Origin: Microbacterium sp. 1.5R
Lineage (GTDB): Bacteria; Actinomycetota; Actinomycetes; Actinomycetales; Microbacteriaceae
DNA length: 64,000 bases
Direction of reading: 5' to 3'
Assembly: GCF_001889265.1 (NCBI RefSeq)
Contig: NZ_CP018151.1
Location: 2,728,001-2,792,000, forward strand
Part shown: piece after piece, positions 1 to 64,000 of the stretch
How the letters are laid out: the number at the start of each line of letters is the position of its first letter
Position numbering within the stretch: the first letter of the stretch is position 1
Notes under the pieces: model-generated
The model's database searches: none
Told to the model about the DNA's origin: nothing
Seen by the model: only the letters and a program-made list of their open reading frames with translations
Program-made: the position numbers and the translations under genes

Positions 1-823
1 TCGTGTTGATGTGATCGACCAGGTAGCTCGTGTACAGATCGATGGCACTCTGCGGGACATCGACGTCGACAGCGACGCCGTTCTGATAGTTGCCGCTGTC
101 GCCTTGTCCCCCGATGGCGATCGAGCCGGCATCGACGCGCACGAGGGTCTGGGCCGCTGCGCTGCCTCCGAGGGCGAGGGTCTCCGCATTGTTCTGGAAG
201 ACGAGCAGGTAGTTGCGCTCCCCGTCCCCTCCGAGCAGCGTCGGGAGAGCGGCGATCATCGGCGCCGCGGACCCCATGACCTCGTCGACCTTGTCGACGC
301 CGTCACGCACGACGGAGACGAGGAACGGCGACTTCGAGACGGAATCCAGCCCATCGGCGAGCTCAGTGATGTTCTTCGCCTGGTCGTCGGTGGCGGCGAG
401 AAGCCGCTCGGTGATCGAGCCGGTCGAGTCCTCGTCACCCATCACGGGCAGCGCGACGTCGTTGACGAGCGTGTCGAGCGACTGTGCCGAGAGACGCACA
501 CCCTTGAGGTTGTCGCCCAGGACGGGGATCCACTCCATGACCCACCACACCGGATCGGAGGCCGCTGCTCCGGCACTGGCGGCACTTTCGGACAGGTCGG
601 GCAGCACCGCATCGACGTCACCGCCGTCCTGGATCTCAGCGATGAGCGCCTGGCTCTCGACGAGGCCGTCCTTCACCGTGATGGCTCGCAGGCCCACCCA
701 GCACACCGCGATGAGGAACGCGATGATGACCACGATGACGATCGCCCAGATCCGCCGTCGGCGCCGCTGGCGGCCCGAGCTCGGGTTGTCGATGACCTTC
801 GCATCCTGACGGTCTGCGCTCAT
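1..823 (-). CDS. DUF4012 family membrane-anchored protein (C-terminus cut by window start)
   Basis: The visible 274 codons begin at the ATG at 823 and run off the window edge. After a short Arg-rich cytoplasmic N-terminus there is one strong transmembrane segment at about residues 25-45, followed by an extracytoplasmic region. The segment reading NYLLVFQNNAE is the hallmark of the DUF4012 family, whose members are commonly found in actinobacterial polysaccharide loci. Function is unknown; a role in glycan assembly or attachment is inferred only from the neighbouring glycosyltransferases and anchored glycoside hydrolase. Because the gene is open at the edge, the end is not known. No good Shine-Dalgarno sits directly before the ATG; a TACAAT box at 860-865 (minus strand) could be the -10. 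Confidence 0.8.
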   Translation of the reverse strand, partial: MSADRQDAKVIDNPSSGRQRRRRRIWAIVIVVIIAFLIAVCWVGLRAITVKDGLVESQALIAEIQDGGDVDAVLPDLSESAASAGAAASDPVWWVMEWIPVLGDNLKGVRLSAQSLDTLVNDVALPVMGDEDSTGSITERLLAATDDQAKNITELADGLDSVSKSPFLVSVVRDGVDKVDEVMGSAAPMIAALPTLLGGDGERNYLLVFQNNAETLALGGSAAAQTLVRVDAGSIAIGGQGDSGNYQNGVAVDVDVPQSAIDLYTSYLVDHINT

Positions 824-896
824 GAAGGACTTGCCTCTCGTGCTGAATTGATCTGGGGAATTGTACCTGCGGCCCCTGAGGCCGCCGTCGACTGCC

Positions 897-2975
897 TCAC
901 TCCACCGCGGAGGTGATGAACACCGGAGACGGGCCGAGAGTCAGCGTGACTTCGCCGTCCTCGGGCTCGAACGACTGCGAGAGGCCTGACATGTCCGTGA
1001 CGGTCAGTGGCGCATCCGATGCGAAGGTGCGCTGGACCTCGCCCTGCGCCGCCCAGGCGATTCGGGTCTCGTCATCTCCGGCTCCGAAGACCTGGACCGT
1101 GCTCGTATCGTCGGATTCGTCGGTGGTGAATGCCTTGTCGCGAAGCTGCGTGATCATCAGCGCCTGGGCGAAAGCACCCGGCTTCGGCGCCAACGCCACC
1201 ACGTTCGCGCGCGGTGCGTGCTCGTAGAGTCCGAAGTTCGCCTCGCCTGCTGCGGGATCGGGCGTGTCGTTGACCAGGTCGTACCAGAAGTACTTCTCGA
1301 CCCCGTTCGCGAAGGCCAGCGCCTCATTGCGAACCATCATCTGTCCCTGCTCGAGCGCGGAGACGCCGTCGTAGTGCGTCGGGAAGCCCATCTCGGTGAC
1401 CCACACCGGCCGGGTCTCCCCCGCCGCCTCCTGCATGTCGGCATACGACTGCTGCACGGTGCCGGCGATCAGATCGGCGTCGCGGTTGATCCACGACTCG
1501 TATGGGTGATAGCTCGCAGCATCGGTCACGGCCATCCCACCCGCCTGCCAGAACCCGACGAACCAGTCACGGTCGTAGAGGGCCGTGGATCCCGTGACGA
1601 TCGGGAGGTCGGGGTACGCGGTGCTGACGTGGTCGCGAACGGACTGCGCGATCGGGACGTAGCACGCGGGCGCCGAACCGCAGGCCGTGTCATTCTCTCG
1701 GTGATTGAACTCGTTGAGCACCTCGAGGCCGACGAGGTCGAACCTGTCAGCGACGGCCTTCGCATAGGCGCCGTAGGCCTGGATCGCGGCCTCGTCGCCT
1801 GGGGCCTTCCTGGCGCCGTAGAGTCGGTTGCCGTACACGACGAGGCCCAGCAGCTTCACGTCGTTCGCGTGCATGCGCTCGAACTCGCGTACGTAATTCT
1901 GGTCCCACGCGTACTGGCCGGCCACCTTCTCGTTGCGCTCCCACGAGATGTCGTTGCGCACCTCGGCGAAGCCGATGGCGGCCGCGAGCGAGCCGGTGCC
2001 GACGAAGGCCTCCTTCTCGACGTGCGCGCCGACACCGAAGCGTCCGTCCTGCGCCACGGAGAAGCCGTCGGCGTCGATCACGGCGACGTCCGTCTGGACC
2101 TGGAGGCCCGCGGCGTCGCTGATCGCGACGGTGTAGTGCCCCTGCGGCACGCCTGCCAGCGGCAGCGCGGACAGCGGTCCGCTCGAGTTCGACTCGCCGG
2201 TGATCGGATCGCCGCCGGACGTCGACGTCGCGCTCCACTGCACGGCCCCCTCGGCGAGCGAGACGGCGAGCAGAGCGGATTCGTCGGTCATCACGAGGGA
2301 GTCGTTGACGATGCCCGCCGGCGTCTGCACGGCCTCGAACGAGCCGTTCGGGACGAGATTGTCGCCGCCGTCCGCCGCGATGGACACGTCGTCGATGCCG
2401 AAACCGCGCACAGCGCCCGAGAGCACGACGTCGAACGTGGATGCGGCAGCCTGGTCGGCGGTGGTCGTGAACGGGAACTCGATCGTCTCCCACTCCGCAT
2501 CCAGCTCGGGAAGAGTGAAGGTCTGACCAGCCGCGGTCAGCCGGACGCCGCTCTCGACCTTCTCCTCGGCGAGGACTCGCGCAGAGACGCTGAGCGTGTA
2601 GTCGGTGCTGGGCGCGAGAGCGACGGGAGCGGATGCGGCGACGATGTCGGCATCGTCGGCCGGAGCATCCACACGCAGCGATACAGAGCCCTCTGCGGTG
2701 TCACCGACTTCGGGAAGCACCGTGCCGACGACCGTGCGGTCCGCGAGTGTCCATCCGTCGATCGACGCCCGCGCGACGTTCGTGACGGGTACCTCGGCCG
2801 GCGGATCGGACACGACCGGCGTCGGAGAGGCCACGGGCGATGCCTCTGATTGCGGCTGAGGCTGAGGCTGCTGTCCCGCGATCACCATCGCTGCGGCAGC
2901 ACCGCCTCCGACCAGAAGCACGGCGACCGCGCTCGCGATGATGATCGTCTTCTTCGTCGCGCGCAGAGCCATCAT
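897..2975 (-). CDS. Membrane-anchored glycoside hydrolase, clan GH-A (GH39/PslG-like), with N-terminal jelly-roll module
   Basis: This protein has 692 residues. The N-terminal hydrophobic segment (about residues 10-33) is followed by a Gln/Pro-rich linker, which fits a signal anchor. Residues about 65-215 look like a carbohydrate-binding jelly roll of the CBM4/9 type (NLVPNGSFE motif). A TIM-barrel-like catalytic region runs from about 310 to 620. Candidate acid/base is Glu422 in EVLNEF and candidate nucleophile is Glu528 in WVTEMG, the two conserved glutamates of clan GH-A. The start was chosen at the ATG ATG pair preceded by GGGGGGAAAG; longer in-frame upstream sequence lacks protein character. 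In a polysaccharide locus it may trim or edit the polymer during export, as PslG does, but substrate cannot be read from sequence. Confidence 0.78.
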   Translation of the reverse strand: MMALRATKKTIIIASAVAVLLVGGGAAAAMVIAGQQPQPQPQSEASPVASPTPVVSDPPAEVPVTNVARASIDGWTLADRTVVGTVLPEVGDTAEGSVSLRVDAPADDADIVAASAPVALAPSTDYTLSVSARVLAEEKVESGVRLTAAGQTFTLPELDAEWETIEFPFTTTADQAAASTFDVVLSGAVRGFGIDDVSIAADGGDNLVPNGSFEAVQTPAGIVNDSLVMTDESALLAVSLAEGAVQWSATSTSGGDPITGESNSSGPLSALPLAGVPQGHYTVAISDAAGLQVQTDVAVIDADGFSVAQDGRFGVGAHVEKEAFVGTGSLAAAIGFAEVRNDISWERNEKVAGQYAWDQNYVREFERMHANDVKLLGLVVYGNRLYGARKAPGDEAAIQAYGAYAKAVADRFDLVGLEVLNEFNHRENDTACGSAPACYVPIAQSVRDHVSTAYPDLPIVTGSTALYDRDWFVGFWQAGGMAVTDAASYHPYESWINRDADLIAGTVQQSYADMQEAAGETRPVWVTEMGFPTHYDGVSALEQGQMMVRNEALAFANGVEKYFWYDLVNDTPDPAAGEANFGLYEHAPRANVVALAPKPGAFAQALMITQLRDKAFTTDESDDTSTVQVFGAGDDETRIAWAAQGEVQRTFASDAPLTVTDMSGLSQSFEPEDGEVTLTLGPSPVFITSAVE

Positions 2976-3065
2976 GTCTTTCCCCCCAAGTGTCCGATTC
3001 CCAACATATCGGGTCGAGTCGAAACGAACCTGACAGCCGTCGCGGCCGTGTGCGCGGAACTTCCC

Positions 3066-3071
3066 TAGACT
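3066..3071 (+). promoter_or_regulatory. -10 box (TAGACT) of a leaderless transcript
   Basis: TAGACT ends six bases before the ATG at 3078. The same TAnnnT-N6-start spacing recurs at many genes of this window, so transcription probably begins at or next to the ATG. No convincing -35 was identified. Confidence 0.55.
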
Positions 3072-3077
3072 CGACGC

Positions 3078-3143
3078 ATGCGTGCCGAGGCTTCGTCGAG
3101 ACTCCGCGCCCCCGCGCCCCCTGGGGAGAGGGCGGCGCTGTGA
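3078..3143 (+). CDS. Putative 21-residue leader peptide coupled to the downstream glycosyltransferase
   Basis: A small ORF of 21 codons plus stop starts at an ATG six bases after a TAGACT box. Its TGA (3141-3143) overlaps the GTG start of the glycosyltransferase at 3140 in the GTGA arrangement. The peptide would be MRAEASSRLRAPAPPGERAA plus a final Leu, rich in Ala, Arg and Pro. Nothing in the sequence suggests an independent function; the likely role is to bring a ribosome to the glycosyltransferase start by translational coupling, which also has its own GGGGAGAGG Shine-Dalgarno inside the leader. It could instead be an untranslated 5' region that is open by chance. Confidence 0.4.
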   Translation: MRAEASSRLRAPAPPGERAAL

Positions 3144-4267
3144 GCGGCGTGCTGGTGCACGAATGGCTCGCACCGCGGGGCGGCTCCGAGAACGTCTTCG
3201 AGGCGCTGAACGAGATGTTCCCGGACGCCGCACGGTATTGCCTGTGGAACGAGAGCGACGGCCGATTCGTCGTCGACGGCGAGACCTGGCTCGCTCGCAC
3301 GCCGCTGCGCGGACACAAGGCCGCGGCCGTCCCGCTGATGCCTCTCGCCTGGCGGGCCCTCCCTCGCGTGGATGCCGACTGGATCCTCACGAGTTCGCAT
3401 CTCTTCGCGCACCATGCGAGGTTCGCGGGCTCTGCGCGGGATGCTCCGAAGCTCGTGTACGCGCACACTCCGGCGCGATACATCTGGAACCCCGAGCTCG
3501 ATCTGCGAGGCGACACGCTCGCTGCCCGAGCCGCGGCGAAAGTGCTCAAGGGGGTCGATCGCAAGCGCGCTCAGGAACCGGTGGCGATCGCCGCCAACAG
3601 CGTGTTCGTGCAGAGGCGCATAGCCCAGGCATGGCATCGCGAGAGCACGGTGATCCACCCGCCCGTCGACGTGACAGGCTTCACCCGCCCGCCCGCGCCG
3701 GACGAACGCGATGAGCGCGTCCTCGCGGCGCTGCCTGAGACATTCCTTCTCGGCTTCTCACGGTTGATCCCCTACAAGCGGCTGGATCTGGTGATCGAGG
3801 CCGGGATCGCCGCCGACGTGCCCGTCGTGCTGGCAGGATCTGGATCGGATGAGGCTCGCCTGCGTTCGATCGCCGAGGAGCGCGCGCCCGGTCGTGTCTT
3901 CTTCGTCGCGTCACCGGGGGCGGAGCTCTATCGCGCTCTGCTGCAGAGGTGCATCGCCCTCGTGTTCCCGGCGGTGGAGGACTTCGGCATCGTCCCGGTC
4001 GAGGCCATGGCGGCAGGCAAGCCGGTGATCGCCGCGGCCGTCGGCGGCACCGCGGAGACGATCGTCGAGGGCAGCACCGGTGCGTTCGTCGAGCACTGGT
4101 CGCGCGACGAGCTGCGCAGCGCGGTCGACGTGGTGGCCGGCCTGTCAGCCGATGCCTGTCGTGCGCAGGCGCAGAGGTTCTCGGAAGCGGTCTTCGCCGA
4201 CCGCATCAGAGAATGGGTGACCGAATCGGTCGACGACGCACGCCTGCCTGAGACGAGGAGCGCGTGA
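3140..4267 (+). CDS. Glycosyltransferase family 4
   Basis: This is a 375-residue GT-B fold enzyme that would transfer a sugar from a nucleotide sugar to a growing glycan at the cytoplasmic face. The N-terminal VHEWLAPRGGSENVF is typical of GT4 acceptor-domain starts. The C-terminal donor domain has FSRLIPYKRLDLVIEA and the E-x7-E motif in EDFGIVPVE, followed by AMAAGKPVIA. The start at GTG 3140 is supported by GGGGAGAGG just upstream and by the overlap with the leader ORF stop. The next gene begins inside this stop codon (GTGA), so the two glycosyltransferases are coupled. Exact sugar specificity is not readable. Confidence 0.88.
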   Translation: MSGVLVHEWLAPRGGSENVFEALNEMFPDAARYCLWNESDGRFVVDGETWLARTPLRGHKAAAVPLMPLAWRALPRVDADWILTSSHLFAHHARFAGSARDAPKLVYAHTPARYIWNPELDLRGDTLAARAAAKVLKGVDRKRAQEPVAIAANSVFVQRRIAQAWHRESTVIHPPVDVTGFTRPPAPDERDERVLAALPETFLLGFSRLIPYKRLDLVIEAGIAADVPVVLAGSGSDEARLRSIAEERAPGRVFFVASPGAELYRALLQRCIALVFPAVEDFGIVPVEAMAAGKPVIAAAVGGTAETIVEGSTGAFVEHWSRDELRSAVDVVAGLSADACRAQAQRFSEAVFADRIREWVTESVDDARLPETRSA

Positions 4268-5229
4268 CGCTCCTCGTCGACGACCGCTACCGCGGCACGC
4301 ACGGCATCGGCCGATACGCCTCGGAAGTGCTCCCCCGGCTGACCCTGCCCTGGGAACCACTTGGCCTGGGCGGCACTCCGTTCTCGGGGGTCGACGCCTT
4401 CCGTTCGGTGGGACCGGCGGCGGCGCACGACGCTCTCGTCTATTCCCCCGGCTACGGCGCGCTCCTTCGCAGCAGACGACAGCTCCTCACGCTGCACGAT
4501 CTCATCCAACTGAGCAGTCCGGGACTCGACCGCTGGAAGTTCGCCGCCTACTATTCAGGCCCGGTACGTGCCGTCGTGCGCCGGGCCGGCCTCGTGCTCA
4601 CCGTGTCCGAGACGTCCGCCAGAGCCATTCGATCGTGGGTGAACGACGACGACGTCGAGATCGTCAACGCGGGCAATGGATGCTCCGAGGCCTTCCGTCC
4701 GCCAGAAGGCGCGCTGCAGCGGTCCGACCCCTACATCCTGTTCGTCGGAAACGGCCGTGCGCACAAGAATCTCGATGTGGTCCTCGACGCTCTGAGCGCC
4801 GCACGCGACGTGCGCCTCGTTGCCGTCGTCCCTGAGCGCGAGGTCGCGGAGCTGACCGCCAGGGCGACGCAACGGCACGTCGACGCCAGAGTGCGCTGGG
4901 TGAGCAACCTCGGTGACGAGGAGCTCGCCGACCTCTATCGCGGCGCCTCATCGACCGTGATGCCCTCGACGCTCGAAGGGTTCGGGCTGCCCGCCTTGGA
5001 ATCGATCCGCTGCGGCACGCCGGTCGTGTACTGGGCCGGATGCGAAGCAGTCGCGGAGATCGTGGGATACCGCGGTCGTGCGGTGGCCTCCGCCGACGAC
5101 GCTCACGAGTGGGCCAGCGCCCTGACGGAGGCCGTGTCCGCCGAACGCCGGGTCGATCCCCCCGAAGGCTATGACTGGGACCGTACCGCGGTGATCATCT
5201 CGGCGACCATCACCCGGCTGCTCGACTGA
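4264..5229 (+). CDS. Glycosyltransferase family 4 (GT-B fold)
   Basis: This 321-residue protein starts with GTG overlapping the previous stop by four bases. The N-terminus contains RYRGTHGIGRYASEVLPRL, typical of mannosyl- or rhamnosyl-transferase-like GT4 proteins. The C-terminal half has YILFVGNGRAHKNLDVVLDA and the E-x7-E motif in EGFGLPALE, followed by RCGTPVVYW. It is slightly short for GT4 but both lobes are present. It is the second gene of a two-gene plus-strand unit and ends directly against the convergent gene at 5230. Confidence 0.87.
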   Translation: MTLLVDDRYRGTHGIGRYASEVLPRLTLPWEPLGLGGTPFSGVDAFRSVGPAAAHDALVYSPGYGALLRSRRQLLTLHDLIQLSSPGLDRWKFAAYYSGPVRAVVRRAGLVLTVSETSARAIRSWVNDDDVEIVNAGNGCSEAFRPPEGALQRSDPYILFVGNGRAHKNLDVVLDALSAARDVRLVAVVPEREVAELTARATQRHVDARVRWVSNLGDEELADLYRGASSTVMPSTLEGFGLPALESIRCGTPVVYWAGCEAVAEIVGYRGRAVASADDAHEWASALTEAVSAERRVDPPEGYDWDRTAVIISATITRLLD

Positions 5230-6336
5230 CTAGACGCTGCGACTCGGAACCGTCCGGAGGAACTGCTCGAGCGAGTCCGTCTTGCGCTCCCACGACGCGG
5301 ACGATGCGAGGGCGCCACCGGAACGGTTCGGCGACGGGTGCGCCAGCGCGCGTTCGAGCGCAGCATCCGCGTCTCCGTCATCGGTGTAGACCTCGATGCC
5401 GAGGTCGGATGATGCGCCGATGCCGGGCGTCTCGCGCGCCAGGACTGCCAGCCCGGCTGCGAGGTACTCATAGAGCTTCATCGGGCTGCGCCCCGCGTTG
5501 AGCGGGCTGTCGGAGAGCGGGAGGAGACCGACGCGCGCCGTGTGCAGCAGGCTCGGTACGTCGGCGTACGGAACGGGCCCCACGATCTCGACATTCGCCG
5601 GCAGGGCTCGGGGCGGGCGTGCATCGGGCCCCGCGATGACGAACTCGACGTCCGGCCGAGCCAGAGCCCAGCCCTCGATGCGCCCCCAATCGAATCGGTC
5701 GTCGAGCGCTCCGACATACACGCAGCGGGCGCCGCGGGGACCCGCATCAGCGCGCGGCGGCGCGAATCGAGCGGATTCCGCCCCGTTGGCCAGTATCAGC
5801 GAGGGCACGTGCAGGTCGCCGAGCCCGCGCAGCACTTCGTCGGAGGTGGCGATCACACCGTCGGCCTGGTCGAGAATTCGTCGCTGCAGGGCGTGCTTCA
5901 CCCCGCCGGGGTAGAGGTCGGTCGGTCGATAGATCACGCGGCTCGAGAGCGACCGTACGGATGAGTCCCAGAGCAGCGGCTGATCGATGAGCACCGCATC
6001 GAACGCCGCATCGATGCCGTCGCGTTGCAGCATCCGAGCGACGGTCGGCACCGCCAGAGGCCTCGGCAGGACGGTGCTCGGGACGATCTGCAGCACGCCG
6101 TCCCGGTCTCGCTCGGCTCCGCGAGGGATGCCGGTGAGGCGCGATGAGTTCACCCGCCCGGTCAGCCGATGCACGAGGGAGATCGGAGTGCTCACGTGGA
6201 CGACATCGACCCCGCGGTCGGACAGCACTCGGGCGTAGTGGTGGCTGCCGACCCGGAAGACCCCGAACGGATGGCTGTGCGAGAGGAAGAGGATCCGCCC
6301 GGTCGGGGTGCCGGTGCGCGCCGAGGCGTCGGTCAT
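5230..6336 (-). CDS. Glycosyltransferase, GT4-like
   Basis: This 368-residue GT-B protein has an N-terminal RILFLSHSHPFGVFRVGSHH segment and a C-terminal SPMKLYEYLAAGLAVLA segment, the variant donor-loop signature seen in many actinobacterial surface-sugar transferases in place of a classical E-x7-E. Its ATG overlaps the stop of the upstream pyruvyltransferase gene (ATGA at 6333-6336), so the two are translated together. Its stop codon abuts the stop of the convergent glycosyltransferase at 5229. A role in assembling the same surface glycan is inferred from context. Confidence 0.83.
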   Translation of the reverse strand: MTDASARTGTPTGRILFLSHSHPFGVFRVGSHHYARVLSDRGVDVVHVSTPISLVHRLTGRVNSSRLTGIPRGAERDRDGVLQIVPSTVLPRPLAVPTVARMLQRDGIDAAFDAVLIDQPLLWDSSVRSLSSRVIYRPTDLYPGGVKHALQRRILDQADGVIATSDEVLRGLGDLHVPSLILANGAESARFAPPRADAGPRGARCVYVGALDDRFDWGRIEGWALARPDVEFVIAGPDARPPRALPANVEIVGPVPYADVPSLLHTARVGLLPLSDSPLNAGRSPMKLYEYLAAGLAVLARETPGIGASSDLGIEVYTDDGDADAALERALAHPSPNRSGGALASSASWERKTDSLEQFLRTVPSRSV

Positions 6337-7436
6337 GCTCGCGTCCTGCGGACGCCGTCGCGGATCATCCGCTGGACGCTCTCGAGAGTCGACGCTGCCA
6401 TGCGCACCCGCTCGCAGACCTCTGCCGCTCGTTCCGGCGTCGGACGGAGTGCCTCCCGCAGGCGCGGCGGGTCGCTCGCAGAGGCGTCGACGGAGAGTCC
6501 GTGCAGACCGATCGCCGCGAACGCCTTCGTGATCTTCTGCGTGGGACTGGGCACGAGCTCCACCGGAATGGCCCCGCTCAGCGCGGCGAGCACCAGAACG
6601 TGCATGCGGTCGCTGACCACGACCTGCGCGGTGTCATAGCGCTGTCGAAGGCGCTCCTCCTGTACGAGGGGATCGGTGTCTCCCCAGGCCTCGAACTCGC
6701 CGCCGAGCAGCTGCGCGAGCTCGCGCGCCCGGCTCTCGTCCTCCCGCACCTGGACGACGGTTCGGATCGAGAGGCCAGCGGACTCGGCGGCCTCACGCAC
6801 CGCGCTCAGCCACGCCGCGTCCGGCAGAGGACGTGCGCCGCGGAGACTCACCAGCAGCTCGGAGCGTTCGCTCCATGGGCGCCCGTCCCGTACGCCGGCC
6901 GAGAATCCGATGTCGGGTGCGAGTGCGCCGCAGCGCGCGATCGCCAGCGTCGACTCGTCGCGCCACAGTGTCACCTGCGACAGGCGGGCTGCCGCACGAT
7001 GGATGGCGAGAGCGGGCGACGACGGCGCGCGGATCCCCCGCGGCGGACGGACGACCACGCCGCCCTTGAGACGGACGACGAGGGTCTCGGCCAGGAACAC
7101 CAGCTCTCTGAGTCCGTTGCCGCGGTCGAGCGGGATCTCCCCCGCTTCGAAGACCAGCACGGGGTGCCGCGGGGCGATGAGGAGAAGCCAGAGCCAGCGC
7201 GGAACTGACTTCTTCGACCGCAGGACGATGGCGTCCGCCGGCAGGTTCAGCTGCCTCAGCCACACATCGGGTGCGTCTCCCGTGTAAGCGACCAGCTGAT
7301 CGCTCGTTCCCAGCGCCCAGCCGAGGGTTTCACGCCGGATCAGCGCATCTCCGATGTTGCCGGCGGGGCCGGTGAGGGACACGAACGTCCGGGTTCGCCG
7401 GGGCGCTCTGGATGAGAGAGGAACCAGGCGGCGCAT
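6333..7436 (-). CDS. Polysaccharide pyruvyltransferase family protein
   Basis: This 367-residue protein of the CsaB/PS_pyruv_trans type transfers, in characterised members, pyruvate from phosphoenolpyruvate to a sugar as a ketal. The N-terminal GPAGNIGDALIRRETL matches the family's G-N-x-GD motif, and the central VVVSDRMHVLVLAALSGAIP segment matches the conserved SDRMH-type block, followed by a C-terminal donor-side lobe. It heads a two-gene unit with the glycosyltransferase at 5230. TAGATT at 7443-7448 ends six bases before the ATG, suggesting a leaderless transcript. It is one of four members of this family in the first 30 kb. Confidence 0.85.
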   Translation of the reverse strand: MRRLVPLSSRAPRRTRTFVSLTGPAGNIGDALIRRETLGWALGTSDQLVAYTGDAPDVWLRQLNLPADAIVLRSKKSVPRWLWLLLIAPRHPVLVFEAGEIPLDRGNGLRELVFLAETLVVRLKGGVVVRPPRGIRAPSSPALAIHRAAARLSQVTLWRDESTLAIARCGALAPDIGFSAGVRDGRPWSERSELLVSLRGARPLPDAAWLSAVREAAESAGLSIRTVVQVREDESRARELAQLLGGEFEAWGDTDPLVQEERLRQRYDTAQVVVSDRMHVLVLAALSGAIPVELVPSPTQKITKAFAAIGLHGLSVDASASDPPRLREALRPTPERAAEVCERVRMAASTLESVQRMIRDGVRRTRA

Positions 7437-7442
7437 GAGGTA

Positions 7443-7448
7443 AATCTA
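7443..7448 (-). promoter_or_regulatory. -10 box (TAGATT), leaderless promoter of the pyruvyltransferase gene
   Basis: On the minus strand TAGATT is followed by exactly six bases and the ATG at 7436. There is no Shine-Dalgarno, which fits a leaderless mRNA. Confidence 0.55.
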
Positions 7449-7505
7449 GTCGCTCTCAGCGCTCGGGCCGGTCAGGGATGCCGCGGAACTCGGCGGTCCC
7501 CGCGC

Positions 7506-9173
7506 TCAGGGGGTGGTCGTTCCGGTGCCTGGGTCGAAGACGGGAGGCTCGGTGACCGGCGGCAGTGACGGCTCGGGCGTCGGCTCGACCGGCGGAGTGG
7601 TCGGCTGCGGCTCCACCGGCGGCGCGGGTTCGCTCGGAGGAACCGGCTCGGGCTCGATCGGCTGCGACGGCTCCTGGTCGGGCCGGGAGTCCCGGTTGTC
7701 GGGCTCTTCGGTCTCCACAGGCAGTGCGCGCGTCACGGTGACGGGAGCGCTGACCCTCACACCGTCGCCGTTCTCCGCAGTGACGGTGTACACGGTGGCC
7801 TCGGAGCCGCACGCGAAGGGAACCGCTCGATCGGTGAGGTTGGCCGGCAGCGCCGCTGCGATCGGGAACTCGAGCGCATCGACCTGAGCGTCGCCTGCCG
7901 CGATCGCGACGCTCTCGGCATCGTCGATCTGCCAGCTCAGCAGCACCTGTGCTTCCGCTTCCTCTGAGGCGCATTCGACCGTCGCCGTGTTGGCGGTGAA
8001 GCTCTTGATCACGGGGTCCGCGGCGGGGGCCGGGGCCGAGGGGGTCGGACGCACCGAGGGCTCGGGGTCAGCGGGCGCCGCGACGCTGCTGAGGGTGCCG
8101 ATGATCGCTCCGGCTGCGACCGCGAGCAGCAGCGCGACTCCGGAGAGGACCATCAGCAGCACGCTGCGCTTTCGCGTACGCTTCTCGGCGCGACGATGGC
8201 GCTCACGACGGGCGAGAGCGCGCGGCTCCTCAGCTCCGGACGAGAGTGCGGATGCGGCATGCGTTCCGCCTCCGGACCGACCGCTCTGCAGATGCTCGCC
8301 TGCGTCGAACCCGACGGCGACCGGCGCGTTCTTCGTCGCCGGCTTCGCGGCGGAGGCGGCTCCGACAGCACTCGACCCGGGGTTCTTGGTCCAGGCGACA
8401 TACTCGGCGATGACATCGTCGGTGGGTCCGTCGGCGATGAGCTCGCCCTTGTGCACCCAGAGCACTCTCTCGCAGGTCTGCTTGAGCGAACCGGTCGAGT
8501 GGCTGACGATCATCACGAGGCCGGCGCTGTCACGCAGTTCGTTGATGCGCTTCTCGCTCTTCGCGCGGAATCGCCTGTCCCCCACGGCCAGTGCCTCATC
8601 GATGAGGAGGATCGAATGCGCCTTCGCCGATGCGATCGCGAACTTGAGTCGCGCCCCCATGCCTGACGAGTACGTGCGCATCGGGTGGTAGATGAAGTCG
8701 TTGAGCTCCGCGAAGTCGGCGATCTCGTCGACGCGCGCAGCCGCTTCCTCGGGGCTGAATCCCATCGCCAGCAGTCCGAGCCTGATGTTGTTCTCGCCCG
8801 AGAGCTCCGGGACGAGCGCAGCGTTCACACCGAGGAGCACGGGGCGGTCACGAGCGTAGATCGCGCCCTCGGAAGGCGGGATGAGTCCGGTCATCGCCCG
8901 GAACAGCGTGGACTTCCCCGAGCCGTTGTGGCCGACGACGCCGATCGACTCGCCCTCCGTCGCCGTGAAGCTCACTCCTCGCAGCGCCGGGACCGTGTGG
9001 AGGTCTCGACCGCCTCGGAAGGAGCGCAGACTCGTCAGCGATTCGCGCGTCGTCATCCGCTTGCCGGATGCGTACACGCGATAGTTGACGTGCACGTTGT
9101 CGGCCACGATCATCGGCCGTGGCGAGGTGTCGAGCGAGTTCGCTCGCGTGTCCGGGAGCAGAAGATCAGTCAC
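7506..9173 (-). CDS. Polysaccharide ABC exporter ATPase (Wzt/TagH-like) with transmembrane extracytoplasmic C-terminal extension
   Basis: The protein has 555 residues from the chosen GTG at 9173. The ATPase domain has Walker A GHNGSGKS (81-88), signature YSSGM (168-172), Walker B ILLIDE (188-193) and switch His225. After a linker there is a basic stretch and one transmembrane segment (about 337-361), then a beta-rich region (about 388-480) resembling an Ig-like fold with two cysteines, then a tail of about 60 residues rich in Pro and Glu. TagH-type ATPases also carry extracytoplasmic tails, so topology is plausible: nucleotide-binding domain inside, Ig-like domain outside. The GTG overlaps the permease gene by eight bases and has GAGG ten bases upstream; an ATG at 9182 lies too close to that motif. 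Confidence 0.86.
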   Translation of the reverse strand: MTDLLLPDTRANSLDTSPRPMIVADNVHVNYRVYASGKRMTTRESLTSLRSFRGGRDLHTVPALRGVSFTATEGESIGVVGHNGSGKSTLFRAMTGLIPPSEGAIYARDRPVLLGVNAALVPELSGENNIRLGLLAMGFSPEEAAARVDEIADFAELNDFIYHPMRTYSSGMGARLKFAIASAKAHSILLIDEALAVGDRRFRAKSEKRINELRDSAGLVMIVSHSTGSLKQTCERVLWVHKGELIADGPTDDVIAEYVAWTKNPGSSAVGAASAAKPATKNAPVAVGFDAGEHLQSGRSGGGTHAASALSSGAEEPRALARRERHRRAEKRTRKRSVLLMVLSGVALLLAVAAGAIIGTLSSVAAPADPEPSVRPTPSAPAPAADPVIKSFTANTATVECASEEAEAQVLLSWQIDDAESVAIAAGDAQVDALEFPIAAALPANLTDRAVPFACGSEATVYTVTAENGDGVRVSAPVTVTRALPVETEEPDNRDSRPDQEPSQPIEPEPVPPSEPAPPVEPQPTTPPVEPTPEPSLPPVTEPPVFDPGTGTTTP

Positions 9174-10017
9174 TGAGGCCATACCTCGGCTCGCCCTGCC
9201 AGAAGAAGATCGTCCCCCCGACGATCGCCACCAGTGCCCAGATCGGCGCAGCGATCCATGCGAGGAGCGGCGCGGCATAGCCGTCCAGCATCACGTCGCG
9301 GGCCAGGGCGATGAATTCATACGTCGGCAGGAGGTGCGCGATCGTGAGCAGCACCGGGTACCCCCCGAGCGCGCCGTCGATGTTGAAGAAGATGCCGCTG
9401 GCGTAGAAGAGCACGCGGTTGATGATCGGGACGAGCTGCTGGATGTCACGCGTGCGCACCGAGATCCGCGCGACGATGAGAGCGATGCCCAGATTGAACA
9501 CGCCCATGACCGCGAGGATCGGGATGATCAGGAGCCACGACCACGCCACCGGCTCGCCCAGGATGAGCAGCAGGATGCCGAGCAGCAGCACGACGGGCAC
9601 CATTCGCATCGCCTGCTCCGCGATCACCGAGATCGGCAGGAGGATGCGCGGGAATCCGAAGCTCTGGACGAGCTTGGAGTTGCTCGTGATCGCCTTGGAT
9701 CCGCTGCCGAAGCAGCCGGTGAAGAACTCGAAGACGAACACGCCGACGATGAGGTACGGCACGAAGTTCGCCGGCCGCGCGGCGCCGGCGAGGATGAAGT
9801 TGAAGATCGTGCCGTAGACGATCGCGAGGGAGAGCGGTTTGAGGACCACCCACAGCACACCGAGACGGTTCGGCAGCAGTCCCGCGATCAGACGGCTGCC
9901 AGCCAGCCGCAGGGCGAAGGTGCGAAGCTGCCAGGTGTCGGCGAGGTAGTCGCCGAAGCGAGGACGCGTCCCGACTTCGCTCAGACCGGAGGTCGCGGGC
10001 ACAGCAGTCGCTCCCAT
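9166..10017 (-). CDS. Polysaccharide ABC exporter permease (ABC-2 type, Wzm/TagG-like)
   Basis: This 283-residue integral membrane protein has about six hydrophobic segments and the overall layout of ABC-2 permeases of the TagG/RfbA group (LRLAGSRLIAGLLPNRLGVL before the first segment). With the ATPase encoded immediately downstream (8-nt overlap) it would form the transporter that moves a lipid-linked glycan across the plasma membrane. AGAGGATTCGGT precedes the ATG. The UDP-glucose dehydrogenase gene lies about 100 nt upstream on the same strand. Confidence 0.88.
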   Translation of the reverse strand: MGATAVPATSGLSEVGTRPRFGDYLADTWQLRTFALRLAGSRLIAGLLPNRLGVLWVVLKPLSLAIVYGTIFNFILAGAARPANFVPYLIVGVFVFEFFTGCFGSGSKAITSNSKLVQSFGFPRILLPISVIAEQAMRMVPVVLLLGILLLILGEPVAWSWLLIIPILAVMGVFNLGIALIVARISVRTRDIQQLVPIINRVLFYASGIFFNIDGALGGYPVLLTIAHLLPTYEFIALARDVMLDGYAAPLLAWIAAPIWALVAIVGGTIFFWQGEPRYGLSD

Positions 10018-10121
10018 ACCGAATCCTCTACCTCTCTACCGCGTCGCACGATGCGCATGCACGAAGCCGGCATATCGGATCATGCTACCCCACCGGGTGA
10101 GTCCGTCGTCTGGACCCAGGC

Positions 10122-11288
10122 TCAGTCGCGACCGTAGATGTCGCGGGTGTAGATCTTATGGACGACGTCGTCGAGCGCATCCGTCGAGCGGTTGGCGATG
10201 ATGACATCGGCCCTGGACTTGAACTCGTCGAGATCGCGAACGACCTCGGAGTGGAAGAACTCGTCCTCCTCGAGCGAGGGCTCGTACACGACGACTTCGA
10301 CGCCCTTCGCCTTGATGCGCTTCATGATGCCCTGGATCGACGACGCGCGGAAGTTGTCCGACCCGGACTTCATGACGAGGCGATAGACGCCCACGGTCCG
10401 GGGCTCTCGGGCGAGGATGTCGGAGGCGACGAAGTCCTTGCGGGTGCTGTTGGCATCGACGATCGCCGCGATGAGGTTCTGCGGCACCTTCGAGTAGTTC
10501 GCCAGCAGCTGCTTGGTGTCCTTCGGCAGGCAGTATCCGCCGTAGCCGAAGGAGGGGTTGTTGTAGTGCGACCCGATGCGCGGGTCGAGTCCCACTCCCT
10601 CGATGATCTGCTTCGTGTCCAGCCCGTGCACCACTGCGTAGGTGTCGAGCTCGTTGAAGTACGCCACGCGCAATGCCAGGTAGGTGTTGGCGAAGAGCTT
10701 GATCGCCTCGGCCTCGGTCGACTCGGTGAGCAGCACGGGCACGTCGGTGGCGATCGCCCCTTCGAGCAGAAGAGCGGCGAAGGCCTCGCCGACGGGGCCG
10801 CGATCGCCGACGACGATGCGCGACGGATAGAGGTTGTCGTGCAGCGCGCGCCCCTCTCGCAGGAACTCCGGAGAGAAGACGATCGTCGCCTGTCCATGCT
10901 CCGCGTTCATGCGCGCGGTGAATCCCACCGGCACCGTCGACTTGATCACGATCGCGGCGTCCGGGTTCACGGCGAGCACGGTGTCGATGACGTTCTCGAC
11001 CGACGAGGTGTCGAAGTAGTTGGTCACCTCGTCGTAGTTCGTCGGCGTGGCCACGACGACGAAGTCGGCGTCCCGGTAGGCCTCCTCGGCGTCGACGGTC
11101 GCCGTGAGATCGAGCTCGTGCGTGGCGAGATAGTCCTCGAGCTCGACGTCGGCGATGGGCGAGACGCGGCGACTGAGCAGCTCGACCTTCGCAGGGTCGA
11201 TGTCGACGGCGAACACCTCGTGGTTCTGGGCGAGGATGACGGCGTTGGACAGGCCGACGTATCCGGTCCCGGCGATGGCGATCTTCAT
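10122..11288 (-). CDS. ugd: UDP-glucose 6-dehydrogenase
   Basis: This 388-residue enzyme oxidises UDP-glucose to UDP-glucuronate with two NAD+. The Rossmann motif GTGYVG is at 7-12, the conserved Lys in IKSTVPVG at 116, and the catalytic Cys253 is in [11 protein letters not shown]. Length matches the short bacterial class. It sits upstream of the ABC exporter genes on the same strand and would provide glucuronate for the surface polymer. TAGCCT at 11295-11300 followed by six bases and the ATG indicates a leaderless transcript. Enzymes of this family sometimes use UDP-ManNAc or UDP-GlcNAc, but the short length and CLPKD context favour UDP-glucose. Confidence 0.9.
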
Positions 11289-11294
11289 GCCCTC

Positions 11295-11320
11295 AGGCTA
11301 TCCCGGCCCGCGGATAGACT
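11295..11320. promoter_or_regulatory. Divergent leaderless promoters in a 40-bp intergenic region
   Basis: TAGCCT at 11295-11300 (minus) ends six bases before the ugd ATG. TAGACT at 11315-11320 (plus) ends eight bases before the ATG of the GT2-GT4 gene at 11329. Both -10 boxes lie in the 40 bases between the divergent genes. Confidence 0.55.
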
Positions 11321-11328
11321 CGTGCGCG

Positions 11329-13662
11329 ATGACACCGCGCCCTCTGCTCTCCATCGTCATACCGGTCTCGGGTGACGACGCGACTGTCGCGACGGCTCTC
11401 GAGAGCGCCATCGCGCAGAGCCTCGTCGACATCGAGATCATCTGCGTCGATGACGCCTCGACCGACGGCACTGCCGGCGTGCTCGAGCGATTCCGGCTAC
11501 GGGACCCGCGAGTGCGCGTCGTGCGCCACGAACGCAACCTGTCGGCCTTCCAGGCTCGCCGCACGGGGATCCTCGCGGCGAGCGCCGATCGCGTGATGTT
11601 CCTCGACGGCGACGACGAGCTGACCCCGGATGCCGCCGCGGTCGCGGTCGCGAAGGCCGAGGAGACGGACGTGGACATCGTCGGGTTCGGTGTCACGGTG
11701 ATCGAGCGCGACGGCCGCACCGGCAGCCCGTACGAGGTGCGCCTGCAGCCGCCGCAGCATCCGCACGCCGGCGATGACGTGCTGCGCGCCCTCTTCCCGG
11801 TGGGGAAGCCTGCTCAGGGTCAGCTCTGGCGATTCCTCTTCCGCACGAGCGTGCTGCGCGAGGCGTACTCCCTCGTCCCCGACGACCTCGTGCTCCCGCG
11901 CATCAACGACCTGCCGCTTCTCTTCCTCGTGGCCATACTCGCCGAGAGCTACGCGGCGGTCCCCGACAAGCTGTACCGCTATCACTTCGGTCGCGGTGGC
12001 AGCGGGCACCGGGTCGACACCCTCGAACGGGCGCGGTTCTACACAGGGGCGATCCGCTCGGTCGACGCGATCGGATCGGCTGTCGAGGCACTCGCAACCG
12101 CACATGCCGATCCGAGCCTCGTCCGCGACACCTACGCGTCGGTGCGCTTCTCGATCATCGGATACGTGTGCTTCCAGCTGGTCGAGCACAGCGACGAGGG
12201 CATGCTCGACGGCGCTCTCGCACATCTGCACACGGTCGTCAGCGGCCCGGACATCATCCATGCCGCTGCGCGGTTCTATCCGGCGACTCTCAAGGCTCTC
12301 AGGTTCCACACGACGTGGCAGGGGCTGCCTGACCGGCCCGCACGCAGCATCCTGCTCGTCACGTCGACCCTCCGTACCGGCGGCGTGTCGGCCGTGCTCA
12401 CCTCGCAGGCGCGCTATCTGCATGAGGCGGGCTACCGGGTGACCGTCGTCGCCCGCAACGGCGGCAGCGACGCGACCGTTCTTCCCGCCGGCATCCCGTT
12501 CGTCGAGCTGACCTCACGTCGACTGCCCGCCCAGCTCACGCAGTGGGCCGAGATCTGTCGCGCCCACGAGGTCGACGTGGTCATCGACCACCAACTGCTC
12601 TACACCGACACCTGGCCCGAGTTCGCGCTCGTGGCACGAGCCGAGGGCGCGGCGACGATCGGCTGGCTGCACAACTTCGTCGCTCGACCGGTCTACGACG
12701 GCAACGATCGGCTCACCCTGATCGAGCGCTGCAGTCCGACGCTCGCTCAGCTCATCACGCTGTCACCGCTCGACGTCGCCTACTTCCGCCTGCGCGGCAT
12801 CGAGAACGTGGCGTACCTGCCGAACCCGCCCTCGCCGTTGATGCTCGAGTCGGCGGCTCGGACAGGTGCGAAGACGCCGCCGTCCGACCGTCTCGAGCTG
12901 GTGTGGTGGGGGCGACTCGAGCAGCGGACCAAGCAGGTGCGGGAGCTCGTCGAGGTCGGAGTGCAGCTGCGCGCCCTCGGCGTGCCTTTCACACTGCGGA
13001 TCGTCGGCCCGGACTGGGATGACGTCACCGCGAAGAGGCTCAACGCCCTCGCGCGTCGTCGCGGCGTCGGAGATGCCGTCGTCGCCGTCGGGCCTCTGCG
13101 AGGGGCTGCGCTGGTCTCGGCCATCGACTCCGCGGATGCCTTCGTCTCGACCAGCATCATCGAGGGGTATCAGCTCACGATCGCCGAAGCACAGGCCCGG
13201 GGGCTCCCGGTCTTCATGTACGAGCTCCCCTGGCTCACGCTCGTGCAGGACAACCAGGGTGTCGTCGCCGTGCCCCAGGGGGACGCCCGGGGGCTCGCCG
13301 CCCGGCTCGCCGAGACGCTCGCTGATCCGGAGGGCTATCGTCAGCTGTCTCTGGCGTCGGTGGATGCCGCGAGACGGGCGCGCGACCAGGACTTCGCGCA
13401 GCTGTATCGCGAAGTGGTCACCGGCGAGCTGTCGCCGATGTACTCGCCCGAGCCGACGCTCGACGATGCCGGTCGCCTGCTCGGTCTGCTGGTGTTCTTC
13501 GCCCAGCGCGCGGACGGCCGCTCCGTCTCGTCCGCCGATTCGTCGACCTGGGGCCAGCGCGCCTGGCAGTCCGCGGCGCCACTCGGCCGCGCGACCCTGC
13601 GGCGGATCCCGGGACTCCAGCCGCTCGCGCACCGCGCGAAAGGCTGGCTCGGCGCGCGCTGA
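11329..13662 (+). CDS. Fused glycosyltransferase: GT2 N-terminal domain plus GT4 C-terminal domain (paralogue 1)
   Basis: The protein has 777 residues. The GT2 (GT-A fold) domain carries CVDDASTDGT with Asp41-Asp42 and the DxD-like FLDGDDE at 92-97, both needed for nucleotide-sugar and metal binding. A helical middle region (about 200-335) contains YRYHFGRGGSG. A GT-B/GT4 domain starts near 340 (ILLVTSTLRTGGVSAVLTSQ) and has the E-x7-E motif in EGYQLTIAE near 612. A C-terminal basic tail follows. Two active domains would let one chain add two successive sugars. Related copies lie at 15805 and 18171. The start is the ATG at 11329 just after the TAGACT box; the open frame extends further 5' but through ugd. 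Confidence 0.87.
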   Translation: MTPRPLLSIVIPVSGDDATVATALESAIAQSLVDIEIICVDDASTDGTAGVLERFRLRDPRVRVVRHERNLSAFQARRTGILAASADRVMFLDGDDELTPDAAAVAVAKAEETDVDIVGFGVTVIERDGRTGSPYEVRLQPPQHPHAGDDVLRALFPVGKPAQGQLWRFLFRTSVLREAYSLVPDDLVLPRINDLPLLFLVAILAESYAAVPDKLYRYHFGRGGSGHRVDTLERARFYTGAIRSVDAIGSAVEALATAHADPSLVRDTYASVRFSIIGYVCFQLVEHSDEGMLDGALAHLHTVVSGPDIIHAAARFYPATLKALRFHTTWQGLPDRPARSILLVTSTLRTGGVSAVLTSQARYLHEAGYRVTVVARNGGSDATVLPAGIPFVELTSRRLPAQLTQWAEICRAHEVDVVIDHQLLYTDTWPEFALVARAEGAATIGWLHNFVARPVYDGNDRLTLIERCSPTLAQLITLSPLDVAYFRLRGIENVAYLPNPPSPLMLESAARTGAKTPPSDRLELVWWGRLEQRTKQVRELVEVGVQLRALGVPFTLRIVGPDWDDVTAKRLNALARRRGVGDAVVAVGPLRGAALVSAIDSADAFVSTSIIEGYQLTIAEAQARGLPVFMYELPWLTLVQDNQGVVAVPQGDARGLAARLAETLADPEGYRQLSLASVDAARRARDQDFAQLYREVVTGELSPMYSPEPTLDDAGRLLGLLVFFAQRADGRSVSSADSSTWGQRAWQSAAPLGRATLRRIPGLQPLAHRAKGWLGAR

Positions 13663-13677
13663 GTCTCGAAGTCGGCG

Positions 13678-14727
13678 TTACGCCACGGCATCCATCGCCG
13701 CGTGGATGCGCGCGGTCAGGCGGACGATGTCTTCACGGGCCGAGTGGACCGCCGGCGCGAGCGACGGCAGGTGCGACTCGAACTGCTCGGCGAACTCGCC
13801 GAGCTGTTCGTATCGACCGACGAGGTCACCGAGTCCGACGGCTGTCAGAAGGCGTGAGATCTTGTGCGGGTCGCTGCCCGAACCTATCGGGTATGCCCCC
13901 TCGGTCGCACCGATGATGAGGCCGTGCGCCCGGTCGCTGATGACGGCGAGCGACTGCCGGTACACCGCGCGCACGTAGTCGTCGAGCACGTCGTGCCGCA
14001 TGCTCGAGGGCATCACGTACTCACCGCCGAGAGCCTCTGCGAGCCGAACCGCTCGAGGCGCGTCGCGCGCCACCTGGGCGACGGTGACGATCCGGGTCTG
14101 AGTCGAAGCCGCGAACGCACGGACGTCCGAGAGCCACTGCTCACCCGGCCATGCCCGGTCGAAGCGCATGGTCACCGCGATGAGCGGTCGATCGCCGGCA
14201 GCAGCCCACTCGTCGACCGCTCGCCCCTCCGAGTAGGCCCAGTCCGGCGCGAAATCGCCGAATCCCGCACCGTCACGAGAACCTCGATCGCGCCACGACA
14301 TCACCGAGGCGTCGCGCATGACCGGGTCGAACACCACGCCATGCAGCGTGTCGACGTTCTTGATGCCGATGCCGGCGAAGATCAGCGCCCCGCCCGCGTC
14401 GAGCACCCGTGCGCATTCGGCCGCACGGCGTGGCACCGGGAAGTGCCCCGTACGCGGATTGATCTCCCCGGCGTTGAACGCGTGCACGGGACGAGCGGCC
14501 GCGGCCTCGGCCTGGGCCCACTCCCCTCTCGCGTCATAGAACGTGAGGTCTGACGCCGGTGTGAACCCGGCCGTGAAATCACTCGTCGCCTCACCGAGAT
14601 AGACGTGCACGTGCCGCCCCGCACCTCTCAAGGCTTCGAGATAGGCGAGTCGCAGTGCGGAGTCGCCGAGGTTGTCGTCCTGCCCGCTGAGATGGGCGAA
14701 CACATGCTGAGTCGGTTTCACAATCAC
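13678..14727 (-). CDS. Polysaccharide pyruvyltransferase family protein
   Basis: This 349-residue protein belongs to the PS_pyruv_trans family. HLSGQDDNLGDSALRLAYLE near the N-terminus is the family's N-x-GD block, and VISDRAHGLIIGATEGAYPI in the C-terminal half is the SDRxH block. It would add a pyruvyl ketal to a glycan residue using phosphoenolpyruvate. It lies between GT2-GT4 fusion genes on the opposite strand. The start is GTG at 14727, eight bases after TATAGT (leaderless), with an alternative in-frame GTG at 14721 that has GGGGTG about eight bases upstream. Confidence 0.82.
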   Translation of the reverse strand: MIVKPTQHVFAHLSGQDDNLGDSALRLAYLEALRGAGRHVHVYLGEATSDFTAGFTPASDLTFYDARGEWAQAEAAAARPVHAFNAGEINPRTGHFPVPRRAAECARVLDAGGALIFAGIGIKNVDTLHGVVFDPVMRDASVMSWRDRGSRDGAGFGDFAPDWAYSEGRAVDEWAAAGDRPLIAVTMRFDRAWPGEQWLSDVRAFAASTQTRIVTVAQVARDAPRAVRLAEALGGEYVMPSSMRHDVLDDYVRAVYRQSLAVISDRAHGLIIGATEGAYPIGSGSDPHKISRLLTAVGLGDLVGRYEQLGEFAEQFESHLPSLAPAVHSAREDIVRLTARIHAAMDAVA

Positions 14728-14735
14728 TTCACCCC

Positions 14736-14745
14736 ACTATATGGT
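14736..14745. promoter_or_regulatory. Overlapping divergent -10 boxes in a 24-bp intergenic gap
   Basis: TATAGT (minus, 14736-14741) and TATGGT (plus, 14740-14745) share two base pairs. They lie eight and six bases from the GTG starts at 14727 and 14752. The whole intergenic gap is 24 bp, so any -35 elements would lie inside the opposing genes. Confidence 0.5.
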
Positions 14746-14751
14746 GGCTCT

Positions 14752-15798
14752 GTGTTCTCCGTGCCCCTCCCCAGGACCGGAGCAGCGACTGAACCGGGCG
14801 CGACCGAGGCTTCCGTTCCGACGGTGCTCGTCACCTCGCGCCCGCCGCGGCATCGCGTCGACTACGTCGATGAACTCGTCGGCGACGACTCGGAGGGTCG
14901 TGCTCCGACCGGCGCCGTGCTGGAGTTCCGCACCGACCCGTTTCGGGCGCACGGCGTGGATGTGATCCACCTGACCGACATCGCGACGGTCATCGGCGGC
15001 CCCCGCACTCGCGACCGAGAGCGCACACGGCGGGCGAAGCGCTTCACGAAGATGCTCCGACGCCGAGGCATCGCCCTCGTGCGCACCGTGCGCGAGACGG
15101 AGGCGGATCGGTCGCGGTCCCGAGCGGAGGCGATCGTCGATGCGGCAGCGACGACCGTGACATCGCTCGATGCCGTGACGGCGGCGGACGGCAGAGCGAC
15201 GGTCGTCATCGGCCACAGCCACCTTCGCAACCGGTTCCTCGGCTTCCCTCGGGAAGAGGCCGTCGCGGGCCGCGTGCTGATCACGGCGGTCAACACCCTG
15301 CATCCGTCGTCCCGACCGGCCGTGAGCGTCTTCGGAGTCGCTGACCTGCCCGGCTGGACGCTGCGCCTCGCAGGCAAGGTGCCGATCGACCTCGAGGACT
15401 CCTACGCGCGAACGCTTGCCGACCTCACCGACACGGTGTCGCTGCGCGACGAGCTCCTCTCCGATGCAGAATGCGTCTCGGAGATCAGCCAGGCGGAGAT
15501 CGTGCTCATCACAGCGCCGACGAACCACAGGTCCCAGAGCGTCCTCATGCTCGCTCTGTCGCTGGATCGGCCCGTGCTCGTCGAGGACAGCCCGCAGACG
15601 CGGGCGCTCGCTGACGAGGTCGGCCCTTCATGGGTGCGGCGCCATGCCGGTCCGCTGACCGCCCAGACACTCGAGAACGAGCTCGCCGCATTGCGAGCAG
15701 ATCCGCCCACCGGTCGCCCCCGCCTCGATGCGCGCGACCCCAACCTGATCAGCGAGCAGTACTTCGCGGTGTATCGCGCCGCCGCGGCCGCGCGCTGA
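14752..15798 (+). CDS. Probable GT-B fold glycosyltransferase (divergent)
   Basis: This is a 348-residue soluble protein. Segments such as HGVDVIHLTDIATVIGGPRT and RRRGIALVRTVRETEADRSR resemble the acceptor lobe of GumK-like/GT4 enzymes, where an H-x-H-W and a T-V-H-N block occupy these places. The C-terminal lobe has SVLMLALSLDRPVLVEDSPQ, at the position of the donor-binding loop, but no E-x7-E. Assignment rests on this layout and on position among glycosyltransferase genes; it could be catalytically atypical. GTG at 14752 follows TATGGT by six bases; the open frame extends upstream but through the divergent gene. The next gene starts six bases after its stop. Confidence 0.55.
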   Translation: MFSVPLPRTGAATEPGATEASVPTVLVTSRPPRHRVDYVDELVGDDSEGRAPTGAVLEFRTDPFRAHGVDVIHLTDIATVIGGPRTRDRERTRRAKRFTKMLRRRGIALVRTVRETEADRSRSRAEAIVDAAATTVTSLDAVTAADGRATVVIGHSHLRNRFLGFPREEAVAGRVLITAVNTLHPSSRPAVSVFGVADLPGWTLRLAGKVPIDLEDSYARTLADLTDTVSLRDELLSDAECVSEISQAEIVLITAPTNHRSQSVLMLALSLDRPVLVEDSPQTRALADEVGPSWVRRHAGPLTAQTLENELAALRADPPTGRPRLDARDPNLISEQYFAVYRAAAAAR

Positions 15799-15804
15799 CG
15801 CCGG

Positions 15805-18159
15805 ATGACTCTCATGCCGACGCCTTCGACTCCTCTCGTCTCCTTCATCGTCCCCGCCGACGCAGAAGCAGACTCCGTCGCGCGCAGCCTTCGATCGTGT
15901 CTCACCCAGTCACTCGCCCAGATCGAGATCGTCTGCGTGCTCCCCGACGGAACCGGACTCGCCTCCGCAGAGGCGACCTCGGATCCGCGTGTCGTCACCA
16001 TCACCCGACCTTCCGATTCCGCCCGCTCGCAGCTCCGGCGGGCGGGGGTCGAAGCCGCGACGGCGCCGTACGTGCTGCTGCTCGAGCCGGGAGACACCGT
16101 GGCTCGCGGCGCCGCGATGCGGCTTCACCGCTGCGCCGTGGAATCGCAGGCGCAGCTCGTCGGATTCGCCGTCCAGACGTCGCCCGATGACCGCAAGGGC
16201 GAGACGCACCCGGCTGAGGCGGGGCCTCTCCACGGACCCGACATCCTCCGCGCCCTCCTCCCCCGGGACACCGTCGCAGAGCTCGTGCCCTCGCGACACC
16301 TGTTCCAGACCGACCTGCTGCGACGGGCGTATGCGACGTCCGCAACCGACTCCGGCCCGCTCATGGACGACCGGGGCGCCGTGCTGCTGGCCTACGCATC
16401 CGCGGAGTCGTATGGAGCGGTCAGCACGGTCGAGTACCTGCGCCGATCGCAGCAGCGCGACATCGCCGCTGACCCGGTGCGCCTCGAACAAGCGATGCAC
16501 CACGTCAGGTCGTTGCAAGCCGTCGAGCCGGCCGTCCGGGAGAAGGCCCGACACAGCGCAGACCCCGAGCCACTGCTCGACGGGTACACCACGGGCTATC
16601 TCACCGCGATCGGGGAAGCACTCGACGCCTTCGCCGCGCTGCCGCCGGAGGCGCGGGCCCACGCGCACGAGACGCTGCGATCCTGCGTCGGTGACCTCGA
16701 CCTGATCGCGGCGGCCGTGACCTTCGCGCCCGACGCGATCCCCGCGCTCGTCGCGCACGGGGAACGTCTCGAACTCGGCCGCGCGCCGGTGCGGAGCGTG
16801 CTGCTGACGACCAATGTGCTGACCACCGGCGGGGTCTCGGGTGTGCTGCTCACGCAGGCGCGGTTCCTTCTCAGAGCCGGATACCGGGTGACGATCGTCA
16901 CGCATCGCCCCGGGAGCGCCGAATCGCTCGTTCCCGAAGGCGCCACGCTCGTTCAACTGACCGGCACGAGCCGACGTCAGCGCGTGACGCAGTGGGCGCA
17001 GTTCTGCCGACGCTTCGCCGTAGATGTGGTCATCGACCACCGCATCCTGTATTCGCGCGACTGGCCTTCGTTCGCGATCGCGGCCCGCTCGGCAGGGTCG
17101 GCGACCATCGGCTGGATACACAACTTCGCAGGCCGCCCCACGTACAACGGGAACGACCTCCAGACGCTGCTCCAGACCCATCTGAGCGCGCTCGCGCACC
17201 TGGTGGTGCTCTCTCCGCTCGATGTGGCGTTCTGGAAGCTCCGGGGCATCCGTCACGTGAGCTACCTCCCGAACCCGCCGTCGCCGTTCCTCCTCGCCGT
17301 CGGCGAACCGCGCAGCGCGAAGCCGGCGCCGGCGGGTCGCCGGCTGGAGCTCGTCTGGTGGGGGCGGTTGGAAGAGCACACCAAGAAGGTCACGCAGCTG
17401 GTGGAGGTGGCCGCGGCGCTCCAGCGGCTCGGAATCGACTTCCGGCTGCGGATCGTCGGTCCGGACTGGGCCGACATGAGCGCGGATCGGCTGCGGGATC
17501 TGGCCGCGACCCGAGGCGTGGCCGACCGCGTCGAGCCCACCGGTCCTCGGCATGGATCGGATCTCCTCGAGGTGATCGATTCGTCGGACATCTTCGTCAA
17601 CACGAGCATCATCGAGGGGTACCCTCTCACCCTCCCCGAGGCACAGTCGCGCGGTCTTCCGATCGCGATGTACGACCTGCCGTGGCTGTCGCTCATCCAG
17701 CACAACGCCGGCGTCGTCACCACGGCGCAGCAGGATCCGGAGTCGCTCGCCCAGGCGATCGCGGATGTCGCCGCGGATCCGGCCCGGTATGAAGCGATGT
17801 CGAGAGCCTCCGTCCTGGCCGCGACTGACGCCACCTCGTTCGACTTCGCCCAGCTCTACGAGCAGCTGCTGCATGGTGGCCTTCCAGCGGAGCTCTCTCC
17901 CGAGCCCACGCTCGACGACGGACGCAAGGTGCTCGAACTGCTCGTCTTCTTCGCCGAGCGGAGCACCCCGCCGCCACGGGCGGCGCCCTCTCGGTCGACG
18001 GCGCTCGCGCCCGCAGCACTCCGCCCTCGGTCGCAGCCGCGTACGTTCGGGGAGCGTCTCGAGCGGAAGCTGACCCCCATCGGCCACCGCGTCATCGATG
18101 CTGCTCCGTGGCTTCGACCGGCGGCGAACAAAGTCAAGCGCGTATTGCTGCGCCGATAG
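15805..18159 (+). CDS. GT2-GT4 fusion paralogue 2, with degenerate GT2 domain
   Basis: The protein has 784 residues and the same architecture as the copies at 11329 and 18171. The N-terminal GT2-like domain has lost the key acidic residues: the DDAST block is replaced by CVLPDGTG (Leu46-Pro47 in place of Asp-Asp) and the DGDD block by LLEPGDT (94-97). The C-terminal GT4 domain is intact: SVLLTTNVLTTGGVSGVLLT near 335, RLELVWWGRLEEHTKKV, and the E-x7-E motif in EGYPLTLPE. It therefore probably works as a GT4 enzyme with a non-catalytic or scaffold N-terminal domain. It follows the 14752 gene by six bases and precedes the third copy by 11 bases. Confidence 0.83.
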   Translation: MTLMPTPSTPLVSFIVPADAEADSVARSLRSCLTQSLAQIEIVCVLPDGTGLASAEATSDPRVVTITRPSDSARSQLRRAGVEAATAPYVLLLEPGDTVARGAAMRLHRCAVESQAQLVGFAVQTSPDDRKGETHPAEAGPLHGPDILRALLPRDTVAELVPSRHLFQTDLLRRAYATSATDSGPLMDDRGAVLLAYASAESYGAVSTVEYLRRSQQRDIAADPVRLEQAMHHVRSLQAVEPAVREKARHSADPEPLLDGYTTGYLTAIGEALDAFAALPPEARAHAHETLRSCVGDLDLIAAAVTFAPDAIPALVAHGERLELGRAPVRSVLLTTNVLTTGGVSGVLLTQARFLLRAGYRVTIVTHRPGSAESLVPEGATLVQLTGTSRRQRVTQWAQFCRRFAVDVVIDHRILYSRDWPSFAIAARSAGSATIGWIHNFAGRPTYNGNDLQTLLQTHLSALAHLVVLSPLDVAFWKLRGIRHVSYLPNPPSPFLLAVGEPRSAKPAPAGRRLELVWWGRLEEHTKKVTQLVEVAAALQRLGIDFRLRIVGPDWADMSADRLRDLAATRGVADRVEPTGPRHGSDLLEVIDSSDIFVNTSIIEGYPLTLPEAQSRGLPIAMYDLPWLSLIQHNAGVVTTAQQDPESLAQAIADVAADPARYEAMSRASVLAATDATSFDFAQLYEQLLHGGLPAELSPEPTLDDGRKVLELLVFFAERSTPPPRAAPSRSTALAPAALRPRSQPRTFGERLERKLTPIGHRVIDAAPWLRPAANKVKRVLLRR

Positions 18160-18170
18160 CGAGAGACCAC

Positions 18171-20546
18171 ATGCAAGCGACTCCCCTCGTCTCGATCGTC
18201 GTCCCCGTCTTCAACGATGCCGACGTGATCGCCACCGCTCTCGACAGCTGTCTTCGGCAGACGCTGGCAGCGATCGAGGTCATCGTGGTCGACGACGCGT
18301 CGACCGACGACACCGCCGCGATCGTCGAACGCTACAGCGCTCGGGACTCGCGCGTGCGACTCATCCGCCAGCAGCAGAACGCGTCGGCGTACCAGGCTCG
18401 TCGCGTCGGGATCCTCGCGGCGAAGGCCGATCATCTGCTGTTCCTCGACGGTGACGATGAACTCGCGGAGACGGCTGCCCGGGCAGCTCTCGAGAAGGCG
18501 ACGGAGACCGGCGCTGATCTCGTGCAGTTCGGAGTCGAGGTCGTGCGTCTCGATGGGCGCACCGGGGGGCCGTTCGAGTCACGCCTGCAGCCGAAGCACC
18601 CCACTCTCACAGGCAGCGATGTCCTGCGCGGCCTCTTCCCGCTGGATCGCCCTGCCCAAGGGCAGTTGTGGCGCTACCTGTTCCGTACCCGCCTCCTCGC
18701 CGATGCCTATGCGCTCATGCCCGCAGACCTGGTGCTGCCGAGGGTCAACGACCTGCCGATCTCCTTCCTCGCTGCGGCGCTGGCCGCTCGCTTCGAATCG
18801 ATCCCGGACCGCCTGTACCGTTATCACTTCGGGCGAGGCGGAAGCGGCCAGAAGGTGCGTGACCTCAGCACCGCATCGTTCTACGCAGGAGCCATCCGAT
18901 CCATCGATTCGATCGAGCCGGCCGTCCTGCGGGTCGCCGGCACGAGCATCGACCCTGACCTCGTGCTCTCGACCTACGCATCCGTACGACGCGCCATCAT
19001 CGGATACACCACCCACTACCTGGCAGAGCACACCCGTGCGGATCTGCGCGACGCGATGTTCGCCGACCTGTACACCCGGGCGTCCGCCCACGACATCGTG
19101 CAGTCGACCGCCCTGCACTGGCCGAAGGCGATGGACACGCTCGCCGCCCACGGCGACGCGATCGAGCTCGTCGCTCGACCGGTGCACAGCATCATCCTCG
19201 CAACGAACCATCTGCGCACCGGTGGAATCTCCGGCGTCGTGATCTCTCAGGCTCGGGTGCTGCACGACTCCGGCTTCCGCGTGACGGTCGTGGCCCGCGA
19301 GCCGGGCAGTGATCTCTCGAACCTTCCGGCCGGCGTCGGCTTCGCCGAGGTGTCGGCGGACACCCTGGGCGGCTCGCTCGCCCAGTGGGCCGAGATCTGC
19401 ACGCAGCACGAGGTGGATCTCGTGATCGACCACCAGTGGCAGTACTCACCGTCGTGGCAGGCCTTCGCGCTCGCGGCACGCGCTGAGGGTGTCGCCACGA
19501 TCGGGTGGTCGCACAACTTCGCCGGTCGATCGCTGCTGCTCGGTCTCGATCGCCTCGAATCCGCGCCGCGATACTTCGCGCTGCTCTCGCATCTCGTCGT
19601 TCTCTCGCCACTCGACGTCGCGTTCTGGAAGCTGCGAGGGATGCCGCGTGTGTCCTACCTTCCCAATCCGCCGTCGTCTAACCTGCTCTCTGCCGGAATC
19701 GCGACCGCGCCGCGGCGCCCACCTGCGGGGCGGCGCGTCGAGCTGGTCTGGTGGGGCCGCCTGCAGCAACGCACCAAGAGGGTCAGCGAGCTGATCGACG
19801 TCGCCGAGCACCTCGAGCGGATGGGCGTCGATTTCCGGCTCCGGATCATCGGCCCCGACTGGCGCGACATGACGGCGTCACGGCTGAACGGGATGGCGAA
19901 GGCGCGACGCTTCGCGCACCGCGTCGAAGCGGTGGGACCGCTTCATGGTGCCGCCCTCAGTGCCGCCATCGACTCGTCCGATCTGTTCGTGAACACCAGC
20001 ATCATCGAGGGCTACCCCCTCACGATCCCGGAGGCACAGGCGCGGGGTCTCCCGGTCGCGATGTACGACCTGCCGTGGTTGGCCGTGACCGATGGAAACG
20101 GGGGCGTCGCGAAGACGGGCTGGGGGGATGCCGAGGCTCTCGCCCGACAGATCGCCGAGGTCGTCGCCGACGCCGACGTCTACACCCGCATGTCGGCGGC
20201 GTCGCTGGCCGCAGCCGAGCGAGAGCTCTCACACGATTTCGCGGTGCTGTATCGCCGGCTGGTCGAGGGCGCGCTTCCGTCCGAGCTGTCACCCGTACCG
20301 ACAGTCGACGACGTCCGGCAGCTCATCGACCTCTCCATCACCTTCGCCGAGGAGCACGCGGCGACGCGCTCGGGGCCTCAGCGCTCTCGCGGTGCGGCCG
20401 GAAGCACGCCCGGGACGCCGGCGAGGGTCGCGACGACGTGGCGGGCGCGCGCCAAACAGCGTGCCGCTCCGGCAGCGAGAAGACTCATCGAGGTCGCTCC
20501 CTGGATGGGTCCGATCGCTCGAAGGATCAAGCGCACGCTCACGTGA
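18171..20546 (+). CDS. Fused glycosyltransferase GT2 plus GT4 (paralogue 3)
   Basis: The protein has 791 residues from ATG 18171, preceded by GAGAG; the frame is open further upstream but overlaps the previous gene. The GT2 domain is intact, with VVDDASTDDT (Asp41-Asp42) and FLDGDDE (91-97), and the middle region again has YRYHFGRGGSG. The GT4 domain has SIILATNHLRTGGISGVVIS and E-x7-E in EGYPLTIPE. Sequence blocks such as VELVWWGRLQQRTKRV and the start of the GT4 domain are nearly the same in all three copies, so they arose by duplication within the locus. It is the last gene of the plus-strand unit that begins at 14752. Confidence 0.87.
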   Translation: MQATPLVSIVVPVFNDADVIATALDSCLRQTLAAIEVIVVDDASTDDTAAIVERYSARDSRVRLIRQQQNASAYQARRVGILAAKADHLLFLDGDDELAETAARAALEKATETGADLVQFGVEVVRLDGRTGGPFESRLQPKHPTLTGSDVLRGLFPLDRPAQGQLWRYLFRTRLLADAYALMPADLVLPRVNDLPISFLAAALAARFESIPDRLYRYHFGRGGSGQKVRDLSTASFYAGAIRSIDSIEPAVLRVAGTSIDPDLVLSTYASVRRAIIGYTTHYLAEHTRADLRDAMFADLYTRASAHDIVQSTALHWPKAMDTLAAHGDAIELVARPVHSIILATNHLRTGGISGVVISQARVLHDSGFRVTVVAREPGSDLSNLPAGVGFAEVSADTLGGSLAQWAEICTQHEVDLVIDHQWQYSPSWQAFALAARAEGVATIGWSHNFAGRSLLLGLDRLESAPRYFALLSHLVVLSPLDVAFWKLRGMPRVSYLPNPPSSNLLSAGIATAPRRPPAGRRVELVWWGRLQQRTKRVSELIDVAEHLERMGVDFRLRIIGPDWRDMTASRLNGMAKARRFAHRVEAVGPLHGAALSAAIDSSDLFVNTSIIEGYPLTIPEAQARGLPVAMYDLPWLAVTDGNGGVAKTGWGDAEALARQIAEVVADADVYTRMSAASLAAAERELSHDFAVLYRRLVEGALPSELSPVPTVDDVRQLIDLSITFAEEHAATRSGPQRSRGAAGSTPGTPARVATTWRARAKQRAAPAARRLIEVAPWMGPIARRIKRTLT

Positions 20547-20580
20547 CACCCCGTCGCGAGAGTTCGATGATCGACATCAC

Positions 20581-20676
20581 AGCGGGTCGGTGACGGCCAT
20601 CGCGCCGGGTCGGTGACGGCGGTTGCCGATCAGCCGCGCTTGCCCGTGATGCGCGACGCTCGGTGACCGACCCGCT
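20581..20676. repeat. Short direct and inverted repeats between convergent genes
   Basis: CGGGTCGGTGACGGC occurs at 20583-20597 and again at 20606-20620, a 15-bp direct repeat with 23-bp period. AGCGGGTCGGT (20581-20591) is also matched by ACCGACCCGCT (20666-20676) in inverted orientation, partly inside the 3' end of the minus-strand gene. It may act as a weak two-way terminator for the convergent genes; there is no T-run. Confidence 0.4.
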
Positions 20677-23455
20677 CGACGATCGAGTCCCTCACACGGA
20701 TCATGGAGCGGTTCTTGCCCGCGCTGGCCGCCGTCAGGCGCTGGAACCGACCGGGGAAGAACCGGTTGGCCGCCTCTTCGATCTTCAGGGGCGACCGGCG
20801 CATCCCGAGTGAGTCCTCATACTCGAGCTCGATCACCCACACCCCTGCCCGAGGGAAGAGCTCGGGGGAGATCTCTGCCGACCAGGTGCGATCGTCGAAG
20901 TCGAAGTGGCGGATCGGGAACCGGACTCGATCCCGGTCTCGGTACTGTCGAGCGACGAGACGCGTGACTCCCCCGGGTCGCAGTCCCGTCATCGCGCCTG
21001 ACAGCGTGGTCCGCGCCCCGCTTCTCAGCGTGGCGGCGATGCCGGCGGACGGAGGACTGATCGACTGCCGGGCGAGGTCGACGTCATCTGACTCGACGAT
21101 GGCACCCGCGAGCCGTTCTTCCAGACTGTGGGGAACGACAGCAAGGGGGACGTTCGGATCCAGAAGACGTCTCCGCAGCACCGGCAGGGCCGGCGAGAAG
21201 GCATCGGTCCGCCATGACGGATCACTGATGAACCGGCGCATCAGGTATTTCAGTGAGAGGCTGTCGATCGTGGCCCGAGGGATCGTCGGCAGCGCCTCGG
21301 CAGCCGACAGCGCACGGATGAGCTGGTCGGCGTTCAGCGTGGATGCCGACTTCTCGGCGCGCAGCATGATCCGCGCCTCGTTGAATCGACCGTCCGCGGC
21401 GAGCGCCCAGACGACCTGGTTCTCTGCTTTCAGTCTGCGGAGCTCGTTGCGGGGCGCACGCGAGAGCAGCTTCGCGATCTGTTCCGCGACCCGACGGTCC
21501 TCGGCGCGGTCGCCGGAGCGACGCTCGAGGAACTTGCCGATGTTCTGCCAGGCGTCGGCGTTGAGCACCATCGCCCAGTACTCGCGGGTCACCGGCGCCG
21601 ACTCGCGTTGCTGGACCAGCGCGGCGCACGTCGCCTCTTCGCTGAAGTAGCTCACCGTGTAATCCGTCGAGCCCGCGCGCGAGGTCATGGAGCCCCCGCC
21701 CGGACGGTCTCTGTAGACGTACGCCGGCAGCGGGGACACCGCGATCGATCGCGCGCTCAAGAGGACGCTCGTCATCGCGACGATGTCGTTCGATCGCGGA
21801 ACCCCGGGAAAGGGGAATGCGGTCTGCTGCCAGTGCTCGCGCCGGATGAGACGGTTCCACACCGCCCGGTGCCTGACCAGCTGGGGGTGGGTCTCGATCG
21901 TGACGTTCTCGAGAGGGAGCGCATAGGCCTGATTGAAGCCGGTGCCCGCGTCCCACGTCGAGGTCGTGAAGAACTTCAGATAGCTGCCGTTGATGACATC
22001 CGGATCCGACCTGCGCGCGAGCGACAGCAGGTGCGCGTACGCGCGTGGCGGGACGACGTCATCACCGTCGGCGAACGCGAGATACTTTCCGCGGGCGAGC
22101 TCGATCCCGGCGTCGCGCGCCTGGCCGCCGCCCGCCCCGGGAGACCTCACCAGACGCACCCGGGGGTCCGCGCGCTGATGCGCGAGGACTCTGTCCTGAG
22201 TCCCGTCCGTCGACCCGTCGTCGACGACGATGATCTCGATCCTGACGCCCACGGAGGCTCGGATGCTCTCGAGGAGCTCGTCCACGTAGTGGACCACGTT
22301 GTAGGTGGGGATGATGACGGAGATGTCGATGGCATCGGAGTCGGTGTCGGGTTCCCCCGATGTCGCCCCGGGTCGCGACACGAATCGCTCGATGAACGCG
22401 TCCCGGAGGTCCTCCTCCCCGCGCAGCCCGAGCGGGGCCCAGGCGTCGACGAGCAGGGGGGTCGAATCGAAGCTCGGCACGTCGTCGACCCCGATGGGGC
22501 GGCCATCGGGCCGTGCGACGTCCACCAGGGCAGCATGGCCCATCGCGATCAGCGCGAGCTGCCAGCGCTTCCAGATCGTCAGATTCGACAACGAGGTCGT
22601 CGAGAGGTCTCGCGCGAGATCGTAGACGAGAGCCTTCGCATCGGGTCGTTCCTGACCGGCGGCGAGGAGATCGAGCGCCTTCGGGTTCAGCACGTCACGG
22701 GAGATCACCTCGCGGGCATACGACTGGCGCACTGCCAGCGGAGCAGCGGCGAGCGCAGCCCAGATGCGAGATTCGTCCGTGACCCAGCGCGAGGACATCG
22801 GTGCAGCCGGGCTCTTGCTCGGACGTTCCCGGCAGAAGACGACGGAACGCGAGACGATATCGACGCGGCCCGCAGCCAGATACAGCCGGGCTACGAGAAG
22901 CTCCTCGAGCCACGGATCCTCCGCGTGCACGAGCGAACGGATCAGATCGCGCCGCATCACCTTGCCGCACAGGATGTCATCCGAGACCAGGCCGGGCCGG
23001 TCCTCCAGCAGGATGCTCGTCGCGTCCGTGTCGAGCGCGCCGTCGACTGCACGACCGATCCGGTAGCGGTGCTTGGCGATCGACTCCGCGGTTCCGACAG
23101 CCATGTCCGATCCGGACGCCTGCAGGCTGGCGACCAAGGCTCGGTAGCCGCCCCGGATCGAGAGCCCGTCGGCATCCGCGACCGTCACCCAGGAGGCTGA
23201 GCAGCGCTCGAGAGCAGCGGCGAGCGCTGCGCTTCGCCCCCGTGCGCTGTCCGCGTCGATCACGTGAACACGCGCATCAGAGCGCGCCGCCGTGCGCACG
23301 ACCGACGCGACGTCCGGGCTGCTGCGCCCGTCGACGACGACGACGACGTCCAGGGTCGGGGAATCCTCTCGCAGGGTCGACCACAGGAGGTCGCTCACAT
23401 GCATGGGCGATTCGGGGAAGATGACGACCACGCTCAGATCAGCGACCTCGTTCAT
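20630..23455 (-). CDS. Large glycosyltransferase with two GT2 domains
   Basis: The protein has 941 residues. The first GT2 domain covers about 7-220 (VVVVDGRSS, then TVADADGLS with a DxD at 93-95). The second begins near 375 with ISVIIPTYNVVHYVDELLES, VDDGSTDGT and FADGDDVVPP. The C-terminal 330 residues are helical followed by a beta-rich end without a recognised family. Two GT-A domains in one chain could make a two-sugar repeat. The ATG overlaps the stop of the upstream gene (ATGA at 23452-23455). This is the last gene of a minus-strand operon; longer in-frame sequence upstream of the ATG is not protein-like. Confidence 0.83.
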   Translation of the reverse strand: MNEVADLSVVVIFPESPMHVSDLLWSTLREDSPTLDVVVVVDGRSSPDVASVVRTAARSDARVHVIDADSARGRSAALAAALERCSASWVTVADADGLSIRGGYRALVASLQASGSDMAVGTAESIAKHRYRIGRAVDGALDTDATSILLEDRPGLVSDDILCGKVMRRDLIRSLVHAEDPWLEELLVARLYLAAGRVDIVSRSVVFCRERPSKSPAAPMSSRWVTDESRIWAALAAAPLAVRQSYAREVISRDVLNPKALDLLAAGQERPDAKALVYDLARDLSTTSLSNLTIWKRWQLALIAMGHAALVDVARPDGRPIGVDDVPSFDSTPLLVDAWAPLGLRGEEDLRDAFIERFVSRPGATSGEPDTDSDAIDISVIIPTYNVVHYVDELLESIRASVGVRIEIIVVDDGSTDGTQDRVLAHQRADPRVRLVRSPGAGGGQARDAGIELARGKYLAFADGDDVVPPRAYAHLLSLARRSDPDVINGSYLKFFTTSTWDAGTGFNQAYALPLENVTIETHPQLVRHRAVWNRLIRREHWQQTAFPFPGVPRSNDIVAMTSVLLSARSIAVSPLPAYVYRDRPGGGSMTSRAGSTDYTVSYFSEEATCAALVQQRESAPVTREYWAMVLNADAWQNIGKFLERRSGDRAEDRRVAEQIAKLLSRAPRNELRRLKAENQVVWALAADGRFNEARIMLRAEKSASTLNADQLIRALSAAEALPTIPRATIDSLSLKYLMRRFISDPSWRTDAFSPALPVLRRRLLDPNVPLAVVPHSLEERLAGAIVESDDVDLARQSISPPSAGIAATLRSGARTTLSGAMTGLRPGGVTRLVARQYRDRDRVRFPIRHFDFDDRTWSAEISPELFPRAGVWVIELEYEDSLGMRRSPLKIEEAANRFFPGRFQRLTAASAGKNRSMIRVRDSIVERVGHRASRITGKRG

Positions 23456-24543
23456 GGCACCTCCGTGGTCTGCGTGGAAGAGTCGGTCAGGTCCTCGATG
23501 ATCGACACATAGTCCCAGGCCATGTGCAGCGTCGAGTATTCGGATGCGAATCGCGTCGCCGCAGCTCGCACGTCCTCCCTCACGGGGAAGGCAGCCGCGA
23601 TCGTGTCCGCCAGGGCAGACACGGGATCGCGCCGGGTGTCGTAGAAGGTCACCCACGGCTGCGCGCCGTACTCCGCGATGAGATGAGGCTCGGCGGGCAG
23701 GATGCACGGTCGCGCGAACGTCGCCGAGAGCAGGACGCTGCCGGAGTTGAGCACGCGCTCATAGGGGAAGACCAGCACGTCGCACGCCGCGAACCACGCC
23801 GAGATGTTCGCGTCGCTGATGAACGAGTGCCGTCGCACGGTCGGCACGCCCGTCGGCAGCTCCCGTTCGATCAGAGCGATCTCCTCGGGTGCCGTCTTTC
23901 CGGCGAGCACCAGAACGAGATCGTCGACGTGGGATGACGCCTTCCCCACCGCGCGCAGCAGGGTCGGGATGCCCTTGTATCCGCGGATCTGCCCGACGAA
24001 TCCGACCACCGATGCGGACGACGGTATCCCGAGAAGCTCACGGGCCTGGTCCTGGGAGGGCGGGTCGGAGTAGATACCCGCATAGCTGGCGTGCCTCAGG
24101 GTGACGATCTTCTCGGGTGGGAGATCGTAGAACTCCGAGACGGCCTCGCTGGTGCTGGCGTTCAGCTGGATGATCCGATCGGCGCGCTCCGCGAGGAGGC
24201 GCGCCAGCTTGACCTCCAGGTCCGGATACGGGGTGTTGTGAGCCAGCGTGTTGTGGACGGTCCAGATGATCCGCACGCCCGCCTTGCGCAGCCTCAGGAG
24301 GATCCCCGCGAAGCGCTTGAGGGAGCGCTCTGCGATGTCACGAGTGCCGTCCGAGTTCACGATGGGACTCGTCCAGTGGATGTGGAAGATGTCGCCGTCC
24401 GTCAGGCCGGGCAGAGCGTCGACCAGCGTCTCGATGGTCTTGGACCCCTCGACGCGCCATCCTTCCGAGCGTGCCCCGACATAGAGCATGTTCAGATACG
24501 GATTCTGCGCCCAGGCGGGGAAGACGTGGATTTTTCCGCTCAC
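23452..24543 (-). CDS. Glycosyltransferase family 4 (GumK-like layout)
   Basis: This 363-residue GT-B protein has an acceptor lobe with GDIFHIHWTSPI and VRIIWTVHNTLAHNTPYPD, blocks typical of this subgroup. The donor lobe has GFVGQIRGYKGIPTLLRAVG and VFPYERVLNSGSVLLSATFA, where LNSGS takes the place of the usual E-x7-E. The start is GTG at 24543, overlapping the previous stop as GTGA; upstream in-frame codons belong to the antisense of that gene's frame and look unlike protein. It is fifth in the six-gene minus-strand operon and is translationally coupled at both ends. Confidence 0.83.
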   Translation of the reverse strand: MSGKIHVFPAWAQNPYLNMLYVGARSEGWRVEGSKTIETLVDALPGLTDGDIFHIHWTSPIVNSDGTRDIAERSLKRFAGILLRLRKAGVRIIWTVHNTLAHNTPYPDLEVKLARLLAERADRIIQLNASTSEAVSEFYDLPPEKIVTLRHASYAGIYSDPPSQDQARELLGIPSSASVVGFVGQIRGYKGIPTLLRAVGKASSHVDDLVLVLAGKTAPEEIALIERELPTGVPTVRRHSFISDANISAWFAACDVLVFPYERVLNSGSVLLSATFARPCILPAEPHLIAEYGAQPWVTFYDTRRDPVSALADTIAAAFPVREDVRAAATRFASEYSTLHMAWDYVSIIEDLTDSSTQTTEVP

Positions 24544-26132
24544 GCTGTGAATGTCCCATTCTGAAGACTGATGTCGGCACCGGCTTCCCGCCACGGCACG
24601 GAGTCCGCGAGCGACGGGTACCCCACGAGGGTGCTCTGGTCCTGGGTCCCCCGCATGACGGGGATCTGCGAGGATGACCCGTCCGCGTGGGTCACGCGGA
24701 CGATGACCGAATCGATCTCGACCTCCGAGCCCATGGCGACGGATGCGGTGAGGTCGATCGACCATTGGCGGTGGTACATCGCGAAGACGGGCAGGTCGGC
24801 GGTGCTCTCCCTGCCGGCGTCATCCTGACAGACCACCTCGATGGCGGACACCTCGTTGGTGGGGGTCCCCACGCGCAGGGCTATCGAGAGGACGTGCAGC
24901 CCCTCAGCCGAGCGCACAGCTCGCATCAGCGCGTGCGGCCCTTCGCGCTCGAGCCAGAGTGCGCGGAGGAATCTGTCGGGGTCCCCTCCGTCGAGCGCCG
25001 CGAGCAGGCCTGCATCGGCCGTCGACAGGTCCGTGTGCTCGAGTCCGGGCACCAGCGCGAGTCGGTATGCGTGCGCTTCCGCGAAGCTGCCGTCGAATGC
25101 ACGACGAGACACGGAGCGGACCGTCCCGTCATCGCCCTCGATCAGGGCGCGGCCCGCCTCGACGACATGAGGGAACACCTCCTGCACGAAGTGGTCACGG
25201 CTCCCGGATTCGTCGGGTCCCGACGCGACACCCACGTCGGCCCACGCCGCGAGAATGACGTCGCGGTCGTCGAAGACGGCGGGTCGCGCGGACGACGATG
25301 CACGACCCCACAGGTCGTGTGGGAATGCGGAGAGCAGGGCGTCGAGGTCGACGTCCGGCGCCGTGTGTCCGCCGAGGTCGATGGCAGCGGAGATGTCCCC
25401 CGAGATCCTCGTGAGCGGCCGACCGGTTCCCGCCAGATAGTCGCGGTACTTGAGTGCTCCCTCGGCGGCGGACACCACGAAGCGGGCCGGGATGCCGAGC
25501 GAATCCGCGATCGCGATGGCGTGCAGCGAACTCCCCACGACGAAGCCGCTCCCGGCGATCGTCCGGAGCACTGCGTTCAACGGCGCTCTCGGATCGAGCA
25601 CTGTGTAGCCGAGCGAGGTCGCGGTCTGCGACATCTCTTCGAAGTCGTTGAGGTTCGGGGCGATGAGCATCCCGCCCGCTCCGGTACGGCCCCAGCTTCT
25701 CAGCTCCGGCATGAACCGCGGGAGCAGAAGCGCAGGATCGCCGAACACGGCCGGCACCCTGCACCCCTTGGCCGTGATGAGACGGGCGGAGTGGGGACCC
25801 CGAACGCTGCGGATGTCGAGCGTCTCGAAGTGGGGCGGCAGCTTGGATGCGAGTTTGAAGTTCACCCCGGTGCCCCAGACGACCGCGCCCTCCGGTGCGA
25901 AGTGAAGCACCGAACCGATCGTGATCAGCACCGGTGCCTCGGAGGTCCCCGTCGAAGACGCCCTCATGCTCGGGTCACCGAGTATCCGCTCCACCAGCAG
26001 AGGTCCGAGCAGATCTCCGAAGTTGTTGACCAGACGGCCGCCGGGTTCGCCCTCGGCCGTTCGCAGCGGGTTCCACGAGAGGACGTCGATGCCTCCGAGA
26101 CGGGTCAGCAGAGCTCCGCTCGTGGCTGTCAC
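24540..26132 (-). CDS. Polysaccharide pyruvyltransferase family protein with C-terminal extension
   Basis: The protein has 530 residues. The N-terminal 330 match the PS_pyruv_trans fold: NNFGDLLGPLLVERILG (N-x-GD block), VVWGTGVNFKLASKLPP, VRGPHSARLI, GDPALLLPRF and VVGSSLHAIAIADSLGIPAR (the S-x-H block). The remaining 200 residues have no family I recognise and may bind the acceptor. The start is GTG at 26132, overlapping the previous stop (GTGA). It would act in the cytoplasm on a lipid-linked or nucleotide-linked sugar before export, and is co-transcribed with two acyl-modification-type genes upstream and glycosyltransferases downstream. Confidence 0.8.
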   Translation of the reverse strand: MTATSGALLTRLGGIDVLSWNPLRTAEGEPGGRLVNNFGDLLGPLLVERILGDPSMRASSTGTSEAPVLITIGSVLHFAPEGAVVWGTGVNFKLASKLPPHFETLDIRSVRGPHSARLITAKGCRVPAVFGDPALLLPRFMPELRSWGRTGAGGMLIAPNLNDFEEMSQTATSLGYTVLDPRAPLNAVLRTIAGSGFVVGSSLHAIAIADSLGIPARFVVSAAEGALKYRDYLAGTGRPLTRISGDISAAIDLGGHTAPDVDLDALLSAFPHDLWGRASSSARPAVFDDRDVILAAWADVGVASGPDESGSRDHFVQEVFPHVVEAGRALIEGDDGTVRSVSRRAFDGSFAEAHAYRLALVPGLEHTDLSTADAGLLAALDGGDPDRFLRALWLEREGPHALMRAVRSAEGLHVLSIALRVGTPTNEVSAIEVVCQDDAGRESTADLPVFAMYHRQWSIDLTASVAMGSEVEIDSVIVRVTHADGSSSQIPVMRGTQDQSTLVGYPSLADSVPWREAGADISLQNGTFTA

Positions 26133-26929
26133 GATCCTGCCTTCATCGGGTCGCCACTCGCCGGCGATTGGCCCGGCTCACCGAGCCAATCGTAGAATCC
26201 GGTCGCGAGCGCGGCGGCGAAAGACCTGTTCATGTGGTAAAAATCTCCACGGGAATAGAACGAATCGGCTCCGGTGTCGGAGGGATCGCCCATCGCGTAG
26301 ACGTTCTCGGTGAAACCGTCGGCGGTGAGAGTCGGGCCGGGCTGTGAGAACACCCGCACACCCTCGTCCTCGAGCCGACGCACCTGTCGCGCGAAGTCCG
26401 AGCGCACTCTGTTCCAGTCGCCGCTCGACGCCAGGCGCCCGTACAGTGCGAACGTCTCGCCGTCTCTCGAAGACACCCACTCCGCAGGAGCAGGTTGCGG
26501 AATCACGATCACCTGCGCGGCTCCGACGTCCACCAGCAGTCGGGTGAGGCGCGCCATGAAGATCTGGTCGAACGCCGCATCGACATACGCGTTCCAGACC
26601 GCGTCGCTGAGCGACGGCACTCCGTAGTCTCCGACGGCGTCGACGGGAGCGAAGCTCTGCCAGAGCTTGACCATCTGGACCAAGGAGAAGTTGAGGCCGA
26701 CCGCGACGACGGCGTCGGCGCGTCGCACATCGATCTCCGCGCCGTATCGCGGCGGATCCTCCAGCTTGATGAAAGGGAGCTCGACCGTGCCCGAGTCGCT
26801 GACGACGACCGCATCGACAGTCCCGTACGTTCGCGAGATGAAGTGCGCGACATCTCGATCGCCTCGCGCCTTCGTCAGCGCGGGCGCGATGGTTCCCAGG
26901 TGGGAGTTCCCCACGAATTCAATCCTCAT
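26129..26929 (-). CDS. SGNH-hydrolase-like protein, probable glycan O-acyl-modifying enzyme
   Basis: This 266-residue protein opens with FVGNSHLG, placing Ser9 in a block I-like GxSH position, and ends with GDFYHMN, where Asp229 and His232 have the D-x-x-H spacing of the SGNH catalytic pair. No signal peptide is visible, so it would be cytoplasmic. The ATG at 26929 lies inside the 3' end of the upstream GSCFA gene (11-nt overlap); the preceding in-frame sequence is not plausible protein. Family members add or remove acetyl or other acyl groups; direction and substrate are inference. Confidence 0.65.
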   Translation of the reverse strand: MRIEFVGNSHLGTIAPALTKARGDRDVAHFISRTYGTVDAVVVSDSGTVELPFIKLEDPPRYGAEIDVRRADAVVAVGLNFSLVQMVKLWQSFAPVDAVGDYGVPSLSDAVWNAYVDAAFDQIFMARLTRLLVDVGAAQVIVIPQPAPAEWVSSRDGETFALYGRLASSGDWNRVRSDFARQVRRLEDEGVRVFSQPGPTLTADGFTENVYAMGDPSDTGADSFYSRGDFYHMNRSFAAALATGFYDWLGEPGQSPASGDPMKAGS

Positions 26930-28064
26930 CGGCGAAAGCCTCCAGAATCGCTTCCTCGCAGAAGACGCGCTCGTCGACGGCCTCATAGTCGGCCGACTTC
27001 GGATTCCGGCCGGCGGCCTCGGGGGACGCCGGAGGGGCGACCGGGTGTTCGGCATCTGCATCCGCGTCCGCCTCGGCGCCTCGCGCCACATGCTCGGACA
27101 GGAAGTAGGCCATCACCTTCTCGACAGTCTCGGGCCGCACGTTTCGCCCGGTCTCGTCGAACGGCTCATTGCCGGGCGCGTGGGAGGTGACGATCTCGTA
27201 GGACGGGAAGTAGTCGATGTCATCGAATTCCGATGCCAGCATCCCCGCCGCTGCACGCAGTACGGCTTTGGAGTAGGTGGTGGCGACCAGGACGTTGTCG
27301 TCGGTTGCGGTCGCGGCGAGCGGGACGGGCGAAACCGTCAGCAGGAACTTGATGCCGGGGTTCACGGTCCGCACGAGGGTGCGGAACTCGGTGAAGTCCT
27401 GCACGATCTCGGAGACGGTGAAATTGTGGAACCGGTAACGGTCAGGATCGTAATCGCCCGCGATGGTGCCGGGAGCGGTCGGGTAGATCGTTCCGGATCG
27501 GACATCCTCCCATCCCTCCGTGAGCCCCAGCGTGAAGACGAGGACATCGGAGTCCGTGAGGACCGATCTCACTGCGACGATGTGCTCGGCGCGCTGTCGT
27601 TCCACGTGTGCAGCACTGGCGAGGCCCTCGGGCTCGACGGCAGGACGGAGTGCGTCGAACCAGCGATCGCCCCGCTGCCAGGCGATGTCCTCGCGCACGG
27701 AGCCGGAGAACGCCTCCTGGGCGAGCTGCAGCAGTTGCCGGACGAAGTAGATGTTGCCGTAGCGGGCGGAGTAGACGCCGTAGCCGTGCTCTCGCAGCAG
27801 TTCGACGTCGACGTTGCCGGGTCCGGGCTCGGCGTCCACGACGTTGTAGCCGGCCCCGCGCAGGTACCGGGAGATGTGCTGTGCGAAACAGCTGCCCGCG
27901 GTAGCCACGGAGGAGCTCGGATCGATCTCGAACTTCTTCGTGTAGATGCCCTGCAGGTCGGTGACATCTCGACCCGAGATGGACTTCTTCCAGAAAGTAC
28001 GACCAGGCCGCCCCCGGTAGGGCGATCGCGCGACCGGTGTGCCTGACTGTGATTCGGTGCTCAT
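26919..28064 (-). CDS. GSCFA domain protein
   Basis: The protein has 381 residues. The eponymous GSCFA motif is at 57-61 (SVATAGSCFAQHISRYL), and later blocks such as TLGLTEGWED and LLTVSPVPLAAT fit the family, which is distantly related to SGNH hydrolases with the Ser of GSCFA as candidate nucleophile. The C-terminal 60 residues are acidic and Ala-rich. GGGGGAGATGG lies about eight bases before the ATG at 28064, a strong Shine-Dalgarno. It overlaps the SGNH-like gene by 11 bases. GSCFA proteins are often encoded in polysaccharide loci, but their reaction is not established; I infer a glycan-acyl modification role. Confidence 0.8.
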   Translation of the reverse strand: MSTESQSGTPVARSPYRGRPGRTFWKKSISGRDVTDLQGIYTKKFEIDPSSSVATAGSCFAQHISRYLRGAGYNVVDAEPGPGNVDVELLREHGYGVYSARYGNIYFVRQLLQLAQEAFSGSVREDIAWQRGDRWFDALRPAVEPEGLASAAHVERQRAEHIVAVRSVLTDSDVLVFTLGLTEGWEDVRSGTIYPTAPGTIAGDYDPDRYRFHNFTVSEIVQDFTEFRTLVRTVNPGIKFLLTVSPVPLAATATDDNVLVATTYSKAVLRAAAGMLASEFDDIDYFPSYEIVTSHAPGNEPFDETGRNVRPETVEKVMAYFLSEHVARGAEADADADAEHPVAPPASPEAAGRNPKSADYEAVDERVFCEEAILEAFADED

Positions 28065-28167
28065 CTGATATCCATCTCCCCCGATATCCTCTACTGCCAT
28101 TTCGCTCGGCCCAGGGCCGACGTCGGGATGGACCCGACCTTCGATCCTGGGCCGTGCGCGCCTCATG

Positions 28168-29667
28168 TCACGCGGAGCCGGAGTGCTCGACTTCCTCGAT
28201 CAGCTGGTCGCGGAGACGGTTCATGAAGGCCGTGGACCTCTCGCGCAGCATAGCCACCTGCTGCGGATCGATCGGAGCGGGGCCTGTCTCACCGAAGATC
28301 TCGATCAGCTTGTCGGAGTGGTGAGCCGCGACGAGCTCGCTCCGCCCGATGCGCTCCATGAACGCGCGGTTCTTGTTCGTGGGCACCAGGACGATCGACG
28401 GCACGCCGTACATGGTCGCGACGACTGTCCCGTGGAACTTCATGCTCGCGAGCACGGTGCACTCGCCGATCGCGCGGGTCAGGACGTCGAGGTCCTCGGA
28501 GTGCACGACCTCCTTGTCCTCGACCTGAAGCGCCGGAGCGTTCGCGAAGTCGCGCTCGCCCACCGAACCCGTGCCGAGGATGATGTGACGAATGCGGAAT
28601 CCACGCCGCTTCGCGTGTGCGGCCAGCTCTTCGAGCTTCGTGTAGTCGTCAGGCGTGTCGACGCGCCGCTGGCGCGTGACGATTCCGAGAATGGGCTGCC
28701 CTGCGGGCTTCGTCACCTCGGGCAGGTCGAGCGAGCAGACGATGTCCGGCTCACTCGTCACCGGTGCGGTGGGCTCGAGCTTCTCGCGGATCCAGTTCGC
28801 ACCGAAATCGTCGCGCATCCCGATCAGCTGAACGTTCTCGTGGCCGAAGAAGCTCCGCAGACGGTTGATGATGTGCGGCTTCTCCTTGTGCTTCTCGGAG
28901 CCGTGATAGATCGGCACTCCCACTCCGGCCACGTAGAACGGCTTCTGGAGGTAGGTGCGATCGAAGTAGCGCGGGTCGGTGTTCCACTGCTGGACGAGAT
29001 CGCCGCCGCCCATCACGATGGCATCGACCTCAGCGACCTTCTCCTCCACGGGACGGCTGAAGTAGGGCTGGCGCTCGAGGTCAGGGATGATCTGGATGTC
29101 GAACGTCGGAGCGAGGAACTGCTGGAAGACATCGACGAACAGCTCATCACCGTAGTTGCCGTGACCGAAGAATCCGACGAGTCCGATCGACTTCTTGGTC
29201 GCCGAGGTCTGGGCACTGACCTGCTTCGTGGCGACAGGGGCCGGTGCGGTGACGGCCTTCGCTGTCCGCTGCTCGCTCGCTTTCGGGAGCGCGGGCGCGG
29301 CGGACGCGACCTGCTTCTCGAGAGACTCGCGCAGCGCGGCGAGCTCGCTCTGCACGCCGGCCACCTCCGACTTCACAGCTGAGAGTTCCCTCCGGCTGAG
29401 TGAGATGTCGGAGACGAGACCTCGTGCGACGTCCGCCGTCTGATCCGCTGCGGTGCGGGCCGAGCGGGAGAGCTGGCCCAGCCGGCGGATGGCGCCTCGT
29501 CGACTGGCGAACTGAAGCTGGGCGAACACGCCGATCAGTGCAGCCAGGATGGCGACCACGGCGACCGCCCAGTCGGTCAACCCCACGAGCGCGAGGGTGG
29601 CGGCGATGCTGCCCCCCACGAGGAACACGGCGGCAGACGCGATATCGCGACCCGTGTAGCGGGACAT
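28168..29667 (-). CDS. Membrane-anchored polysaccharide pyruvyltransferase family protein with coiled coil
   Basis: The protein has 499 residues. Two hydrophobic segments (about 9-30 and 33-50) are followed by a predicted coiled coil (about 75-125, heptad-like Leu/Val pattern around [14 protein letters not shown]), an Ala/Pro linker, and a PS_pyruv_trans domain from about 165: [39 protein letters not shown] and [20 protein letters not shown]. The anchor would hold the enzyme at the inner membrane face near lipid-linked glycan. AAGGAG sits three bases before the ATG. It heads the minus-strand operon that runs to 20630, with 103 nt before the next gene. Confidence 0.83.
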
Positions 29668-29836
29668 AAAACTCCTTCAGAGCCCACGGGCGCGGGCCAG
29701 CAACTTCGATCGACGGTCAGGGGGTGGCGCGGCTGCACCGGATACGGCTGTGATCAGCCTACAGTCCTGGAGAATATCGGTCAGAACGGTGACCGTCCGA
29801 GATTTCCGACGACTCGACCTGACGCCTGCTCGCGCC

Positions 29837-30499
29837 TCAGACAGGAATCCGCACCGTAGGAGCGTCGCCCGTCTCCCAGAAGTCCGCGTCCAAGACGCGG
29901 GTCACCGGGTCGGGCTCCTCCGCCCACACCGCAGCACGCCGTGCTCCCTCTGCCGAGCGCGCTGTGGCTCGAGCCTCATTCTGGCGCTGCAGTTCGGCCG
30001 CGGCAGCGCGACGCTCCCACAGCTCGCGTTCGATCATGGTGCGATCTCTGGCGTGGATCATCGCCCTCAGGATCATCGCGAGCAGCAGCCCCAGGTACCC
30101 GCCGACCGTGTTCGACAGCACGTCGAGAACGGTAGACACGCGCTCGTCCAGGGCGATGCCCTGCGTGAACTCGATCGCTCCGGAGAAAGCCGGCAGCAGG
30201 AAGATCGCGAGCCACCAGGCCTTGCGCGCGAGCGCGAGTCCGAGCAGGAATCCGAGCGGCACGAACATGCCGATGTTGGCGACGAACTCCAGCTCGTTGT
30301 AGCCGAACCGCTCGGGCACCCCGAGGTTGTGCAGTGCGCGGAGCACCCGCCCGGCGATGCTGTCGAATTCGAGTTGCTCGGGCTGCGGCCACATCGTCAC
30401 CAGCAGCACGAAGGCGGAGTAGACGATGAGCAGCAGCGTCGAGATCCACAGCCGCGCATGGCTTCGCGGAGGCGGCGGTCCCACGTGGATCTGTGTCAT
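29837..30499 (-). CDS. VanZ-like family membrane protein
   Basis: This 220-residue protein has about four transmembrane segments between residues 15 and 140. [30 protein letters not shown] sequence ([13 protein letters not shown]) and [13 protein letters not shown] are the conserved blocks of the VanZ family. The C-terminal 80 residues are a charged, Ala/Arg/Glu-rich cytoplasmic tail that is not part of the family. Function of VanZ proteins outside teicoplanin resistance is unclear. The ATG at 30499 has GAGAGGAA about nine bases upstream; longer in-frame upstream sequence is not supported. It lies downstream of tuf, after a strong terminator. Confidence 0.82.
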
Positions 30500-30633
30500 G
30501 GTCGCGTTCCTCTCATGCCCGGGGCCGGGCGACGACGCCTGCGGACAGACTCGGGCCATGCTATCGATCGTCGATCGCATCTCGCCGCGAAGTCACCGAG
30601 AAACCGCCCCGAGGCCCACTGCCCCGGGTACGA

Positions 30634-30667
30634 CACAGGGGCCGGACCCGAAGGCCCGACCCCTGTG
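30634..30667 (-). terminator. Terminator hairpin downstream of tuf
   Basis: A 15-bp stem (30634-30648 with 30653-30667, two G-U pairs on the minus transcript) closes a TTCG tetraloop, starting 16 bases after the tuf stop codon. There is no U-tract, common for high-GC actinobacterial terminators. Confidence 0.75.
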
Positions 30668-30682
30668 CGAGAAAGCAGATGC

Positions 30683-31873
<1,191 letters not shown>

Positions 31874-31983
31874 TTGGTCCTCCTCAGGACGTCGTGTAGA
31901 GGTCACCGGGCACTGGATTGCGACCGGATCTCTACGGGTTAGGTTCTCAGTTTAGTAGAGAGGGAATGTGAAGTTGTAGGGGA

Positions 31984-32015
31984 CCTGGGAGCCGGGCGTG
32001 AACCCGGCTCCCAGG
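31984..32015 (-). terminator. Hairpin between fusA and tuf
   Basis: A perfect 13-bp stem (31984-31996 with 32003-32015) and a six-base loop lie six bases after the fusA stop. It is not followed by a U-tract. It may give partial termination or protect the fusA 3' end from decay. Confidence 0.65.
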
Positions 32016-32021
32016 AAAGTG

Positions 32022-34142
32022 TTACTCGCCGCCGCCCTGGTGCTTCTGGACGATCTCGTCGGCCACAGCGCGGGGAACCTCAGCGTAGCTGTTGAACTCC
32101 ATCGAGTAGACGGCGCGGCCCGAGGTCTTCGAGCGCAGGTCGCCGATGTAGCCGAACATCTCGGACAGCGGGACGTGTGCACGGACGACCTTGACGCCTG
32201 CGGCGTCCTCCATCGACTGGATCTGGCCACGACGCGAGTTCAGGTCGCCGATGACGTCGCCCATGTACTCCTCGGGAGTACGCACCTCGACCGCCATGAG
32301 CGGCTCGAGCAGCGCCGGGTTCGCCCGACGAAGGGCTTCCTTCATGCCCATCGATCCTGCGATCTTGAACGCCATCTCCGAGGAGTCAACGTCGTGAGCA
32401 GCACCATCGACGATGGTCGCCTTGACACCCACGATGGGGTATCCGGCGAGCACGCCGACGTTCATCGCGTCCTGGAAGCCGGCATCGATCGAGCCGATGT
32501 ACTCACGCGGGATGCGACCACCGGTGACCGCGTTGACGAACTCGTACGTCTTCTCGTCGTCGAGGTCGAGCGGCTCGATGTTGAACTGGATCTTCGCGAA
32601 CTGACCCGATCCACCGGTCTGCTTCTTGTGCGTGTAGTCGTACTTCTCGACGCCCTTGCGGATCGTCTCGCGGTACGCCACCTGCGGCTTGCCGACGTTG
32701 GCCTCGACGTTGAACTCGCGCTTCATGCGATCGACGAGGATGTCGAGGTGCAGCTCGCCCATGCCCTTGATGGTCGTCTGACCGGTCTCGGGGTTGAGCT
32801 CCGTGCGGAAGGTCGGGTCCTCTTCAGCGAGCTTCTGGATGGCGACACCCAGCTTCTCCTGGTCGGCCTTGGTCTTCGGCTCGATCGCGACCTCGATGAC
32901 GGGCTCGGGGAACGTCATCGACTCGAGGACGACCGGCGAGGCCGGGTCGGTGAGGGTGTCACCGGTGGTGGTGTCCTTCAGACCGATGACGGCGTAGATG
33001 TTGCCGGCGGTGACCGAGGGAACCGGGATCTCCTTGTTGGCGTGCATCTGGAAGATCTTCCCGATGCGCTCCTTCTTGCCCTTTGTCGAGTTGATGACCG
33101 CAGCGCCGGAGTCGAGCTGTCCCGAGTAGACGCGGACGTAGGTCAGGCGACCGAAGAACGGGTGCACGGCGACCTTGAACGCGAGAGCCGCGAACGGGTC
33201 CTTCGCGTCGGGGTGACGCTCGATGATCGTGTCGTAGTCCTTGGGGTCGTGCGCCTCGATCGAACCCACGTCGAGCGGGTTCGGGAGGTAGTCGACGACG
33301 GCATCCAGCATCGGCTGCACGCCACGGTTCTTGAACGCGGAACCGCAGAGGACCGGGTAGATCTCGGAAGCCACGGTGAGCTTGCGGATCGCGCCCTTGA
33401 TCTCGGCGACGGTCAGCTCCTCGCCACCGAAGAACTTCTCGAGCAGCGCGTCGTCGGTCTCGGCGACGGTCTCGAGGAGCTGCTGACGGTACTCGTCGGC
33501 CTTCTCCTTGAGGTCGGCCGGGATCTCCTGGATCTCGTAGGAGGCACCCATGGTGACGTCACCCTTGGAGTCACCCGCCCAGACGAGCGCGCGCATCTCG
33601 ACGAGGTCGACGACGCCGATGAAGTCGTTCTCCGCACCGATGGGCAGCTGGATGACCAGCGGCTTGGCGCCGAGGCGGTTGATGATGGTGTCGACGGTGA
33701 AGTAGAAGTCCGCGCCGAGCTTGTCCATCTTGTTGACGAAGCAGATGCGGGGGACGTTGTACTTGTCGGCCTGACGCCACACGGTCTCGGACTGGGGCTC
33801 GACGCCCTCCTTGCCGTCGAAGACGGCGACAGCACCGTCGAGGACGCGGAGCGAGCGCTCCACCTCGACCGTGAAGTCCACGTGACCGGGGGTGTCGATG
33901 ATGTTGATCTGGTTCTTGTTCCAGTAGCAGGTCACGGCGGCAGACGTGATCGTGATGCCGCGCTCCTTCTCCTGCTCCATCCAGTCGGTGGTCGAGGCAC
34001 CGTCGTGGGTCTCGCCGAGCTTGTGGTTGACGCCCGTGTAGAACAGGATGCGCTCGGTCGTGGTGGTCTTGCCAGCATCGATGTGAGCCATGATGCCGAT
34101 GTTCCGAACCTTGCTCAGGTCGGTGAGCACGTCTTGTGCCAC
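32022..34142 (-). CDS. fusA: Elongation factor G
   Basis: This 706-residue translocase GTPase has G1 AHIDAGKT at 19-26, DTPGHVDF and [10 protein letters not shown], and a domain IV with the conserved GSGQFAKIQ region. Length is normal. The chosen start is GTG at 34142 with AAGGA about eight bases upstream; the frame is open 54 codons further but enters the rpsG 3' region. It lies 85 nt downstream of rpsG with a hairpin in between. Confidence 0.97.
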
Positions 34143-34188
34143 AGGAGTGTCCTTATCTTTTGTGCAGTCGTACTGCGAAGAGGGGGGT

Positions 34189-34219
34189 GCCCGCCCCTGA
34201 TGTGTGATCGGGGGCGGGC
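34189..34219 (-). terminator. Hairpin between rpsG and fusA
   Basis: A 13-bp stem with one G-T mismatch pair (34189-34201 with 34207-34219) and a five-base loop begins eight bases after the rpsG stop. It is likely a processing or partial-termination element within the str operon rather than an end of transcription. Confidence 0.6.
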
Positions 34220-34227
34220 GAAGCTGT

Positions 34228-34698
34228 TTACCAGCGGTAGTGAGCGAACGCGCGGTTCGACTCGGCCATCTTGTGCGTGTCCTCGCGGCGCTTGACCGCT
34301 GCACCGAGACCGTTCGACGCGTCGAGGATCTCGTTCTGGAGACGCTCGGTCATCGTCTTCTCACGACGACCCTTGGCGTAGCTGACGAGCCAGCGCAGCG
34401 CGAGGGTGTTCGCGCGGTGCGGCTTGACCTCGACCGGAACCTGGTAGGTCGAGCCACCGACGCGGCGGCTCTTGACCTCGAGAGTCGGGCGCACGTTGTC
34501 GAGCGCCTTCTTCAGAGTGGCGACGGCGTCCTGACCGTTCTTCGCCTCGACGCCACGGAGGGCGTTGTAGACGATCGACTCGGCGAGGGACTTCTTGCCG
34601 TCGACCAGGATCTTGTTGACCAGCTGGCTGACGATCGGAGCGCCGTATACCGGGTCGTTGACGACGGGACGCTTGGGGGCGGGACCCTTACGAGGCAT
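34228..34698 (-). CDS. rpsG: 30S ribosomal protein S7
   Basis: The 156 residues match the normal bacterial S7 length and sequence throughout ([18 protein letters not shown] at the N-terminus and [20 protein letters not shown] at the end). S7 nucleates assembly of the 30S head. It starts five bases after the rpsL stop in the str operon. Confidence 0.98.
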
Positions 34699-34703
34699 TG
34701 GAC

Positions 34704-35072
<369 letters not shown>

Positions 35073-35232
35073 GTTCTCTCCTCATAGTGCTGCACGGTGA
35101 CAGCGTGATGGGTTTCACATCAGTGACCCACCGGCACGCCGGAATCGACGAGCCTTTGTGGTGGTGGGTATGCCGTGGGGGCGGACCGGCATGGTGCCGA
35201 CGCCCAGCGCGCACGTCGAGACGTGCACACAC
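35073..35232 (-). promoter_or_regulatory. Long structured leader of the str operon
   Basis: The leader of about 160 nt contains a stem GCACGTC/GACGTGC near 35206-35221 and GC-rich segments that could pair further. Ribosomal-protein operons often use such leaders for feedback control, but no known S7 or S12 binding motif was recognised here. Confidence 0.4.
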
Positions 35233-35239
35233 CTGATCA

Positions 35240-35268
35240 AGTGTAATGCCGCGTAACGTGGTGGTCAA
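35240..35268 (-). promoter_or_regulatory. str operon promoter (TTGACC-17-TACACT)
   Basis: On the minus strand TTGACC (35263-35268) and TACACT (35240-35245) are separated by 17 bases, a near-consensus primary-sigma promoter. Transcription would start near 35233, leaving about 160 nt before rpsL. Confidence 0.8.
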
Positions 35269-35292
35269 ATGAAGGCCGCTCAGCGGCGGTCG

Positions 35293-35940
35293 CTAGGCCT
35301 GGTCCGAGTCGAACGGGGAGTCGAGCGAATCGGTGAGCTCGGCGAGCAGCGCCTCGATCTGCGGCTCGACATGCTGCGAGATCGCGGCCTGGATGTAGAT
35401 GCGGTGGCGCAGCAGGATGCCGCAGATCTCACGGCCGACCATGTTCGCGTACTCGTCGGCGAGGGCCACCTCCTGTCGCAGCGCCACCTTCGCCTCGTCG
35501 CTCAGCGGCGGCAACGGCGGCAGATCGTCGACCGCCTCGTCCGCCAGTCCCGCGATCGTGAAGAGGAACGGCGCACCGGGGACCGGCTCAGGATCGAGCG
35601 GGAGTCCGTCGAACTCCGGATCCAGCCCGTCGGCCGGACGGTAGCTGCGCGCCCGGTTCCGTGCGGCCTGCTGGTCGAGCTCGCGCTGGAGCATCGGGAG
35701 GTTTCTTGCGGTGTACTCGGCCACGGCATGGTCGACGATCGTCTTGATCCGGGTCGAGAGGCCGTGCTGCACGCCGTGCGGCGTGTTCGAGCCGATGCCC
35801 GCCGCCGACAGGATCGGCGAGCCCAGGCAACGCCGACAGGGCGCGACCCGACCACGATGGGTCGCCGGCTCCCAGCGCGGCACCCACCGCAACCAGGCCT
35901 CGACGGCCTGGTCGACCTGCGTCTCCAACGAGCGCTCCAC
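35293..35940 (-). CDS. Conserved hypothetical protein upstream of the str operon
   Basis: This is a 215-residue soluble, acidic protein of unknown function. It contains APCRRCLGSP (one CxxC), and a helix-rich middle with AVAEYTARNLPMLQRELDQQ. There are no transmembrane segments. GTG at 35940 was chosen because TACGCT ends exactly six bases before it, the leaderless pattern of this window. An ATG at 36003, overlapping the stop of the upstream membrane-protein gene as ATGA, would add 21 residues and cannot be excluded. I do not recognise a family. Confidence 0.65.
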   Translation of the reverse strand: MERSLETQVDQAVEAWLRWVPRWEPATHRGRVAPCRRCLGSPILSAAGIGSNTPHGVQHGLSTRIKTIVDHAVAEYTARNLPMLQRELDQQAARNRARSYRPADGLDPEFDGLPLDPEPVPGAPFLFTIAGLADEAVDDLPPLPPLSDEAKVALRQEVALADEYANMVGREICGILLRHRIYIQAAISQHVEPQIEALLAELTDSLDSPFDSDQA

Positions 35941-35946
35941 ACGTAG

Positions 35947-35952
35947 AGCGTA
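35947..35952 (-). promoter_or_regulatory. -10 box (TACGCT), leaderless
   Basis: TACGCT on the minus strand ends six bases before the GTG at 35940, which lacks a Shine-Dalgarno. Confidence 0.45.
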
Positions 35953-35999
35953 CGGCGCGTGCACCGCTGCTGCCGAGATTTCGTCTCGACGGCGGGGCG

Positions 36000-36491
36000 T
36001 CATTCCTCGTCGTCGCGCTCCCAGGGCCACTGCGGCTGCTGCGCGCGCGTGCGGCGCAGCGCGATGCCGCCCCAGGCGGCGATGGCCCCGGCGGCCAACA
36101 GCACCGCGCTCGCCCCGCCACGGACGAGATCGCCCGCGACGACCGTCGCGACGATCAGGTCACCGCTCGCGACCGCGACCGCGATCCAGACGACGACCAG
36201 ATGCGCGAGCGCCGTGGCCAGCGCGACGGCGGGCGCCGCGAGGAACGACGGATGCGATCGCCGCAGCGACCCCCAGAGCGACAGCGCGAACGCCACCACC
36301 GCCGCGAGCATCCCGACCGCTCCGGGCACCTGCCCCAGGCCAGGGACGGCGATGATGTCCCGGTCGGTGGCCACGCTCAGCGCGCCGAGGCCGAACACCG
36401 CCAGGGCGAAGAAGCTGATCGTGGCGAGAACCAGAGCCAGGATGGCCGAAACCCCCGGGGACGCGGGTCCACGGGGGTTCGGCGATGACAT
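36000..36491 (-). CDS. Small integral membrane protein of unknown function
   Basis: The protein has 163 residues with four predicted transmembrane segments (about 14-40, 55-75, 84-110, 116-145) and a C-terminal tail RTRAQQPQWPWERDDEE facing the cytoplasm. GAGGTAATC lies about 11 bases before the ATG. It follows the DUF-type membrane gene at 36500 by eight bases and overlaps a possible start of the 35293 gene by four bases, so the three are probably one transcription unit. No family was recognised. Confidence 0.7.
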   Translation of the reverse strand: MSSPNPRGPASPGVSAILALVLATISFFALAVFGLGALSVATDRDIIAVPGLGQVPGAVGMLAAVVAFALSLWGSLRRSHPSFLAAPAVALATALAHLVVVWIAVAVASGDLIVATVVAGDLVRGGASAVLLAAGAIAAWGGIALRRTRAQQPQWPWERDDEE

Positions 36492-36499
36492 GTTCGTGA

Positions 36500-37537
36500 T
36501 TACCTCGAGAGCGTCGGACCGGCCTCGAGCGTGCGCTCGTACTCACGCTGCGCCTCGGCGTTCAGCTCGGTCTTGCGCGCCCCGCTGCGGGCAACCCACG
36601 CGCCGAACCAGATGGTCAGCTCACGGCCGAAGACGAACGCCGCGATGGCGAGCGGGTGGAAGAGCTGGGCTCCGATGAGCTCGCTCCCCTCCCGAGCCGT
36701 GAGCAGCCAGAACGGCGCCTCGAAGAGAGCACCGAGGATGTGTCCGCCGTAGGCGATGAGCCCGACGATGATGCCGAAGACCACCCAGAGTCCCCAGCGT
36801 CCGCGGTTGATGAACGCTCCGAGAAGCCAGAAGCCGAGGAAGAACACCACGACGGGGACCCAGAAGCCCCAGGTCATCAGCGGAGCGAGAGCCGCTTCGC
36901 CGATGTTCTCGCCCGTGATGTCACCCGCGACGGCACGAAGGCCGAGCGTCGCACCCAGGTAGAGGATCGCGAAGGCGACGGTCGCGAGCAGACCGATCGC
37001 ACCGGCGGTGCCGCGGTTTCCCCGCTCGCGGGGCGGCTCGGGAGCCTGGACGAAGATCGGCTGCTGCTGGACCGGCGCGATGACCGGTTCGGCGGCGGCA
37101 GGCTCGGACGGGACGATCCGGGTCTCGGTGTGGTCGGCCGACGAGTACGCGGCTCCGGCGAGAGCGGACTGCTCGTGCGCGACCGGCGGCGTGTAGGCGG
37201 GGGGTGCGTCCGCATCCGTGCCGAACGACTTCGTCGTGTCGGCATCCGTGTTCCGCGACGTCGTCGTGTCGTCTGCGTCGAGGTACTTCGGGTCGTTGAG
37301 CTCGGGCGTCGCGAAGGTGCCGGGGTGATCCTTCTCGGCGGCTTCGAACGCGGCGAGATCCGGGTCGACGGCGGGCTGGGCAGGTGTCGGAGCCGACGTG
37401 TCGTGCGCAGCGTCCGCGGGCGTGCCATGCACGCCTGCACCCGCTGCGGCGGCGGCGTCGAGTCCAGCGTTCGCGCTGTCGACGACGTCGTTGACGTCCT
37501 TCGGCCGCTCGGGCTGGGGAACCTCGGGGTCACTCAT
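36500..37537 (-). CDS. Membrane protein with long disordered N-terminus
   Basis: The 345-residue protein starts with about 170 residues rich in Ala, Pro, Asp and Thr with no hydrophobic segment, likely disordered and cytoplasmic (SDPEVPQPERPKDVNDVVD at the start). The C-terminal half (from about 180) has four to five transmembrane segments. The ATG at 37537 has GAGAGG nine bases upstream; a further in-frame ATG upstream has none. Function is unknown; it heads the small-membrane-protein unit above the str operon. Confidence 0.7.
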   Translation of the reverse strand: MSDPEVPQPERPKDVNDVVDSANAGLDAAAAAGAGVHGTPADAAHDTSAPTPAQPAVDPDLAAFEAAEKDHPGTFATPELNDPKYLDADDTTTSRNTDADTTKSFGTDADAPPAYTPPVAHEQSALAGAAYSSADHTETRIVPSEPAAAEPVIAPVQQQPIFVQAPEPPRERGNRGTAGAIGLLATVAFAILYLGATLGLRAVAGDITGENIGEAALAPLMTWGFWVPVVVFFLGFWLLGAFINRGRWGLWVVFGIIVGLIAYGGHILGALFEAPFWLLTAREGSELIGAQLFHPLAIAAFVFGRELTIWFGAWVARSGARKTELNAEAQREYERTLEAGPTLSR

Positions 37538-37635
37538 GGGGGTGCGCCTCTCATCGGATGTGTGCATTGCGAGATTACCGCCGCCCGACCGCACCCCGAG
37601 GGAGGCGTGCCGACGTGTCGTGCAGCCCGTGATCG

Positions 37636-37788
37636 CTAGGGAAGCGTCGAACGGAGGGTGTCGCCGACGAACGATGCGACGACCGGCACGATCGGCATCG
37701 AGAACCAGACGAGAGCGCCGATCACGCCCGCGCACAGCACTCCGGCGACCCAGCTGATCGCCACGTTCCGCCCGGCCACACGCGTCAT
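37636..37788 (-). CDS. 50-residue single-pass membrane protein
   Basis: This short ORF reads from ATG 37788 to TAG 37636 and encodes MTRVAGRNVAISWVAGVLCA followed by a hydrophobic stretch (about 10-31) and a short polar tail ending TLRSTLP. One transmembrane helix with a positively charged N-terminus gives an N-in topology. TAGCGT ends six bases before the ATG, the leaderless pattern, which supports real expression. No family recognised. Confidence 0.6.
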   Translation of the reverse strand: MTRVAGRNVAISWVAGVLCAGVIGALVWFSMPIVPVVASFVGDTLRSTLP

Positions 37789-37794
37789 GCCAAC

Positions 37795-37800
37795 ACGCTA
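37795..37800 (-). promoter_or_regulatory. -10 box (TAGCGT), leaderless
   Basis: TAGCGT on the minus strand, then six bases, then the ATG of the 50-residue membrane protein. Confidence 0.45.
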
Positions 37801-37860
37801 CGGCCGCCGTCGCACGACGGGTGATCGCAACGCCGCGAACGCTGCGACCATGATCGCGGA

Positions 37861-38787
37861 TCAGCCCTTCGTGGCGCCCGCGGTCAGTCCGCCGACGATG
37901 TACCGCTGCAGGAACAGGAACAGGATCATCACCGGGATGGCGGCCATCACCGCGCCGGCCGAGAAGGCCGACCAGTCCGCGTATCGAGGGTTGGCGACGA
38001 GCTTGGTGAGACCGACCACCAGGGTCTGCTGCTCGACATCGACGAGCATGACGCTCGCGATCACGTACTCGTTCACCGTGCCGATGAACGACAGCAGCGC
38101 GACGACCGCGAGGATCGGCGCGACCAGCGGCAGGATCATCGTGAAGAAGATGCGCGCGTGTCCGGCGCCGTCGATGCGCGCCGCTTCATCGAGCTCCATC
38201 GGCAGGGTGTTGAAGAACCCGTACATCAAATAGGTGTTCACCCCGAGCGCGCCGCCGAGGTAGACGAGGATCAACCCCGTGTGCGTGTTCAGTCCGATCG
38301 CGGGGAACCAGTCCCCCAGCGTCGACATCAGCAGGAAGATCGCGACCACGGCGAGGAGCTGCGGGAACATCTGCACGACGACGATCGTGACGAGGCCGAT
38401 GCGGCGACCCGCGAAGCGCATGCGCGAGAAGGCGTATGCCGCGAGGGCGCCGATGAACACCGTCACGGCTCCCGTGACCACGGCGATGACGAGCGTGTTC
38501 AGGAACCACAGCCCGTAGGGGTTCTGCGGGTCGCTCAGGATGCGCACGTAGCTGTCGAAGCCGAACGCCGAGAACAGCTGGTTCGATCCGGTCAGTGTTC
38601 CTCTCGGATTGAGCGAGGCCGAGACGACGTACAGCAGCGGGAACAGCGCGAAGGCGCTGACGACGATGGCGACCACATGGCGCCATCCGGTGTCGGCGAA
38701 CCATGCGCCGAAGCTGCGGCGACGCGGCGCGAGGTTCTGTTCGACGGCGACGGTGCGGGCGGTGGTGCCGATGTCCGTGGTGCTCAT
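37861..38787 (-). CDS. malG: Maltose/maltodextrin-type ABC importer permease (MalG-like)
   Basis: This 308-residue permease has six transmembrane segments and the cytoplasmic EAA-type loop in LPMELDEAARIDGAGHARIF (E-x2-D-A-A-x3-G), which contacts the ATPase. The sequence PATKG at the end and FLFLQRYIVGGLTAGATKG are typical of MalG-like proteins. It starts one base after the malF-like stop and is the last gene of the operon. Sugar specificity (maltodextrin or another oligosaccharide) is inferred from the MalF-like partner. Confidence 0.87.
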   Translation of the reverse strand: MSTTDIGTTARTVAVEQNLAPRRRSFGAWFADTGWRHVVAIVVSAFALFPLLYVVSASLNPRGTLTGSNQLFSAFGFDSYVRILSDPQNPYGLWFLNTLVIAVVTGAVTVFIGALAAYAFSRMRFAGRRIGLVTIVVVQMFPQLLAVVAIFLLMSTLGDWFPAIGLNTHTGLILVYLGGALGVNTYLMYGFFNTLPMELDEAARIDGAGHARIFFTMILPLVAPILAVVALLSFIGTVNEYVIASVMLVDVEQQTLVVGLTKLVANPRYADWSAFSAGAVMAAIPVMILFLFLQRYIVGGLTAGATKG

Positions 38788-38788
38788 G

Positions 38789-40393
38789 TCAGTTCAGCTC
38801 CTCGAGGGCCTTGGTCTTGCGGAAGCTGATGATCGAGATCGTCGCGACCACGATGAAGATCAGGATCGTGAACGCGGAGGCGAGGCCGTAGTCGCGGGAC
38901 TGCCCCGTGAAAGCCACCTTGTAGACCATCGAGATCAGGATGTCGGTGTGCCCGACCGGAATGCTGACATCGTCGAACCGCGGCCCGCCCTTGGTCAGCA
39001 TGTAGATCAGGTTGAAGTTGTTGAAGTTGAACGCGAACGACGAGATCAGCAGCGGCGCCACCGTGACGAGCAGCAGCGGAAGCTTGATGCGCCGGAAGAC
39101 CTGCCACGGGTTGGCGCCGTCCATCACCGCGGCCTCGTTGACGTCTTCGGGGATGCCCTGGAGGGCGCCCATGCAGACGAGGAACATGTAGGGGAAGCCG
39201 AGCCAGAGGTTCACCAGCAGCACCGAGACCTTCGCGAGGTTCGGATCGGTGAGCCAGGGGATGTCCGCTCCCCCGAAGATCACCTGGTTGATGAAGCCGA
39301 AGCTCTCGTTCATCATCCCGGCCCAGACGAGCGCGGAGAGGAACGCGGGGAATGCGTACGGGAGGATCAGGATGATCCGGTACCCGTTGCGGAAGCGCAT
39401 CCGTGTGTTGTTGAACACCAGCGCGAGGAGCAGGCCGAGGAAGAACGTCGTCGCCACGGAGAGCACCGCGAACACGAAGGTCCAGATCGTCACCGAGATG
39501 AGCGGGCCGCGGATGGAGTCGTCGGTGACCGCGCGCACGAAGTTGTCGAACCCGACGGTGGTCTGCCAGCCGGGGAGCAGCTCGGCGCCGTCCTCGGCGA
39601 TGAACGACCCCTCCCCCGTGTCGGAGTACACCGCGCCGGTCGTGGTGTCGGTGATGGTGTCGGCATCCGCGTCGTACTCGAGCGTCGAGACGTACAGGTA
39701 GCCCTTCTGGCCGTCGGGCGCACGCAGGCTGCCGTCGTTGGGGTCGTCGCTGAACGGCACCGAGAGCTTCTCCAGCTCTTCCGAGAGCGTGAACACCTTC
39801 GCGAGGGGCAGCGTGGTCCAGCCGTCGACGGCCACAGCCTGGTCGCCGTCGAACTCGGCGTCGACCTCCTCCAGGGGCTGCTCGGCCGTGCCGAGCAGCG
39901 CGTCGCCGGAGTCGGGATCGGTCACCAGCAGGCCGTAGGTGCCGAACTGCTCGACGACCGTGACCGGGTACGTCGGGGAGTCCTCGACGCGCTCCTGGGC
40001 GGAGGCGAGGAGCGACGAGATCGCCTGGTCCTTCGTGCCGTTGTGGCCGGTGCCGTAGTTGGTGAAGCCGATGTACCCGGTGTACAGCAGCGTGAACACC
40101 TGGAAGATGATCAGGAAGATGATGCCGGGCGTGAGGTACTTCGCGGGGATGCGCTTGCGCGAGAAGTAGATGTAGTTGACGAGCACGGTGACGGCCACGA
40201 CCAGGCCGAGCACCAGCCACTCCTGCTGCCCGAAGAGGACGAACGCCGCATACAGCGCGATGGCGTCGACGATCGCCAGCAGCAGGATCTTCAGGAGCAT
40301 CCAGCCGATCGGCCCGGATGCGGCCTCGGCGATGCCGGCGGCCTGGCGCTGGCGCTTGGTGAGTGGAGCCGTGGGCTCGGCGGTGTCTGTCAT
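38789..40393 (-). CDS. malF: Maltose/maltodextrin-type ABC importer permease (MalF-like)
   Basis: The 534-residue permease is long because of a large extracytoplasmic insertion (about 120-280) after the third transmembrane segment, the same place as the P2 loop of E. coli MalF that touches the binding protein. The EAA-type loop is seen in GIPEDVNEAAVMDGANPWQV. The GGFRF-like and FNNFNLIYMLTKGGP segments are also typical of MalF. The ATG at 40393 has GGGGA close upstream. A perfect 14-bp hairpin separates it from the binding-protein gene. Confidence 0.88.
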   Translation of the reverse strand: MTDTAEPTAPLTKRQRQAAGIAEAASGPIGWMLLKILLLAIVDAIALYAAFVLFGQQEWLVLGLVVAVTVLVNYIYFSRKRIPAKYLTPGIIFLIIFQVFTLLYTGYIGFTNYGTGHNGTKDQAISSLLASAQERVEDSPTYPVTVVEQFGTYGLLVTDPDSGDALLGTAEQPLEEVDAEFDGDQAVAVDGWTTLPLAKVFTLSEELEKLSVPFSDDPNDGSLRAPDGQKGYLYVSTLEYDADADTITDTTTGAVYSDTGEGSFIAEDGAELLPGWQTTVGFDNFVRAVTDDSIRGPLISVTIWTFVFAVLSVATTFFLGLLLALVFNNTRMRFRNGYRIILILPYAFPAFLSALVWAGMMNESFGFINQVIFGGADIPWLTDPNLAKVSVLLVNLWLGFPYMFLVCMGALQGIPEDVNEAAVMDGANPWQVFRRIKLPLLLVTVAPLLISSFAFNFNNFNLIYMLTKGGPRFDDVSIPVGHTDILISMVYKVAFTGQSRDYGLASAFTILIFIVVATISIISFRKTKALEELN

Positions 40394-40411
40394 CTCGTCC
40401 CCGTCGTCGAG

Positions 40412-40442
40412 CTGCCGGGGCGGACGAGGTCCGCCCCGGCAG
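40412..40442 (-). terminator. Intercistronic hairpin between binding protein and permease genes
   Basis: CTGCCGGGGCGGAC (40412-40425) pairs perfectly with 40429-40442 around a three-base loop. It begins 18 bases after the binding-protein stop. In maltose operons such elements protect the upstream mRNA or terminate part of transcription so that binding protein exceeds permease. Confidence 0.75.
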
Positions 40443-40459
40443 GGATGGTGCTGGGTGTC

Positions 40460-41668
40460 TTACTTGATCGCTGCGGTGACGTCGTCGACGAGCTTCTGCC
40501 ACGTCGACGCCGGGTCGGAGCCGTTGATGATCGCGGCCTCGGCCACGCCCCAGAACTCCCAGACCGATCCCATCGCGGGGATCGCGGGCATCGGGACGGC
40601 ATCCGCACCGACGGCCTGGAAGCCGGCGATGATCGGGTCGGAGGCGGCGGAATCGGCGGCGGCCGTCAGCGCGGGGAGGATGTTGCCGGCCTCGAACAGC
40701 TCGAGCTGCACCTCTTCAGTGCCGATGTAGTTCACGAGGAAGTCATTCGCGGCGACCTTGTTCTTCGACTCGGAGCTCACGAAGAAGCCCTTGACGCCGG
40801 CGAACGGCGACGCGGTCTCACCCGTGGGGCTGGGGATCGGGTCGATCGCGACGTTGATGCCGGCGTCGACTGCGGCGCCGACGTTCCACGGGCCGGTCAG
40901 CCAGAAGGACGCGGTGCCGTCGAGGAACTGCTGCTTGGCGATCTCGCCGTCGACGTCGGTGTTCAGCGTGCCTGCGGCGCCCTGAGCGGCGAGCCAGTCG
41001 GCGAAGGCCGTTCCGCCCTCGCTGCCGAGCTGCAGATCTGCGGAGTCGTAGCTGCCCGAGTCGTCGGTGCCGAAGACCGGAGCGCCGAACGCCGTCTGGA
41101 ACGGGTACAGGTGGTACGGGTTGCCCTCGGTGCCCTGCTCGACGACGAACGCGCCCTTCGAGACCATGTCGTCGAAGCTCGTCGCGGCGGCGGGCACCAT
41201 GTCGGCGTTGCGCAGCACGGCGATGTTCTCGACCGCGTAGGGAAGCATGTAGACGGTTCCGTCGTAGGTCGCCGCCTGAAGGGCGACGGGCAGGTAGTCG
41301 GCCGACGAGTCGCCGAGCTCGAGCGGGGCGACCACGCCGTTGGTCGAGAGCTCTCCGAGCCAGTCGTGCGCGCCCATGACCACATCGGGGCCCTTGCCGG
41401 TCGGCACCTGCTGGATGAAGTCGTCCTTCATGTCGTCGACGGACTTGCCGACGAGCTCGACCTTGACTCCGGTCTTCTCCTCGTAGGAGTCGGCGGCGCT
41501 CTGCAGCGCGTCGACGCGCTCGGCGTCGACCCAGACGGTCAGCGTGCCGCCGTTCTCACCCTCGGATGCGTCGCCGCCGTCGGTCGCGGTCGAGCAACCG
41601 GCCAGGGAAAGAGTCGAAACGATCGCGATGACGCCGGCGGCGACGATGCCCCTCTTGTTCACCTTCAT
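40460..41668 (-). CDS. malE: Maltose/maltodextrin-type extracellular solute-binding lipoprotein (MalE-like)
   Basis: The 402-residue protein has a signal peptide ending in the lipobox SLAGC (Cys near residue 25), so it is a lipoprotein on the outer face of the membrane. Family 1 solute-binding blocks are clear: TLTVWVDAERVDALQSAADS, GPDVVMGAHDWLGELSTNGV and FWLTGPWNV. GAGAGG lies about nine bases before the ATG. It is the first gene of a three-gene importer operon without its own ATPase, so it probably shares a MsmX-type ATPase encoded elsewhere. Two LacI-type operators lie upstream. Confidence 0.88.
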   Translation of the reverse strand: MKVNKRGIVAAGVIAIVSTLSLAGCSTATDGGDASEGENGGTLTVWVDAERVDALQSAADSYEEKTGVKVELVGKSVDDMKDDFIQQVPTGKGPDVVMGAHDWLGELSTNGVVAPLELGDSSADYLPVALQAATYDGTVYMLPYAVENIAVLRNADMVPAAATSFDDMVSKGAFVVEQGTEGNPYHLYPFQTAFGAPVFGTDDSGSYDSADLQLGSEGGTAFADWLAAQGAAGTLNTDVDGEIAKQQFLDGTASFWLTGPWNVGAAVDAGINVAIDPIPSPTGETASPFAGVKGFFVSSESKNKVAANDFLVNYIGTEEVQLELFEAGNILPALTAAADSAASDPIIAGFQAVGADAVPMPAIPAMGSVWEFWGVAEAAIINGSDPASTWQKLVDDVTAAIK

Positions 41669-41707
41669 TGGTGTGTGCCTCTCTGAGTACTGGTGGCCTG
41701 CAAGGAC

Positions 41708-41721
41708 TGCAAGCGCTTACA
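41708..41721. promoter_or_regulatory. LacI-family operator 1 in the malE promoter
   Basis: TGCAAGCGCTTACA is a near-palindrome with the AAGCGCTT core of LacI/GalR-family operators. It starts at the last base of the predicted -10 and covers the start region of malE transcription, a position suited to repression. Confidence 0.75.
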
Positions 41722-41750
41722 GTATGCATCGAGAACGACGGGAATCGCAA
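41721..41750 (-). promoter_or_regulatory. malE operon promoter
   Basis: On the minus strand TTGCGA (41745-41750) and CATACT (41721-41726) are separated by 18 bases, a reasonable primary-sigma promoter. The -10 is overlapped by operator 1. Confidence 0.55.
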
Positions 41751-41804
41751 CGCAAAAGCCCTTCGATATCAAGCTGTAACCGCGGATTGGTGCGTGAGAG
41801 TCGA

Positions 41805-41818
41805 TGGAAGCGCTTCCA
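41805..41818. promoter_or_regulatory. LacI-family operator 2
   Basis: TGGAAGCGCTTCCA is a perfect 14-bp palindrome with the same AAGCGCTT core. Its centre is 97 bp from operator 1, so a looped repressor complex is possible. It lies 26 bp upstream of the -10 of the divergent YajQ-family gene and could also affect that gene. Confidence 0.75.
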
Positions 41819-41844
41819 AGCGAGCGTGAAAACGGCGGTGTCGA

Positions 41845-41850
41845 TACACT
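41845..41850 (+). promoter_or_regulatory. -10 box (TACACT), leaderless promoter of the YajQ gene
   Basis: TACACT ends exactly six bases before the ATG at 41857. There is no Shine-Dalgarno. Confidence 0.6.
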
Positions 41851-41856
41851 TTGCGT

Positions 41857-42345
41857 ATGGCTGACAGTTCCTTTGACATCGTCTCGAAAGTGGATCACCA
41901 GGAGGCCGAGAACGCCCTGAACCAGGCGCGCAAGGAGATCGAGCAGCGCTACGACTTCAAGGGCACGGGCGCCTCCATCGCCTGGAGCGGCGAGCAGATC
42001 CTGATCATCGCCGGCACCGAGGAGCGCGCGAAGGCCGTTCTCGACGTCTTCCAGTCGAAGCTCATCAAGCGCGGCATCTCGCTCAAGAGCCTCGAGTCGG
42101 GCGAACCCTTCGCCAGCGGCAAGGAGTTCCGCATCGTCTCGACCCTCAAGGACGGCATCTCCTCGGAGAACGCGAAGAAGATTAACAAGCTCATCCGCGA
42201 CGAGGGTCCGAAGGGCGTGAAGAGCCAGATCCAGGGCGACGAGCTGCGCGTGCAGTCGAAGAGCCGCGACGACCTCCAGTCGGTGATCGCGCTGCTCAAG
42301 GGCGCGGATCTCGATCTCGACCTGCAGTTCATCAACTACCGCTGA
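41857..42345 (+). CDS. YajQ family nucleotide-binding protein
   Basis: This 162-residue protein starts [19 protein letters not shown] and contains the family block [14 protein letters not shown], with the ending [10 protein letters not shown] also typical. Members bind nucleotides, and some bind cyclic di-GMP and act on gene expression; the role in actinobacteria is not settled. It is divergent from the maltose importer and followed by a strong terminator, so it is a single-gene unit. Confidence 0.92.
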
Positions 42346-42357
42346 TCCCACAACGCA

Positions 42358-42385
42358 GGGGACGGATGCCGCCGCATCCGTCCCC
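42358..42385 (+). terminator. Intrinsic terminator of the YajQ gene
   Basis: GGGGACGGATGC (42358-42369) pairs perfectly with 42374-42385 around a CGCC loop and is followed by TTTTCTGT, a classical rho-independent terminator. Confidence 0.9.
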
Positions 42386-42777
42386 TTTTCTGTGCCCTCG
42401 GATCCCATTCCGATATATGGGTCGGAGTGACCGAGACTGGATGCAGTCGCGTCCCGATGCGACAGACGATGCGGCGATGCATGACGCGCTGCCGAACCAC
42501 GGTTCCGCGCTTCGCGGATCGCGGTTCCCGCCTTGTGGGGACTGGGCGCAGTTCAGCTCCGTGCACGCCATCGTCTGTGGTCGGCGAGTGTCCCAACACT
42601 CGCCGACCACAGAATCACCCGTACTCAATCCTGCGACGACGCGCCGACGACAAGCGCCTGCGTGATCGTCGGAAAACTCGTCTGTGGATTATTGGCATCG
42701 CGATCCACTTCGTGATGTAGTGGCCGTCCGGGCACATCATGGGGAGCCCGGATCTGGAAAGCAACTGGGGGCAGTCC
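42386..42777. other. Long intergenic stretch without a convincing gene
   Basis: The gap from 42346 to 42777 is the largest in the window. Apart from the YajQ terminator and an 18-bp inverted repeat (42574-42613) I see no gene: short ORFs here show no protein-like composition or start signals. It has slightly lower GC near 42660-42720 than its surroundings. It may be a remnant of an inserted element or hold the GntR gene's regulatory region. Confidence 0.5.
42574..42613. repeat. Perfect 18-bp inverted repeat with 4-base loop
   Basis: TCTGTGGTCGGCGAGTGT (42574-42591) and its exact complement (42596-42613) flank CCCA. No T-run follows on either strand, so it is not a standard intrinsic terminator. 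It could be a small palindromic repeat or a regulator site. Confidence 0.85.
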
Positions 42778-43413
42778 ATGAACACCAACAACTCGATGAC
42801 GAGTATTCGAGAAAGCAAGCAGCTCTTGGCGGAGGAGGTGTTTCAGCACATCGGCGCGCAGATCGTCGACGGTGTGCTGGAGCCGGGGTATCGCATCCGC
42901 GATGTCGACGTCGCCGAAGAACTGCATGTGTCACGGACTCCGGTGCGAGAGGCGTTACAGCGTCTCGAGCGTCTCGGGCTCGTGACGATGTACCCGAGCA
43001 GATACACCGAGGTCACCGCCGTCACGGCAGAGACCGTCGAGCAGACGCTCGAGTTCGCGGGGTATCAGGCGGGGATGGCCGCGCGGATGGGCGTCGCGCG
43101 GATGAGCCAGCAGGACCGCGAGAGTCTCGCCGCACTGGTCGAGGAGATGTACACGGCGCTCGATGACGACGTGCACATCTCCAACACACGGTGGGCGGTG
43201 TTCTCGTTCCTCAGCGCGCGCAGTCGTAACGCGCAGCACCAGGTGCTGATCAACGACGCGAGCATGGCTCTCTTCCGCAATCTCCGCGGCTGGAGCGTGC
43301 CCGAGAACGACCGCGAGCGCATGCTCCAGGTCTACCGGGACTTCCACGACGCGGTGCTGCGCGGCGATGCCGACGAGGCCGAGCAGCAGGCCCGTCTGAT
43401 GCATTACGTCTGA
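42778..43413 (+). CDS. GntR family transcriptional regulator (FCD-type)
   Basis: The 211-residue protein has an N-terminal winged helix (about 12-75) with RDVDVAEELHVSRTPVREAL, the recognition region typical of GntR proteins, and a C-terminal helical FCD-like effector domain (about 85-205). GGGGG lies seven bases before the ATG at 42778; a longer in-frame start at 42739 lacks such a signal. No metabolic gene lies next to it on the same strand, so its target and effector are unknown; FCD regulators usually sense organic acids. Confidence 0.85.
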   Translation: MNTNNSMTSIRESKQLLAEEVFQHIGAQIVDGVLEPGYRIRDVDVAEELHVSRTPVREALQRLERLGLVTMYPSRYTEVTAVTAETVEQTLEFAGYQAGMAARMGVARMSQQDRESLAALVEEMYTALDDDVHISNTRWAVFSFLSARSRNAQHQVLINDASMALFRNLRGWSVPENDRERMLQVYRDFHDAVLRGDADEAEQQARLMHYV

Positions 43414-43438
43414 CCACTGGGTCGGACACTGCGCCTGA

Positions 43439-44452
43439 TCACTGTCGGCGCGCGGCCGTCCAGCCTCTGACCCATCGGTCGAGGCGGCGATACGCTTCCT
43501 CTCTGGCCCCATGCCGCGAGAGGAAGACGTCGTGCAGGGCTCCGTCGATGCGCTCGACAGTGACAGACGGACCGAGCTTCAGCGACGCCCGCGCGATGTC
43601 GTCGACGACCAAGACCGAGTCTGCTCGGGTGAGGTCCTCCGACCATCGCGTGGGCGTCGCTGAGCGCGCGGACAGCAGCACGCACACGGGCGCGTCGATC
43701 GTCAGCCCCGCCGCGACCTTGGCGTGTCCGGTGAGTATCGCGTGGAACCACCCCGCGTGGACGGCCATCGTCTGCGCCGGACGCCAGAGGAGGTTCACCT
43801 CGACCGGATCGTCGGGGTCGGCGACCTCCTGCTGCGCGCGGGTGTAGAAACCGAGATCGACCTGCGGCGCGACCTCCCGAGGAGCCCACCTGGCCTGCAG
43901 CTCGGCGACCGGAGCGATGAGCGGGCGGGCGGAAGCGACCTGGAACTCGAGCCAGGGGCTGTTCAGGATCACGGCATCCGCCGTCTCGGGGTGCCGCGAC
44001 GCCCACAGGCTCAGGGTGAGTCCGCCGGTCGAGTGGCCGAGCAGCACGAGCCGCCGGGGGGATGCCGCGGCTCCAGTCCCGTGCCCCATCGCGGACAGAG
44101 CCGCGGCGATGTCCTCGTCGTACGCGACGAGGTCGGTGATGTAGCCGGGAGTCTGCCCATCGCGCAGACTCCGGCCGTACTTGCGCAGGTCGAGCGCGAA
44201 GAAGCGCGCCCCGCGAGACGTCCAGAATCGAGCGAGCCGCTTCTGGAAGAAGTAGTCCGACCAGCCGTGCACATAGAGCACGTCGACATCGTCCAGCGGG
44301 AGGCTCTGCCCGCGCAGCCGGTCCCACCAGGGCCGGTCCCGCGGCACCGCACGCACGAGCGTGGCGACGAGCGGTCCCTCATCGTCCTCGCCGAGCTCGA
44401 GCGTGAGCTGCTCGAACTCGTCGCCGAGGACGTCCGGTATCCACTCAGGCAT
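43439..44452 (-). CDS. Alpha/beta hydrolase (lysophospholipase-like)
   Basis: This 337-residue serine hydrolase has the nucleophile elbow GHSTG with Ser141, the oxyanion strand VLYVHGWSDYFFQ (His-Gly), RFFALDLRKYGRS and a late His in GALHDVF as the catalytic base. No signal peptide, so cytoplasmic. The layout matches serine aminopeptidase S33/monoacylglycerol-lipase-type enzymes; substrate unknown. TAGCCT ends six bases before the ATG, suggesting a leaderless mRNA. It is convergent with the GntR gene. Confidence 0.85.
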   Translation of the reverse strand: MPEWIPDVLGDEFEQLTLELGEDDEGPLVATLVRAVPRDRPWWDRLRGQSLPLDDVDVLYVHGWSDYFFQKRLARFWTSRGARFFALDLRKYGRSLRDGQTPGYITDLVAYDEDIAAALSAMGHGTGAAASPRRLVLLGHSTGGLTLSLWASRHPETADAVILNSPWLEFQVASARPLIAPVAELQARWAPREVAPQVDLGFYTRAQQEVADPDDPVEVNLLWRPAQTMAVHAGWFHAILTGHAKVAAGLTIDAPVCVLLSARSATPTRWSEDLTRADSVLVVDDIARASLKLGPSVTVERIDGALHDVFLSRHGAREEAYRRLDRWVRGWTAARRQ

Positions 44453-44458
44453 GCCGCC

Positions 44459-44464
44459 AGGCTA
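44459..44464 (-). promoter_or_regulatory. -10 box (TAGCCT), leaderless
   Basis: TAGCCT on the minus strand, six bases, then the ATG of the hydrolase at 44452. Confidence 0.5.
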
Positions 44465-44479
44465 TCGAAACGGTGTCGA

Positions 44480-45529
44480 CTACTGGGGAGCGGTGTGTCC
44501 GCCCGTGAGGCTGCGCACGACCTGCTGCGCGAGCGGTGCCGGATCAGCGGCCCCGGCTCCGTTGTCGAAGGTCACCAGCCGGATCCAGTCCGGACCGACT
44601 CGCACGTCGACGATCTTCTCGCCGTTCGCACCCGTGCTCGCCGTGGCGGCATCGGCTCCCTCGAGTTCGACGGGTTCACCGTCGATCTTCTCGAACGCCC
44701 ATGCCCCGGCGGGAAGTGTCGTGAGCATCAGATAGCTGGATCCTTCGTACTCACTCCCGGCCGACTTGAAATAGCAGATGCGCGATCCGTTGACGACCTC
44801 GTACACCTCCGCTGGGATGCCCCAGCCGCCGAAGTCCGAGAAGAGCGCGGCATCCGTCACTCCGAATTCGGCATTCACCTGCTCCGGTGTGATGAAGCGC
44901 TCGCACGGCGCACCGACGATGTCGCTCTCGACGTAGTCGACGTCGCGCAGGCTCGCAGCCGCCGAGGTGGCGATCCGACGCAGCGCCTCTTCGATCGGAG
45001 CGGTGTCATCCGCTCCCAGATCGGGGTCGACGACGGTGGCCGACAGCAGCACGTCTCCGTCGGGAAGCTCGAAGCCGCAGCGCCCGTCCTCGCAACTCGC
45101 CTGCTCACCCCAGAAGCCCTGACGCTCGGTCGCGCCGGCGATCACAGCCTGGGCATCCGGCACGATCGTGACCTCCCAGCTGCGCTCCGTGTCACCCGCG
45201 GAGCACGCGATCCCCCCTGCGCGCTGGAACATGTACTGCCCGGGGCCCGGCAGCCAGCCCATCGCAGACACCAGCGACAGCGCCGGTGCGACCGGCGTCG
45301 ACGGCTCCCCCACGAGTTCGGCCATGGTGGCGGCGACGTCGTCGCACGTCACATCGAACGCCGCCGCCGGTTCGACGATGGGCGCCGGCGTCGGGGACGG
45401 TGTACCGGTCGACGACGCCGTCGCAGACGGCGACCCTGATGGCTTCGGCTCGGCGGCCGGCTCGGCAGTGCACCCTGACACCAGCAGCAGAGCGGCGGTG
45501 CCGAGGACGATCAGGGATCGCAGTCGCAT
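44480..45529 (-). CDS. Putative lipoprotein of unknown function
   Basis: The 349-residue protein has a signal peptide with lipobox LVSGC (Cys20), followed by a Ser/Thr/Pro-rich linker (to about 50) and two similar-looking alpha/beta regions with several cysteines (for example QASCEDGRCGFELP and APCERFIT). It would sit on the outer face of the membrane. No family recognised. TAGGGT ends six bases before the ATG, so it is probably a leaderless single gene. Confidence 0.75.
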   Translation of the reverse strand: MRLRSLIVLGTAALLLVSGCTAEPAAEPKPSGSPSATASSTGTPSPTPAPIVEPAAAFDVTCDDVAATMAELVGEPSTPVAPALSLVSAMGWLPGPGQYMFQRAGGIACSAGDTERSWEVTIVPDAQAVIAGATERQGFWGEQASCEDGRCGFELPDGDVLLSATVVDPDLGADDTAPIEEALRRIATSAAASLRDVDYVESDIVGAPCERFITPEQVNAEFGVTDAALFSDFGGWGIPAEVYEVVNGSRICYFKSAGSEYEGSSYLMLTTLPAGAWAFEKIDGEPVELEGADAATASTGANGEKIVDVRVGPDWIRLVTFDNGAGAADPAPLAQQVVRSLTGGHTAPQ

Positions 45530-45535
45530 CCCTTC

Positions 45536-45541
45536 ACCCTA
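45536..45541 (-). promoter_or_regulatory. -10 box (TAGGGT), leaderless
   Basis: TAGGGT on the minus strand, six bases, then the ATG of the lipoprotein at 45529. Confidence 0.5.
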
Positions 45542-45591
45542 CGGATGCCGCCCCGCAGGCGCACCGGGTGCCGGCAACGATCCGGTGTCGG

Positions 45592-46965
45592 TCACTCTCC
45601 GCGGGAGACGCGCACCATCTCGTCACGCGGCACGACCTTGACGCGCGCGCGCTCGTGCGGCGCACCGAGAGCGACCTCGTACTCGTCGAGCCGGTGCCAG
45701 CCTTCGAGGTCGGTCCACTTCACACCGCGCTCGAGCAGCAGGGCGGGGATCGCCTCTTCAGACGGGTCCTCCGGGTGCCACCACGAGCCCTGGTCGTTGA
45801 TGATGTGCCGCACGGTCTCCATGGCATCCGACTTGGTGTGGCCGATCAGGCCCACCGGTCCGCGCTTGATCCACCCCGTCGCGTAGATGCCGGGCATCTG
45901 CTGGTTCGAGTCCTTGGCGAGCACCTGGCCCTCGCGGTTGGGGATGACGCCGTGCTTCTTGTCGAACGGAACGCCCGGAAGCGGCGAGCCGAAGTAGCCG
46001 ATGGCGCGGTAGAGCGCCTGCAGCGGAACCTCGCGCATCTCGCCCGTGCCCACGGCACCGCCCTGTCCGTCGGGCTTCGTGCGCTCGTAGACGAGGGCCG
46101 CGACGCGACCGGCGTCGTCCTTGCGGACCTCGACCGGGCGGGCCCAGAAGTGCAGGTGCAGACGACGCGATGCCGTGCCTCCCGCATTGTTGACCGAGTC
46201 GCGCTTGCGCCACGACTGCAGGATGCGGTCGATCACCATGACCTGCTTGTTGCTGGCCACCGCGTCTTTCGACGCCTCGTCGTAGTCGAAGTCCTCGTCG
46301 TAGACGACCATGTCGACGTCACGCAGCTCGCCGAGCTCACGCAGCTCGAGCGGGGTGAACTTGACCTGAGCGGGTCCGCGGCGTCCGAACACGTGCACAT
46401 CGGTGACGGCGCTCGCCTTGAGACCCTCGTAGACGTTCTCCGGCACCTCGGTGACGAGCAGGTCTTCGGCGTGCTTCGCCAGCATGCGGGCGACGTCGAG
46501 AGCGACGTTGCCATTGCCCAGCACACCGACGGATGCGGCGTCGAGCGGCCACTCGCGCGGCACATCGGGGTGGCCGTCGAACCAGCTCACGTAGTCTGCT
46601 GCCCCGTAGGCGCCGACCGCGTCGATACCGGGGATGTCGAGCGTCGTGTCACGGATCGCACCGGTGGCGAAGATGACCGCGTTGTAGTGCTTCTTCAGGT
46701 CGTCGAGGGTGATGTCCTCGCCGAACCGCACGTTGCCGAACAGCCGGATGTCACCGCGGTCGAGCACATCGCGCAGCGCGTTGACGATGCCCTTGATGCG
46801 CGGGTGGTCGGGTGCGACGCCGTAGCGGACCAGGCCGTAGGGGGCGGGGAGCTGCTCGAAGAGATCGATGGAGACGTCGAACTTGCGCTCGGCCTTCAGC
46901 AGGATGTCTGCTGCGTAGATGCCGGCGGGGCCCGCTCCGACGATGGCCAGTCTGAGCTTGGTCAT
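45592..46965 (-). CDS. Ferredoxin-NADP+ reductase (FprA/adrenodoxin-reductase type)
   Basis: The 457-residue flavoenzyme transfers electrons between NADPH and ferredoxin. The FAD motif VGAGPAGIYAADILL is at the N-terminus, the NADPH motif GNGNVALDVARML in the middle, and GWIKRGPVGLIGHTKSDA near the C-terminus is characteristic of the FprA group. Length agrees with mycobacterial FprA. AAAGGA lies seven bases before the ATG. It lies just downstream of the polyprenyl synthase gene on the same strand. Confidence 0.92.
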   Translation of the reverse strand: MTKLRLAIVGAGPAGIYAADILLKAERKFDVSIDLFEQLPAPYGLVRYGVAPDHPRIKGIVNALRDVLDRGDIRLFGNVRFGEDITLDDLKKHYNAVIFATGAIRDTTLDIPGIDAVGAYGAADYVSWFDGHPDVPREWPLDAASVGVLGNGNVALDVARMLAKHAEDLLVTEVPENVYEGLKASAVTDVHVFGRRGPAQVKFTPLELRELGELRDVDMVVYDEDFDYDEASKDAVASNKQVMVIDRILQSWRKRDSVNNAGGTASRRLHLHFWARPVEVRKDDAGRVAALVYERTKPDGQGGAVGTGEMREVPLQALYRAIGYFGSPLPGVPFDKKHGVIPNREGQVLAKDSNQQMPGIYATGWIKRGPVGLIGHTKSDAMETVRHIINDQGSWWHPEDPSEEAIPALLLERGVKWTDLEGWHRLDEYEVALGAPHERARVKVVPRDEMVRVSRGE

Positions 46966-47023
46966 AAGGGGTCCTTTCGTATGCCGTCACGCCCGGCGCA
47001 CGCGGCCGAGGGCCGCGATGCGA

Positions 47024-48085
47024 TCAGCTGGAGCGTTCGACGAGGGTCTCTGCGAAACGAGTGAGCGCTTCGCGCACGGTGCCACGCGGGAGCGGGGCGA
47101 GCGCGTCGATCGCATCCTGAGTCCAGGAGTGCGCGAGCGCGAGGGTCTTCTGCGTTCCGACGTGGTCGCGGAGCTCGGTCAGCGGTCCGTCGAGGATCGC
47201 GGGGTCGGCCCCTTCGGCGATGCGCGCCACCCCGTCGTCGATGCGAGCGGCGAGACCGATCGAGGCGTCATCGGCCTCGGCCTTCAGCAGCAGGTACGGC
47301 ATCGTCGGAACCCCGGCCCGCAGGTCGGTGCCCGGCACCTTGCCGGTGTCCTCGGGCTTCGCCGACAGGTCGATGACGTCGTCGAGCAGCTGGAAGGCGA
47401 CGCCGATCTTCTCGCCGTACACGCGCAGCGGCTCTTCGTACTCCGACGGTGCGTTGGAGAAGATCACGCCGCCCTGCGTCGCCGCGGCGATGAGAGAGCC
47501 GGTCTTGTCGGCCAGCACCTGGAGGTAGAACTCGATGGGATCATCGTCGGGCTGAGCGCCGATCGTCTCGTGCATCTGTCCGAGGACGAGGCGCTCGAAG
47601 GTGTCGGCCTGCAGCCGGATGGCCCGCTCACCCAGACGCGACATCAGCTGGCTCGCACGGGAGAAGAGGATGTCGCCGGTCAGGATCGCGATGTTGTTGC
47701 CCCACACGGTCTGCGCCGCGGGCACTCCGCGACGGCGATCCGCACCGTCCATGACGTCGTCGTGATACAGCGAGCCGAGATGGGTGATCTCGAGCGCCTT
47801 CGCGACATCGATCACCTGATCGGTGTTGCCGTCGCCGAGCTGGGCCGCGAGCAGCGTCAGCACGGGGCGGATGCGCTTGCCCCCCGCCTCGTACAGATAG
47901 CGGCTGGCGGCATCGGCGAGCGGATCGGCCACACGCACGTCGTCGGCAAGACCGGTCTCGACGAGCTCGAGCCCGTCTTCGATCGCCTGCGCGATGCGTC
48001 GACCGGCGGTGCCGATGAAGACACGGTCGCTGAAACCGAGACGGCTCGCCAGTCGCGAACCCGGGGCTACGCGGCTCGAAGTCAC
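47024..48085 (-). CDS. Polyprenyl diphosphate synthase (menaquinone side chain)
   Basis: This 353-residue trans-isoprenyl diphosphate synthase extends allylic diphosphates with isopentenyl diphosphate. First Asp-rich motif DDVMD is in LYHDDVMDGADRRRGVP and the second is in QLLDDVIDL. The GGKRIRPVLTLL block is also intact. Neighbouring menaquinone genes suggest it makes the long side chain of menaquinone, as heptaprenyl- or nonaprenyl-type synthases do; chain length cannot be read reliably. The start is GTG at 48085, six bases after TAGGCT, a leaderless arrangement. Confidence 0.9.
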   Translation of the reverse strand: MTSSRVAPGSRLASRLGFSDRVFIGTAGRRIAQAIEDGLELVETGLADDVRVADPLADAASRYLYEAGGKRIRPVLTLLAAQLGDGNTDQVIDVAKALEITHLGSLYHDDVMDGADRRRGVPAAQTVWGNNIAILTGDILFSRASQLMSRLGERAIRLQADTFERLVLGQMHETIGAQPDDDPIEFYLQVLADKTGSLIAAATQGGVIFSNAPSEYEEPLRVYGEKIGVAFQLLDDVIDLSAKPEDTGKVPGTDLRAGVPTMPYLLLKAEADDASIGLAARIDDGVARIAEGADPAILDGPLTELRDHVGTQKTLALAHSWTQDAIDALAPLPRGTVREALTRFAETLVERSS

Positions 48086-48091
48086 GGTCTC

Positions 48092-48097
48092 AGCCTA
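48092..48097 (-). promoter_or_regulatory. -10 box (TAGGCT), leaderless
   Basis: TAGGCT on the minus strand, six bases, then the GTG of the polyprenyl synthase at 48085. Confidence 0.55.
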
Positions 48098-48130
48098 CCG
48101 TCGTCAGCTGGGCGGGTACGCGCGTCGCAT

Positions 48131-48850
48131 TCACGCGGGCTTGAACGCCCGGTGCAGCGCGACGATACCGAACGAGAGGTTGCGGTATTCGACCTCGGTC
48201 CACCCGGCCTCGCGGATCCACGCGGCGAGCTTCTTCTGGTCGGGCCAGTCACGGATCGACTCGTTCAGGTAGTCGTAGGCGTCGCCGTTGGTGCCGGCGA
48301 CGCGAGCCACCCGAGGAAGCACCTGCGAGTTGTAGAAGCGGTACGCGGCGCGGAAGACCGAGCCCGGCGGGGTCGAGAACTCGTTGATCACCAGACGACC
48401 GCCCGGCTTCGTGACGCGCAGCAGCTCACGCAGCGCCTTCTTCGGGTCGTTGACGTTGCGCAGCGCGTACGACATGGTGACGGCGTCGAACTCGCCGTCG
48501 TCGAACGGCAGATCGGTGGCATCCGCCTGCACGAACGAGAGATTGCGGATGCTGCCGTGGCGGCGCTGCCCCTCGGCGAGCATGCCCGGCGAGAAGTCGG
48601 CGGCGACGACCTGCGCACCGCTGCGGGCGAGGGATGCCGACGAGGACGCGGTGCCCGCGCCGAGGTCGAGGATCTTCTCCCCCGGCTTCGGGGCGACGGC
48701 CCTCGTCGTGGCTGCGCGCCAGAGCGCGTCGTTGCCGACCGTCATCGCCGTATTCGTCCGGTCGTAGCCCGCGGCGACCTGGTCGAACATGCCGCTGACG
48801 CGGGCGGGGTCCTTGCCGAGATCGGCGCGGTTGGCTTCGTTCGAGGTCAC
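48131..48850 (-). CDS. menG: Demethylmenaquinone methyltransferase
   Basis: The 239-residue SAM-dependent enzyme of the UbiE/MenG family methylates demethylmenaquinone in the last step of menaquinone synthesis. SAM motif I is ILDLGAGTASSSASLA, followed by AADFSPGM and VTMSYALRNVNDPKKALREL, the UbiE signature, and GGRLVINEFSTPP. Its ATG overlaps the DUF402 gene stop (ATGA at 48847-48850). Confidence 0.94.
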   Translation of the reverse strand: MTSNEANRADLGKDPARVSGMFDQVAAGYDRTNTAMTVGNDALWRAATTRAVAPKPGEKILDLGAGTASSSASLARSGAQVVAADFSPGMLAEGQRRHGSIRNLSFVQADATDLPFDDGEFDAVTMSYALRNVNDPKKALRELLRVTKPGGRLVINEFSTPPGSVFRAAYRFYNSQVLPRVARVAGTNGDAYDYLNESIRDWPDQKKLAAWIREAGWTEVEYRNLSFGIVALHRAFKPA

Positions 48851-49410
48851 ACGCCCAGTCTAGGCGCGAGGTGCAGCGCGTCGAGGCGGTCGAGCCAGAG
48901 ATCCGGCGTGGCATCGTCGAAAGGGGCGATGCGCTCTCGCACCCGCCGCTCGAGATCGAGGGCCAGAGCCTCGAGTCCGGCCATGATCTCGGCGGGGTAT
49001 CCGTAGCTCACGCTGTGCTCGGCCCACTCGTCGCGGTCGTCGACCCATGTGCCGCGCGGACCCTCGACCCGCACGACGTCGAGGTCCATGTCGATGCCGA
49101 CGGCGAGGAGCGGGTCGTCCGACCAGCGCACCTCCCATCCGATGTCGATGTAGATCCGCATGCCCTTCGGGTGGTCACGGTTCACGGTCAGGGCGAAGTC
49201 GGACCGCCTCGGCACGAGCGTGACATTGGGGGCCTCGGCGATGTAGCCCGCGCCCGGTCGAGCGCTCGACCAGCCGACGGGCTGGCCGAGCCAGTCGCCC
49301 CACTCGTCGGCGCCGAGGTACACGCACTCATGACGCCAGTGCGGAGACCCGTCCCACTTGCGCCACTGGAAGATCATCTCGGTGCCGGGTGCGGGGCGGA
49401 CGTCGCTCAT
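48847..49410 (-). CDS. DUF402 domain protein
   Basis: This 187-residue protein has the beta-barrel-like DUF402 region (about 55-165) with YIDIGWEVRWSDD and VGIDMDLDVVRVEGPRG-type acidic blocks, as in the FomD/Ntdp nucleoside-phosphatase group that binds divalent metals. Here it is coupled to menG by an ATGA overlap. A role as a nucleotide phosphatase is inferred from family only. The ATG at 49410 follows TACGCT by six bases (leaderless); the longer open frame upstream overlaps the divergent menF promoter. Confidence 0.78.
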   Translation of the reverse strand: MSDVRPAPGTEMIFQWRKWDGSPHWRHECVYLGADEWGDWLGQPVGWSSARPGAGYIAEAPNVTLVPRRSDFALTVNRDHPKGMRIYIDIGWEVRWSDDPLLAVGIDMDLDVVRVEGPRGTWVDDRDEWAEHSVSYGYPAEIMAGLEALALDLERRVRERIAPFDDATPDLWLDRLDALHLAPRLGV

Positions 49411-49416
49411 GCACTC

Positions 49417-49466
49417 AGCGTAGGCGTGGCCTGTCACATCCCGGTCGACGGGTGACGAACTAGGCT
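49417..49466. promoter_or_regulatory. Divergent leaderless promoters of the DUF402-menG unit and menF
   Basis: TACGCT at 49417-49422 (minus) lies six bases from the DUF402 ATG at 49410. TAGGCT at 49461-49466 (plus) lies six bases from the menF GTG at 49473. Both transcripts are probably leaderless and share a 62-bp intergenic region, so the two menaquinone units can be controlled together. Confidence 0.55.
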
Positions 49467-49472
49467 GGAGGG

Positions 49473-50759
49473 GTGAGCAGCAGGCTGGTCGTGGAGACCC
49501 GTGAGATCGATCCGGTCGAGGATCTCCTGGCCTACGCCGACCCGTCGCGGCCTCTCGCCTGGCTGCGCCGCGGCGACGGCATCGTCGCCGTCGGCGACGC
49601 CATCGTCGAGACGGTCCGCATCCCCGCCGGCGCAGCGGCCCTGCGATCCGCTGCGATCGCTCGGGCATGGCGAGAGCTCGCTCAGGATGCCGAGATCGAC
49701 GACGAGCTCGGGCTCCCCGGCTCCGGACTGGTCGCCTTCGGTGCGCTGACCTTCGACGAGGACTCCGCCGCCGACAGCATCCTCGTCGTGCCGGCGCTCG
49801 TGATCGGTCGACACCACGGGCGCACCTGGATCACCCGCATCCGCTCGTCCTCGGCGTCGGCACCCGCGCCCGAGCCGCGGCCCACTGCAACCGAGCCGCG
49901 GCCTGAGGCGGCGACGATCGCCTACGGCCCGCACTGGGCCGGCACCGTCGGCCCCGGTGCCCAGAGCCCGCAGGGCTATCAGGACTCGGTGCGCCAAGCA
50001 CTCGAACGCATCGCCGCCGGCGAGCTCAGCAAGGTCGTACTCGCACGCGACCTCACCGGCAGCATCCCGGCCGGTTCCGACCTGCGCCGGCTCGTGCGCG
50101 CGCTGTCGACCGGATACCCCGACACGTGGGCGTTCGCTGTCGACGGGCTGATCGGCGCGAGTCCCGAGACCCTCGTCACCGTGCAGCAGCGCACCGTCAC
50201 CGCCCGCGTGCTCGCCGGAACGATCGGTCGCGGAGCCGACGCGGATGCCGACACCGTCGCATCCAGCCACCTGGCCTCCAGCACCAAGGACCTCGACGAG
50301 CACGAGTACGCGGTGCAGAGCGTGCTGGCCTCGCTGCGTCCGCACACCCGCGCACTGGCGGCGAGCGAGCAGCCGTTCCTGCTCAAGCTGCCGAACCTCT
50401 TCCACCTGGCGACCGACGTCGAGGGCGAGCTGGCCGATGGCGGCTCGTCACTCGACCTGGTCGGGGCCCTGCATCCGACCGCCGCCGTGGCCGGCACCCC
50501 GACGTCTGCGGCGATCGCGGCGATCCGCGAGCTCGAGCCGTTCGACCGCGGGCGGTATGCCGGTCCGGTGGGGTGGGTCGACGCGGCCGGCAACGGCGAG
50601 TGGGCCATCGCGCTGCGCTGTGCGCAGTTCACCCCCGCCGAGACCGACATCGCCGTCACCGCCTACGCGGGCGCAGGCATCGTCGCAGGCTCCGACCCCG
50701 AGTCCGAGCTGCTCGAGACCCGCGTCAAGTTCCGTCCGCTGGTCGACGCGCTCGCCTGA
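49473..50759 (+). CDS. menF: Isochorismate synthase
   Basis: The 428-residue chorismate-using enzyme converts chorismate to isochorismate, the first committed step to menaquinone. Typical blocks of the chorismate-binding domain are GELSKVVLARDLT, FAVDGLIGASPETLV, VLAGTIGRG, LHPTAAVAGTPTSAAIAAI and RYAGPVGWVDAAGNGEWAIA. The nearby menD and menG genes favour menaquinone over siderophore synthesis. The GTG start follows TAGGCT by six bases. Confidence 0.9.
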   Translation: MSSRLVVETREIDPVEDLLAYADPSRPLAWLRRGDGIVAVGDAIVETVRIPAGAAALRSAAIARAWRELAQDAEIDDELGLPGSGLVAFGALTFDEDSAADSILVVPALVIGRHHGRTWITRIRSSSASAPAPEPRPTATEPRPEAATIAYGPHWAGTVGPGAQSPQGYQDSVRQALERIAAGELSKVVLARDLTGSIPAGSDLRRLVRALSTGYPDTWAFAVDGLIGASPETLVTVQQRTVTARVLAGTIGRGADADADTVASSHLASSTKDLDEHEYAVQSVLASLRPHTRALAASEQPFLLKLPNLFHLATDVEGELADGGSSLDLVGALHPTAAVAGTPTSAAIAAIRELEPFDRGRYAGPVGWVDAAGNGEWAIALRCAQFTPAETDIAVTAYAGAGIVAGSDPESELLETRVKFRPLVDALA

Positions 50760-50786
50760 CCCGCGCCCGGACCGCCCGCGGTCAGC
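50756..50786. terminator. Possible two-way terminator between menF and the PPK2 gene
   Basis: CTGACCCGCG and GCGGTCAG flank a GC-rich loop and form a stem with one bulge that includes both stop codons of the convergent genes. There is no T-run. Confidence 0.35.
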
Positions 50787-51624
50787 TCGCCGCGAGGCGC
50801 TCCTTCTCCGCGTCGACATCGAAGTCGGCCGCCGGCCACTGCGGATCGATGCGCTGCAGCGCGTCGAGCAGCAGCTCCTGCACGGCGAGGCGGGCGAACC
50901 ACTTGTGGTTCGCCGGGATCACATGCCACGGAGCCGCCTCGGTCGATGTGCGCTCGAACATGATCTGATACGCCGCCATGTAGTCGTCCCACAGCAGTCG
51001 CTCGTCGACATCGCCCGGGTTGTACTTCCAGTGCTTGTCGGGTCGCTCGAGCCGCTCCATCAGTCTCGACTTCTGCTCGTCGGGCGAGATGTGCAGCATG
51101 ACCTTGACGATGCGCGTGCCCGATGCGGCGACCGCGGCCTCGAACTCGTTGATCGCGTCGTACCGGCGCTCGATCTCGTCCGCCGGGGCCAGCGAACGCA
51201 CCCGACCGATCAGCACGTCCTCGTAGTGCGAGCGGTCGAAGACGCCGATGAACCCGGGCTCCGGGAGGCGCCTGGACACACGCCACAGGAAGTCGTGCTC
51301 GAGCTCTTCGTCGGTCGGCGCCTTGAACGCCGTGAGTGCGACGCCCTGCGGATCGACCCCGCCGACCACGTGGCGCACGATGCCTCCCTTGCCCGCGGAG
51401 TCCATCGCCTGCAGGATCAGCAGCACCGAGTCCTTCGCCACGCCGACGCGGCTCTCGGCGAAGAGCCGCTCCTGCAGCTGATTGAGCTCGTCGAGGCCCG
51501 CCTCGAGATCGCGCTTGCCGTCGGCTTTCGCGCCGCTGTAGCCGGGTGTGCTCTGCGGATCGAGGTCGGAGAGGCGGAATCCGTCGCCGACCTGGAGGGC
51601 CTTGGCCCACTCATGCGCTGTCAT
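50782..51624 (-). CDS. Polyphosphate kinase 2 family protein
   Basis: The 280-residue PPK2-family kinase uses polyphosphate to phosphorylate nucleotides (or the reverse). The Walker A-like block AMDSAGKGG is at 73-81, Walker B FDRSHYEDV at 129-137, and the lid region follows with RRYDAINEFE. A single PPK2 domain of this length fits the AMP- or ADP-phosphorylating classes; class cannot be fixed from sequence alone. AGGA lies eight bases before the ATG at 51624. Confidence 0.88.
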   Translation of the reverse strand: MTAHEWAKALQVGDGFRLSDLDPQSTPGYSGAKADGKRDLEAGLDELNQLQERLFAESRVGVAKDSVLLILQAMDSAGKGGIVRHVVGGVDPQGVALTAFKAPTDEELEHDFLWRVSRRLPEPGFIGVFDRSHYEDVLIGRVRSLAPADEIERRYDAINEFEAAVAASGTRIVKVMLHISPDEQKSRLMERLERPDKHWKYNPGDVDERLLWDDYMAAYQIMFERTSTEAAPWHVIPANHKWFARLAVQELLLDALQRIDPQWPAADFDVDAEKERLAAS

Positions 51625-51668
51625 GCGTTCATCCTGCCACTGCGCATCCGCAGCGGAGGCGAAGATCC

Positions 51669-53333
51669 TCAGCGGGACAGCGGGACCTCGATCAGCTGAC
51701 GGCCACCGGCCGGGGTGGTGAGGGCCTGGTCGAGTGCCGTGCGGGTCGTCACGCGCTGGTACTCCCATCCGTAGGCGAGTGCCAGCTGCTCGAGCCGCAC
51801 GGCATGGGGCGTGTAGAACGCGCGATCGAGATCGGCCCGATCCGCCGTGCCCGCGACCTCGAGGCCGTCGAAGATCGTGCCGCCGCCGTCGTTGCCCACG
51901 ATGACCTGGATGCGAGGCTCGTGCTCGTCGGGCGGGAGCAGCAGGGCGCCGACATCGTGCAGGAAAGTCAGATCGCCGAGCAGCACGCGGGTGACCCCGG
52001 GCGCTCCCCCGGCCTGACTGGCGAGCGCGATGCCCGTGGCGGTGGCGATCGTGCCGTCGATCCCCGCGAGCCCGCGGTTGGCGTGCACCGGGACCTTCTT
52101 GCCACCGAGCACCGCATCGGCCACCCGCACGAGCCGCGACGAGCCGAAGACGAGTCGATCGTGCGGCCAGGTCGCCCGCCAGACGGCGTCGGCGAGCAAC
52201 TCACGGTCGAGCGGCCGGCGCACCGCCGCCAGCTCGGCCTTCACCGCGTCGCGCCGCGCCGACGGATCGGTCGACGTGAGACCGTCCTGGTCGGGCGCCC
52301 GCTCGCTGAGATCGACGGCGTGAGCCGCGGATGCCGTGAGCCACGCACCGAGCCACTCGCGGTCGGCGACGCCGGGTGCGACCGACACGGACGCCGCGGC
52401 CGTCGTGCGGCCGTTGAGATCGAGAGCCTCGCCGCCACGTCGGACGGCGATCACGTCGACATCCGGCCGCGACAGCAGGCGAGCCACCTCACGGCTGAGC
52501 GTCGGGTGCCCGAGCACGACGGCGCGCTCGATGCGACCGCCCAGCTCGTGGTCGCCCAACAGCGCGCGATAGCCGTGCACGACCTGGCGGCCGAAGCGCG
52601 CACCGCTGACGATCTCGGCGATCAACGGCCAGGATCCGGCGTGCGCGATCTCTTCGGCATCCGGTCCCGCGTCGGCGCCGGCGATGACGACCGTGCGCGG
52701 CCCCCGCTCGAGCAGGAGCGCTTCTGCCGACACCGGTCTGGGCACGTCGCCCGGCACGATGTCGACGGTCGGGACGTCGCCCGACAGCGGCTCGCGCGAC
52801 GGCAGGTTCAGGTGCACGGGGCCGGCGACACCGGCCAGACCGTGGGTGGCATCCGCGCCCATCGCCGCGGCGACGGCGCGCATCGCGAGACCCGCCCAGT
52901 CACCGTCGCCCGGCACGGGGGCATCGATCTGCTCGCGTACCCAGGAGGCGAACATGCCCGGCTGGATGGTGGCCTGATTGGCTCCCACTCCGCGTAGCTC
53001 GGGCGGCCGATCGGCCGTCAGCAGCAGCAGCGGCACCCCCGAGTGGAAGGCCTCCATCGCTGCGGGAAGGAGGTTGGCGGCAGCGGTCCCCGAAGTGCAG
53101 AGCACCGCCGCGGGCACACCCGTCTCACGCGAGAGACCGAGCGCGGTGAATCCTGCGACCCTCTCGTCGATGCGCACGTGCAGACGCAGCTGCCCCTGAT
53201 TCGCGGCATGCACCGCGGCGAGCGCGAGCGCCTGAGATCGAGACCCCGGCGAGAGCACGAGATCGCGCACGCCGTGGCCGATCAGGTCGGCGATCAGGGA
53301 TGCCGCAGCATCCGTCGCGGGCGATGAGGTCAC
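51669..53333 (-). CDS. menD: 2-succinyl-5-enolpyruvyl-6-hydroxy-3-cyclohexene-1-carboxylate synthase
   Basis: This 554-residue thiamine-diphosphate enzyme adds succinic semialdehyde to isochorismate. Typical MenD blocks are VLSPGSRSQALALA, RIDERVAGFTALGLSRETG, CTSGTAAANLLPAAMEA and HANRGLAGIDGTIATATG, with the cofactor-binding VGNDGGGTIFDGLE. Its ATG overlaps the stop of the upstream small membrane-protein gene (ATGA at 53330-53333). Confidence 0.95.
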   Translation of the reverse strand: MTSSPATDAAASLIADLIGHGVRDLVLSPGSRSQALALAAVHAANQGQLRLHVRIDERVAGFTALGLSRETGVPAAVLCTSGTAAANLLPAAMEAFHSGVPLLLLTADRPPELRGVGANQATIQPGMFASWVREQIDAPVPGDGDWAGLAMRAVAAAMGADATHGLAGVAGPVHLNLPSREPLSGDVPTVDIVPGDVPRPVSAEALLLERGPRTVVIAGADAGPDAEEIAHAGSWPLIAEIVSGARFGRQVVHGYRALLGDHELGGRIERAVVLGHPTLSREVARLLSRPDVDVIAVRRGGEALDLNGRTTAAASVSVAPGVADREWLGAWLTASAAHAVDLSERAPDQDGLTSTDPSARRDAVKAELAAVRRPLDRELLADAVWRATWPHDRLVFGSSRLVRVADAVLGGKKVPVHANRGLAGIDGTIATATGIALASQAGGAPGVTRVLLGDLTFLHDVGALLLPPDEHEPRIQVIVGNDGGGTIFDGLEVAGTADRADLDRAFYTPHAVRLEQLALAYGWEYQRVTTRTALDQALTTPAGGRQLIEVPLSR

Positions 53334-53698
53334 GGACGCGCGTCCGGCGCCGTACCGTCCGGTGCGGCTCCGTCGTCGGTCTCGTCCTCGAGACGAGCGA
53401 GCTCCTCCTCGAGACGGCGGATGCGCGCATCCTGCTCGCTCTTGCTGATGCTGCGGAGGAACTGGGGGTCGTCGTCGGGCGCGATGATCGTGATCGCTCC
53501 GCCGTTGTCGTTCGCGCGGCGTCGGCCGATCGTGAACCAGAGGATGCCCCCGATGACCGGGATGAGGATGACGATGGCGATCCAGGCGGCCTTGGGCACG
53601 CCCCGGTGTCGCGTCGGCGGCTGCACTGCGCAGTCGACGATGCTGTACACCCAGAATATGGCGGCCAGGAAGCCGCCAACGATCAACAGTCTCGCCAC
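53330..53698 (-). CDS. PLD nuclease N-terminal-like small membrane protein
   Basis: The 122-residue protein has two transmembrane segments (about 3-24 and 39-58). WVYSIVDCAVQPPTRHRGVP and AAWIAIVILIPVIGGILWF match the PLDc_N type found at the start of cardiolipin synthases, but no catalytic domain follows; instead there is a charged, coiled-coil-like tail. Stand-alone copies are common in actinobacteria and their role is unknown. GTG at 53698 follows TACACT by six bases. It is coupled to menD. Confidence 0.82.
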   Translation of the reverse strand: MARLLIVGGFLAAIFWVYSIVDCAVQPPTRHRGVPKAAWIAIVILIPVIGGILWFTIGRRRANDNGGAITIIAPDDDPQFLRSISKSEQDARIRRLEEELARLEDETDDGAAPDGTAPDARP

Positions 53699-53704
53699 CC
53701 CTCC

Positions 53705-53710
53705 AGTGTA
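53705..53710 (-). promoter_or_regulatory. -10 box (TACACT), leaderless promoter of the PLDc_N-menD unit
   Basis: TACACT on the minus strand, six bases, then the GTG at 53698. Confidence 0.55.
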
Positions 53711-53771
53711 GGCGGGTCTGTGACGCGTGGATCTGCCTGGGCGCTCAGCGCGGGCGCCGATGCCCGATTGT

Positions 53772-53777
53772 TAGACT
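53772..53777 (+). promoter_or_regulatory. -10 box (TAGACT) upstream of the 53787 gene
   Basis: TAGACT ends nine bases before the ATG at 53787; this gives a very short or no leader, since no Shine-Dalgarno is present. Confidence 0.45.
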
Positions 53778-53786
53778 GCGCGGACC

Positions 53787-54203
53787 ATGCCTGCCCCGTC
53801 GATGCTGCTGCGTCACCAGGGCGTCGAGCGGATGCTGATCCTCCGGGTCGGTCTCGCCCTCGGCCTCGCCCTGCTGCTCGTGATCGGCGCGTGGTCGGCG
53901 TCGCACGGCAAGGCGGATGCGCACACGACGCTGTGCCTCGCTCCGGGCGCGAGCGTCGCGTCGGTCGCGGCGCACCACGACGAGACGAGCGTGGTCGAGT
54001 CCGCTCCGTCGGACGACGCCGGGATCGTCATGGTCGCGGCGCTCTGCTGCGTCCTCCTCGTGCTGCTCTCGTTGCGCTCCGTCAGAGGCGCGCCGCTGAT
54101 CGGTCGCGCTGCGGTGGTGCGCGCCTCGGCTCCGAGCCGCGCCGGTCCTCGTCTGCACGTCCCCGCACTCACCCTCGCTCAGCTCTCGGTCTCCCGCACC
54201 TGA
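53787..54203 (+). CDS. Small membrane protein, DUF6153-like
   Basis: The 138-residue protein has two transmembrane segments (about 17-40 and 82-98) with a His-containing loop (SHGKADAHTT, VAAHHDETS) between them. This layout resembles actinobacterial DUF6153 proteins, often near redox or metal genes; the assignment is tentative. It is followed 84 nt later by the DsbA-like gene and may be co-transcribed with it. Confidence 0.6.
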   Translation: MPAPSMLLRHQGVERMLILRVGLALGLALLLVIGAWSASHGKADAHTTLCLAPGASVASVAAHHDETSVVESAPSDDAGIVMVAALCCVLLVLLSLRSVRGAPLIGRAAVVRASAPSRAGPRLHVPALTLAQLSVSRT

Positions 54204-54287
54204 ATCAGGCACGCCGCTCGTCGGCGACCCCGGCCGCGCTCGTCGCGGCTCACTCACCCTGCCTGATCCGAACCGTTGGAGAACCCC

Positions 54288-54941
54288 ATGAAGACCCCTG
54301 TCAAGGTGGCCCTGATCACCGTCGCCGCCGCGATCGTCCTCGCGATCGTCGGCGTCGCCTACGCCCTGTCGCAGCGCCCCGCAGAACCCCTGTCGCCCGA
54401 GGGTGAGAAGCGGCAGACCGTGCGCACCGACTCGCACGTCCTCGACGACGGAGGACCGGACGCCGTCACCGTCGTCGAGTTCCTCGACTTCGAATGCGAG
54501 GCATGCGGAGCATTCTATCCTATCGTCGAAGACCTGCGCGAGAAGTATTCGGGCGAGATCACCTACGTCGTGCGGTACTTCCCTCTGCCCGGTCACATCA
54601 ACTCGACGCAGGCCGCTCTCGCCACCGAAGCCGCGGCGCAGCAGGACCGCTTCGAGGACATGTACCACCGCCTCTTCGAGACGCAGGCCCAGTGGGGCGA
54701 GAAGTCCGAGGAGACGCCCGAGGTGTTCCGGGGAATCGCGGCCGAGCTCGGACTCGACATGGCCGCCTACGATGCGGCGATCACCGACCCGGCGACGCTC
54801 GATCGCGTGCAGGCCGACAGGAGCGACGGCGAGCGGCTCGGAGTGCGCAGCACCCCCAGCTTCTTCATCGACGGCAAGCCCGTGGTGCTGGAGGCGTGGG
54901 GGGACCTCGAAGCGGCTCTGGAGAAGGCCGTGGAGCAGTAG
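54288..54941 (+). CDS. Membrane-anchored DsbA-like thiol-disulfide oxidoreductase
   Basis: The 217-residue protein has an N-terminal signal anchor (about 7-27), a thioredoxin-like domain with the redox motif Cys70-Glu-Ala-Cys73 (FLDFECEACGAFYP), a helical insertion and the cis-proline loop VRSTPSFFI. It would oxidise or isomerise cysteines of exported proteins. The start was set at ATG 54288 because GGAGAA lies five bases upstream; four more codons from a TTG at 54276 are possible but less likely. Confidence 0.88.
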   Translation: MKTPVKVALITVAAAIVLAIVGVAYALSQRPAEPLSPEGEKRQTVRTDSHVLDDGGPDAVTVVEFLDFECEACGAFYPIVEDLREKYSGEITYVVRYFPLPGHINSTQAALATEAAAQQDRFEDMYHRLFETQAQWGEKSEETPEVFRGIAAELGLDMAAYDAAITDPATLDRVQADRSDGERLGVRSTPSFFIDGKPVVLEAWGDLEAALEKAVEQ

Positions 54942-54956
54942 CCCGCAGAGCCGTCG

Positions 54957-55358
54957 TCAGAGGAGTCCTCGGGCGAGGAGCGCCTCCTGGTACGCGCCCG
55001 CCTTCGCGCTGACGACCTGACGGCAGGCGATCAGCGTCTCGATCTGCGCGTCGAGAGAGCGCTCGTGCGCGCGCAGCAGGGCGAGACGCTCGGCCTCGTT
55101 GCCGCTGCCGGCGCGCACCAGGGCGGCGTACTCACGCAGCAGGGCGATGGGGGCGCCGGATTCGCGCAGTCGCGCCAGCAGCGCGAGCCACGCGAGCGAG
55201 TCGTGCGCGTAGACCCTCCGACCGCCGGGGGTGCGCGGCACGTCGCGAGGGAAGAGCCCTTCTGCCTCGTACCAGCGCAGCGTGTGCACGCTCACGCCGA
55301 CCAGACGGGCGAGCTCGCCGATGCTGAACGTGCGCGTCGTGTCGATCACATCCTCCAC
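54957..55358 (-). CDS. MerR family transcriptional regulator
   Basis: This 133-residue regulator has the MerR winged helix TFSIGELARLVGVSVHTLRW followed by YEAEGLFPRDVPRTPGGRRVY and a coiled coil. There is no cysteine-rich metal site at the C-terminus, so it probably senses an organic compound or redox signal. The start is GTG at 55358 with GGAGGAG five bases upstream. It is divergent from an SDR gene whose promoter has the distorted spacing that MerR proteins act on. Confidence 0.9.
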   Translation of the reverse strand: MEDVIDTTRTFSIGELARLVGVSVHTLRWYEAEGLFPRDVPRTPGGRRVYAHDSLAWLALLARLRESGAPIALLREYAALVRAGSGNEAERLALLRAHERSLDAQIETLIACRQVVSAKAGAYQEALLARGLL

Positions 55359-55370
55359 GAGGACTCCTCC

Positions 55371-55401
55371 TTGACTTCGAGTGCACTCTAGATCGTACGG
55401 T
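55371..55401 (+). promoter_or_regulatory. MerR-type promoter with 19-bp spacer for the SDR gene
   Basis: TTGACT (55371-55376) and TACGGT (55396-55401) are 19 bp apart, two more than normal, and the spacer contains the palindrome GAGTGCACTC. This is the classical layout for MerR activation. The -10 ends six bases before the ATG at 55408, so the transcript is also leaderless. Confidence 0.8.
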
Positions 55402-55407
55402 CGGAGC

Positions 55408-56397
55408 ATGACAGATGCACTCCCCCCTCTCGACATGATCGCCCGTCAGCAGCCCCTCGCCTCGGAGTTCGGCTACCGCTCCACTGCGGCCGAGGTGATC
55501 GCCGGGGTCGACCTCTCGGGCAAGACCGCGATCGTCTCGGGCGGGTACTCGGGACTCGGACTCGAGACGGTGCGTGCGCTCGCGAATGCCGGAGTGCACG
55601 TGATCGTGCCTGCGCGTCGTCTCGACGCCGCGCAGGAGGCGCTCGCAGGGATCGACGCGGTCGACGTCCGCAGCGCCGACCTCGGCGACCTCGACTCGGT
55701 GGCAGCGTTCACCGAGACCGTCCGTCGCGACGGACGCCCGATCGATCTCGTGCTCGATGTCGCCGGCATCATGGCCACCCCGTTCGGTCACACCGCGCAG
55801 GGCTTCGAGTCGCAGTTCGGCACCAACCACCTCGGCCACTTCGCCCTGGTCAACGGAGTGGCCGAACTGCTGCCGGAGGGCGCTCGCGTCGTCTCCTACT
55901 CCTCGGGAGGGCACTTCCGCTCCCCCGTGCGATTCGAGGACATCGACTTCGAGACGACGCCCTACGACCCGTGGGTCGCCTACGGGCAGTCGAAGACGGC
56001 GAACGCGCTGTTCGCCGTCGGGCTGGCCCGTCGTGGCGCGGCCCGCGGCATCCTCGCCTTCTCGGTGCACCCGGGCGGGATCATGACCGACCTGCAGCGG
56101 CACGTGCCCCGTGAGGAGCTGATCTCACGCGGCTGGATCGACGAGGACGGCACGCCGAACCCGCGCTTCAAGACTCCGGCAGAGGGGGCGTCGACGGGTC
56201 TCTGGGCCGCGACGGCTCCCGAGCTGGCCGATCTCAGCGGCGCGTACTGCGAGGACTGCTCGATCAAGGGCATCGTCCCGCCCGAGCACACGGACATGAC
56301 GACCGGCGGCGTGAAGCACTGGGCGATCGATCCCGAGGCCGCCGAGCGGCTGTGGGCGCTCTCGGTCACCGCGACGGGAGTCGACGGCTTCGCCTGA
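55408..56397 (+). CDS. Short-chain dehydrogenase/reductase
   Basis: The 329-residue NAD(P)-dependent oxidoreductase has the cofactor motif GGYSGLG (45-51, in place of the common TGxxxGxG), DVAGIM near 119, and the catalytic Tyr192 and Lys196 in YGQSK with Ser165/166 in SYSSGG. It resembles the retinol-dehydrogenase-like SDR group; substrate unknown. It is likely the main target of the divergent MerR regulator. The ATG at 55408 was chosen over an upstream in-frame GTG because of the promoter position. Confidence 0.87.
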   Translation: MTDALPPLDMIARQQPLASEFGYRSTAAEVIAGVDLSGKTAIVSGGYSGLGLETVRALANAGVHVIVPARRLDAAQEALAGIDAVDVRSADLGDLDSVAAFTETVRRDGRPIDLVLDVAGIMATPFGHTAQGFESQFGTNHLGHFALVNGVAELLPEGARVVSYSSGGHFRSPVRFEDIDFETTPYDPWVAYGQSKTANALFAVGLARRGAARGILAFSVHPGGIMTDLQRHVPREELISRGWIDEDGTPNPRFKTPAEGASTGLWAATAPELADLSGAYCEDCSIKGIVPPEHTDMTTGGVKHWAIDPEAAERLWALSVTATGVDGFA

Positions 56398-56424
56398 GCG
56401 GCGGCCCGCGTCGGGCTGCTGCCG

Positions 56425-57492
56425 TCAGTCGGCGGCGAGACGGAGGATGCGGTCGTCGCCGGGCGAGCGGCTTCCGCGTCCGTCGGTATTGTTCGTGAGC
56501 ACCCAGAGCATGCCGTCCGGTCCGGCGACGACGTCGCGCAGCCGGCCGAGCTCCCCGACGAACCGCTCGGTGCCGGAGGTCAGGTCATCGAGTGGCACGA
56601 CGCGCAGCCGCTCGCCGCGGAGCGTGGCGATCACGATGTCCGCGCCGACGACAGCGATGCCGCTCGGGCTCGCCTCGTCGGGCCTCCACTGCTGCACCGG
56701 ATCGATGTGCTCGTCGTCATCGGCGATCCCCTCGACCTGGGGCCAGCCGTAGTCGCCGCCGGCCTCGATGACGTTGAGCTCGTCCCAGGTGTCCTGTCCG
56801 AACTCGCTCGCATACATCGTGCCCTCGGCATCCCAGGCGATGCCCTGCGGGTTGCGGTGTCCGTAGCTGTATACGGGCGACTGATCGAACGGGTTGTCGG
56901 GGGGCACCTCACCCGCGGGAGTGAGGCGCAGGATCTTGCCCGACAGCGCGTCGAGATCCTGCGCACTGTCGCGGTCGCCGGCATCGCCCGTCGTGACGTA
57001 GAGCATCCCGTCAGGGCCGAACGCGATGCGCCCGCCGTTGTGATTTCCCGCGGCGGGGATGCCGTCGACCACAGTGGTGGCGGGTCCGAGCGACAGCGCA
57101 CCGGCGTCTCCGACGATCGGCCGCCGCTCGACCCGGTTCTCGTCGTCGGCGGTGACGTACGTGTAGAGCTCGCCGTCGTGCACCGCGAGCCCGAGCAGGC
57201 CTCCCTCGCCACCCGGCGAGACCCCGTCGATCACGTCGACCTCGCGCGCCTCGCCGTCCTCGGCGATCTCGAGCACGCGGGCGGTGTCGCGCTCGCTCAC
57301 CAGGGGCACGTCGCCGTGGAATGCGATCGACCAGGGGGCGTCGAGATCCTCCGTGAACGACTCCGCCCCCGACGCCGACGTCGACGTCGGCTGCGCCACA
57401 CAGGCAGCGAGCAGGGCGACGCTCGCCGTGATCGACGCGATGGATGCGCGCCGACGTGTCGTCGAGGAGCGATCGGATCGGTGCGCGGACAT
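56425..57492 (-). CDS. PQQ-dependent sugar dehydrogenase-like lipoprotein (GSDH family)
   Basis: This 355-residue beta-propeller protein of the glucose/sorbosone dehydrogenase family has GGLLGLAVH, NHNGGRIAFGPDGMLYVTTG, YSYGHRNPQGIAWD and ASEFGQDTWDELNVI, all family blocks. The signal peptide ends with the lipobox LLAAC (Cys near 31). Related actinobacterial proteins are common as lipoproteins; whether this one uses PQQ is unproven. GGATGGAG lies three bases before the ATG at 57492. A much longer frame is open upstream but overlaps the divergent gene. Confidence 0.87.
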   Translation of the reverse strand: MSAHRSDRSSTTRRRASIASITASVALLAACVAQPTSTSASGAESFTEDLDAPWSIAFHGDVPLVSERDTARVLEIAEDGEAREVDVIDGVSPGGEGGLLGLAVHDGELYTYVTADDENRVERRPIVGDAGALSLGPATTVVDGIPAAGNHNGGRIAFGPDGMLYVTTGDAGDRDSAQDLDALSGKILRLTPAGEVPPDNPFDQSPVYSYGHRNPQGIAWDAEGTMYASEFGQDTWDELNVIEAGGDYGWPQVEGIADDDEHIDPVQQWRPDEASPSGIAVVGADIVIATLRGERLRVVPLDDLTSGTERFVGELGRLRDVVAGPDGMLWVLTNNTDGRGSRSPGDDRILRLAAD

Positions 57493-57573
57493 GACTCCAT
57501 CCAACGCGGAATCGACGCCGAGCGACAGCGTCGACCGGGTGTGCGTGCCGATGAACCCATTTCGGAGAGTCGG

Positions 57574-58350
57574 ATGCAGGAGCACAATACCGATATGAAC
57601 GAGGGCGCTTCCGTGGAGCAGCCCGTGCCTGCGGAGGGGCCGGCAGGGCCGCACGACGATGTCGCGCCGCCACGGACGAGCGGGGAGTCGGATGCGGTGC
57701 TGGGCCGCCGTGCGCAGCTTCTCGCCACCGAGCACTGGGGGCTTCTCGCCGCCCGCAGCACCGCGCAGAGCGAGGTGCTGTCGCGCATCACGATCTTCCT
57801 GACCCTCGTCTCCGCCGGACTCGTGACCATCGGACTGCTGGGGCAGGCGTCGGACTTCGGCGGGTGGTTCGGCGGCGCGTCGCTCGCGATCCTCGCGTTC
57901 CTCGCGGTCATCGGCTTCATGACCCAGGTGCGCGTGATGAACGTGTCGGAGGAGGACATGATGTACGTCGTCGCGATGAACCGCATCCGCGGCGCGTACG
58001 TCGACCTGGATCCGGAGGTCGCCGATGTCTTCCTCGCCTCGCCGCACGACGATGAACCGGGGATGAAGCGCACGTACTCGTTCCTCCGTCCCCGTCGCCT
58101 GAGCATCCTGCTCGGCAGCTCGGTCATGCTGCTGATCGTCGTGAACGCCTGCGTCGTGGGGATGCTCGTCGGCTCGGCCGTGATCGCGGGTGGCGGCGCT
58201 TTCGCCGGGGCGATCGCGCTCGGCATCGTCGCCGGACTGGTGCTCGCCGCCGGCTTCATGACGTTCGGCGGCGTCGGCTACCGCTGGGCATGGAGCCATC
58301 ACGCGCCACGACGTTCCACTCCGGAAGGCGACGGTCGGTCGCTACGCTGA
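57574..58350 (+). CDS. Membrane protein of unknown function
   Basis: The 258-residue protein has a disordered acidic/Pro-rich N-terminus (to about 45), then two transmembrane segments (about 68-90 and 97-115), a cytoplasmic loop (EEDMMYVVAMNRIRGAYVDL) and two more segments (about 185-210 and 215-240). GGAGAG lies four bases before ATG 57574; an ATG at 57595 is an alternative that would drop seven residues. No family recognised. Confidence 0.7.
   Translation: MQEHNTDMNEGASVEQPVPAEGPAGPHDDVAPPRTSGESDAVLGRRAQLLATEHWGLLAARSTAQSEVLSRITIFLTLVSAGLVTIGLLGQASDFGGWFGGASLAILAFLAVIGFMTQVRVMNVSEEDMMYVVAMNRIRGAYVDLDPEVADVFLASPHDDEPGMKRTYSFLRPRRLSILLGSSVMLLIVVNACVVGMLVGSAVIAGGGAFAGAIALGIVAGLVLAAGFMTFGGVGYRWAWSHHAPRRSTPEGDGRSLR
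58343..58348 (+). promoter_or_regulatory. -10 box (TACGCT), leaderless
   Basis: TACGCT lies at the 3' end of the preceding gene and ends six bases before the ATG at 58355. Confidence 0.45.
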
Positions 58351-58354
58351 GCGC

Positions 58355-60430
58355 ATGACCGAGGCGCGAACCCCCACATCGCATCCCGTCGCCGCCGTAC
58401 TGCGGCGCATTCCTGCCACCCTCACGATGGTGGCTGTGATCCTCGCCGTCGGCGTGATCTGGCAGGGCCTGTGGACCCCGTTCGAGAAGACCGACCTGTT
58501 CGGCACCGTCGCATACGGCCTGCCCAACCTCGCGCAGGGGATGTGGTGGACGCCGCTCACCGGCACGTTCTTCGTCAACGAGCCGTGGGTGTACCTGTTC
58601 ACGATCTCGGGATTCTGGGGCATGGCGTATCTCGAATACCGACGTGGCACCAGGGTCGCCCTCGCGTACTACTGGGTCGGACAGCTCTTCGCGATCCTCG
58701 CCACCGCGCTCGTCCTGTTCGTCGCCTCGCAACTTCCCTGGGCCTGGGCTCAGGAGCAGGCCCAGGCGCTCGATGTCGGCGCCTCTGGCGGCACCATGGC
58801 GTGCATCGCCGCCGCGATCGGGCTCTTCCGCCCGCCATGGCGAGTGCGCGGCTGGCTCCTGCTGCTCGGTTTCGTGTTCATCGCGATGCTGTTCTGGGGT
58901 GCGGTCGCCGATCTCGAGCACCTGCTCGCGGTGCTGCTCATCCTCGTCGTCGACCGCACCCTGCGTGTGCAGCGGACCACGGTGCGAGAGCAGCGTCTGA
59001 TCGCCGTGATCTCGCTCATGGTGCTCGGAGCGGTCGAGATCATCACGACTCTCGTCGCCACCGACGGCCCGTTCGGCCCGACCGAGCCCGCGTCGGGAGG
59101 GTTCATCGACCTCGCGCTCGACCTCGTCGTCATCGTGGTGCTCGTGAACGGACTCCTGCGCGGCCGTCGCTGGGCGTGGGTTCTCGTGATGCTGCTCGGT
59201 CTCTTCAACATCCTGGTCGCAGCGCTGGTCCTCATCCTCATCACGGTGTTCTCGCAGGCGCAGATCGATCTGCGGTGGGACGGCGAGACGGAGCTCGCGC
59301 TCGCCAACGGCTTCCTCTGGGTGATCCTGCTCGTCTACCTGATCGCCGTGCGCCGCGCGTTCCGGGCGAAGCGCAAGTCTCTCCTCGGCATCCAGCCGGC
59401 TCCGACGGTCGACGACGTGAAGACCGAGCTGCGCGCGCACGGCGGGGGCACCCTGTCGTGGATGACGACCTGGGAGGGCAACAGCTACGCCCGCAGCGAT
59501 GCCGGGATCGTCGCCTACCAGCGACGGGCCGGTGTGGCGCTCGCGCTCGCGGATCCGATCGGGCCGCCCGCATCCCGCGCGGTCGCCGTCACGGAGTTCA
59601 TCCGCACGGCGGAGCTGGCAGGCCTCGTCCCGTGCTTCTTCAGTGCAGACGACGCCACCCGGGCCGCTGTGCCCGCCGGCTGGCGCAGCTTGGTCGTCGC
59701 CGACGACACCATCGTCGACCTGCCGGGTCTGGAGTTCACCGGCAAGCGCTGGAACTCGGTGCGCAGCTCTCTCAATCGGGCGGGGCGCGAGCAGATGACC
59801 TTCCGGATGACGCGCCTGGCGGACGAATCGTGGGGCGTACGGCAGCAGCTGCGTGCGATCTCCGAGGCATGGGTCGGTGACAAGGACCTGCCTGAGATGC
59901 GGTTCACTCTCGGCACGCTGGATGAGGCGGAGGACCGCGAGGTGCGACTCGCTCTCGCGATCGCCCCGAACGGTGACGTCGACGGCTTCCTCTCGTGGCT
60001 GCCGGTCTATGGCGAAGGCGGCGTCGTGCGCGGCTGGACGCTCGACCTGATGCGCCGCCGCGACGGCGGCTTCGCACCCGTCATGGAGTACTTGATCGGT
60101 TCGTCCGCGAAGCAGTTCTCCGAGGAGGGTGCCGAGATCATGTCGCTCTCGGGTGCTCCGCTCGCGCACGACTATCCGCCGGACGCGGGCATCATCGCCG
60201 TCCTCAGCGAACGCCTCGCCGAAGCGCTCGAGCCCGTGTACGGCTTCGGCTCGCTGCACCGCTTCAAGCAGAAGTTCCACCCACGGTACGAGACCATGTA
60301 TCTGCTCTTCCGCGACGAGAGCGATCTCGCGGCGATCGGCACAGCGCTCACCCGCGCGTTCCTGCCGGATGCGACGCTGAGGCAGTTCGCGGGAGCGGGG
60401 CTGGAGCTGGTGCGCGGCAGCAAGGACTGA
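58355..60430 (+). CDS. Rhomboid-like membrane domain fused to DUF2156 (MprF-type lysyltransferase-like) domain
   Basis: The protein has 691 residues. Residues about 20-200 form six transmembrane segments with rhomboid-like features: MWWTPLTGTF near 64, GASGG with Ser144 in the fourth segment and His189 in DLEHLLAVLL in the sixth, the places of the rhomboid Ser-His pair. More transmembrane helices follow to about 332. The C-terminal half (about 350-690) is a DUF2156/GNAT-like domain as in MprF and LysX: TLSWMTTWEGN, GKRWNSVRSSLNRA, SEAWVGDKDLPEMRFTLG and FHPRYETMYLLF. MprF-type enzymes transfer lysine or alanine from tRNA to phosphatidylglycerol. The fusion to a rhomboid-like domain, rather than a flippase domain, is unusual. 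Confidence 0.8.
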   Translation: MTEARTPTSHPVAAVLRRIPATLTMVAVILAVGVIWQGLWTPFEKTDLFGTVAYGLPNLAQGMWWTPLTGTFFVNEPWVYLFTISGFWGMAYLEYRRGTRVALAYYWVGQLFAILATALVLFVASQLPWAWAQEQAQALDVGASGGTMACIAAAIGLFRPPWRVRGWLLLLGFVFIAMLFWGAVADLEHLLAVLLILVVDRTLRVQRTTVREQRLIAVISLMVLGAVEIITTLVATDGPFGPTEPASGGFIDLALDLVVIVVLVNGLLRGRRWAWVLVMLLGLFNILVAALVLILITVFSQAQIDLRWDGETELALANGFLWVILLVYLIAVRRAFRAKRKSLLGIQPAPTVDDVKTELRAHGGGTLSWMTTWEGNSYARSDAGIVAYQRRAGVALALADPIGPPASRAVAVTEFIRTAELAGLVPCFFSADDATRAAVPAGWRSLVVADDTIVDLPGLEFTGKRWNSVRSSLNRAGREQMTFRMTRLADESWGVRQQLRAISEAWVGDKDLPEMRFTLGTLDEAEDREVRLALAIAPNGDVDGFLSWLPVYGEGGVVRGWTLDLMRRRDGGFAPVMEYLIGSSAKQFSEEGAEIMSLSGAPLAHDYPPDAGIIAVLSERLAEALEPVYGFGSLHRFKQKFHPRYETMYLLFRDESDLAAIGTALTRAFLPDATLRQFAGAGLELVRGSKD

Positions 60431-60493
60431 GGCCTCACCTTCCTGAGGTGATGATTCCGCGCTCGCCGAGACCGGCAGCGCCAGGATGAAGCC

Positions 60494-61441
60494 ATGACCG
60501 ACACCTCCGTTCCCGTCACGTTCGCGAACTTCGCCGAGATCGAGACCGCCCGCATGTTCGCCGCGATCGCGGCGTCGGCCGGCGGTTCCAACCGGTGGAA
60601 CCACTATCGAGTGCCCACGCCGATCGACCAGCAGACCGTGATCAGGATGAATCGCGACACCCTCTACAGCGCTGCGATCATCGACATCTCCGAAGGGGCG
60701 ACGATCACCGTGCCGGATGCCGGCGACCGGTACGTCTCGGTGATGCTGGTGAACGAGGGCCACTACATCGACCGGGTGCTGCACGACCCCGGCGTCCACT
60801 CGCTCTCGGCCGAAGACCTCGGTTCCGATTTCGTGCTCGCGGCCACTCGCATCCTGGTGGATTCCGAGGATCCTGACGATGTCTCGATCGTGAACGCCCT
60901 GCAGGACGAACTCGCTGTGAGCTCGACCGGCGCGCGGGAGTTCGCTGCGCCGGCCTACGACGAATCGAGCTTCGCCGAGACCCGCCAGGCGATCCTCACC
61001 CTCGCGAAGGGCCTCGGCGGTCTGGAGCGCTGCTTCGGTCGAGCCGAGGACGTCGACCCCGTGCGGCACCTTCTCGGGACCGCAGCCGCCTGGGGCGGTC
61101 TGCCCGAGAACGAGGCCTTCTACATCAACGTCGATCCCCGGCTCCCGGTCGGCGAGTACACGCTGCGGGTCGGCGACGTGCCGGTGGACGGCTTCTGGTC
61201 CGTCTCGCTGTACGACGCGGAAGGCTATTTCGCTCCGAACGACGCCGGTGCATACAGCGTCAACAGCGTGACGGGCGTGCGGGATCCGGACGGGTCGATC
61301 ACCGTGCGCTTCGGCGGCGACCCCGCACTGCCCAACGTGCTTCCCCTCACGCAAGGGTGGAACTACCTGGTGCGTCTCTACCGACCTCGACCCGAAGTGC
61401 TGGACGGCACGTGGTCGTTCCCCGCGCTCACGGCGAGCTGA
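60494..61441 (+). CDS. DUF1254/DUF1214 domain protein
   Basis: The 315-residue protein has a DUF1254 N-terminal region (NRDTLYSAAIIDISEGATIT) and a DUF1214 C-terminal region (VDGFWSVSLYDAEGYFAPND, then GWNYLVRLYRPRPEVLDGTW). No signal peptide. Function of the family is unknown. AGGATGAAG lies five to ten bases before the ATG. Confidence 0.87.
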   Translation: MTDTSVPVTFANFAEIETARMFAAIAASAGGSNRWNHYRVPTPIDQQTVIRMNRDTLYSAAIIDISEGATITVPDAGDRYVSVMLVNEGHYIDRVLHDPGVHSLSAEDLGSDFVLAATRILVDSEDPDDVSIVNALQDELAVSSTGAREFAAPAYDESSFAETRQAILTLAKGLGGLERCFGRAEDVDPVRHLLGTAAAWGGLPENEAFYINVDPRLPVGEYTLRVGDVPVDGFWSVSLYDAEGYFAPNDAGAYSVNSVTGVRDPDGSITVRFGGDPALPNVLPLTQGWNYLVRLYRPRPEVLDGTWSFPALTAS

Positions 61442-61462
61442 TCCCGCGCCCGAGGGGTGGCG

Positions 61463-62554
61463 CTACGGGGTCGAGCGGAGCGGCACCGAGACGTCGCCGC
61501 CCGCTTCCTCCGTCAGTCGCTCCCCCATCTGCACGAAGGTCGGCTCGGCGATGAACCCCCCGGCGAAGAGGGCCTGACCCTGTGTGAAGGTCTGGGACCT
61601 GCGGATCGCCTCCTCCGGCGCGAAGCCGAACACCTCGGCCAGCTCCGCCAGGTCGCGCGGCGCGTTGACGCGCATCAGACCGAGGTTGTCGCACTGCGAC
61701 AGCACGTTCGGATGGATCTTCGTCGGCCGCTGTGTCGACAGGAACAGCCACAGCCCGAACTTGCGACCCTCGGCGGCGATCTGCACGAGCTGCTCGGTGA
61801 GCGCCCGCTCGACCTCGGTGCGCGGGTCGGGAGGGCACAGATTGTGCGCCTCGTCGATCACGATGAGCAGGGGCTTTCGCTCCTCGCGACGAGACCACAG
61901 GTGCTCGAGCACCGCGAGGGCTGCGACCTTCGGTTCGGCGGGGTGGTCGAATCCGCCGAGGTCGAGCACCGTCACCCGCGGCCGCTGCTCGATCACGTCG
62001 ACGACCGACGCCTCGCCGCGGGACCAGAGCTCCCACTCCAGCACCTGCAGGTTCTCCATGCGGTCGGCGAGTCTGTTGCGGGCGTCGTGCCCGCCGTCGC
62101 GCAGGTGGGGCACGATGCGATCCGAGCCGAGCAGCCTCGCGTTCTGATCGAGATGGAGAAGGACGTTGTACTCCTCGGCATCCTGGATCGGACTCATCCG
62201 CAGCACGGCTGCCTTGGATGCCGGCGACAGATCGATGTAGCGCACGCGCAACGGCTCGCCCTCGACGCGCCCCGAGCGGAACACCCGGATGTCGGAGTCC
62301 GCGATGCGCTGGGCGTGATGCGGGGCCGCGGACGGCCGCGTGCTCTGCAGCCGCACGAAGTCGGCGTTCGGGTCGAGGATCAGCATCGGCAGCTCGGTCT
62401 CGAGCAGGAGCTGCTCGAGCACGACGCCCAGCGCGTAGGTCTTGCCGCTGCCGCTCTGGCCGCACCAGAAGGTGTGCCGGTTGAAGCGCCGCGGATCGAG
62501 GGTGACGGTTCCGAGCCCGCTGTCGAGAGGCGTGCCGATGGTGAGTGCGGTCAT
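61463..62554 (-). CDS. HerA/VirB4-like ATP-binding protein
   Basis: This 363-residue P-loop ATPase has Walker A GQSGSGKT (32-39) and Walker B LLIVIDEAHNLCPPD. Blocks such as LWLFLSTQRPTKIHPNVLSQ and CDNLGLMRVN fit HerA/DUF87-type helicase-translocases and the related FtsK-HerA group. It has no partner nuclease gene nearby in the window. Whether it acts on DNA repair or something else is unknown. Confidence 0.82.
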   Translation of the reverse strand: MTALTIGTPLDSGLGTVTLDPRRFNRHTFWCGQSGSGKTYALGVVLEQLLLETELPMLILDPNADFVRLQSTRPSAAPHHAQRIADSDIRVFRSGRVEGEPLRVRYIDLSPASKAAVLRMSPIQDAEEYNVLLHLDQNARLLGSDRIVPHLRDGGHDARNRLADRMENLQVLEWELWSRGEASVVDVIEQRPRVTVLDLGGFDHPAEPKVAALAVLEHLWSRREERKPLLIVIDEAHNLCPPDPRTEVERALTEQLVQIAAEGRKFGLWLFLSTQRPTKIHPNVLSQCDNLGLMRVNAPRDLAELAEVFGFAPEEAIRRSQTFTQGQALFAGGFIAEPTFVQMGERLTEEAGGDVSVPLRSTP

Positions 62555-62621
62555 GAACTCAGAGTGCCCGCAGAGGGCGGGTGGCGAAAGCGGACCTCAC
62601 CTTGTCGGTGCGATGCGCGGG

Positions 62622-63059
62622 TCAGTCGCTCGGGCGCCTGCGCAGCTGCTTGACATCGGTGCGCCGCTGCTTCGCCTTGAGCCGCCGCTCTTTCGACCCT
62701 CGACTCGGCTTGGTCGCGCGGCGCTGCGGTGCCGGCGGACGCAGCGCCTCGGCGACGATGCTCGCGAGTCGTTCACGTGCAGCGTCACGGTTGCGCAGCT
62801 GGGCGCGGTGCTCGGATGCGGCGATGGTCAGCACGCCGTTCACGAGACGCCCGCTCAGCCGATCGAGGAGGCGATCCCGCTGGTGCGGGGTGAGCGCCGT
62901 GCTGCCCGCGGCATCCCAGAGGAGTTCGACCCGCGAGTCCGCCGTGTTCACACCCTGTCCGCCGGGGCCCGACGACCGCGAGAAACGCCATGACAGCTCG
63001 GCCTCGGGGATCGTGAGACCCGACGAGACCCGCAGACCGGGGCGATGAGGACTGGGCAT
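62622..63059 (-). CDS. arfB: Alternative ribosome-rescue factor ArfB (RF-1 domain peptidyl-tRNA hydrolase)
   Basis: The 145-residue protein has the class I release-factor motif GGQ (33-35, in SGPGGQGVNT) and a basic Lys/Arg-rich C-terminal tail ending RTDVKQLRRRPSD, which in ArfB enters the empty mRNA channel. It frees stalled ribosomes lacking a stop codon. Length is normal for the family. GGGGGATGATGG lies before the ATG at 63059. Confidence 0.92.
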   Translation of the reverse strand: MPSPHRPGLRVSSGLTIPEAELSWRFSRSSGPGGQGVNTADSRVELLWDAAGSTALTPHQRDRLLDRLSGRLVNGVLTIAASEHRAQLRNRDAARERLASIVAEALRPPAPQRRATKPSRGSKERRLKAKQRRTDVKQLRRRPSD

Positions 63060-63093
63060 GTATCCATCATCCCCCGGCTGCGGAGCCTGCGTC

Positions 63094-64000
63094 TCAGCTG
63101 CGGGCGTCAGTGACCGCGACCGGGACGTCCCTCGCGTCGGTCTCGACCTCGGCCCCTGCATCGTGCGTCCGCGCGTCCTTCTTCGCCGTGTTCGCGATGT
63201 GCGCACGGGACACGACGATCACGGCGACGATCATCAGCGCGACGCCGAGCCAGTAGGGAGCCGCATGGCTGACCGTGACATAGAGCGCACCGGCGATCAG
63301 AGGGGCCGCCGTGTTCATCGCGGCGTTGAGCGACTGCGTCGCTCCGCCCAGCCAGCCCTGCTCGTCGTCGCCGACCGCGTTCGACATGGCTCCGTCCATC
63401 GCCGCGGTCGAGGCGCCCTGCCCTGCGGCGAGCATCAGCGCACCGACGATGAACACCCACGGCTGCGCGAAGATCGACGCGACGACAGCGAGCCCGGCCA
63501 GTCCGATCGCCTGCGCCACGATACCGCTGATGATCACGCCCCGCTCGCCCATGCGAGGAAGCAGGATGCCGAGCAGCACGCCCTGGATGAGGATGTCGAT
63601 GATGCCGACGCCTGCCGTGAGCAGACCGATCTGCGTCGGCCCCCACTGGATCGAGTCCAGCGCGAGCACGCTGAAGTTGTTGACGAAGAAGCCGAACGGG
63701 AGCGCCAGGAGGCCGAATCCGATCATCAGACCACGCAACTCCTTGCGTCCGAACGCTTCCTTGAAGACGCCGAACGGCTGGATCTCGCGCACCGAGATGC
63801 GCTCGATCCGGTTCTCGGGCGCGAGGCTCTCGGGCAGCAGGAAGATGCTGAGGATCGCGATCACGAGGGCGACGGCTGCGGTGAGGAAGACCGGCAGCTG
63901 CAGGCTGACGGCCGCGAGCAGTCCGCCGATCGCGGGTCCGATCATCATGCCGATTCCCGAGAGCGCACCGAGCAGACCGAACCGCTGAGCGCGCTTCTCG
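63094..64000 (-). CDS. MFS transporter, Tet/TCR-type (N-terminus cut by window end)
   Basis: The visible 302 codons run from the window edge to the stop at 63094. The first visible part, KRAQRFGLLGALSGIGMMIG, fits the loop and following helix of drug:H+ antiporters of the TetA/TCR type. At least eight further transmembrane segments are present with the central loop before FGVFKEAF, followed by a charged C-terminal tail of about 30 residues. Substrate cannot be told. The 5' end lies beyond the window. Confidence 0.85.
   Translation of the reverse strand, partial: EKRAQRFGLLGALSGIGMMIGPAIGGLLAAVSLQLPVFLTAAVALVIAILSIFLLPESLAPENRIERISVREIQPFGVFKEAFGRKELRGLMIGFGLLALPFGFFVNNFSVLALDSIQWGPTQIGLLTAGVGIIDILIQGVLLGILLPRMGERGVIISGIVAQAIGLAGLAVVASIFAQPWVFIVGALMLAAGQGASTAAMDGAMSNAVGDDEQGWLGGATQSLNAAMNTAAPLIAGALYVTVSHAAPYWLGVALMIVAVIVVSRAHIANTAKKDARTHDAGAEVETDARDVPVAVTDARS

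Follow-up and report, generated by a model that had tools for sequence, protein, structure and literature searches.

A GT2-GT4 fusion glycosyltransferase of Microbacterium with an apparently lost GT2 active site beside an intact sister copy

What becomes of a two-domain glycosyltransferase when, after gene duplication, one of its two active sites decays? The question is raised by a stretch of 64,000 nucleotides from Microbacterium sp. 1.5R (contig NZ_CP018151.1, positions 2,728,001 to 2,792,000; hereafter the window), for which a preliminary description had claimed three fusions of a GT2 and a GT4 domain, at 11329, 15805 and 18171, the middle one with a dead GT2 domain. The three fusions are confirmed, and their starts fit homologues. 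We call them c1 (11329..13662), c2 (15805..18159) and c3 (18171..20546); all lie on the plus strand, with 11 bases between c2 and c3, and Pfam places GT2 before GT4 in each. Mechanical open reading frames open further upstream for c1 (11155, an ATG) and c3 (18108, a GTG), and the starts used here are in-frame internal ATGs consistent with homologues. By Pfam and alignment, both sets of active-site motifs are intact in c1 and in c3, the sister of c2; in c2 itself the GT2 active site is degenerate and the GT4 active-site residues are intact. Over the alignment c2 is 45% and c3 54% identical to c1, and a whole-genome search finds full-length fusion matches at these three loci only. The GT2 model PF00535 scores 98.7 bits on c1, 105.7 on c3 and 23.9 on c2 (cut-off 23.3), c2 being the weakest of the 22 matches to this model in its own genome (E <= 1e-5), while the best GT4 model scores are higher for c2 than for c1 or c3. 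Since PF00535 is above cut-off and homology to c1 and c3 is full-length, the N-terminal half of c2 is GT2 by descent. The genome's strongest PF00535 match is a nearby minus-strand protein (20630-23461) with two tandem GT2 domains.

With c2 as query (E <= 1e-60), a family member was found in 25 of 366 Microbacterium genomes, its own included. About 20 kb was fetched from each of the 24 other genomes; out of 72 matches we excluded 8 with a best score below 400 bits (mostly matches to the GT2 part) and kept 64 family rows above 400 bits, the window's three included, with two c1 rows clipped by locus ends replaced by whole rows. The genus, family and order searches scored the two or three top candidates of each genome, and further copies may lie beyond the fetched stretches of about 20 kb. 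On this footing c2 is found in 9 of the 366 genomes, the window's and eight others, one per species; the nine genomes with c2 are also those with a c3 orthologue (above 900 bits), which adjoins c2 in every one, and the c1 clade is present in 22 of the 25 sampled genomes. A family-level sample at E <= 1e-60 gave matches in 2 of 398 genomes (85 genera), both Microbacterium, and an order-level sample at E <= 1e-30 gave matches in 5 of 297, of which two lie outside the genus, each with intact GT2 motifs.

How complete is the loss in c2? The motifs DDASTD, DGDD, GQLWR and ND are retained in c1 and c3 and absent from c2. DDAST and DGDD had been reported for c1 and c3, with LP and EPGD in their place in c2, and the alignment bears this out: VDDASTDGT or VDDASTDDT has become VLPDGT, and LDGDD has become LEPGD. 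Beyond what had been described, c2 has lost GQLWR, the ND of VNDLP and YHFGRGGSG. The GT2 motifs are degenerate in all nine c2 genes (the window's and those of eight relatives) and intact in the neighbouring c1 and c3 of all nine genomes. Had a recent random mutation struck the window strain only, the orthologues might have retained the acidic motifs, an outcome that had been named in advance as a refutation; the loss is instead conserved in relatives, and since the same degeneration is seen in eight other genomes, one per species, and c2 forms a well-supported clade (100/97), we regard a recent mutation as refuted and give it next to no weight. A half-dead c2 standing beside an intact c3 in eight other species appears to reflect a change that is old and has been retained, not a recent accident.

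We scored four donor/metal aspartates in c3 numbering, at columns 41 and 42, which we take to be the uridine-side Asp pair, and at columns 93 and 95, presumably the DxD; column 194 we take to be the catalytic base, all these roles being carried over from GT2 enzymes. All nine c1 and all nine c3 retain four of the four, whereas c2 retains none in five orthologues (the window's included), one in three and two in one. This last, the c2 of G212, still has D41 and D95. The loss therefore differs between orthologues, and separate lineages may each have lost the DxD. The claim that the donor and metal ligands of c2 are gone thus stands for the four aspartates of the window's copy but not for every acidic residue: D96, the last Asp of EPGD, is retained in eight of nine c2, and column 194 is Asp in seven, Glu in one and Leu in one, although its flanking motif is altered and gapped. 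More broadly, of the 51 columns that are best conserved in the family, the c2 GT2 half retains 53%; P12, D41, D42, N70, Q75, D93, G94, D95, A162, G164, R191, N193, P196, Y218, G226 and F237 are lost in at least seven of nine c2, and P5, S26, Q30, E36, D59, R61, G80, D96, D116, F120, P157, L176, L200 and A205 are retained in at least eight. Could the domain still work through an altered or metal-independent site? The aspartates at columns 96 and 194 and the one c2 with D41 and D95 would allow it, and the excerpted text of PMC3961637 provides a precedent in a metal-independent bacterial GT6 enzyme. However, the uridine-side pair, the DxD pair, GQLWR and GRGGSG are eroded, with residues that vary from species to species and no conserved replacement, and we consider continued activity very unlikely. 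We infer that GT2 chemistry is absent from c2, and from the motif loss we take its GT2 (GT-A) domain (residues 9-245; 15829..16539, plus strand), for which a GT-A-like fold is predicted, as non-catalytic. A family member outside the c2 clade (L049:6576-9110, G027) also has partly eroded GT2 motifs, with DDASTD and a DSDD kept and GQLWR and ND replaced, possibly an independent loss.

The signature of retaining GT4 transferases is E-x7-E together with a conserved Arg/Lys pair. In the GT4 (GT-B) domain of c2 (residues 330-700; 16792..17904, plus strand) the corresponding E613, E621, R530 and K536 (c3 numbering) are retained in all nine c2 genes, in agreement with the E-x7-E reported before. The listed GT4 catalytic positions as a whole (E-x7-E, Arg, Lys, two His, glycines, Thr) are kept in nine of nine in each paralogue; S707, a position of the GT4 region, varies in c1 (7/9). 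The predicted structure gives this half of c2 the GT-B fold of GT4 enzymes, and we infer that it would be active as a sugar transferase. Among 166 invariant columns of the c2 GT4 half, 6 are c2-specific; the c3 control count is similar, with 4 of 151 c3-specific, so a re-specialised GT4 half is possible and at most weakly suggested.

The order of events can be read from a tree built from the GT4 half alone, which leaves the trait in question, GT2 loss, out of tree building. This tree supports a c2 clade (100/97), a c3 clade (100/99) and their union (100/94), and with two rows from other families added the values are 100/98, 100/100 and 99/94. Dead against live GT2 needs a single change on it, with labels assigned by hand (the nine c2 dead, the rest live, including the partly eroded L049:6576-9110). 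The intact rows nearest to c2 and c3, from L040 and L042, join them weakly (57/76). The earlier suggestion that a gene was duplicated and that one active site was then lost is therefore upheld; judging from the sequences, c1 is the older paralogue, and c2 clearly illustrates loss at the level of a single domain in a duplicated gene. The tree places this loss before the split of the nine c2 genes.

The genes around the trio suggest that its setting is the synthesis of a cell-wall or capsular glycopolymer. On the minus strand lie an ABC exporter (ATPase and ABC2 permease, 7506..10017), whose ATPase finds its best NCBIfam matches in TagH and galactan Wzt, both below their cut-offs, and a UDP-glucose/GDP-mannose dehydrogenase (10122..11288); several GT4 genes, pyruvyl-transferase-like genes and a GSCFA gene are also found. 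Between c1 and c2 stand a weak pyruvyl-transferase-like gene (13678..14727, minus strand; TIGR03609 23.4 bits and PF04230 14.3 bits, both below cut-off) and a gene with neither a Pfam nor an NCBIfam match (14719..15798, plus strand; its start is uncertain, the open reading frame opening at 14605). This pair stands upstream of c2 in all nine genomes, with the unmatched gene directly upstream on the same strand, 6 bases away in the window; a comparison of the unmatched gene with the GT4 domain by hhalign gave no homology support (probability 1.8%). Four pyruvyl-transferase-like genes lie within 24 kb of the window (6333-7436, 13678-14727, 24540-26132 and 28168-29667), two above the Pfam cut-off and two weak, which suggests a pyruvylated polymer. 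The unmatched gene accompanies the pyruvyl-like gene and fusion transferases outside the family as well: in L102, from another family, the three adjoin, in yet another orientation.

We also asked what gene order says of the ancestor. A single intact fusion in the slot of c2, in genomes without c2 and c3, was considered as a candidate and rejected on gene order. Five such genomes (L043, L044, L045, L048 and L051) carry an intact fusion beside the pyruvyl-like and unmatched gene pair, mostly on the pyruvyl side or convergent, unlike c2, which lies downstream of the unmatched gene. Since the intact fusions mostly occupy another slot or orientation, the case for a single-copy bifunctional ancestor comes from the tree and not from gene order. 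On the c1 tree, which is not the species tree and has many open forks, the presence of the c2-c3 pair needs 6 changes (5-6 in bootstrap trees), 3 of them forced by well-supported branches, and the label is no more clustered than when shuffled (121 of 500 shuffles as low). These 6 changes without clustering indicate that the pair was seemingly gained, lost or exchanged; in the sampled genomes c2 and c3 are never found apart. In L040 and L042 the combination of fusion transferase, pyruvyl-like gene and unmatched gene occurs twice, in neighbouring sets, once with c2 and c3 and once with a lone intact fusion, which gives the impression that entire modules have been exchanged.

Why, then, is the GT2 half of c2 still there? 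Mean identity over 36 genome pairs is 36% in the GT2 half and 70% in the GT4 half of c2, 74% and 66% in c3, and 73% and 75% in c1; the rates of c2 and c3 are thus reciprocal, the GT4 half being the less conserved one in c3 and the more conserved one in c2, with c1 even. In the closest usable pair the c2 GT2 half has a dN/dS of 0.18, compared with 0.06 for the GT2 halves of c1 and c3 and 0.04 for the c2 GT4 half, an omega of 1 being rejected; 6 of the 36 genome pairs were fitted, and the support comes mainly from this one close pair, since dS exceeds 2.5 for the c2 GT2 half in the other five, two of them saturated. One might take the fast drift of the GT2 half as the mark of a whole gene decaying into a pseudogene. 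We reject this reading as extremely unlikely: the c2 frame is open, with no internal stops, in all nine genomes, the GT4 half is strongly conserved, and the fitted pairs give dN/dS values under 1 for either half. Selection on the c2 GT2 half rather appears relaxed but not free, weakened yet purifying, with full length retained.

The preliminary description had proposed that the dead domain became a scaffold or partner for its paralogues, an idea that we find only partly supported. For it are the constant company and adjacency of c2 and c3 and the full-length domain; against it is the fast evolution of that domain, which has 10 invariant columns out of 239 in c2, none of them specific to c2, compared with 122 of 248 in the c3 control, 4 of them c3-specific. 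A new binding surface under conservation would not be expected to evolve so fast and to show no invariant residue of its own. The pattern speaks less for such an interface than for a fold that is retained because the protein needs it. The full c2 model has a mean pLDDT of 85 with both halves folded, although its GT2 half leans on the intact paralogues in the alignment. A model of the GT2 half from six c2 rows only reaches a mean pLDDT of 58, best in about residues 10-110, and Foldseek matches this low-confidence model to GT2 chains (3bcv, SpsA and TarP, E 4e-6 to 3e-4), with IspD-type nucleotidyltransferases also among the matches. VIA-align is uninformative on the GT2 half, all 50 matches listed for the full c2 model being GT4-half alignments.

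We therefore propose, with a probability of roughly 70%, that c2 is a GT4-only transferase that acts beside c3 on a cell-wall glycopolymer and keeps its GT2 domain as a non-catalytic fold. A bifunctional GT2-GT4 transferase would have been duplicated within a cell-wall glycopolymer cluster of the ABC-exporter type, giving rise to c2 and c3. After the duplication c2 would have lost GT2 catalysis (the donor-side and DxD aspartates, GQLWR, ND and GRGGSG) and become a GT4-only transferase, with c3 keeping the motifs of both activities. The GT2 domain of c2 would stay as a folded non-catalytic module, presumably needed by the GT4 half for folding, positioning or assembly.

This reading overlaps with, and does not exclude, that of an obligate c2-c3 complex on the model of EXT1-EXT2 or CHSY-CHPF, in which the dead GT2 domain of c2 would serve c3 for docking or regulation. 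The occurrence of c2 and c3 in the same 9 of 366 genomes, always adjacent, and a pair whose presence changes 6 times on the c1 tree yet is never split, would fit such a complex, and animal precedents are at hand in the excerpted accounts of the pseudo-GlcA-T domain of EXT2 (PMC9675754) and of the stabilising CHPF (PMC12748766). However, genes in tandem would be passed on together in any case, the c1 tree is no species tree, and the dead domain, 23-46% identical in 34 of the 36 pairs, lacks any invariant residue specific to c2; we hold an obligate complex to be a tentative possibility. The reciprocal rates of c2 and c3, together with the c3 GT4 half being furthest from the outgroup (52% identity to five outgroup rows, the lowest of the three paralogues, against 55% and 59%), give a weak hint of a division of labour, that is, of a heterodimer in which c2 would be mainly a GT4 and c3 mainly a GT2 enzyme, a convergent counterpart of EXT1-EXT2. 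The intact GT4 catalytic residues of c3 count against it, and we think it rather doubtful.

Whichever role its dead domain has, c2 is a good bacterial instance of a type of event that is already known. Bifunctional transferases that build polymers are common, but the way in which duplicates divide their tasks can seldom be traced. In this case one half-dead copy is shared by nine species, at differing stages of decay and together with an intact sister, and intact fusion relatives occur elsewhere in the genus. The series lends itself to testing whether such a domain is ballast, a requirement of the fold or a subunit.

How does c2 compare with known systems? Among the literature matches listed, as far as their excerpts go, there is no report of the Microbacterium c2-c3 pair or of a bacterial GT2-GT4 fusion with a dead GT2 domain. 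The best match of the c3 GT2 half among solved sequences is K4 chondroitin polymerase (PDB 2z86, 2z87), which like c1-c3 has two transferase domains per chain; it differs in that both are of GT2 type, with no GT4. Both domains of that polymerase are active. The GT4 enzymes MshA and BshA resemble the GT4 half of c2 by sequence (MshA) and by predicted fold, but have no GT2 half; they are stand-alone enzymes of thiol biosynthesis. EXT1-EXT2 are animal enzymes of other CAZy families, GT47/GT64. Because the families differ, we do not claim membership of c2-c3 in the EXT1-EXT2 or CHSY-CHPF systems, and a c2-c3 heterodimer is possible by analogy. In the excerpted account of the EXT1-EXT2 heparan sulfate polymerase (PMC9675754), one of two two-domain paralogues has a pseudo-transferase domain and an active one, and c2, like EXT2, has one dead and one apparently live domain; the dead domain of EXT2 is the GlcA transferase and that of c2 the GT2, and a complex is demonstrated there, whereas c2-c3 show co-occurrence and adjacency (9/9). 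The CHSY-CHPF chondroitin synthases, as excerpted from PMC12748766, are likewise two-domain paralogues in which a partner devoid of donor/metal residues is retained and pairs with an active one, CHPF being stabilising; CHPF and CHPF2 lack these residues at both sites, whereas c2 keeps its GT4 catalytic residues in all nine genomes.
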